DNA of 32,632 nucleotides, from assembly GCA_902619615.1 (NCBI GenBank), contig CACNFD010000020.1, positions 1 through 32,632 of the forward strand, given 5' to 3'. The position numbers and the translations under genes were made by a program. This document shows positions 1 through 32,632 of the stretch, in pieces. Source of the stretch: an uncultured SAR116 cluster alpha proteobacterium (lineage in GTDB: Bacteria; Pseudomonadota; Alphaproteobacteria; Puniceispirillales; Marisalimonadaceae). The first letter of the stretch is position 1, and every line of letters starts with the position of its first letter. The notes beneath the pieces were generated by a model. That model did no database searches. It worked only from the letters and a program-made list of their open reading frames with translations, and was not told the DNA's origin.

Positions 1-1
1 A

Positions 2-244
2 AATTCAGACGTTAAAATTGATAAAATGCATACTCAATATTATCTAGAAATTGTTGCATCAATGCAGAGAAACAAAAAGTTAGCTCCAATAGGTGCTCAT
101 CTTCTATTTATTGCCAAAAATATTGAACGTGTTGCAGATTATGTAACCGACATTGCAGAACAAGTTTATTTTTTAGTTAATGGCAAAGTATTATCAGATA
201 TTAGACCAAAGGCTGACGAAAGTAGCCTTATAATACCAGAATAA
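2..244 (+). CDS. phoU: PhoU phosphate-signalling protein, C-terminal end (partial)
   Basis: The reading frame is open from base 2, so the gene begins outside the window and only about 80 residues are present. The visible part carries the repeat typical of the C-terminal PhoU helical bundle: a segment reading IGAHLLFIAKNIERVADYVTDIAE, with the E-R-x-A-D core that holds metal ions in PhoU structures. PhoU links the Pst phosphate transporter to the PhoR/PhoB two-component system and keeps it quiet when phosphate is ample. phoB follows 10 nt downstream, the usual order pst-phoU-phoB. An internal ATG at 26 is not a start, because the family motif continues upstream of it. Confidence 0.9.
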   Translation, partial: NSDVKIDKMHTQYYLEIVASMQRNKKLAPIGAHLLFIAKNIERVADYVTDIAEQVYFLVNGKVLSDIRPKADESSLIIPE

Positions 245-254
245 GAGGTAAAAA

Positions 255-956
255 ATGAAAACTAATATATTAATCGCAGATGATGAACCCAACCAATTAG
301 AATTAGTGGCATATAATCTTGAAACATCAGGATTTGGAACAATCAAAGCAAGAGATGGTAAAAATGCATTACAACTGATTGAGGATCATTCTCCAGATTT
401 AGTTATTTTAGATTGGATGATGCCTAATATGTCTGGAATTGATTTATGTAGAACTTTGAGATCTAGATCTGAAACTAAACAAATACCTATAATTATTCTT
501 AGTGCAAGAAGCGATGACTCAGATAAATCATTAGGATTAGACACTGGAGCTGACGATTATATTTCTAAACCTTTTTCTCCAAAAGAACTCATATCAAGAG
601 TTAATGCTCTTCTAAGACGATCTAGGCCTGCTTTAATTAATAACATTTTAGAACATGAAAATCTAAAGATTTCATTAAATGAAATGACTGTTACTTATTT
701 TGACAAAAATGTAAAACTCGGACCTAAAGAATTCAAATTGCTTACATTATTAATGGAAAGGCCAGGGCATATATTTTCTAGAGGCAAATTATTAGATATG
801 GTTTGGGGACATGGTGTCTATGTTGAGGAAAGAACGGTAGATGTTCACATGAGTAGATTAAGAAAAGCATTGAAGACTGCTTCAGATGAAAATTTAGATC
901 CTATAAGAACAGTGAGAGATGGTGGTTACGGTCTATTCACAAATAAAATTATTTAA
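255..956 (+). CDS. phoB: Phosphate regulon response regulator PhoB (OmpR family)
   Basis: This 233-residue protein has a receiver domain at about 3-120 and an OmpR/PhoB winged-helix DNA-binding domain at about 135-230. In the receiver the acidic pair is D9-D10, the phosphate acceptor is D53 (in VILDWMMP), the switch residue is S83 and the conserved lysine is K105 (SKPF). The DNA-binding part has the GPKEFKLL start, ERTVDVHMSRLRKAL recognition helix and final VRDGGYG turn typical of PhoB. It should activate pst and other phosphate-starvation genes. The start has a good ribosome site (AGAGG). Its position right after phoU makes the PhoB call safe against other OmpR-type regulators. No phoR is seen here. 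Confidence 0.95.
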   Translation: MKTNILIADDEPNQLELVAYNLETSGFGTIKARDGKNALQLIEDHSPDLVILDWMMPNMSGIDLCRTLRSRSETKQIPIIILSARSDDSDKSLGLDTGADDYISKPFSPKELISRVNALLRRSRPALINNILEHENLKISLNEMTVTYFDKNVKLGPKEFKLLTLLMERPGHIFSRGKLLDMVWGHGVYVEERTVDVHMSRLRKALKTASDENLDPIRTVRDGGYGLFTNKII

Positions 957-1003
957 ATTATTAATATTTATGATATTTTAATTACATTAATTAATTTAAG
1001 TAG

Positions 1004-1750
1004 TTGATATATTTGATTTATTTTTACAAAATTTTGCCTTTTTTCTTATCTCCATTAGGAATAGTTCTTATATTTTTAATAGCTTCATTCTTTTTTAAAA
1101 AAAGGTTTTTTTTATTTCTAGCATTTATGGTTTTGATAGTGTCTTCAAATCCTATTGTTGGAAATTATCTCATGCAGAAGTTAGAGTATCCTTATAAACC
1201 AATTCCCATAAACACCTTAAAAAACAGTGATGCCATAATTGTATTAAGTGGAATGCTTCACCAAGTTGGAGATAAAAATTATAATATTTATGAATTTTCA
1301 GACCCTGATAGGTTTTTGGGAGGCTTAGATCTAATTAAAGAAAATAAATCCGATAAAATTATTTTTACAGCAGGTCAAATGCCATGGACAGATAATTGGG
1401 AGCCTGAAGGACTTATTCTTAAAAACAAAGCTATTTCTTTAGGTGTTCCAAAGGAAAAAATATTAGTTACAGAAAATGTTAAAAATACTTATGAAGAAAG
1501 TATAGCGGTTACAAAATTGATATCTAATAATTCATCTATTATTCTTGTAACCTCTGCTTTTCACATGCATAGATCCAAATATTTATTTGAAAATCAGGGT
1601 TTTAGAGTTGCTCCATTTCCAGTAGATTTTAAATATGGAAACTTTAAATCTTCAATATTGGATTATTTTCCTCATCACGAAGCATTAAAAAAGACTTCAA
1701 TATTTATAAGAGAAACTATAGGTAGGATTTATTATAAATTATTATATTAA
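1004..1750 (+). CDS. YdcF/ElyC-family (DUF218) membrane protein
   Basis: This 248-residue protein has two N-terminal hydrophobic segments (about 5-30 and 33-52) followed by a DUF218 domain at about 70-235. Family signatures visible are DAIIVLSG, a TAGQ turn, TENVKNTYEES and VTSAFHMHRS. Proteins of this group (SanA, ElyC, YdcF) sit in the inner membrane facing the periplasm and affect envelope integrity; the reaction is not established. The start is a TTG with only a weak ribosome site, and the residues after it fit the first membrane helix well, so I keep it. It ends 10 nt before the convergent deacetylase gene. Confidence 0.8.
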   Translation: MIYLIYFYKILPFFLSPLGIVLIFLIASFFFKKRFFLFLAFMVLIVSSNPIVGNYLMQKLEYPYKPIPINTLKNSDAIIVLSGMLHQVGDKNYNIYEFSDPDRFLGGLDLIKENKSDKIIFTAGQMPWTDNWEPEGLILKNKAISLGVPKEKILVTENVKNTYEESIAVTKLISNNSSIILVTSAFHMHRSKYLFENQGFRVAPFPVDFKYGNFKSSILDYFPHHEALKKTSIFIRETIGRIYYKLLY

Positions 1751-1760
1751 GTGAAATTAT

Positions 1761-2636
1761 TTATTTTTTGACTTGATCTATATACCAATCGTGAATATTT
1801 CTTCCTGTCATGATTTCTACATCTTTATGCTCTAATATGTAATCCAGAAGTTTTTCAAAATATAAAATTCTATGGGGAACGCCAGTTAGATAAGGATGAA
1901 CACTTATTGCCATAATTTTAATATTATCATCAGTTTCTTGATACAATCGATCAAACTGAAGTTTGCCCCTTGTAAAGATTTCATCTGATTTATGAACCTG
2001 TACAGATGTTATAACAACATCATTTATCTCAACAGGATAGGGAAGCGTTATCATTCTATTACCGCTTTTTACTTTTAAATCTTCCGGAAGATCATCAACT
2101 GGCCAATTGGCTACATATTTTATTCCGTGACCAGATAAAATATCTAAGGTATCGTTTGTTTCAGTTAACCCAGGGCTTTCCCAACCAACAATTTCTTGCT
2201 TGGTAAAGTTGTTAATTTTTTCAATTGCAGATTTAATATCAACAAACTCATTATCTACTTTATGCATTGGTCTTTGTATATACCCATGACCCAATGGCTC
2301 CCATTGCTCATTCATAGCCGCTTCAACAGTTTCTGGATAATGATCTATAACTGTTGCGTTCAGAGCTAAAGTTGAGCATATGTTTCTTTTTTTTAGTGTA
2401 TTTAAAAGCCGCCAAAAACCTACTCTCATTCCATACTCATGCCATGCCCAATTTGGTAAGTCAGGTAGCATTGGCAAATTCATTGGAGGGGGTAAGATAT
2501 TCCTAGGTTGTGCTAATTCTGGATCCCATACCTCAAGATTTACAATTACCCATAAAATAATCTTTTTATTATCTTTTAAGGTAAGTTTAGGTCTTTTTAT
2601 GAAGGGTTGATGATTTAACCTATCTCTTCTATTCAT
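1761..2636 (-). CDS. Polysaccharide-deacetylase-fold hydrolase, PuuE/cyclic-imidase-like
   Basis: This 291-residue protein has the NodB-homology fold of the PuuE/allantoinase branch. Visible signatures are ALNATVIDHYPE, EPLGHGYIQRP with the expected histidine, GWESPGLTETNDTLDIL, VDDLP and the late SVHPYLTG. There is no signal peptide, so it should act in the cytoplasm, unlike true polysaccharide deacetylases. Characterised members of this branch hydrolyse cyclic amides such as allantoin and cyclic imides. In this setting I infer ring opening of a cyclic amide or imide, but the substrate is unknown. Its start codon overlaps the stop of the upstream osmC gene by one base (TAATG), so the two are translationally coupled. 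Confidence 0.75.
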   Translation of the reverse strand: MNRRDRLNHQPFIKRPKLTLKDNKKIILWVIVNLEVWDPELAQPRNILPPPMNLPMLPDLPNWAWHEYGMRVGFWRLLNTLKKRNICSTLALNATVIDHYPETVEAAMNEQWEPLGHGYIQRPMHKVDNEFVDIKSAIEKINNFTKQEIVGWESPGLTETNDTLDILSGHGIKYVANWPVDDLPEDLKVKSGNRMITLPYPVEINDVVITSVQVHKSDEIFTRGKLQFDRLYQETDDNIKIMAISVHPYLTGVPHRILYFEKLLDYILEHKDVEIMTGRNIHDWYIDQVKK

Positions 2637-3085
2637 TAATTAACCTTAGTCCAACTTTCATTAATTTTTGTTCCAGCGTTTCTAATAACTTTAGCAATAG
2701 GGCAATACATCGCCAATTGCTTTTTAACTTCTATTATATCACTTTCTGAAGCATCTGTTGAAATTTCAATATCCATATTAATTTCAGGAAATGGTATATC
2801 AACTTCTTGAACTATACTGGCTCCATCTTTATTAAATAGAGTTTTTGTTTTAATATCTAACTTATCAATTTTAAAACCCATTTTCTCCATTATTCTATGA
2901 GTTATGACGTTTGTACATCCTATTAGTGACGATACAAGTGTTTCTGTCGGAGAGAGGCCTAAATTAGTACCACCTCTTACAATTGGTTCATCAATTACAC
3001 TTTCTACGTCTCTCGTAATAATATCAGTTCTTGAATGACTTTTTGATGATCCTTCTAGTTTCATATGCACAACATTATCACTCAT
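2636..3085 (-). CDS. OsmC/Ohr-family protein (first copy)
   Basis: This 149-residue OsmC-type protein has both family cysteines in context: SLIGCTNVITHRI in the central helix and MYCPIAKVIR near the C-terminus. Family members are thiol peroxidases or related proteins acting on organic hydroperoxides, though many OsmC paralogues have no known substrate. It is the first gene of a two-gene minus-strand unit with the PuuE-type hydrolase and is divergent from the molybdenum hydroxylase operon. A second, only distantly similar OsmC gene flanks the other end of that operon. A protective role beside redox enzymes is an inference. Confidence 0.8.
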   Translation of the reverse strand: MSDNVVHMKLEGSSKSHSRTDIITRDVESVIDEPIVRGGTNLGLSPTETLVSSLIGCTNVITHRIMEKMGFKIDKLDIKTKTLFNKDGASIVQEVDIPFPEINMDIEISTDASESDIIEVKKQLAMYCPIAKVIRNAGTKINESWTKVN

Positions 3086-3260
3086 CTTTAACTCCTAATA
3101 CAAAAAAATATAAAGTGAACAATATATGAATATATGTAAATATGAAATGATATAATCAAATATTTAAAATCATAAAATATAATTCAAAAATCGTTGATAG
3201 CTTTTATAAATAATGATTAAATTATAAAATAGAATTGTTTTCTAAGGGGAGTTGATAGTT
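3086..3260. promoter_or_regulatory. Divergent promoter region, osmC / molybdenum hydroxylase operon
   Basis: This 175-nt AT-rich spacer lies between two divergent units and must hold both promoters. A possible -35 element TTGATA is at 3194-3199, and TATAAA lies at 3223-3228, but their spacing (23) is poor, so I do not fix a promoter. An imperfect copy of the ATCA-N7-TGAT dyad (last half TAAT) lies at 3169-3183, 77 nt before the ATG at 3261. A strong ribosome site (AAGGGGA, 3244-3250) serves that ATG. Confidence 0.4.
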
Positions 3261-4103
3261 ATGAAAGCAGCTGATTTTTCATATCATGAAGTAGTGAATT
3301 TACAAGATGCGATAAAAATTAAAGCACAAGATGATGAGGCAGTCATATTAGCAGGTGGCCAATCTTTGTTACCTGCACTTAATATGAGATTATCAAGCCC
3401 TACTTGTTTAATAGATATCTCTAAAATCAGTGGATTGAATGAAATCAAAATAGACGGACAAACCTTGTTTATTGGTGCTTTAGCAACACATTCAGATGTT
3501 ATGAATAATAAAACAGTTAAAGATAACATGCCTTGCATGATTGATATTTTAAAAATGGTTGCTCATCCAGCAATTAGAAACAAAGGCACTCATGGCGGAA
3601 GTATAGCTTATGGTGATCCTGCCGCAGAATTACCTGCTTTGGCGGTTGCTACAAATGCTGAAATAATTGTTTCTGGTCAAAATGGTGAACGATCAATTAA
3701 TGCTAAAGAGTTTTATTTAGGCCTCTTTGAAACAGCTATAAATCAAGATGAAATAGTGGTTGGTATAAAATACCCATTATTAAAACAAGGACAAAAAATT
3801 GTTTTTGATGAAGTATGTAGGCGGCATGGTGATTACGCTATGGCAGGATTAATTGCAAATATCATGGGTTCAAAAAATGATATCAAAGATCTAAAATTAG
3901 TATTTTTTGCTACTGGTGATAAACCAGATGTTGCTGATAAAACTGCAAGATTATATTTAGATAATGGTTATGATTATGACAAATTAAAAAATTCTTTGAG
4001 TTCAGAGATAGATTTTGCAGGTGATTTAAATAGTAGTTCAGAAATGAAACTTCACTTAGCAACAGTTTTGATCAAAAAAGTTTTAAGTAAATTGGAGAAT
4101 TAA
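3261..4103 (+). CDS. Molybdenum hydroxylase FAD-binding subunit (CoxM/KdhM-like)
   Basis: This 280-residue protein is the medium subunit of an xanthine-oxidase-family hydroxylase, carrying FAD and passing electrons from the 2Fe-2S subunit onward. FAD-binding motifs are AGGQSLLP near residue 31 and a RNKGTHGGSIAYGDPAAELPA stretch near residue 105, followed by the usual C-terminal CO-dehydrogenase flavoprotein domain. A TTG at 3252 in the same frame would add three residues, but it sits directly against the ribosome site AAGGGGA; ATG 3261 has proper spacing and is preferred. It is the first gene of the operon, and its stop abuts the next ATG (TAAATG). Confidence 0.9.
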   Translation: MKAADFSYHEVVNLQDAIKIKAQDDEAVILAGGQSLLPALNMRLSSPTCLIDISKISGLNEIKIDGQTLFIGALATHSDVMNNKTVKDNMPCMIDILKMVAHPAIRNKGTHGGSIAYGDPAAELPALAVATNAEIIVSGQNGERSINAKEFYLGLFETAINQDEIVVGIKYPLLKQGQKIVFDEVCRRHGDYAMAGLIANIMGSKNDIKDLKLVFFATGDKPDVADKTARLYLDNGYDYDKLKNSLSSEIDFAGDLNSSSEMKLHLATVLIKKVLSKLEN

Positions 4104-4580
4104 ATGGTTGCTAAAAACTTAGTTAATATATCTTTTACAGTCAATGGGGAAAGATTTAATAATGTAAATGTTCCTTCAAGACAGCATTTAGCAGATTATC
4201 TAAGATCACAAGGCTTTACTGGTACACATTTAGGGTGTGAGCAAGGCGCATGCGGTGCTTGTACTATAGAGATGGACGGAAAAGCCGTTAGGTCATGTTT
4301 GGTTTTAGCATCACAAGCCAATGGGACAAATTTAAAAACCGTAGAGGGTTTTGATGACGAAATGATGGAAAAAGTGAAGCAAAATTTCCTAAAGCATAAT
4401 GCTTTTCAATGTGGTTTTTGTTCTCCTGGCATGCTTATGACTACCAAAGAAATTCTTCTGAACAAAAAAAAGCTTACTAGAGATGAAATAAGATCAGAGA
4501 TTTCAGGAAATTATTGTCGGTGTACTGGTTATCAGTCAATTGTTGATGCAATTGAAGAATGTATTAATGAAATTAATTAA
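4104..4580 (+). CDS. Molybdenum hydroxylase 2Fe-2S subunit (CoxS/KdhS-like)
   Basis: This 158-residue small subunit carries two [2Fe-2S] clusters. The plant-type ferredoxin cluster is formed by GCEQGACGACTIEMDG and the later SC. The helical-domain cluster is formed by CGFCSPGM and NYCRCTGY. Length and cysteine spacing are those of the family. It conveys electrons from the molybdenum site in the large subunit to FAD in the medium subunit. The ATG follows the stop of the FAD-subunit gene with no gap; ribosome site GGAGA. Subunit order medium-small-large is that of cox- and kdh-type operons. Confidence 0.95.
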   Translation: MVAKNLVNISFTVNGERFNNVNVPSRQHLADYLRSQGFTGTHLGCEQGACGACTIEMDGKAVRSCLVLASQANGTNLKTVEGFDDEMMEKVKQNFLKHNAFQCGFCSPGMLMTTKEILLNKKKLTRDEIRSEISGNYCRCTGYQSIVDAIEECINEIN

Positions 4581-4590
4581 GGTGTAAGAT

Positions 4591-6984
4591 ATGGATGATA
4601 TTAAAGTAAATCAAAACCCTAAATTAGGATCTTTAGATAGACCTAACTCATATATTGGAAGAAGTCTGCCTAGAGAAAATGCAAAAAAACATCTTGATGG
4701 TGGCGGTCAGTTTGTAGATGATTTAACCTTGCCTAGAATGGTTCATGTCGCCTTTTTAAGGTCACCATTTGCTCACGCTGAAATAAAATCAATAAATACT
4801 AATAACGCAAAAAAATCTGATGGTGTAGTAGATGTATTTACTGCAAAAGAAATAGATGAAGTATGCAAACCTTGGATCGGTAACTTGGGTCATTTAGGTG
4901 AAATGAGATCACCAGAACAAACGCCATTAGCAAAAAAAATTGCTAGATGGCAGGGTGAACCCGTTGCAGTAGTAATTGCAGATTCAAGGGCCCAGGCAGA
5001 AGATGCATTGGAGCTTATAGAAGTAGACTGGGCAGAAAAGGAAGCTCAAGTTGATATGGAAACTGCCTTAGACTCTAATGCAGTAGTTATTCATCTAGAA
5101 CTTGGTAATAATTTATTTTGGACAAGAACAGTTAATCAAGGAGATGTTGAAAAAGCATTTAAAGAAGCTGATGCTGTTGTTGAAACAACGCTTGATTTTG
5201 CAAGACACACAGGTGTCACATTAGAATCTAGAGGTATTGTTGCAGATTGGAATAAAGCTGAAAACAAAATGACAATTTATCATAATGGTCAGGCACCTCA
5301 CATGATGCAACATATAATTGCCAAACACTTAGATTTAAACGAGGGTTTAGTAAGAATTGTAAGTAGAGACGTAGGTGGTTCTTTTGGAATAAAAGTTCAT
5401 GTTTATCCTGATGAAATGGCTGTAACGGCTATTTCCAAAAAAATAGGAAGGCCTGTCAAATTTATCGCTGACAGATTAGAAAGTTTTACAACAGATATTC
5501 ATGCAAGATGTCATAAAATTAGTGGCAAACTTGGCGTTGATAAAAATGGGAAAATATTAGCTATGGAGATTGATGATCTCAGTGGTATTGGTCCATTTAG
5601 CATGTATCCTAGAACATCAGCAATTGAAACTAATCAGGTGCTAAATCTTTCAGGTGCTCCTTATGTTATTCCAAATTATAAAGCTGTTGGTACTGTGGTG
5701 TTTCAAAACAAAACTCCTATGTGCCAATATAGAGCTGTAGGTCATCCAATAGCCGTGGCTATAACTGAAGCTTTAATTGATAAAGCGGCTTATAAAATTG
5801 ATATGGACATTGATAAAATAAGAAAAATAAATTTTATTCCTGACAATGCATATCCTAATAAATGTCCTTCAGGAGTTCCTTTAGAGGATCTTTCCCATGA
5901 AGCATCAATGGACAAACTTCTTGAAATTATGGATATAAAAGAAATAGAAGTACAAAAGGAAGAAGATTTTAAAAAAGGTGTTTTAACAGGTCATGGTGTC
6001 ATTAGCATGTGCGAAGTAACTAACCCTAGCCCATTATTCTATGGTGTAGGAGGAGCGCATATTTCATCTCAAGATGGTGCAGCGATAAGACTTGAAGGTT
6101 CTGGAGCAATTCATTTATCGTCATCTATAACTGAACAAGGTCAAGGAACTGAGGCTATTATGAAGCAGATAGCAGCAGATCAACTTGGAGTTAAAATGGA
6201 ATCGGTAAGGGTTACATTAGGTGATACAGATGCTACTCCTTACGGCGGTGGCACTTGGGCATCAAGAGGAGCTGGTATAGGTGGTGAAGCTGTTCTTAAA
6301 GCTGCTAGAAAACTTAAAGATAATATTTTAAATATTGCTGCCGCCATTATGCAAACTGACAAGGATACACTTGATATAGAAGATAATAATATCATTAGGA
6401 AAAATGGCGGAGAAGGTATTTCTCTGCAAAAGTTAGCTGAAACTGTGTATTATAGGGGGCACGAATTACCAAAAGGAACCAATGCTGAATTATTAGCAAC
6501 TGCTAGTTTCTTAATTGAAGGTATACCTTTTGTATTCACCAATAGTGCTATGGGCTGTCAAGTTTCAATAGATCAGGATACTGGGATCATTAAAATTAAT
6601 AAATTTTGGGCTGTTGAAGATTGTGGAACGCAAATTAATCCTAAATTAGTAGAGGAGCAGATTAGGGGAGGAGTTATTCAAGGCATTGGTGGCGCTCTAT
6701 TTGAAGAATGTGTATATGATGATCAAGGAAATATGCAAAATGCAACTATGGCTGACTATCTAGTTCCTATGGCATATGAGATGCCTGATATAATTGTTGA
6801 TCATGTCACAACTAATTCTGGACGAAGTATCATAGGGGCTAAAGGAGCTGGTGAAGCGGGAACTGGTGGAGCGCCAGCAGTTATTATGAATGCTGTAAAT
6901 AATGCTTTAAAACAAGTTAATGCAGAAGTGGTATCTCAACCAATTACACCAGAGAAAATACTTAAGGCTATAGGAAAAATATAG
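4591..6984 (+). CDS. Molybdenum hydroxylase large subunit (CoxL-like, non-CO type)
   Basis: This 797-residue protein binds the molybdenum-cytosine-dinucleotide cofactor and the substrate. It begins with the alpha/beta hammerhead domain (SLPRENAKKHLDGGGQFVDD), then has GGSFGIKVHVYPDE in the cofactor-binding part and GAKGAGEAGTGGAP near the C-terminus with the catalytic glutamate. The active-site loop reads CQYRAVGHP. Aerobic CO dehydrogenase would have AYxCSFR and common form-II relatives AYxGAGR, so this is not a CO dehydrogenase. The three-subunit layout matches hydroxylases of N-heterocycles, such as nicotine-pathway ketone dehydrogenase, as well as aldehyde and xanthine types; the substrate is not readable. 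Maturation genes (coxDEF/xdhC-like) are not present nearby. Confidence 0.9.
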   Translation: MDDIKVNQNPKLGSLDRPNSYIGRSLPRENAKKHLDGGGQFVDDLTLPRMVHVAFLRSPFAHAEIKSINTNNAKKSDGVVDVFTAKEIDEVCKPWIGNLGHLGEMRSPEQTPLAKKIARWQGEPVAVVIADSRAQAEDALELIEVDWAEKEAQVDMETALDSNAVVIHLELGNNLFWTRTVNQGDVEKAFKEADAVVETTLDFARHTGVTLESRGIVADWNKAENKMTIYHNGQAPHMMQHIIAKHLDLNEGLVRIVSRDVGGSFGIKVHVYPDEMAVTAISKKIGRPVKFIADRLESFTTDIHARCHKISGKLGVDKNGKILAMEIDDLSGIGPFSMYPRTSAIETNQVLNLSGAPYVIPNYKAVGTVVFQNKTPMCQYRAVGHPIAVAITEALIDKAAYKIDMDIDKIRKINFIPDNAYPNKCPSGVPLEDLSHEASMDKLLEIMDIKEIEVQKEEDFKKGVLTGHGVISMCEVTNPSPLFYGVGGAHISSQDGAAIRLEGSGAIHLSSSITEQGQGTEAIMKQIAADQLGVKMESVRVTLGDTDATPYGGGTWASRGAGIGGEAVLKAARKLKDNILNIAAAIMQTDKDTLDIEDNNIIRKNGGEGISLQKLAETVYYRGHELPKGTNAELLATASFLIEGIPFVFTNSAMGCQVSIDQDTGIIKINKFWAVEDCGTQINPKLVEEQIRGGVIQGIGGALFEECVYDDQGNMQNATMADYLVPMAYEMPDIIVDHVTTNSGRSIIGAKGAGEAGTGGAPAVIMNAVNNALKQVNAEVVSQPITPEKILKAIGKI

Positions 6985-6989
6985 TAAAA

Positions 6990-7469
6990 TTAAATGTTTA
7001 TCCAATTTTCTTTATATTTCAGTCTATGTTTGACTATGCCAGGCTTTAAAGATGCTTCAATAAAACAACCATTAATTGCAGCCTCAAGAAGCTTCTTTTT
7101 TCGTTCTATAGGTTCTTCACTAATAATATCAATATCTAAATTATATCCATCACAACTAGCTTTGTAGGGACCTTCTTCTAAAACTTTTCCTTGCCATTCC
7201 ATTGAGGCATCAATTTTAATTTCATTAACTTCAATTTTTAATTTTTTACCAAAAGCTTTTATTTGTGTCATTATACAGCCACATAATGAAGCAGTAAATA
7301 ATGCTAGAGGAGGAGGGGCTGTTCCTTGACCTCCATGGAAAGCACCTTCATCTGTTGCCAGCTTGAAAGTTTCATTCATTGACTTGAATGACACATCTAT
7401 ATCATTTCTCATTGATCCTTTGTTTGTTGCATTGCCAGTAAATTTTAATGTAAATGATTTATTACTCAT
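6990..7469 (-). CDS. OsmC-family protein (second copy)
   Basis: This 159-residue OsmC-type protein has the central-helix cysteines in LFTASLCGCIMTQIKAF and a C-terminal INGCFIEASLKPG, giving the two thiol positions of the family. It is only distantly similar to the OsmC at 2636-3085 and belongs to a different subgroup. It is the last gene of the minus-strand catabolic operon that starts at 12023, 11 nt after the FAD monooxygenase, and is convergent with the large molybdenum subunit with a gap of only 5 nt. Ribosome site GAGGT. Function beyond the family level is unknown; thiol or hydroperoxide chemistry is likely. Confidence 0.8.
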   Translation of the reverse strand: MSNKSFTLKFTGNATNKGSMRNDIDVSFKSMNETFKLATDEGAFHGGQGTAPPPLALFTASLCGCIMTQIKAFGKKLKIEVNEIKIDASMEWQGKVLEEGPYKASCDGYNLDIDIISEEPIERKKKLLEAAINGCFIEASLKPGIVKHRLKYKENWINI

Positions 7470-7480
7470 AAATACCTCTT

Positions 7481-8686
7481 TTAAATTTTATAATCTTCCA
7501 TGTCATAAAGGCTAATGGCAGTATCCTTTAAAACGTTTTGAACATTTGGCATTATTAAGTCTTCATTATTTTTCGGTATAGATAAATACTGACCTAATTT
7601 CCTACTTCTATTAACTATAAACTGACTTTCTTTTAATCTGCTATGTTCCCATTTGTCTAAATCATCCAAATTAGAGCTGTCTTCTAAATATTCAGACAGC
7701 GTAAAAGCATCCATAGCAGCTTTAGTAACACCCATTCCAACATGAGGTCTTGCGGTAAAAGCTGCATCTCCAATTGTTACAACTCTTCCATTTTTCATTT
7801 TAATACTTTGGAGATCAAAAATAGGTTGAATAAGTGGTTGTTTTGTTATTTTTACTAATTCAACAAGCTGAGGAGGGAGTTTTTCTTCTGCCTCCTTAAA
7901 TAAATCATTAACAATTTCTTCTCTTATTTCATTTGGAGGGATACCATCTTCAAATTGTTGACCTGATTTACCTAACAAAATTTCTTTAAGTTTCTTCTGA
8001 GGAACAGGTTTATACCATATCCAATTAATTCTTCTCTCGCCAATTTTAAAAGGATTTTTACCTTCTCCAGCAATTGGATAGGAAGCTATTTGCTGATTAT
8101 AGGGTAATACAACAATAAAATAATTTGAGAGTGTTTCTAAAGAATTTTTACTAATTTCTTCTTCATTAACAACTCCTCTCCAGCCAACATAACCAGCATA
8201 TTGTGGATAAGCTTTATTATCTACGTATGTCCTTAGTTCAGATTTAATACCATTTGCAACTATTATTAAATCAGTTTCTTTTTTCTTTCCATTTTCAAAA
8301 AAAGCTATTGCTTTATCTTCATTTTGTTCAATTTTAATACAATCATCACCCATGAAGTAATCATCATTACTTATTTGTTCTCTTAGAATAGAAAATAAAT
8401 ATTGCCAACTTGTATATACTTGAGGGTAGTCATAATTATTAATTATTTTTCCATTAATATCTAAAGAAACTCTTGATTTTGCAGTCGTGCCCAGGACGTT
8501 ATTATTATTTGTAGCCTTAAAAACAAGATCAGCTAATTCGTCATAAGTAGCAATTCCAGCGCCACGCCCTGAAAGTGGGACAGGGACTTTTTCATGTACT
8601 GAAACGTCCCATCCTTTTTTTGAAAGGGCAGTGGCAGCAAATAGACCTGCCATTGAACCACCAATAATAGTTGCTGATGGTTTCAT
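7481..8686 (-). CDS. FAD-dependent aromatic monooxygenase, 2,6-dihydroxypyridine 3-monooxygenase-like
   Basis: This 401-residue class A flavin monooxygenase has a dinucleotide-binding motif (IIGGSMAG, residues 7-14), a central YAGYVGWRGVV block near 163, and a late GDAAFTARPHVGMG block that binds FAD. The segments SGRGAGI, TSWQYLF, YAGYVxWRG and ASYPI match what I remember of 2,6-dihydroxypyridine 3-hydroxylase of Arthrobacter nicotine degradation, more than salicylate or p-hydroxybenzoate hydroxylases. It should use NAD(P)H and O2 to hydroxylate an activated, electron-rich ring, most plausibly a hydroxylated N-heterocycle. It lies 5 nt after the cyclase gene in the minus operon. No clear ribosome site is visible, which suggests coupled translation. 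Confidence 0.8.
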   Translation of the reverse strand: MKPSATIIGGSMAGLFAATALSKKGWDVSVHEKVPVPLSGRGAGIATYDELADLVFKATNNNNVLGTTAKSRVSLDINGKIINNYDYPQVYTSWQYLFSILREQISNDDYFMGDDCIKIEQNEDKAIAFFENGKKKETDLIIVANGIKSELRTYVDNKAYPQYAGYVGWRGVVNEEEISKNSLETLSNYFIVVLPYNQQIASYPIAGEGKNPFKIGERRINWIWYKPVPQKKLKEILLGKSGQQFEDGIPPNEIREEIVNDLFKEAEEKLPPQLVELVKITKQPLIQPIFDLQSIKMKNGRVVTIGDAAFTARPHVGMGVTKAAMDAFTLSEYLEDSSNLDDLDKWEHSRLKESQFIVNRSRKLGQYLSIPKNNEDLIMPNVQNVLKDTAISLYDMEDYKI

Positions 8687-8691
8687 AAATG

Positions 8692-9660
8692 TTATTTTAT
8701 AGCCATAGGATTAATGGGTGATCCAACTGCTTTTGTTATTGGAAGTGGTGGTGCGCAGAAAAAGAATTCATAGACTTTATCTTCATCACAATCTTTTGCT
8801 AAATCACGTAAATAAAAAATCTCACCCATAGTAATTCCTATCATCGGAATAACGACCCAATGCCATGGCTGCTGAGCATCTTTTGTTTCATTAGGTCTTA
8901 CTTCGCATCCCCACGTATCGGTGCAAATGGCTGCTATTTCTTTGTTATAAATCCATTCAGCTGTATCAAAGGCTAGACCTGGGGCATCACCGCCAGCATA
9001 TCCACCCCATTCTTCAGCATCTAATCGTTGTTCCATTTGCCCGGTACGAACAATAACAAAATCACCTTGTTTAATTTCTACATTTTGGGATTTTGCGCAT
9101 TCATCAAGGTCATTTGCAGATATAGCTGTTCCATCTTCGAAAAAATCTACACCAGCCCATCGCGCAACATCTAATAAAACACCTCGCCCTGCCATTTCAG
9201 CCCTGACTTTTTCAATACCATTCTTTTGAGCTCCGTCACTATCAACAAGTCTGGCATCATATCCATTCCACATATAATCATCATAAAAGATATGAGCCAA
9301 TGCATCCCATTGAGTTGCACATTGAAGGGGTAATGAAATCATATCATCGGCATATCTTAATCCAAATTCATCAAATCTTCCTGCAACGGCGTCTGTTCCA
9401 GTTGCTAACATAAGGTGAATTGGATTAAATCTATTTCCCCAAGTACCTTTTTGAGGACCATGTCTGTCAAAATTTAATCCTAAACTAAAACGTTTACCCC
9501 TTTTTATAAGTTTACTGGCATCTATTATTTTATCGGGAGTTATAAAATTCAAGGTTCCAATTTCGTCATCAGGACCCCAGCGACCCCAATTTTTAAGTTT
9601 TTCTGCTGTTTCACGCAAATGCTTAATATCAAACATCTTTTCATTATATTTATGTGGCAT
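8692..9660 (-). CDS. Cyclase-family hydrolase (PF04199-like), long form
   Basis: This 322-residue member belongs to the kynurenine formamidase/isatin hydrolase superfamily, in the long subgroup of about 310-330 residues. The usual metal-site motif HxGTHxDxxxH is here QCATQWDALAH (Q113, Q117, D119, H123): both early histidines are glutamines, while the aspartate and last histidine remain. From memory, glutamine here is common in the long subgroup. Other landmarks are GRGVLLDVARW, GDFVIVRTGQM and ICTDTWGCEV. It probably hydrolyses an amide or lactone produced in the pathway. The start is supported by ribosome site AGGGAG. It is mid-operon, between the VOC gene and the FAD monooxygenase. Confidence 0.8.
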   Translation of the reverse strand: MPHKYNEKMFDIKHLRETAEKLKNWGRWGPDDEIGTLNFITPDKIIDASKLIKRGKRFSLGLNFDRHGPQKGTWGNRFNPIHLMLATGTDAVAGRFDEFGLRYADDMISLPLQCATQWDALAHIFYDDYMWNGYDARLVDSDGAQKNGIEKVRAEMAGRGVLLDVARWAGVDFFEDGTAISANDLDECAKSQNVEIKQGDFVIVRTGQMEQRLDAEEWGGYAGGDAPGLAFDTAEWIYNKEIAAICTDTWGCEVRPNETKDAQQPWHWVVIPMIGITMGEIFYLRDLAKDCDEDKVYEFFFCAPPLPITKAVGSPINPMAIK

Positions 9661-9690
9661 TATATACTCCCTGAGATAAAGCTTTTGTTT

Positions 9691-10101
9691 TTAAGATGTA
9701 GCGTAATTTAATTCAACTTTTACACCATCAGGATCCATTATAAACAATTGCTCCAATGGAAATCCTGGTACTTTTCTATGAGTATATTCAATTGAAATTT
9801 TATCAAGTTTACTCTTCATCCCTTCAATATCATCTGCATTAAAAGCTACATGATCAATTGCTCCTGAGCCTGATTTAATATCATCTTTTTTACCAATATA
9901 ATAATCCTGTCCAGTATCCTGCTTTCTCATTGCAAGATGAATGCATGCGGCTTTATTATCTTTTAAATAAAGCCAATAACCTTTAAACGGAAAGTCTGGT
10001 CTATACCCAACTTCTAAACCTAATATATCAACATAAAAATCTTTTGTTTTATCTACATCATCCGCAAGTATAAGGACATGTTCAAATGTTTTAAGTGCCA
10101 T
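9691..10101 (-). CDS. VOC-family protein (glyoxalase/dioxygenase fold)
   Basis: This 136-residue protein has two beta-alpha-beta-beta-beta units starting at FEHVLILADDVDKTKDFY and IDHVAFNADDIEGM, and ends with DPDGVKVELNY. The histidine in FEHV, that in DHVAF and the final glutamate in VELN are at the usual metal-ligand positions. The superfamily covers glyoxalases, extradiol dioxygenases, epimerases and resistance proteins; a single-module protein this small is more often an isomerase or lyase than a ring-cleaving dioxygenase. It lies in the catabolic operon between the alpha/beta hydrolase and the cyclase genes, with a strong ribosome site (GGGGGT). The reaction is unknown. Confidence 0.8.
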   Translation of the reverse strand: MALKTFEHVLILADDVDKTKDFYVDILGLEVGYRPDFPFKGYWLYLKDNKAACIHLAMRKQDTGQDYYIGKKDDIKSGSGAIDHVAFNADDIEGMKSKLDKISIEYTHRKVPGFPLEQLFIMDPDGVKVELNYATS

Positions 10102-10122
10102 ACTACCCCCATTTATCTATGT

Positions 10123-10917
10123 TTAATTTAAAAAATCTAAAATTATATTATTAACCTTTTCCGCGCATTCAATATTTAGAATATGAGCTGCTCCTGATAT
10201 ACATTCATACTTACTATTAGGTGTTAGGTGATGCATTTCTTCCATAGCCATAGCAGGCGCTCCCATATCTATTTCACCTGAAATATAAAGTATTTCTTTA
10301 TTAATTGTAGACAATTCTTTTAAATAATCGAGTTTTTTAATTGCTTCACAACTACCTATATATCCTTCTTTAGATGTGTTTGTTATCATCTCTTTAGAAA
10401 GATTTATAACATCTGCATTAGAAGGATCTTTTGTAAAATCTTCGCTATACCATCTTTCAAGAGATCCGTTTACCACGCCTGCAGTGTCGTTGTCTTTTAC
10501 TACAGCAATTCTTTGGTTCCAACCATCTTGCATTGGTAGTGGCATATCAGCTCTTGCAGCGCAGCAGACAAATTTATCAAATCTTTTGTGATGTTTAAGT
10601 GCTAATCCTAAAGAAGTCATTCCGCCCATAGACAAACCAACAAAATTTGCTTTTTCAATCTCAAGATCATCCATAATTTTAATCACATCATTTTCAAGCA
10701 TGTCAAATGAGTAGGGGCCTTCGGCAGGACTACTTTTGCCATGACCTCTTTTATCGTATCTTATAATACAATATTTGCTTTTCATTGCCTCAACTTGTGG
10801 GTTCCACATTCTTAAATCTGAGCCAAGAGAGTTTGAGAATATTATTTTAGGAAGATCTAAGCTACCAGTAACTTCAACATTTAAATAATTATTATTCTCC
10901 AAAGCAATGTGTGTCAT
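10123..10917 (-). CDS. Alpha/beta hydrolase, 3-oxoadipate enol-lactonase-like
   Basis: This 264-residue alpha/beta hydrolase has nucleophile S96 in GLSMGG, an acid residue in SGEIDMGAP and the catalytic histidine in GAAHILNIE; the oxyanion region is FSNSLGSDLRMW. The sequence layout (RYDKRGHGKSS after the oxyanion strand) is that of PcaD-type enol-lactonases and of related C-N or C-C hydrolases, such as RutD and N-formylmaleamate deformylase. It is cytoplasmic. It is the second gene of the minus operon, 8 nt after the flavin oxygenase, and plausibly acts on the ring-opened product of that enzyme. The exact substrate cannot be assigned. Confidence 0.85.
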   Translation of the reverse strand: MTHIALENNNYLNVEVTGSLDLPKIIFSNSLGSDLRMWNPQVEAMKSKYCIIRYDKRGHGKSSPAEGPYSFDMLENDVIKIMDDLEIEKANFVGLSMGGMTSLGLALKHHKRFDKFVCCAARADMPLPMQDGWNQRIAVVKDNDTAGVVNGSLERWYSEDFTKDPSNADVINLSKEMITNTSKEGYIGSCEAIKKLDYLKELSTINKEILYISGEIDMGAPAMAMEEMHHLTPNSKYECISGAAHILNIECAEKVNNIILDFLN

Positions 10918-10925
10918 TTGAAATC

Positions 10926-12023
10926 CTACTCTGCTGCGATTTTGCTATGTTTATTTATCTTTGGCATAACCTTCTCTGCCATTAATTTCATTGAATTTTT
11001 TGCTAAATCTACATCTGCCCAGTCATGACCTGCATAAAGTAGAGTTCCAAAATCTCCAACTTCTTCTCTAAACTCTAAAATTTTATCAGCAACTTCTTCT
11101 GCAGAGCCAAATAATATTAGTTTGTTACAAATATCTTCTAACTTTAAATCGCTGTCTGGCATTTCTTGATCTTCTTTAAACAAATTTGCTCTACCATGTT
11201 TAAGCATTTTTGTTAGTAATTGTTTGTAATAAAAGACATATGGACTTCCATTACCTAATGCATAATCACGGGCTTTAGTTCTGTCCTCACAAATAAATAT
11301 TGACTTAGCAACTCTCCAGTCTTTTGAATCAGCCTTATAGCTACCTTCTTCACATCCTTGTATATAGCTTGGCCAGTGAGTTTTAACCCATTTTGGGAGT
11401 AAGAAATTAGCAGAAATTGGTTTCCACCCTCTAGCTGCTGCTGCGATTAATCCTTTCGAATATGGCGCGACAACGGTGCAAACTATAGGTGGATATGGTT
11501 TCTGAAGAGGCTTTTGCATGATTCCTTGACCAATTTCAGTCATCTGAGTCCGTTCTGTAGAAACATTCCAGTATTTCCCTTCAATGTTGTATGGCGCTTC
11601 TCTTTTCCAGATTTCTAAAACCATATCTATACATTCTACAAACATTTCATTTCTATTTTTGTCTAAATTTCCAAAAACTTCAGCATCAGATGCAAGTCCT
11701 CCAGGGCTAATACCAAAATTGAATCTTCCATCTAACATATGATCTAACATAGCAATTTGGCCAGCAATTGCAGCTGGATGAGAATTTGGCATATTCACAG
11801 TACCTGTTCCAAGTCTAATATTTTTAGTTTCAGCTGCAAGTGATGCAATAAATAGGGCACTTGATGTTATGTTTTCTGCTGCGTCTGTTACATGCTCACC
11901 ACAATAAGCCTCTGAAAAACCTATCTTGTCAGCAAGTAAAAAAGCTTCTCTATCTTCTGATAATGTTTTTTTATAATCCTTGTCAATTGGATGAATAGGC
12001 ATAGTAAAAAAGCCAACTTCCAT
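10926..12023 (-). CDS. LLM-class (luciferase-like) flavin-dependent monooxygenase
   Basis: This 365-residue bacterial-luciferase-fold protein has LSEDREAFLLADKIGFSEAYCGEH, RLGTGTVNMPNSHP, DHMLDGRFNFGISPGG and a C-terminal GSAEEVADKILEF, all typical of the limonene-1,2-monooxygenase-like branch. Such enzymes take reduced FMN or FAD from a separate reductase; the flavin reductase gene at 19118 is the only candidate here. The start is set at the ATG at 12023, preceded by GGAG at good spacing, rather than the TTG or ATG 12-15 nt upstream. It leads a six-gene minus operon, and an ATCA-N7-TGAT dyad lies 80 nt upstream. RutA, which opens the uracil ring, is a functional precedent for this fold but not a close homologue. 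Confidence 0.85.
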   Translation of the reverse strand: MEVGFFTMPIHPIDKDYKKTLSEDREAFLLADKIGFSEAYCGEHVTDAAENITSSALFIASLAAETKNIRLGTGTVNMPNSHPAAIAGQIAMLDHMLDGRFNFGISPGGLASDAEVFGNLDKNRNEMFVECIDMVLEIWKREAPYNIEGKYWNVSTERTQMTEIGQGIMQKPLQKPYPPIVCTVVAPYSKGLIAAAARGWKPISANFLLPKWVKTHWPSYIQGCEEGSYKADSKDWRVAKSIFICEDRTKARDYALGNGSPYVFYYKQLLTKMLKHGRANLFKEDQEMPDSDLKLEDICNKLILFGSAEEVADKILEFREEVGDFGTLLYAGHDWADVDLAKNSMKLMAEKVMPKINKHSKIAAE

Positions 12024-12103
12024 TTTAATCTCCATCAAAATTAAGCATTTTATTTATATGATATAACTTCTAAAATATTAAATGATTATTTTTTATGATA
12101 TCT

Positions 12104-12118
12104 ATCAGAAAGTATGAT
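12104..12118. promoter_or_regulatory. Candidate LysR operator, site 1 (ATCA-N7-TGAT)
   Basis: ATCA at 12104-12107 and TGAT at 12115-12118 are separated by exactly 7 nt, in the divergent spacer between the LLM operon and the beta-hydroxyacid dehydrogenase operon. The inner edge is 80 nt from the LLM start at 12023 and 50 nt from the ATG at 12169. An overlapping TGATA-TC-TATCA arrangement begins at 12096, so the region contains three half-sites in a row. The same dyad occurs at 18054 and 19014. Confidence 0.6.
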
Positions 12119-12132
12119 TTAATTACTAAGCA

Positions 12133-12157
12133 TTAATAGTTAATAATAAACTATTAA
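12133..12157. repeat. Perfect 9-bp inverted repeat before the 12169 gene
   Basis: TTAATAGTT (12133-12141) and AACTATTAA (12149-12157) are perfect reverse complements with a 7-nt AT spacer. The right arm runs into the ribosome site (AAGGGGAG, 12156-12163) of the gene at 12169. It may be a protein-binding dyad or an mRNA hairpin that affects initiation. It is followed by coding sequence rather than a T run, so it is not a terminator. Confidence 0.6.
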
Positions 12158-12168
12158 GGGGAGAAATT

Positions 12169-13041
12169 ATGAAAACTATTGGTTCAATAGGATTGGGTGC
12201 AATGGGTGGTTCTTATGCAAAATTCCTAATTGAAGATAATTACACAGTTTATGGGGTTGACCCAAATACTCAAAATGCAGAAATATTTATATCTTTAGGC
12301 GGTATATTATTAACTAATATCAGTGAGTTATTAGATAAATCTAATATTATAATTCTTAGTCTGCCAACTATTCCTATTTTTAAAGAAGTAATTAATGAAA
12401 TAGAATTAAATGGAAGATCAAATGAGCCTAAAATCCTAATTGATATGAATACTATTTCATTGGACGACAAATTAGAAACAAAAAACAAGTTGGATAAACT
12501 TAATATTAACATGGTTGATGCGCCTGTGAGTGGGACAGGTGCACAGGCTAAAGTAAAAGACATAGTTGTTATGTCCAGTGGAGATAAAATTATTATTGAT
12601 GAATGTGAAGATATATTTAAATCCTTTTCAAAACAAAATATATATGTTGGTGAATTTGGTAATGGTATAAAATTTAAGATTTTAGCAAATTTACTAGTGA
12701 CTGTTCATAATACTGTAACTGCCGAAGCATTGCTTCTTGGTCAAAAGGCAGGACTTGAAGAAAAATTGATTTATGAAGTATTGAATGCAGGTGCGGCTAC
12801 TTCAGTTATGTTAGATAAGAGAATGCCACTTATGATTAATAAAAATTATGAACCGGCTACTGCTTCTATGAGAATATTTTTAAAAGATATTGATGTAATC
12901 ACAGACTATCTTAAATTAAATAATTTAAGTTCTCCAACTTTTGAAGCTGCTGCAAATTTATATAATCAATCTAAAGAAAACATTCCTATTACACATGACA
13001 CTGCTGCCATTTATGAACAATTAAAAATCAATAATGAATAA
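12169..13041 (+). CDS. NAD(P)-dependent beta-hydroxyacid dehydrogenase (3-hydroxyisobutyrate dehydrogenase family)
   Basis: This 290-residue protein has an N-terminal Rossmann domain (GLGAMGGS, from residue 8), the substrate-binding DAPVSGTGAQA near 117 and GNGIKFKILANLL near 165 with the catalytic lysine region, then the all-helical C-terminal domain. These enzymes oxidise 3-hydroxyacids such as 3-hydroxyisobutyrate or tartronate semialdehyde-type compounds. It leads a four-gene plus-strand unit with cupin, YciI-like and cyclase genes and is divergent from the LLM operon. The ribosome site AAGGGGAG is unusually strong, and an inverted repeat abuts it. The substrate is unknown; a late pathway step is likely. 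Confidence 0.85.
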   Translation: MKTIGSIGLGAMGGSYAKFLIEDNYTVYGVDPNTQNAEIFISLGGILLTNISELLDKSNIIILSLPTIPIFKEVINEIELNGRSNEPKILIDMNTISLDDKLETKNKLDKLNINMVDAPVSGTGAQAKVKDIVVMSSGDKIIIDECEDIFKSFSKQNIYVGEFGNGIKFKILANLLVTVHNTVTAEALLLGQKAGLEEKLIYEVLNAGAATSVMLDKRMPLMINKNYEPATASMRIFLKDIDVITDYLKLNNLSSPTFEAAANLYNQSKENIPITHDTAAIYEQLKINNE

Positions 13042-13050
13042 GGAGCATTT

Positions 13051-13608
13051 ATGAAAGAAAATCAAAAACTTCCAGAAATAAAAACACTTTCTAGAGAATA
13101 TATGAATAAAAGGATTGCTTTTTTCTCAGAGCAAAATGGATCTAAAATGGGTTTGCCAGATAGTAAATTACCTGAATGCACACGAGAATTAATAAATATA
13201 ATAGGTTTTGAGCCTCCAAAAGGAGATAGTAAACATGTTTCTCCTTTAGGAAATGATAATGCCCAAATGCCAGCAATTAATATTTCTGAAGGATTTAATC
13301 TTGGTTTTTGCAGGTGTAAACCAGGTAAAGGACCATTAATGCACAATCATGATACCAATGAGACATTCATGCCAATTACAGGCAAATGGAGATGTGAATG
13401 GAATGAGGGTGAAGACCATGATTACGCTGACCTAGGTCCTTGTGATGTAATCTCATTTCCTCCAGGTTGCTCTAGGCGTTTTATGAATGTTACTGAAGGT
13501 GAAGACGATACAGAGCATCTTTTATTAGTAGTTATAGCTGGAAATGCTCCAAAAGCGGAATTTACTGATTTAGCTTATGAAAGAATAAAAGAATTTGAAA
13601 ATTCTTAA
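13051..13608 (+). CDS. Cupin-domain protein
   Basis: This 185-residue protein has a single cupin barrel at about 75-165. The first cupin motif is present as PLMHNHDTNETFMPITGKW (two histidines and a glutamate) and the second as GPCDVISFPPGCSRRFMNV, in which the usual last metal histidine is replaced. The N-terminal 70 residues are not recognised. Single-domain cupins include dioxygenases, isomerases and ligand-binding proteins. It lies 9 nt after the dehydrogenase gene and before a YciI-like gene, so it is part of the catabolic unit. Whether it is an enzyme is uncertain. Confidence 0.75.
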   Translation: MKENQKLPEIKTLSREYMNKRIAFFSEQNGSKMGLPDSKLPECTRELINIIGFEPPKGDSKHVSPLGNDNAQMPAINISEGFNLGFCRCKPGKGPLMHNHDTNETFMPITGKWRCEWNEGEDHDYADLGPCDVISFPPGCSRRFMNVTEGEDDTEHLLLVVIAGNAPKAEFTDLAYERIKEFENS

Positions 13609-13627
13609 TAATTAAGGTCTTAATATT

Positions 13628-13915
13628 ATGATATGGGTAATTTTATGTAAGGATAAACCAAATTCATTAAACGAAAGAATGAAAGTTATTGATGAACACA
13701 GGGCTTATTTATCGACAAATCCTATAAAAACACTTATATCTGGCCCATTAACTGATAAAGAAGGCAATATGAATGGTTCTTTTTTCATGGTTGAGGCAGA
13801 CAACGAAGAAAAAATAAGAGTTTTTCAGCGAAATGACCCAATTTTTAATGCAAATATTTGGGATGAAATAATTATTTCACCATTTAACAAAAGGGTAGAT
13901 AACCTTTCCAAATAA
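13628..13915 (+). CDS. YciI-like small protein
   Basis: This 95-residue protein of the YCII/ferredoxin-like alpha-beta fold has an early VILCKDKPNSLNERM, an EHRAYL motif and GPLTDKEGNMNGSFFMVEAD, followed by the NDPIFNANIWDEIIISPF ending common in the family. YciI-like proteins occur as small enzymes, including dehydrochlorinases and muconolactone-isomerase-like proteins, and many sit in catabolic operons with unknown roles. It is 19 nt after the cupin gene and 17 nt before the cyclase gene. I infer an accessory step such as isomerisation or hydrolysis of an unstable intermediate; no direct evidence gives the reaction. Confidence 0.75.
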   Translation: MIWVILCKDKPNSLNERMKVIDEHRAYLSTNPIKTLISGPLTDKEGNMNGSFFMVEADNEEKIRVFQRNDPIFNANIWDEIIISPFNKRVDNLSK

Positions 13916-13932
13916 TAAAATGTGAGGTAAAA

Positions 13933-14706
13933 ATGTCTAGAAAGTTCTTGGATTTATCAGTAAGTTTAGAAGAGGGCATAAAATCAGATCCAGATTTTAT
14001 GTTGCCTAAAATAAACTACCATCATCATAAAGAAACAGCTGAAGAGATGATGAGCTTCTTTCCTGGTTTAAAAAAAACAGATTTACCAGGGGGTGAAGGC
14101 TGGGCAATGGAAACAATAACTGTTAGCACGCACAATGGCACACATATGGATGCCCCATATCATTACCATTCGACAATGAATAATGGTCAAAGAGCTATTA
14201 CAATCGATGAAGTACCACTAGAATGGTGTTTTAGTGATGGTGTTAAATTAGACCTAAGATCATATGAAGATGGATATGTTTTAACTAAAGGTGATTTACA
14301 AAAAGAAATAAAAAGAATTAATTATAATTTAAAACCTTTAGACATTGTCTTTATAAACACTTCAGCATGTGGACATTATGGAAAAGATGATTTTTTATCA
14401 AAAGGTTGCGGAATAAGCAAAGAAGCTACTATCTATTTGCTTGAACAAGGAGTGCGAGTTACTGGTACTGATGCATGGAGCTGGGATGCTCCGTTCTCTT
14501 ATACAGCTGAAAAATATAAACAAACAAAAGATCCTTCAATAATATGGGAAGGTCATAGAGCAGGGATGGTTCAAGGTTACTCTCACATCGAAAAATTAAA
14601 TAATTTAGATCAATTGCCAAATAATGGTTTTAAAGTTTCAGCCTTCCCATTTAAAATAAAAAATGGTTCAGCAGGATTTGTAAGAGTTGTAGCAATTTTT
14701 GAATAA
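13933..14706 (+). CDS. Cyclase-family metal hydrolase, isatin hydrolase/kynurenine formamidase-like
   Basis: This 257-residue protein of the PF04199 family has an intact metal motif HNGTHMDAPYH (H67, H71, D73, H77). Later blocks TGTDAWSWDAPF and EGHRAGMVQGYSHIEKLNNL resemble isatin hydrolase from marine alphaproteobacteria as I recall it. Such enzymes use Mn or Zn to hydrolyse a ring amide or formamide. Unlike the long paralogue at 8692, the metal ligands are all present, so the two are not duplicates. It is the last gene of the 12169 unit; its stop abuts the stop of the convergent membrane-protein gene with no gap. Isatin itself as substrate is possible but not shown. Confidence 0.85.
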   Translation: MSRKFLDLSVSLEEGIKSDPDFMLPKINYHHHKETAEEMMSFFPGLKKTDLPGGEGWAMETITVSTHNGTHMDAPYHYHSTMNNGQRAITIDEVPLEWCFSDGVKLDLRSYEDGYVLTKGDLQKEIKRINYNLKPLDIVFINTSACGHYGKDDFLSKGCGISKEATIYLLEQGVRVTGTDAWSWDAPFSYTAEKYKQTKDPSIIWEGHRAGMVQGYSHIEKLNNLDQLPNNGFKVSAFPFKIKNGSAGFVRVVAIFE

Positions 14707-14940
14707 TTACCTATAAATTAGATCAGTAAGTTTACTAGTAATTTTAATTGCTAATGGCCTTACGAACAAAATGGCTGGGAAAGCAATAAGGGAAGCATAG
14801 AACCAATTTTTTGGCCAGACATCAAAGAAAATTGATAAATCTGTTAAAGCTAAATAAGTTACAAGTGAACTTATAAACATTGTTATAAATATTCCAGAAA
14901 TAGCAGTAGAGATATAAAATTGAAACTTTTCTTTTTTCAT
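14707..14940 (-). CDS. Small DUF2798-like membrane protein
   Basis: This 77-residue protein has two hydrophobic segments, about 8-32 and 45-67, and ends with a basic tail. The second segment (FYASLIAFPAILFVRPLA) matches the pattern I know from DUF2798 proteins, which are small inner-membrane proteins of unknown function. The start has ribosome site AGGTC. It lies just downstream of the TRAP operon on the same strand but behind a strong hairpin terminator, so it either has its own promoter or depends on read-through. A role with the transporter is possible but unsupported. Confidence 0.65.
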   Translation of the reverse strand: MKKEKFQFYISTAISGIFITMFISSLVTYLALTDLSIFFDVWPKNWFYASLIAFPAILFVRPLAIKITSKLTDLIYR

Positions 14941-14951
14941 ATAAAGACCTT

Positions 14952-14982
14952 AAAAAAAAAGACGATCTAAAATTAGATCGTC
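14952..14982 (-). terminator. Intrinsic terminator after the TRAP operon
   Basis: GACGATCTA (14961-14969) pairs with TAGATCGTC (14974-14982) across a 4-nt loop, giving a 9-bp stem. On the minus strand the stem is followed at once by nine T residues (A run at 14952-14960). It lies 26 nt past the stop of dctP and should end the minus-strand TRAP transcript. On the plus strand a shorter T run follows after 7 nt, so weaker bidirectional action is possible. Confidence 0.9.
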
Positions 14983-15008
14983 TCTTAACATTTTTTAGTA
15001 TAAATTAT

Positions 15009-16109
15009 TTATCCGCCAATTTTATAACGCACAGGGAATTTATGGCCAGTCTTTTCCATTTCATCCATATATGCGTTCATAATAGCGGCACCATCCATAC
15101 CATAATCTTTGGTAATATCCTTAGCTCTTGAATTCGGCCAATCTTTAATTGTTTCTGCCCAAATTTTTTGCTCAGATACTGGTAAATAGGTTACAGCATC
15201 ATTGATACCTTTTTTCTTACCAAGTTTAACTAAATCAGTTAGACCTTTTTGATATCTCTGCTGACCATCTTTAACAGCAGCTTTTTCATAATTAACTGAC
15301 TCTTCCATTATAATTTTTACAATTTCAGGTGGTAACTTTTTCATGGTATCCATGTTAATGGTAGTAATAGTTTGTGCCATTGCACCAAATCCAATAACCT
15401 TCCAATATGGAGCTTGCTCATAGAATTTAAACCCTCCAGCATGTGCTGATGGGAAAATAATAACGCCTTTTGCAACTCCAGTAGCTAAGTCATTATACAT
15501 TGTAGGAAGTGTAGATGTAACTGGTATAGAGCCAAACAAAGAAACCCAAGGTAAATTTGGTCCTGCAGCAATAACTTTAACTCCTTTTAACTCACTAGCT
15601 TTTTGCCACTGCTTAACTGTACCAATTCCGTAATCATCAAATCCCTGCATAGCAAGAAACTTTTGATTATACTTATCTTCAAGCATTTTGGTTAGTTCAG
15701 GAAATTGTTTAAGAATTTTATGCTTTACTTCCCAATTAGTTACAAGATTTGTTGTTGTAAAAGGTACAAAATAATCAAAGTTCCATGGTAATAATTTTGC
15801 AGTTTCAAAACATACACAGTATGAACCAATATCTAACAAACCTTTTTCAACTGCTTCTAAAGTTTCATGAACTTTTGCAATCTTACCAGCGTAAGCTTCA
15901 ATAATTCTTACTTTATGGTTCGTTTCTGCAGCAACTCTTTTTTTAATATTTGGAACTAAAACTTTTTCCATATTTGTAACATATGCAGTTGGCTTTGATG
16001 GGTGACCAGATCCAACCCTTAGTGTAAAGGTATCTGCAAAAGAGACAGATGCCATTATACCAGAAGCTAAAATGCTTAATGGTATAGCTTTTTTTAAGTA
16101 CCTATTCAT
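15009..16109 (-). CDS. TRAP transporter substrate-binding protein (DctP family), divergent binding site
   Basis: This 366-residue periplasmic binding protein has an N-terminal signal peptide (basic MNRYLKK, hydrophobic core, likely cleavage after ASVSFA). The start is the ATG at 16109, which has GGAGG 5 nt before it; the ATG at 16121 overlaps that site. Mature sequence follows DctP layout (LRVGSGHPSKPTAY, LDIGSY). In most DctP proteins LKGLKIR supplies an arginine that grips the substrate carboxylate and a later GQENP supplies an asparagine; here these read LKGVKVIAAGPN and GVIIFP. The ligand may therefore lack a conventional carboxylate or be bound differently. It is the last gene of the dctQ-dctM-dctP operon. 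Confidence 0.9.
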   Translation of the reverse strand: MNRYLKKAIPLSILASGIMASVSFADTFTLRVGSGHPSKPTAYVTNMEKVLVPNIKKRVAAETNHKVRIIEAYAGKIAKVHETLEAVEKGLLDIGSYCVCFETAKLLPWNFDYFVPFTTTNLVTNWEVKHKILKQFPELTKMLEDKYNQKFLAMQGFDDYGIGTVKQWQKASELKGVKVIAAGPNLPWVSLFGSIPVTSTLPTMYNDLATGVAKGVIIFPSAHAGGFKFYEQAPYWKVIGFGAMAQTITTINMDTMKKLPPEIVKIIMEESVNYEKAAVKDGQQRYQKGLTDLVKLGKKKGINDAVTYLPVSEQKIWAETIKDWPNSRAKDITKDYGMDGAAIMNAYMDEMEKTGHKFPVRYKIGG

Positions 16110-16159
16110 TATATCCTCCATAGGTAGTGTTAAGTTTAGTATTTAACCCCATGTTTTTA

Positions 16160-17476
16160 CTAAACAAATTGTGTTGGCCAGCTGGCTAATTCTGGAAAAA
16201 ATGCAACTAATAACATTACAATTAACATCATTATCCAATATGGAATGGATCCTTTAAAAATAGATCCTAATGATACATTATCTCCTCCAGCTGCTAAAAC
16301 TCCTTTAACTGTATAAACTATAAGACCAAAAGGTGGTGTAAGTAAACCAGCTTCAATTGCTAAAATCCCAAAAATTGCAAATGCGTAAGGGTTCATATCG
16401 CCAGCAAGTAATACAAATAATGGAACTGTTAGTAAAATTATTGAAATAGAATCCAATAACATGCCTAATATAAGCCAAATCACAACCATCATTACTAAAA
16501 TCATAAAGCTATTTAATCCGACGGAAGCCATTGCATCAACAATGACAGAGTCTATGTCTGATAAAGACAAAAATCTTGAATACATTCCTGCAGTAATTAA
16601 TAATATCATGATTGGAGCAGAAGTTTTGCCTGCATCAATAACTGATTCTACAATACCATTCCACCTCATGCCTTTAAATAAAGCAATACCAAAACTTGCA
16701 AGAGCGCCCATTCCAGCAGCTTCGGTAGGAGTGAATATGCCTCCCCAAATACCTCCCAAAACAACTACAATTAATCCCAGAATAGACATTCCAGATAAAA
16801 TTTGTTTATTAGTTAGTTTAGTAAGATCACCTATACTATCCGGTTCAGGAGCTAATTTTGGGTTAATTACAGCTTTTGAAAAATTATAAAACGCAAACAT
16901 AAGAGATAATATGATGCCTGGTATCACTCCAGCAACGAATAGTTTACCAATTGAGTCTTCAGTTATAATACCCCAAACAATTAATAATACGCTTGGAGGA
17001 ATTAACATTCCTAAACAAGCACTTCCAGCTATTGAGCCAACGGCTAATTTTTGATCATACCCAGCTTTTTTCATTTCAGGCCAAGCAATTCTTGAAAATG
17101 CTGCTGCAGAAGCAATTGAAGTTCCTGTAACTGCTGCAAAAGCAGCGTTGCCCGTTACAGTTGCTACACCAAGCCTGCCTGGAACCCCTTTAAGGCCCTT
17201 ATTTATTAAAGAGTATAAATCTCCAGCTGCACCACTCCTTGATAGAAAATCTCCCATTAATACAAAAAGTGGGATTGTCATAAAAATATGGTCTCTTATT
17301 AATTCATAAGCAGCACCGCCAACTTGGCTTGCAGCCATATACATATCTTCAAAGATAAAGTATGTGCCAATCATTGCTGTAGCACCTAAGGCAAGGGCAA
17401 TATGAACACCTGAAAAAATTGCTAAAAGCATTCCTACTAATGTTAAAATCATTAATATATCTAAATCAATTCCCAA
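16160..17476 (-). CDS. TRAP transporter large permease (DctM family)
   Basis: This 438-residue inner-membrane protein has about a dozen hydrophobic segments and typical family motifs such as GDFLSRSG, TGTSIASAAAFSRIAWPEMKKAGYD, GSACLGMLIPPSVLLIVWG and FTPTEAAGMGALASF. It is the sodium-coupled transport subunit that accepts substrate from the periplasmic DctP protein. The start is a TTG with AAGGAT upstream; no ATG fits better. It lies 22 nt after dctQ and before dctP. Length is normal for the family. Confidence 0.95.
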   Translation of the reverse strand: MGIDLDILMILTLVGMLLAIFSGVHIALALGATAMIGTYFIFEDMYMAASQVGGAAYELIRDHIFMTIPLFVLMGDFLSRSGAAGDLYSLINKGLKGVPGRLGVATVTGNAAFAAVTGTSIASAAAFSRIAWPEMKKAGYDQKLAVGSIAGSACLGMLIPPSVLLIVWGIITEDSIGKLFVAGVIPGIILSLMFAFYNFSKAVINPKLAPEPDSIGDLTKLTNKQILSGMSILGLIVVVLGGIWGGIFTPTEAAGMGALASFGIALFKGMRWNGIVESVIDAGKTSAPIMILLITAGMYSRFLSLSDIDSVIVDAMASVGLNSFMILVMMVVIWLILGMLLDSISIILLTVPLFVLLAGDMNPYAFAIFGILAIEAGLLTPPFGLIVYTVKGVLAAGGDNVSLGSIFKGSIPYWIMMLIVMLLVAFFPELASWPTQFV

Positions 17477-17498
17477 CTTATTATCCTTTTTTGCTAAT

Positions 17499-17972
17499 TT
17501 ACTTGTTTGACATAAATGATTTTATAATTAGAGATAAATAAATAAAAACTACAATAATTGATGAGAATATAATGACAGTTCTTATTGGATAAACTGGAAA
17601 TTCAATCGCTCCAATTCCTTGATATTCTCTAATTTCCCATCCTTTAATCATATCAGTCCATCCACCAACAGCTATACCAACAAACAGCATAATGCCAATG
17701 ATATAAGATATGATGTTGATTATCATTTTTCCTCTTTTTTTGAAGAAGTCATAAATTAAGGTTGTTCTCAGCATTGTTCCAGATGCTATTGCAAATGGAA
17801 CTTGAAGAAAAACTATAGCTGGTACAGAATTTTGTACAATTTGATCTGCGCCAAGAAAAATTCCAAGATTTCGGAATGTAACTTCTGCAAAAATTGTTAG
17901 TGCAACTAATATAAGCCAAATTGCAGCAATAGATTGTAGATATTCAGGGGTTTTCTTTATATGTTTTATCAC
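17499..17972 (-). CDS. TRAP transporter small permease (DctQ family)
   Basis: This 157-residue protein has four hydrophobic segments, starting at about residues 15, 48, 85 and 128, as in DctQ proteins, which form the scaffold of the TRAP membrane unit with DctM. The motif TFRNLGIFLGADQI at the end of helix 1 is family-like. The start is GTG with AAGGAA upstream. It is the first gene of the TRAP operon; the ATCA-N7-TGAT dyad at 18054-18068 is 81 nt upstream of the start, the same distance as for the LLM operon. Confidence 0.9.
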   Translation of the reverse strand: MIKHIKKTPEYLQSIAAIWLILVALTIFAEVTFRNLGIFLGADQIVQNSVPAIVFLQVPFAIASGTMLRTTLIYDFFKKRGKMIINIISYIIGIMLFVGIAVGGWTDMIKGWEIREYQGIGAIEFPVYPIRTVIIFSSIIVVFIYLSLIIKSFMSNK

Positions 17973-18053
17973 TTTATTTCCTTATATCCAGAATTATATT
18001 TCTACTTTACGATTACTTTATCTGTATTCAAATAATAAAATAGAATATTTAAA

Positions 18054-18068
18054 ATCATTTTATATGAT
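18054..18068. promoter_or_regulatory. Candidate LysR operator, site 2 (ATCA-N7-TGAT)
   Basis: ATCA (18054-18057) and TGAT (18065-18068) are separated by 7 nt; including flanks the arms are AAATCA and TGATTT, a perfect 6-bp dyad. It is 81 nt upstream of dctQ and just past the stop of the lysR gene. A weak terminator hairpin for lysR would be an alternative reading, but no clean T run follows on the minus strand. Confidence 0.6.
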
Positions 18069-18071
18069 TTA

Positions 18072-19001
18072 TTATAAAGGTCTAACTTTTTCATTCATTT
18101 TTTCTGTTATTGATCTAATTTCTTCACATATCTTTTTACTAAATAATTTTGCTGCAGAACTTAACTCTTTACTGGCAGATGTAATTAAAACATATTCTGT
18201 AATTAAATTTGGAGAAATAAGTGGAGATAATGTTCTTAAATTTCCAAGAATGTCTAAATCACATAACACGGCTGGTAATATGGCGCACCAATCACTAGAA
18301 GCGACCATTTCTAATGTGCCTATCATGCCATCCATTTCTAATGTTTTATCTATCTTAATATTATGAGTTGCAAAGTATTCATCCAATGTAATTCTTCTAG
18401 AATTTTCAATGCCAGGAAGAATTATTTTAATCTTTTCAAGTTTTGAAAGTTTTAATGGTTTCAGATGTTCGAAATCAGAATTTTTTTTAGTAACTAGAAA
18501 ATTCAAGTCGCTTGATACAAATTCAATTTTTAAGCCTGTAGGATTTTTTACAGAAGGTACTATGGCAAACTCAAGTTTATTAGTTCTTACCATATCTTCT
18601 AAAACTCCTGAATATGCCTCAGTTACTTTTACATCCACCTTTGGATATTCTTTAAGAAATTTTGAGAGTGTTGCAGGAAGAGCGGATCTAGTAAATGTTG
18701 GCATTAATCCACAATTGAAGGTTCCAGATAAGTCTTCAGAGTTAGTTTTAGCATCAATTAAAGCTTTATCCATTAAACTTAAAATTTCTAAAGCATATTT
18801 ATAAAAATTTTTTCCACTTTCAGTTAAGACCATTTTACCCGGAATTCTATTGATTAATTTTTTGCCAATACTTAATTCTAAATTTTGGACTAACATTGAC
18901 ATGCCAGATTGTGTAGCATTAAGCCGTGCTGCAGCTAAGCTAAAAGAATTTTCTTCAACTACTGCTACAAAAGCTTTTAATTGTTTAATTGATACAGACA
19001 T
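18072..19001 (-). CDS. LysR-family transcriptional regulator
   Basis: This 309-residue protein has an N-terminal winged helix-turn-helix at about 1-60 (MSVSIKQLKAFVAVVEENSF, ARLNATQSGMS) and a periplasmic-binding-protein-like effector domain at about 90-300. It lies between the TRAP operon (same strand, downstream) and the divergent flavin-reductase operon, the classic place for a LysR activator of a catabolic system. A LysR-type dyad lies 12 nt upstream of its own start codon, which suggests autoregulation. Matching dyads stand before the TRAP and LLM operons. The effector is presumably the substrate or an early intermediate; this is an inference. Confidence 0.9.
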   Translation of the reverse strand: MSVSIKQLKAFVAVVEENSFSLAAARLNATQSGMSMLVQNLELSIGKKLINRIPGKMVLTESGKNFYKYALEILSLMDKALIDAKTNSEDLSGTFNCGLMPTFTRSALPATLSKFLKEYPKVDVKVTEAYSGVLEDMVRTNKLEFAIVPSVKNPTGLKIEFVSSDLNFLVTKKNSDFEHLKPLKLSKLEKIKIILPGIENSRRITLDEYFATHNIKIDKTLEMDGMIGTLEMVASSDWCAILPAVLCDLDILGNLRTLSPLISPNLITEYVLITSASKELSSAAKLFSKKICEEIRSITEKMNEKVRPL

Positions 19002-19013
19002 AATTTAGTTACT

Positions 19014-19028
19014 ATCAGCTAAATTGAT
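19014..19028. promoter_or_regulatory. Candidate LysR operator, site 3 (ATCA-N7-TGAT)
   Basis: ATCA (19014-19017) and TGAT (19025-19028) are separated by 7 nt; with flanks, TATCA and TGATA make a perfect 5-bp dyad that also satisfies the ATC-N9-GAT form known from NodD and related regulators. It is 12 nt upstream of the lysR start and 89 nt upstream of the flavin-reductase start, so one bound site could repress lysR and activate the divergent operon. Confidence 0.65.
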
Positions 19029-19060
19029 ATAATTCATACAAATAAATAATTACATATAAT

Positions 19061-19074
19061 ACATATTAATATGT
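19061..19074. repeat. 14-bp perfect palindrome in the lysR/flavin-reductase spacer
   Basis: ACATATTAATATGT is its own reverse complement. It lies 43 nt upstream of the flavin-reductase start, between site 3 and the gene, where the second (activation) contact of a LysR tetramer would be expected. Its sequence does not match ATCA-N7-TGAT, and AT-only palindromes are common here, so the role is uncertain. Confidence 0.4.
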
Positions 19075-19117
19075 TAAAGAAAACATGTTTTAATTTAAAA
19101 GAAGAGAATTTGTAATA

Positions 19118-19585
19118 ATGAAAACCTTAGATTCAAAGTTTCTTAGAAAAACTCTAGGAAAATATTTAACAGGTGTTACTGTAGTTACTTCAACTGATAA
19201 TAATGGAAACCCTATCGGAATGACAGTAAACAGTTTTACCTCTGTATCACTTCATCCTGCATTAGTCCTATGGTGTATAGATAAAAAACAGCCAAGTTAT
19301 AATTCGTTTATTGATGCGGAGGGTTATGCTGTAAATATTTTGTCAAAAAATCAAAATGATCTTTGTTATAAATTTGCATCACAACTTGATGATAAATTTG
19401 AAAACGTTGATTGGGAAAAAAGCGAAAATGGATTTCCATTAGTAAAAAATAGTTTGGCTTGGCTTGATTGTAAAAAATGGAACTATTATTCTGGAGGAGA
19501 CCATCAAATTTTAGTTGGTGAAGTAACATCTTTTAATTCAACTGAATTAGAACCATTGACATACTGGAATGGTCAAATTTCTTAA
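19118..19585 (+). CDS. Flavin reductase (HpaC/RutF-like domain)
   Basis: This 155-residue single-domain flavin reductase has the family blocks LGKYLTGVTVVTS, GMTVNSFTSVSLHPALVLWCI, YAVNILSKNQ and a late GDHQILVGEV with the conserved GDH. It would use NAD(P)H to reduce FMN or FAD and hand the free reduced flavin to a partner monooxygenase. The only suitable partner in the window is the LLM protein at 10926-12023, which sits in another operon with the same predicted operator. It leads the long plus-strand operon that ends with the dehydratase. It is slightly short at the C-terminus compared with common homologues. Confidence 0.85.
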   Translation: MKTLDSKFLRKTLGKYLTGVTVVTSTDNNGNPIGMTVNSFTSVSLHPALVLWCIDKKQPSYNSFIDAEGYAVNILSKNQNDLCYKFASQLDDKFENVDWEKSENGFPLVKNSLAWLDCKKWNYYSGGDHQILVGEVTSFNSTELEPLTYWNGQIS

Positions 19586-19645
19586 TTGAAATATTCAAAA
19601 AAAATTATAGGATCAAATTACAATTTTCAAAATAATGAGGAATAA

Positions 19646-20953
19646 ATGGCAAAGTGGTTAAAAAATGGAAAGTCTGAGAAAGAAATTGTAGAAGCTGATG
19701 CAGAGGTTAGAAAAACAGTTGAAAAAATTCTACAAGACGTAGCTAAAAGAGGTGATGAAGCAGTTAGAGAGCTTTCAATTAAATTTGATAATTATTCACC
19801 TGATAATTTTATTTTAAGTAAAGAAGAAATAGAAACGGCAATAAGCAAAGTATCTAAAAGAGATATTGAAGATATTAAATTTGCACAAACTCAAGTAAGA
19901 AATTTTGCGCAAAAGCAACTTGAGTGTATTAAAGATTTAGAGGTAGAGACAATGCCAGGTGTAGTTTTGGGACATAAGAACATACCAATGAATGCAGTAG
20001 GTTGTTATGTTCCTGGAGGTAAATACCCAATGGTAGCTTCTGCACACATGTCAGTTTTAACAGCTAAAGTTGCAGGGGTAAAAGATATTATAGCTTCCGC
20101 ACCCCCGCAAGGTGGAGAGCCCCATCCTGCGATTGTGGCCGCTATGCATATGGGTGGAGCAGATAAGATATTATGTTTAGGTGGAATACAAGCAGTAGCC
20201 GCAATGGCAATCGGCACCGAAACCATAAACGGTGTAGATATGTTGGTTGGTCCGGGTAATATGTTTGTTGCCGAAGCAAAGCGTCAATTATTTGGTAGAG
20301 TTGGAATTGACTTGTTTGCTGGTCCCACAGAGACACTTATAATTGCTGATAAATCATCTGATCCAGAAATATGTGCAATTGATTTACTAGGTCAAGCAGA
20401 ACATGGACCTACTAGCCCAGCCATTTTGTTAACTGGTTCAGAAAAACTTGCTATTGAAACAATAAAAGAAGTTGAGAGACAGTTAGAAATTCTACCAACA
20501 GCTGGAATTGCTAAAGTTTCCTGGAAAGAATACGGTCAGGTTATTGTTTGTGATAATGTTGATGAAATGGTTAAAGTTGCAGACGATTTGGCATTTGAGC
20601 ATGTGCAAGTTATGACAGAAGATCCTGATTATTTTCACAAAAATATGACTAATTACGGAGCACTATTTTTAGGTTCAAGAACGAATGTTGCTTTTGGAGA
20701 CAAAGTTATAGGGACTAACCATACTTTACCAACTAAAACAGCTGCAAGATATACTGGTGGATTATGGGTTGGTAAATTTTTAAAAACTTGTACCTATCAA
20801 AAAGTTTTAACTGACGAGGCCTCAGCTCTTGTTGGAGAATATTGTTCAAGATTATGTGCACTTGAAGGTTTTTCCGGTCATGGTGAGCAGGCTAACGTTA
20901 GAGTAAGAAGGTATGGTGGAAGAAATATTGAGCCATATGCTGCTGCAGAATAG
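19646..20953 (+). CDS. Histidinol-dehydrogenase-family alcohol dehydrogenase, HpsN-like
   Basis: This 435-residue protein has the full HisD fold and catalytic set: Q and H in [15 protein letters not shown] in AFEHVQVM, D in [14 protein letters not shown] and H in [19 protein letters not shown]. The stretches [32 protein letters not shown] and [16 protein letters not shown] match sulfopropanediol 3-dehydrogenase (HpsN) as I recall it, rather than true HisD, and there are no his genes around. Such enzymes oxidise a primary alcohol through the aldehyde to the acid with two NAD. Followed by an SDR and an MDR gene, as in hps clusters, it may act on 2,3-dihydroxypropane-1-sulfonate or on another hydroxymethyl compound of this pathway. 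Confidence 0.8.
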
Positions 20954-20961
20954 GAGAAAAT

Positions 20962-21726
20962 ATGAATTATCCAAAATTACCAAGTTTCAGACTTGATGGT
21001 AAAAGAGCTTTAATTACTGGTGCTGGTCGTGGCATTGGAATGGGCGCCTCCATAGCTTTGGCAGAATCTGGAGCTGATGTTACTCTAGTTTCAAGAACTG
21101 AAACAGAATTAAAAGATTTAACAAAACATATTAATAACCAAGGTTATCAATCTTCTTATGAAGTGTTAGACGTTAGTGATGAAGATGAGGTGTCAAATTT
21201 TATAAATAATAATTCTCCCTTTGACATTCTAATCAATAATGCTGGTACTAACAGGCCTGCAAAGTTAATTGATACAAAAATTGAAGATTTCGTTTACGTT
21301 ATGTCTCTAAATGTCAGATCAGTTATTAATCTTACAAGATTAGTAGTTAAAAAAATGTTAGATACTAATATCAAAGGTTCAATAATTAATGTTTCATCTC
21401 AGATGGGACATGTAGGTGGTCCTAACAGAACCACATATTGCACAAGTAAGTTTGCTATTGAGGGATTTACAAAGTCTCTAGCCATTGAATTAGGCCCAGA
21501 GGGAATAAGAGTGAATACTATTTGTCCAACCTTCATACAAACTCCTATGACAGAACCTTTTTTAAAAGATGATGATTTTAAAAAAGCTACAATTGGAATG
21601 ATACCATTAGGAAGACTTGGAGAAGTAAAAGATCTAATGGGTCCATTTGTTTTTCTAGCATCTGATGCGTCTTCCTTAATGACTGGATCAAGTGTATTAG
21701 TAGATGGAGGTTGGACTGCAAGATAA
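20962..21726 (+). CDS. Short-chain dehydrogenase/reductase (SDR)
   Basis: This 254-residue classical SDR has TGAGRGIG at 19-26, NNAG near 94, the catalytic serine in SSQMG and YCTSK near 160, and the C-terminal GSSVLVDGGW. All catalytic residues are present. It is an NAD(P)-dependent alcohol or ketone oxidoreductase. It lies 8 nt after the HpsN-like gene (ribosome site AGGAG); in characterised hps clusters the neighbouring SDR is HpsO, a 2-dehydrogenase for the same diol, so that is one candidate role. Other diol or hydroxy-ketone substrates are equally possible. Confidence 0.9.
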   Translation: MNYPKLPSFRLDGKRALITGAGRGIGMGASIALAESGADVTLVSRTETELKDLTKHINNQGYQSSYEVLDVSDEDEVSNFINNNSPFDILINNAGTNRPAKLIDTKIEDFVYVMSLNVRSVINLTRLVVKKMLDTNIKGSIINVSSQMGHVGGPNRTTYCTSKFAIEGFTKSLAIELGPEGIRVNTICPTFIQTPMTEPFLKDDDFKKATIGMIPLGRLGEVKDLMGPFVFLASDASSLMTGSSVLVDGGWTAR

Positions 21727-21750
21727 ACAAAATTTAATAAGGTTTATTTT

Positions 21751-22755
21751 ATGATAGCAGTCACATTAAGTAATAATGGTGTAGAAATAAAAGATCTTCC
21801 TATTCCTGAAGTCAAACCTGATCAAGTTTTAGTAAAAGTTTATACATGTGGCCTAAACAGATCTGATTTATTGGAAACTCAAGGTCAATCATTCGGTCAC
21901 ACTGGTGGAGAACATAAAATTATTGGTGGAGAATTTGCTGGTAAGATCGTTGAATTAGGCAAATCTGTCAATAATTTTAATATTGGCGATAAAGTAATGT
22001 GTAGAGGAGGCTCTGGTTGGGCTGAATATGCTGTAGCTAATTTTAAAAGAATTATAAAATTTGATAATAATAAAATTTCATGGGAGCAGGGCGCTTCAAT
22101 TCAAGGCAGCCTTCAAACTATGCATGATGCTATTGTAACAAACGGAAAATTTGTTAAAGGACAAACAGTTTTTATTCAGGGTGCAACTAGTGGTGTAGGA
22201 TTAATTGGGATTCAAATAGCAAAATCTTTAGGAGCAAGTAAAGTTTTAGGCTCCTCAACAAACAAAAATAAATTAAATAAGTTAAGAAAATATGGCGCTA
22301 ATGTACTTATAAATACATCAAGTGACAATTGGCTTGATGATGTTTTAAAAGCAACAAAAGGCGAAGGAGTAGATATTTTAATTGATATGCTCTCAGGTAA
22401 TTATGTAAATAAAAATATGGAAGCAACTAAAATACATGGTCATATTGTAAATATTGGAAGACTTGCAGGTATGAGTGGAAATTTTAATTATGATCTTCAT
22501 GCTAAAAGAAGACTTCATTATGTTGGGACTACTGGTAGAACAAGGTCCCTTGAAGAAAATGAAATGGTAGCTACATTGGCAAATAATGATCTTTGGACGA
22601 GTGTTTTAGCAGGAAAAATTAGGCACGTTATTTATTCAAAAATACATTTAACAAAAGCAAAAGAAGCACTAGATATTATGAATAAAAACAGTCACTTCGG
22701 CAAAATAATTCTTTTTACAGATGAATTTACAAATAAGGATAATAAAGTTAATTAA
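21751..22755 (+). CDS. Zinc-free medium-chain dehydrogenase, quinone-oxidoreductase-like
   Basis: This 334-residue MDR protein has an N-terminal GroES-like domain (CGLNRSDLLETQG) and a Rossmann domain with GATSGVGLIGIQIAKSLGA. The cysteine and histidine zinc ligands of alcohol dehydrogenases are absent, which places it with the NADPH-dependent quinone oxidoreductase/zeta-crystallin and enoyl-reductase group. It probably reduces an activated double bond or quinone formed in the pathway. It lies 24 nt after the SDR and 18 nt before the 2Fe-2S gene in the same operon. The ribosome site is AAGG. Confidence 0.85.
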   Translation: MIAVTLSNNGVEIKDLPIPEVKPDQVLVKVYTCGLNRSDLLETQGQSFGHTGGEHKIIGGEFAGKIVELGKSVNNFNIGDKVMCRGGSGWAEYAVANFKRIIKFDNNKISWEQGASIQGSLQTMHDAIVTNGKFVKGQTVFIQGATSGVGLIGIQIAKSLGASKVLGSSTNKNKLNKLRKYGANVLINTSSDNWLDDVLKATKGEGVDILIDMLSGNYVNKNMEATKIHGHIVNIGRLAGMSGNFNYDLHAKRRLHYVGTTGRTRSLEENEMVATLANNDLWTSVLAGKIRHVIYSKIHLTKAKEALDIMNKNSHFGKIILFTDEFTNKDNKVN

Positions 22756-22773
22756 TTATGGATATAGAATTAT

Positions 22774-23238
22774 ATGAATTATCTTGATTGCAGCTTTAAA
22801 ATAAATGGTAATTTAAAAAAAATAACCATAATTGAAGATAAAACTCTAATTCATGTAATTAGAGATGAACTTGGTTTAACTGGGACAAAGCTTGGGTGTG
22901 GACTCGAGCAATGCGGAAGCTGTGCTATATTAATAGATGGAGAAAAAAAACTTTCGTGTAATTTATTGGCTAAAGATTATCAAAATTGTGAAATTACAAC
23001 TATTGAAGGACTAGAAAATAGCGATGGCTTAAATAATGTTCAAAAAGTTTTCAAAGAATTCAATGCAGCTCAATGTGGTTATTGCACAGGTGGAATTATA
23101 ATCAGTATTACAGCACTTTTAGATAAAATCAATAAACCATCGTCTCAAGAAATTCAACACGCTTTAGATGGCCATTTGTGCCGTTGTGGTTCTCATTCTG
23201 TTGTATTAAAGGCGATTGATAGTTTAATAAAAAATTAG
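22774..23238 (+). CDS. 2Fe-2S subunit of a two-subunit molybdenum hydroxylase (NicA/IorA-like)
   Basis: This 154-residue protein has the two cluster motifs of the family: GCGLEQCGSCAILIDG with a later SC, and QCGYCTGG plus HLCRCGSH. The pattern CGYCTGG and CRCGSH is that of the isoquinoline oxidoreductase/nicotinate hydroxylase small subunit rather than the CoxS type (compare CGFCSPG and CRCTGY at 4104). It is followed after 13 nt by its large subunit, with no FAD-subunit gene, as in nicAB and iorAB. The ribosome site is weak. It passes electrons from the molybdenum site to an unknown acceptor. Confidence 0.9.
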   Translation: MNYLDCSFKINGNLKKITIIEDKTLIHVIRDELGLTGTKLGCGLEQCGSCAILIDGEKKLSCNLLAKDYQNCEITTIEGLENSDGLNNVQKVFKEFNAAQCGYCTGGIIISITALLDKINKPSSQEIQHALDGHLCRCGSHSVVLKAIDSLIKN

Positions 23239-23251
23239 GGTATATAATATA

Positions 23252-25405
23252 ATGAAGCAATTTAATAGTGGCCCTAGTATTAATACTTACAACAAATTAA
23301 GTCATTGGTTTGATTTTAGTAATCCTGGAATTTTAAAAGTTTACTCTGGTAAAATTGATATAGGTCAGCATATTAGCTCTACACTGGCATTAATTACCTC
23401 TAAAATCACCGAAATTAAATATGATCAAATTGAAATTATTAAATTAAGTACTGATGTTTCACCGGATGAGGGTATTACTGCTAGCAGTTTATCTGTTGCA
23501 AATTCAGGATCTGCTATTAAGGCTGCTTCTATTGCTCTTAAAATAAATTTTTTAAATTATGCATTAGAAAATCTTCAAATTAAAAATGAAGATATACTTT
23601 TTGAAAATGGAGTTATTAAAGATAAGAATTCTAACAAGACTGTTTCTTATTGGGACTTTGCTAAAACTCATAAATTCAAAGATGTTATTATTCCTGAAAT
23701 TTTTGATGAGAACTCTCTTAAAAAAATTAATTATCAAAATAATCAAAAAATAGAATTAAAAACTATCAATGAAATCGTTACAGGAAAATATAAATATGTG
23801 CATGATTTAAATTTTCCTAGAATGTTACATGCCAGGATAGTAAGGCCTCCTTCCTATCACTGCAAATTAATCAAAATAAATGAAGATTTTAAAAAAAGGC
23901 TTTTTGAGAATGAGATTAAACTTTTTGTTAAAGGCTCTTTTGTTGCAATTCTGTCGCTAGATGAATTTTTAGTTATAAAATTTTTGGAAATTGCAAAAAA
24001 TAATATTTTTTGGGAAGAAAAGCATCAATTATCTAATGATAATGTATTTAATTCTCTTGAAAAACATGAAAAGGAAACTTTGTTAGTTAAATCTGGAGGA
24101 GAGGCTTTTTATGAAGAGATACCAGAAAAAAAATCTTTTGATGACCCAAAAATTAAATCATTATCAACAATTTTTAAAAAGAATTATTTAATGCATGGAC
24201 CTATAGGGCCATCTGCAAGTTGCGCTATTTATAATGAAAGTGAATTTACTGTTTTTTCTCATAGCCAATCAATTTTTGCTCTAAAATACTCCATTAGCAA
24301 GTATTTTGATGTTGATCCAAATCTTGTCACTTTGAAATTTATGCCTGGCTCAGGTTGCTATGGTCATAATGGAGCTGATGACGTGGCATTTGAAGCTTCT
24401 GTGATTGCAAAGTCATTTCCTGATCGACATATCTTATTAAAATGGACACGTGAAGATGAACATTCTTGGGAACCTTACGGAAGCGCATCTGTAAATAAAG
24501 TTTTTGGAGCTATTAATGATGATGGAGAAATTGTTTATTGGTCAAATGAGGCTTATTCGGATACATATTTGTCAAGACCATCAGATATAGAATTAAATAA
24601 TTTCACTAGTTATAAATTTTTAACTAATAATTTTGCAAAAATAAAATCAAAACCTAAAACGTCTGCTCATATGGGAATCCATAGAAATTTAGATCCAATA
24701 TATAATTTTAAAGAATGTAGATTAGTAAAAAACTTAGTTCATGATTTGCCATTGAGGACATCTGCATTGCGGACTTTAGGTGCTTTCGCTAATGTAACAG
24801 CGACTGAAAGTTTTTTAAATGATTTGGCATCAGTTAAAAATATAGATCCTTTTGATATTAGAATAAAACATTTAGATGATGAGCGTGCAATAAATGTTCT
24901 TAAAAACCTAAAAAAGAAAATGGAAATTTTTAAATCTAAAGAAGATAGCTTTAGAGGTATAGCTTTTTCAAGATATAAAAATTCTGCAGCATATTGCGCA
25001 GTTGGTATAGAATTAAATGTTAGTGATGACTTAGAAATTAAATTAAATCATGCTTGGATAACAGTAGATGCTGGAGAAATTGCTTATGAAGATGGTATAA
25101 AAGCACAGGTTGAAGGGGGATTTATTCAAGCTGCAAGTTGGACTTTATATGAAGAAGTGATTTTCGATACAAAAGAAATAATTTCTAAAGATTGGGATAG
25201 TTATAAAATTATAGGATTTGATAACATTCCTGTTTTTACTACAAGTGTAATTGATCAAAAAGGTTCTCCTTATTTAGGTGTGGGTGAAGTAGTGGCAGGG
25301 CCTACTGGAGCCGCTATTTCAAACGCATTGTGTAAGGCACTTGGACAAAGAATAAAAATATTGCCATTTACCAAGGATAATATTACCAAAGAATTATTAA
25401 ACTAA
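23252..25405 (+). CDS. Molybdenum hydroxylase large subunit, NicB/IorB-like, no cytochrome domain
   Basis: This 717-residue protein has the IorB-type order: an N-terminal molybdopterin-binding part (YSGKIDIGQHISSTLAL, normally GKVELGQG), an alpha/beta hammerhead near 160-210 (GKYKYVHDLNFPRMLHARIVRPPS), the block KWTREDEHSWEPYG near 405, RTSALRTLGAFANVTATES near 510, and LGVGEVVAGPTGAAI near 685 with the catalytic glutamate. Relatives hydroxylate N-heteroaromatic rings next to nitrogen, such as isoquinoline, nicotinate and quinaldine-type compounds. NicB proteins of pseudomonads carry C-terminal cytochrome c domains; none is present here. Divergence in the usually strict GQG motif makes a new substrate likely. 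The sequence stops at the normal end of the catalytic domain. Confidence 0.85.
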   Translation: MKQFNSGPSINTYNKLSHWFDFSNPGILKVYSGKIDIGQHISSTLALITSKITEIKYDQIEIIKLSTDVSPDEGITASSLSVANSGSAIKAASIALKINFLNYALENLQIKNEDILFENGVIKDKNSNKTVSYWDFAKTHKFKDVIIPEIFDENSLKKINYQNNQKIELKTINEIVTGKYKYVHDLNFPRMLHARIVRPPSYHCKLIKINEDFKKRLFENEIKLFVKGSFVAILSLDEFLVIKFLEIAKNNIFWEEKHQLSNDNVFNSLEKHEKETLLVKSGGEAFYEEIPEKKSFDDPKIKSLSTIFKKNYLMHGPIGPSASCAIYNESEFTVFSHSQSIFALKYSISKYFDVDPNLVTLKFMPGSGCYGHNGADDVAFEASVIAKSFPDRHILLKWTREDEHSWEPYGSASVNKVFGAINDDGEIVYWSNEAYSDTYLSRPSDIELNNFTSYKFLTNNFAKIKSKPKTSAHMGIHRNLDPIYNFKECRLVKNLVHDLPLRTSALRTLGAFANVTATESFLNDLASVKNIDPFDIRIKHLDDERAINVLKNLKKKMEIFKSKEDSFRGIAFSRYKNSAAYCAVGIELNVSDDLEIKLNHAWITVDAGEIAYEDGIKAQVEGGFIQAASWTLYEEVIFDTKEIISKDWDSYKIIGFDNIPVFTTSVIDQKGSPYLGVGEVVAGPTGAAISNALCKALGQRIKILPFTKDNITKELLN

Positions 25406-25448
25406 TTTATCTGTATATTAATCAAAAATTTATTAAGGATCTATTGAG

Positions 25449-27149
25449 ATGACCAAAAAAAAATCAGGCATGTATAAGAACCTAACAAACTATGGGGATA
25501 GTGAGTTTTCGATTTTTTTGAGAAAAGCCTTCATCAAAGGGATGGGTTATTCAGAAGAGATGCTTAAAAAGCCTATTATTGGAATAACTAACACTTACAG
25601 TGACTATAATCCGTGCCATGGAAATGTGCCTGATTTAATAAAAAGTGTGAAGGCTGGGATATTTTCTTCAGGTGCTATTCCACTAGAGTTTCCTACAATA
25701 AGTATTCATGAATCTTTTGCTTATCCAACTTCTATGTATCTAAGAAACTTGATGTCAATTGATACAGAAGAAATGATGAAAGCCCAACCAATGGATGCAT
25801 GTGTTTTAATAGGTGGATGTGATAAAACTGTTCCTGCTCAATTAATGGGTGCGTTTAGTGCAAATATTCCTGCAATTCAACTAGTTACTGGACCTATGCT
25901 TACTGGCTCTCATAGAGGAGAGAGAGTAGGGGCTTGTACTGATTGTAGAGGATATTGGGCAAAATTCAGAGCAGAAGAAATAGATCACGCTGAGATTAAT
26001 GAAGTTAATAATCAGTTAGTACCGACTGTTGGAACATGTGGTGTGATGGGCACTGCAAGCACAATGGCATTAATTACAGAATCTCTTGGAATGATGATAT
26101 CAAATGGTGCATCAGCACCAGCCGTTTCTGCTGAAAGAAGAAGAATTGCAGAGGAAACTGGTAAAGTGGCTGTTAAAATAGCTAATAAATCATTTAACCC
26201 AAAAAGTTTCTTAACTTTAAAAAATTTCAAAAATGCATTGACTGTTTTGTCTGCAATTGGTGGATCAACTAATGGGATTGTTCATTTGACAGCTATGGCT
26301 GGTAGACTTGGGATAAATATTGACCTTAACGAATTTGATAAAATGACAAAAGACACACCCATGATTGTTGACTTAAAGCCATCTGGTTCTGGTTATATGG
26401 AAGATTTGTTTAAATCAGGAGGGCTTCCCAGAATTTTAAATGAATTAAAAGATTACCTTTATTTGGATGCTATTACAGTCACTGGAGAAACTATTCGAGA
26501 AATTATTGACAAAAACAACTATAATTGGAAACAAGAAATAGTAAGAAATGCTGAAGATCCTATTTTTGACAAGGGAAGTATTGCAGTATTGAAAGGAAAC
26601 CTTGCTCCAGGATCTGCAATAATCAAACAATCGGCAGCAAGTAAAGAGCTGTTAATTCATGAAGGTGTTGTTGAGGTATTTGAGAATCTTGAAGACTTAG
26701 CGAATAGAATTGATAGTGATGATTTAAATGTTACTAAAGACAGTATTCTTCTTCTTAAAAACATTGGTCCAATAGGTGCGCCAGGTATGCCTGAAGCTGG
26801 CTTAATACCTATTCCTAAAAAATTAGCCAAGCAAGGAGTTAAGGACATGGTAAGAATTTCTGATGGAAGAATGAGTGGCACTGCAGCAGGTACAATTATT
26901 TTACATGTTTGTCCTGAAGCTGCTGCTGGCGGTACTTTAGGCATTGTAAAGAGTGGCGATATCATTAAATTAGATGTTAAAAAAAGATTATTAGAACTTA
27001 AGTTATCTGATGAAGAAATTGCTTTAAGAAAAAAGAGTAAAAAAAGTAATAAGGAAATTAAAAGAAGAGGGTATGATAAAATATTTCATGAAAGTGTGCT
27101 TCAAGCAGATAAAGGAGCCGACTTTGATTTTTTAAGATCTATAAAATAA
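25449..27149 (+). CDS. IlvD/Edd-family dehydratase, sugar-acid type
   Basis: This 566-residue Fe-S dehydratase has cluster cysteines in YNPCHGN, GGCDKT and GTCGVMGTAST, and a C-terminal swivel domain with RMSGTAAGTIILHVCPEAAAGG. That last block and the overall length resemble pentonate/arabonate/xylonate dehydratases more than dihydroxyacid dehydratase of branched-chain synthesis. It removes water from a 2,3-dihydroxy acid to give a 2-oxo acid. It is the last gene of the plus operon, 43 nt after the molybdenum subunit, and converges on the next gene with a 4-nt gap. Following the HpsN-like alcohol-to-acid oxidation, a dihydroxy-acid substrate would make chemical sense. Confidence 0.9.
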   Translation: MTKKKSGMYKNLTNYGDSEFSIFLRKAFIKGMGYSEEMLKKPIIGITNTYSDYNPCHGNVPDLIKSVKAGIFSSGAIPLEFPTISIHESFAYPTSMYLRNLMSIDTEEMMKAQPMDACVLIGGCDKTVPAQLMGAFSANIPAIQLVTGPMLTGSHRGERVGACTDCRGYWAKFRAEEIDHAEINEVNNQLVPTVGTCGVMGTASTMALITESLGMMISNGASAPAVSAERRRIAEETGKVAVKIANKSFNPKSFLTLKNFKNALTVLSAIGGSTNGIVHLTAMAGRLGINIDLNEFDKMTKDTPMIVDLKPSGSGYMEDLFKSGGLPRILNELKDYLYLDAITVTGETIREIIDKNNYNWKQEIVRNAEDPIFDKGSIAVLKGNLAPGSAIIKQSAASKELLIHEGVVEVFENLEDLANRIDSDDLNVTKDSILLLKNIGPIGAPGMPEAGLIPIPKKLAKQGVKDMVRISDGRMSGTAAGTIILHVCPEAAAGGTLGIVKSGDIIKLDVKKRLLELKLSDEEIALRKKSKKSNKEIKRRGYDKIFHESVLQADKGADFDFLRSIK

Positions 27150-27153
27150 ATTA

Positions 27154-28056
27154 TTAATATAATTTAACATATTTTTTCATATGAGGATAAGTTTGAAAAT
27201 AACTTTCGTGAAAAACATTAGTAACACTTTTAAATTCCTCTAAGCTTTTTTCATCAATAGTATGGATTTTAATATTTTCTGACTTTATTTTTTTTATTAA
27301 AATATGATCTTCATCAATAGCTAATTTTCTTTGATAATTATTTGCTTTTTTTGATTTTTTAATTAAGGATTTCTTATTTAAATTTGTTAATTTATCAAAA
27401 TAATCATTATTTATAACAAATAAACAAAAACCAAACATATGTGATGTTAAAGTTACGAATTCTTGTTTTTTATAAACTCCAAAATTCCAGTAGTTACTTA
27501 AAGGATTTTCTTGTGCATCTATATCATTATTTTCAATAGCTATTTTAAAATCCCTTACGTCTAACGGTTTAGGTGCAAATCCTAATTTTTTAAAAATTTC
27601 TATATGAAGTAGGCTAGGGGTAGTCCTAATTATCTGTCCTTTGCAATCAGAGCGATTTTTGATTAATTTTATTTTAGAACTTATATGTCTAATGCCATTA
27701 TCCCAAACACCTAATAGTTTTAAATTTTTATCTTTTAATTTACCATCTATATAACTAAAGAAATCTGATTTTAATGAATTGTATGCTTCATTTCTGTTAT
27801 TAAATAAATAAGGTAAATCTAAAATTTTGATTTCTGGTAATATTTTCTCAAAATAGCTAGATAACAGGTAGGAAACATGTATTTCTTCATGTTGTGTTTT
27901 TTCAATTAAACTTGAAGCTTTATCTCCATTATTTGTGATATCCATAATAAAATCAATAACGAAATTGTTACTTATTTCACTAATAAAATATTCAACTGAT
28001 TTGGTATGAATTGATGAGGAGCCTTGATAACCACCAATAATTATATTTTGTTTCAA
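27154..28056 (-). CDS. DctP-like TRAP binding-protein homologue lacking a signal peptide
   Basis: This 300-residue protein aligns along its length to DctP solute-binding proteins: it begins at the mature N-terminus (NIIIGGYQGSSSIHTKSVEYF), has LDLPYLFNNRNEAY, CKGQIIRTT with the carboxylate-gripping arginine (R144) and DAQENP with the asparagine (N184). No signal peptide precedes the fold. The start is a TTG at 28056; an in-frame TAG at 28063-28065 rules out an upstream extension in this frame. It follows the amidohydrolase gene by 10 nt. No TRAP permease genes adjoin. It may be a cytoplasmic ligand-binding protein, an enzyme-like relative or a decaying exported protein. Confidence 0.75.
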   Translation of the reverse strand: MKQNIIIGGYQGSSSIHTKSVEYFISEISNNFVIDFIMDITNNGDKASSLIEKTQHEEIHVSYLLSSYFEKILPEIKILDLPYLFNNRNEAYNSLKSDFFSYIDGKLKDKNLKLLGVWDNGIRHISSKIKLIKNRSDCKGQIIRTTPSLLHIEIFKKLGFAPKPLDVRDFKIAIENNDIDAQENPLSNYWNFGVYKKQEFVTLTSHMFGFCLFVINNDYFDKLTNLNKKSLIKKSKKANNYQRKLAIDEDHILIKKIKSENIKIHTIDEKSLEEFKSVTNVFHESYFQTYPHMKKYVKLY

Positions 28057-28066
28057 AGTAGACTAC

Positions 28067-29146
28067 TTATTTAATTTTAAATAATGAGCATGCATTACCA
28101 CCAGTAATCATTTCAATTTGATCTTTTGAAAGTCCTTCAGTTCCCATAACATGTTCTATGGGGTCATCTTCAGCCATATCATATGGGTAGTCAGTTCCCA
28201 TAACAATATGATCAGCACCATATTTATCAATAAGATACTTTAGTTGGTCAAATGAAAACACTACAGTATCAAAATACATTCTTTTTAGGTAATCGGAAGG
28301 CTTGTGCTTAAGATTATTACCTCTACAATCAGGTCTAGCACCCCATGCATGATCAATCCTTGCAGAATATGCGGGAAGATAACCACCACCATGAGCAACA
28401 AAAATTTTTAAATTTGGATTTTTCTCCATTGTCCCATCAAAAATTAAATGATGAAGAGCAGCGGTAGTGTCCATTGGATTGCCAATAATGTTAATAAAAT
28501 AATGATCTTTTAATCTTTCACCTTCTGGATAACCATTAGGATGAAGAAAAATAGGGATATCTAATTTTGTGGCTGTTTCCCAAATACCATCATAAGAAGG
28601 GTGCGATAACTCTTTCCCGTCTTGAAATGTAATAATCTGAAAGCCTCTTATATCAAGTTCATTTACACATCTTTCCATTTCTTTGGCAGCAATATCACCG
28701 TTCTGCATTGGAAGAGTTCCTAATGCAACAAACCTATCTTTTCGATTATTAGCTGTTTCTGAAAGTTTATTATTAATAGTTTCTATAGCTTTATATGCAA
28801 CTTCACTTTTTACATTGCAATAATGTTGGAAAGGAACAGGTATAAGAACTTGAAGATCAATGCCTTGTGAGTCCATTTTTTTTAATCTTGTTTCAACATT
28901 AGTTAAATCCATAAATCTATCTTTAACCTGCTGAATATTTTGATTTGTAGTTATTAGGTTGGCATGTCTAAAAGCAGGGATATCTAGCTGATCAAATAAG
29001 CCTTGCACAATGTCTGCTGCTTCTTGAACATGAAGATGACAATGAGCATCTACAGTTCTAGAATAAGGTCTTATCTCTTTTCCTAATTTTCCTTGATTTC
29101 TTGCAGCTGTACTTCCATAAGGTTTAATGTTCATTACGTAACTCAT
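28067..29146 (-). CDS. Amidohydrolase-2 family hydrolase/decarboxylase (ACMSD-like)
   Basis: This 359-residue TIM-barrel metal enzyme has DAHCHLH near the N-terminus (H35, H37), a metal histidine in IFLHPNG, VAHGGGYLPAY and the final GTDYPYDM aspartate. This is the aminocarboxymuconate-semialdehyde decarboxylase/gamma-resorcylate decarboxylase group, in which members decarboxylate ring-cleavage products or hydrolyse amides and lactones. It is cytoplasmic. ATG 29146 is the longest start; ATG 29134 has a better-placed GAG and would remove four residues. It leads a two-gene unit with the DctP-like protein. Its place at the edge of the island suggests a late step. Confidence 0.85.
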   Translation of the reverse strand: MSYVMNIKPYGSTAARNQGKLGKEIRPYSRTVDAHCHLHVQEAADIVQGLFDQLDIPAFRHANLITTNQNIQQVKDRFMDLTNVETRLKKMDSQGIDLQVLIPVPFQHYCNVKSEVAYKAIETINNKLSETANNRKDRFVALGTLPMQNGDIAAKEMERCVNELDIRGFQIITFQDGKELSHPSYDGIWETATKLDIPIFLHPNGYPEGERLKDHYFINIIGNPMDTTAALHHLIFDGTMEKNPNLKIFVAHGGGYLPAYSARIDHAWGARPDCRGNNLKHKPSDYLKRMYFDTVVFSFDQLKYLIDKYGADHIVMGTDYPYDMAEDDPIEHVMGTEGLSKDQIEMITGGNACSLFKIK

Positions 29147-29252
29147 TTGCTATTAATTTTTTTGTTGATAATTTAATTTACACTAAATATTTTTTTATAT
29201 TAAGATAAATTATTACATTCAAAATAATAATATAAAAATGGAAGGGATAAAG

Positions 29253-29365
29253 ATGATTAAAAAATTTACTATTATAGTTTTACTTCATTAATGTTTTTAT
29301 CAACTGGTTGCAGCACTTATAACTCTATTGTTCCTGATTGGGCAAAAATAGGTGATTCTAAATAA
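29253..29365 (+). pseudogene. Small lipoprotein gene with an apparent one-base deletion
   Basis: ATG at 29253 follows ribosome site AAGGGA at good spacing and reads MIKKFTIIVLLH, then TAA at 29289. Adding one base near 29285 (CTT to CTTT) restores a single frame of 37 codons: basic start, hydrophobic core running into SLMFLSTGC, then a short polar tail (STYNSIVPDWAKIGDSK) and TAA at 29363-29365. The cysteine at the end of the hydrophobic segment is a plausible lipid-attachment site. Either the gene is freshly broken, it uses a frameshift, or a base is missing from the assembly. Function unknown. Confidence 0.6.
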
Positions 29366-29394
29366 AAGTAATTATTGCCACATTTAATCAATTG

Positions 29395-29418
29395 GAAACA
29401 ATGCTTTAGCTGTGTTTC
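29395..29418 (+). terminator. Possible hairpin terminator after the small lipoprotein gene
   Basis: GAAACA (29395-29400) pairs with TGTTTC (29413-29418), with an inner GC/GC pair around a TTTA loop and two mismatches between. A T-rich stretch follows on the plus strand. It lies 29 nt past the restored lipoprotein stop, which supports that gene being, or having been, real. Confidence 0.4.
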
Positions 29419-29507
29419 TTAATATTTTATTTTATTAATATTACTATAATTAAAATAATGTATGTTTTGTTTGAAATATATTTGTCGCATAATATATATT
29501 ATGTAAG

Positions 29508-30296
29508 TTAAATATTAATAACTAATCCGTCATATGCTGGATATGTATTTGGCGGACATAATTTGGTTACAACATCATGATCTGATTCAGGACTTAAATG
29601 AGTTAGATAAGCTACATCTGGATTTAACTTTGCAATCCATTCAAATGATAAATCAAAATGTGCATGAGCCATATGCGGTGACTTTCGTAAGCCTGTTATT
29701 ATTAAAACTTTCATTTTACGTAAGTATTCAAAACTTTTTTCAGGAAATCCTACTACGTCAGTACAATATGCAAATACATCATTAAAAACAAAACCCAATG
29801 TATCGATTACACCATGATTTTGTCTAATAGCATTAATTTTAATATCATTTATATTTATCTCTTCAAAATAGTCTATTTCATGCAATTCTAATGGTGGCTG
29901 AAAGTAAGACTGTGATGTCTCAGATTTGTTAAACAAGTAATTAAATCTTTTTAGTAAAAAACTTGATGTTTCTTTATTTGTAAAAATTTTTATTTTTTCT
30001 CTATTGTAAAAATAAAAAGGACGTAATTCATCTAATCCTGATACGTGGTCAGAGTGACTATGTGTAATAAGCACTGCATCTAATTTTTGAATATTATGTT
30101 CTATAAGTTGGTTTTTTATATCAGGCCCTGCATCTACTAATATAGTTGTATTTTTACTTTGTATGAGAACAGCACATCTTTGTCTTTTATTTTTTGGATT
30201 AGATGGATCACATTTACCCCAACCTAATTGACCTAAAGCAGGAATTCCAACCGATGTACCTGTGCCTAATACAGTAATTTTAATATTATTGTTCAT
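29508..30296 (-). CDS. MBL-fold metallo-hydrolase, PhnP-like
   Basis: This 262-residue metallo-beta-lactamase-fold protein has a GTGTSVGIP start, DAGPDI, the metal motif HSHSDH near residue 79, NHG, and late histidines in HAHFDLS and LTHLSPESDHD. The GTGTSxGxP opening is that of the PhnP/lipoate-like phosphodiesterase subgroup. In many alphaproteobacteria this gene follows metG and tatD, as here. Its start overlaps the tatD stop by 4 nt (ATGA), so translation is coupled. A phosphodiesterase is the best family-level guess; the in vivo substrate is not known. It is housekeeping context, not part of the catabolic island. Confidence 0.85.
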   Translation of the reverse strand: MNNNIKITVLGTGTSVGIPALGQLGWGKCDPSNPKNKRQRCAVLIQSKNTTILVDAGPDIKNQLIEHNIQKLDAVLITHSHSDHVSGLDELRPFYFYNREKIKIFTNKETSSFLLKRFNYLFNKSETSQSYFQPPLELHEIDYFEEININDIKINAIRQNHGVIDTLGFVFNDVFAYCTDVVGFPEKSFEYLRKMKVLIITGLRKSPHMAHAHFDLSFEWIAKLNPDVAYLTHLSPESDHDVVTKLCPPNTYPAYDGLVINI

Positions 30297-31081
30297 GAAC
30301 TAATCTTATCAAAAATTTTTAATGAATTCATGTATAATTGATCAATAAATGTAGAAAAATCACATTTTCTAATATCAGCCAAATGCTTTGCAGTTATTAA
30401 ACAATTTTTTGGTTCATTTACAGAACCTCTAAGTGGCGTTGGAGATAAGTAAGGTGCATCTGTTTCTACAAGAATTTTATCATCAGGTATTAACGTAGCA
30501 ATTTCTTGAATTAATTTTGCAGATTTAAATGTTACAATTCCAGAAAAAGAAATATAAAAACCTAAATTAAGCCCACATAAAGCTAGATCTTTTCCTGAAC
30601 TAAAACAATGAAGAATTGCTTTAAAAGGTCCATTTTTGAATTCATTCTCTAAAATATTAATCATATCTTTATCAGCATCTCTAGCATGAATAATTAATGG
30701 TAGATTAGTTGCTCTAGATACGTTTATTTGAGTAATAAAAGACGCCTTTTGCTTTACTTTACTGTCATTTCCATAATGATAATCTAACCCACACTCCCCT
30801 ATCCCAACACATTTTTCATTTTTTGAAAGATTAAGTATCATTTCGTAATTTGAGTTATTTTTATCTTTTAAAACCTCATTTGGATGCACACCAACAGTAT
30901 GATAAACTTCTTTATAATTTTTTGATATTTTAATTATTTTATCAATTTTATTAAGGTTTGTTGATATGGTGACAATTCTTTTAACACGATTTTCTAAGGC
31001 ATTTTTTAAGACTTCATCTAGTCTATTATGTAATTCTGGAAAATCTAAATGTGCATGTGTATCAATTAAATAATTTTTCAT
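30293..31081 (-). CDS. tatD: TatD-family metal-dependent hydrolase (DNase)
   Basis: This 262-residue protein has all TatD signatures: DTHAHLDF at the start, the metal-binding glutamate in GIGECGLDYHYG, PLIIHARDAD, LHCFSSG and VETDAPYLSP. Family members are 3'-5' exonucleases or DNA-processing enzymes linked to repair. It stands between metG (15 nt upstream) and the metallohydrolase (4-nt overlap), the common alphaproteobacterial order. Length is normal. Confidence 0.95.
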   Translation of the reverse strand: MKNYLIDTHAHLDFPELHNRLDEVLKNALENRVKRIVTISTNLNKIDKIIKISKNYKEVYHTVGVHPNEVLKDKNNSNYEMILNLSKNEKCVGIGECGLDYHYGNDSKVKQKASFITQINVSRATNLPLIIHARDADKDMINILENEFKNGPFKAILHCFSSGKDLALCGLNLGFYISFSGIVTFKSAKLIQEIATLIPDDKILVETDAPYLSPTPLRGSVNEPKNCLITAKHLADIRKCDFSTFIDQLYMNSLKIFDKISS

Positions 31082-31096
31082 TTTAAGAAAGCAACT

Positions 31097-32611
31097 TTAA
31101 ATTCTTGGAAACAATGGGCTCGGAAGTGAGATTTTAATATTACCATTTAAAATAAAACCTACAGATTTTAATTTACGTTGATCATGTGGTATTTTTATAT
31201 GATCTAGTATTTTTTCTGCAGTATCTGGAATAAATGGCTGAAGTAAAATAGATATTTGTCTTATGGTTTCAACTAAAGTAAATAATACTACTTCCATGCG
31301 TTCAAAGTTATTTTTCTTTAATGCCCATGGTGCTTGTTCGTCAACATATTTGTTAGCATTAGAAATAACTATCCAAATGTTTTTTAAATACTGATCAAAT
31401 TTTTGTTCGTCGATTAAGCTTCTATAATCATTCAAGCTATTTTTAATTGAATTAATTAATGTTGAATCTTTTTTATTAAACTTATTTGGTTTTAAAGGTA
31501 TCTTTTCATTACAATTTTTGAAAATCATAGAAATAACTCTTTGAAATAAATTTCCATAACTATTAGCTAGGTCACTGTTTATTCTATTTATGAGTTGAGA
31601 AATTGAAAAATCACCATCATTTCCAAATGGTACTTCTCTTAACAAAAAATATCTAATTTGATCAATGCCATATTTATCAACTAATTGAAAAGGATCAATA
31701 ACATTCCCTAAAGATTTAGAAATTTTATTACCTTCGTTGGTCCACCAACCATGAGCAAAGACTTTTTTTGGCAAAGGTAAATCTGCAGCCATGAGAAATG
31801 CAGGCCAGTAGACTGCATGAAATCTAATAATATCTTTCCCAACCATATGTATATCAGCCGGCCAAAATTTTTCAAAAACTTCTTCATTTTTTTCATTAGA
31901 ATATTCACAAGCAGATAAATAGTTTGTAAGAGCATCCAACCAGACATACATTATATGATTTTTATCGTTTGGAACTTCTACTCCCCAAGAAAAACTAGTC
32001 CTACTAATTGACAAATCTTTTAAACCATTTTTCACAAAGCTTATAACTTCATTTCTTCTAGATTTCGGAGATATGAAATCCTTATTACTTTCATAAAATT
32101 CAAGAAGTTTTTTTTCCCATTTTGAAAGATTAAAAAAATAAGATGGCTCTTCAACCCATTCAACAGGTGCGCCAGATGGAGCTTTCCCATCTACAATTTC
32201 AGACTCTGAAAAAAAAGCTTCATCTCGAACCGCGTACCAACCAGAATATTTATCTAAATAAATATTTCCATTGCTGAAAAGCTTTTCCCAAATTTTTTGA
32301 CATGATTTGATGTGTTTTTCTTCAGTGGTTCTTATAAATGAATTATTTGAAAAATTCATGCAATTGAGTAAATTTTTAAAATTTTCAGAAACCTTATCTA
32401 CAAATTCTTTAGGATTTACACCATTATTTTTTGCAGCTGTCTCAACTTTTTGTCCATGTTCATCTGTTCCAGTTAAGAAAAAAACTTCATATTCATCAAG
32501 ACGCTTAAATCTAGCAATTACATCACATGCTAGTGTTGTATATGCATGGCCAATATGAGGAACATCATTAACATAGTAAATTGGTGTAGTAATATAATAA
32601 GTTGATTTCAT
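31097..32611 (-). CDS. metG: Methionyl-tRNA synthetase
   Basis: This 504-residue class I aminoacyl-tRNA synthetase charges initiator and elongator tRNA-Met. The HIGH motif is at 19-22 (VPHIGHAYTT), and the KMSKS loop reads KISKS near residue 300. The connective domain (DEAFFSESEIVDGKAPSGAPVEW) lacks the cysteine knuckles of the zinc-bound form, and the C-terminal tRNA-binding extension is absent, as is usual for the shorter alphaproteobacterial type. The start ATG at 32611 has AGAAGG 7 nt upstream. It leads the metG-tatD-metallohydrolase unit; upstream genes lie beyond the window. Confidence 0.97.
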   Translation of the reverse strand: MKSTYYITTPIYYVNDVPHIGHAYTTLACDVIARFKRLDEYEVFFLTGTDEHGQKVETAAKNNGVNPKEFVDKVSENFKNLLNCMNFSNNSFIRTTEEKHIKSCQKIWEKLFSNGNIYLDKYSGWYAVRDEAFFSESEIVDGKAPSGAPVEWVEEPSYFFNLSKWEKKLLEFYESNKDFISPKSRRNEVISFVKNGLKDLSISRTSFSWGVEVPNDKNHIMYVWLDALTNYLSACEYSNEKNEEVFEKFWPADIHMVGKDIIRFHAVYWPAFLMAADLPLPKKVFAHGWWTNEGNKISKSLGNVIDPFQLVDKYGIDQIRYFLLREVPFGNDGDFSISQLINRINSDLANSYGNLFQRVISMIFKNCNEKIPLKPNKFNKKDSTLINSIKNSLNDYRSLIDEQKFDQYLKNIWIVISNANKYVDEQAPWALKKNNFERMEVVLFTLVETIRQISILLQPFIPDTAEKILDHIKIPHDQRKLKSVGFILNGNIKISLPSPLFPRI

Positions 32612-32632
32612 TTAATACCTTCTGAATAATAA

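Follow-up and report, generated by a model that had tools for sequence, protein, structure and literature searches.

The window analyzed here is a 32,632-nucleotide stretch of DNA from an uncultured alphaproteobacterium of the SAR116 group, a marine group represented in this analysis mostly by single-cell and metagenome assemblies. It contains the inverted repeat ATCA-N7-TGAT in three spacers around a lysR gene, and this raises the question of whether these dyads are operators through which one LysR protein controls the neighboring genes. The three positions given in the original prediction (operators 1–3 in Table 1) are correct, and the window holds no further exact copy. Also correct are the distances from the dyads to the predicted first codons: 80 nt for the LLM gene (ATG at 12023), 81 nt for dctQ (GTG at 17972), and 89 nt for the flavin-reductase gene (ATG at 19118). 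For LLM, the ATG is the likelier start; the list of open reading frames (ORFs) opens it at TTG 12038.

Table 1. Predicted operators, promoter elements, and genes of the LysR cluster in the window.
Feature	Position	Strand	Remarks
Operator 1, ATCAGCTAAATTGAT	19014–19028		lysR/flavin-reductase spacer; exact in 22/22 spacers including the window
Operator 2, ATCAGAAAGTATGAT	12104–12118		LLM/dehydrogenase spacer; exact in 16/16, 18/18 with L094 and L095
Operator 3, ATCATTTTATATGAT	18054–18068		between lysR stop and dctQ; exact in 9/22
Probable degenerate operator 4, ATCATAAAATATAAT	3169–3183		77 nt before coxM ATG 3261
Conserved AT-rich block, LLM side of operator 2	12080–12103	-	fixed spacing in 18/18
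Candidate flavin-reductase promoter, TTCATA-16-TATAAT	19033–19060	+	10/12 match; inside conserved block
lysR, presumed binder	18072–19001	-	Pfam HTH_1 and LysR_substrate above cut-offs
LLM (luciferase-like monooxygenase), predicted target	10926–12023	-	Pfam Bac_luciferase; ORF open from TTG 12038
Dehydrogenase, cupin, YCII, and cyclase genes	12169–14706	+	possible target, other side of operator 2
TRAP transporter dctQ, dctM, dctP, predicted target	15009–17972	-	DctQ and DctP by Pfam; DctM by position and ORF
Flavin reductase, HisD-like, SDR, oxidoreductase, molybdenum hydroxylase pair, IlvD-like; predicted target	19118–27149	+	

The content of the cluster (LLM, flavin reductase, molybdenum hydroxylases, cyclases, and a TRAP transporter) suggests that an organic acid or ring compound is imported and degraded oxidatively. 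Three smaller features accompany these genes. The dctP/cyclase spacer contains an ORF of 77 amino acids of the DUF2798 family (14710–14940, - strand), which falls under the 80-aa ORF cut. A second molybdenum hydroxylase pair, of small and large subunits, lies at 22774–25405 with no medium FAD subunit beside it, and a second DctP-family protein is encoded at 27154–28056 (- strand) with no adjoining permease genes; inspection by eye showed no clear signal peptide in it.

A LysR protein search yielded 22 loci, across which lysR is 66–95 per cent identical and gene order is mostly preserved; 15 carry the label SAR116, and the others are labelled alphaproteobacterial or proteobacterial. The original prediction had proposed footprinting the three spacers in related genomes, and in the resulting alignments the exact dyad is present in 22 of 22 lysR/flavin-reductase spacers, 18 of 18 LLM/dehydrogenase spacers, and 9 of 22 dctQ spacers. 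(The first set leaves out L037, in which lysR is cut off; the dctQ set leaves out L019; and the LLM set leaves out L019, L023, L026, L027, L028, L030, and L033, in which LLM or the dehydrogenase lies outside the locus.) In the spacers of operators 1 and 2, identity to the window drops to 41–42 per cent outside the dyad, and even the N7 core bases vary among relatives while both half-sites stay exact. None of the eight half-site columns varies in either alignment; over the full alignments, the invariant columns number 31 of 116 and 33 of 130 (hypergeometric 1.2e-5 and 8.5e-6, respectively, with phylogeny ignored). When 2816 dyads (4-mer half-sites with gaps of 2–12) were tested, ATCA-N7 ranked first in each of the three spacer sets, tied in the dctQ set with a reading of that site shifted by one base. 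Three control spacers from the same loci contain the dyad in 0 of 16, 0 of 21, and 0 of 19 cases, the last two being short (42–85 nt). Because the relatives keep the letters of the motif while the surrounding DNA changes, the dyads are very probably docking sites of the regulator encoded among them. As a separate observation, three of the loci (L025, L034, and L035) have ~3 kb of extra DNA separating dctP from the second cyclase gene, relative to the window.

The product of lysR scores 61.7 bits against HTH_1 (cut-off 26.6) and 86.2 bits against LysR_substrate (cut-off 28), and no named NCBIfam equivalog reaches its cut-off among the matches listed (25 of 54). A stretch, NATQSGMSMLVQNLE, which we take to be the recognition helix, is identical in 22 of 22 LysR proteins of the window's family. 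Both domains are common to regulators of the BenM, CatM, CbnR, and OxyR type, as is a T-N11-A dyad beside a divergent regulator gene, and the solved sequence relatives of the window's LysR include OxyR-type, BenM, and CatM chains. In passages of two articles (PMC5002191, PMC11739112), T-N11-A is given as the form of LysR-type sites; all three sites of the window carry T as their second and A as their fourteenth base, and in 22 of 22 cases the dyad lies in the regulator's own divergent spacer. The window's system differs from those of the BenM, CatM, CbnR, and OxyR type in its half-sites, ATCA and TGAT, and in that operator 1 seems to lie nearer the promoter than -65.

Judging from these sequence comparisons, we consider it likely that the dyads serve as operators for the LysR encoded in the cluster, which would activate the catabolic and TRAP operons and probably curb lysR. 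ATCA-N7-TGAT would form the recognition part of the operator, and LysR would sit on the lysR/flavin-reductase and LLM/dehydrogenase spacers and, in a subclade, also before dctQ; it probably also occupies the site upstream of coxM. We infer that LysR loaded with an inducer, for which our guess is a substrate or intermediate of the oxidative catabolic cluster, would activate the operons through an AT-rich promoter block at a fixed spacing downstream. LysR probably represses lysR, because operator 1 is only 3–14 nt ahead of the lysR start in the 22 spacers. An AT-rich block does stand at fixed spacing on the flavin-reductase side of operator 1 (22 of 22) and on the LLM side of operator 2 (18 of 18), and these blocks point to transcription. 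The candidate flavin-reductase promoter in the first block is the best of six promoter matches in the region, but shuffled sequence gives an expectation of 8.0. With this match as the promoter, operator 1 would be centered near -46 and not near -65; according to a passage of PMC11602165, LysR recognition sites often lie near -65, with activation sites at about -35 and -10.

The proposal that one dyad is shared by three spacers holds for all of them in the window, but the dctQ copy is far less conserved in relatives. It is one mismatch off at the aligned place in four loci (L023, L025, L027, and L028) and was not found at that place in the remaining nine; the dctQ spacers of L029, L031, and L032 have a one-mismatch match elsewhere, at the lysR end. 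The copy is either a gain of a subclade or has decayed elsewhere. It is conceivable, though somewhat unlikely, that it arose by chance or is decaying and that the TRAP genes are transcribed together with lysR: the exact dyad is found in only 9 of 22 spacers, lysR and dctQ are co-directional and 65–108 nt apart, and 17950–19150 has no terminator-like site. However, those nine sequences, which include the more distant L036, keep the dyad with a variable N7, the four one-mismatch spacers have it at the aligned place, and a block downstream of it is conserved.

The original prediction of one regulon with three sites also missed a probable fourth site, before coxM. Of 14 coxM spacers, six have the exact dyad there and five, including the window's, have it with one mismatch; in the other three, neither form was found. 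(The set leaves out L120, whose contig starts inside coxM, and L121–L123, which are without coxM.) The coxM site is weaker evidence, because its dyad ranks only sixth in that set. With it, up to four operons are tied into one predicted pathway.

The presence of the dyads can be compared with that of the regulator, since lysR is found in 23 of the 58 genomes of the window's family. Three genomes (G030, G038, and G043) keep LLM (81–82 per cent), flavin reductase, and HisD; they have no lysR match and, in this region, no dctQMP or dehydrogenase. Their divergent LLM/flavin-reductase spacer has no place within two mismatches of the dyad, an absence that is probably one event because two of the three genomes share one spacer sequence. 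In two other genomes, G008 and G014, the LLM and coxM dyads are retained but lysR was not found in the assembly; this would fit dyads that belong to another regulator encoded elsewhere and lysR being merely one of its targets. We regard that explanation as improbable: the G008 and G014 assemblies are incomplete (79 and 60 per cent complete), the dyad adjoins lysR in 22 of 22 spacers and is missing together with lysR in G030, G038, and G043, it conforms to T-N11-A, as LysR sites do, and the window's own genome has just 2 further intergenic copies among 84. In G014, another dehydrogenase-like gene (L095, 1–1020) lies ahead of dctQ, at the place of lysR in relatives, so the lysR of this genome has been moved, is missing from the assembly, or was lost.

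The number of dyads carries less weight than had been proposed. About one chance match per window had been expected, and that estimate stood: shuffled windows have a mean of 1.53 exact dyads, and the whole genome has 87 in 2,156,702 bases, or 1.3 per window length. We rejected the use of the triple count as evidence. At least three copies occur in 22 of 100 shuffles, and the Poisson value from genome density is 0.15; three copies are not significant by number, because both place them within chance. Placement is unusual. The genome scan and intergenic tally that had been suggested as a check found 3 of 3 copies in the window to be intergenic (outside ORFs and RNA genes), compared with 2 of 84 elsewhere (L208 and L149 overlap and are one site, thus the total of 84). 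Of the genomic copies, 46 are flanked on each side by A or T (a criterion picked after the three sites had been seen) and 41 are not. We rejected a regulon extending past the cluster. Outside ORFs of 120 aa fall 4 of the 84 (L132, L148, L154, and L192): the L132 copy is inside the RNase P RNA, the L148 copy is inside a 110-aa ORF, and the L154 copy precedes an ABC substrate-binding gene that is present in 1 of 19 lysR-bearing relatives. That all three dyads arose by chance in AT-rich DNA, as the shuffles and the Poisson value taken by themselves would allow, is refuted for operators 1 and 2 by their conservation and, given also the intergenic placement, is hardly credible as a whole.

No exact dyad was found in the upstream region of the amidohydrolase gene or within ~220 nt upstream of LLM paralogues (46–62 per cent identity), where the DNA is readable. 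In L096, L098, L104, and L106, a tRNA-Pro (tgg) gene lies within ~200 nt upstream of a 61 per cent identical LLM paralogue.

NodD nod-box sites have the form ATC-N9-GAT. The window's dyads have this spacing in common with them, only this form being compared, and differ in that their targets are catabolic and transport genes. A literature search on the NodD form found no paper. The one paper listed for SAR116 with LysR, LLM, and TRAP is an annotation of Ruegeria pomeroyi, and no SAR116 work is among the ten listed, of 500 matched, for SAR116 regulons. Neither listing includes anything on this operator, which may still be in print. The predicted switch would be of the ordinary LysR kind, with a place and targets that are new to us, and it yields a regulator, its operator, and a set of targets that can be tested for this cluster of catabolic and TRAP uptake genes.

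The reading of the dyads as LysR operators is supported by their conservation in relatives, by their absence in the lysR-lacking lineage, and by a sister family of the same order (L164–L170 and L216–L222), where lysR has diverged, its recognition stretch has changed, and the dyad next to it is a different one. There, a LysR of 35–39 per cent identity is encoded divergently from an LLM of 69–70 per cent identity, and cox homologues adjoin the two genes. Intergenic ATCA-N7-TGAT occurs in none of the seven larger sister-family loci; six of the seven have one GTAT-N11-ATAC each, in the lysR/LLM spacer, which is the sole copy in L216–L221. This second dyad is found in seven of eight sister-family genomes, L170 included, and is absent in L222; it is tied with TAAA-N10-TTTA, at 7/7 each. 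In a class-wide search, LysR at E 1e-50 or better was detected in 2 of 384 other genomes, and the dyad was not found in the loci of those two.

We tentatively suggest, as a possibility short of an even chance, that regulator and operators were rewired together between the two families: the recognition helix and the dyad would have changed while the LLM and coxMSL neighbors were kept, and ATCA-N7-TGAT would have spread to at most four promoters of a larger catabolic cluster and then vanished with the loss of lysR. If true, the natural rewiring of a LysR regulon could be traced here in uncultured bacteria of the ocean, and the kept, lost, and changed cases would form a natural series for studying LysR specificity. 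The recognition stretch reads ISQHIS in the sister family and MSMLVQ in the window's family; the full sister-family stretch, NATQSGISQHISAIE, is present in six of seven and ends in ISSIE in one.
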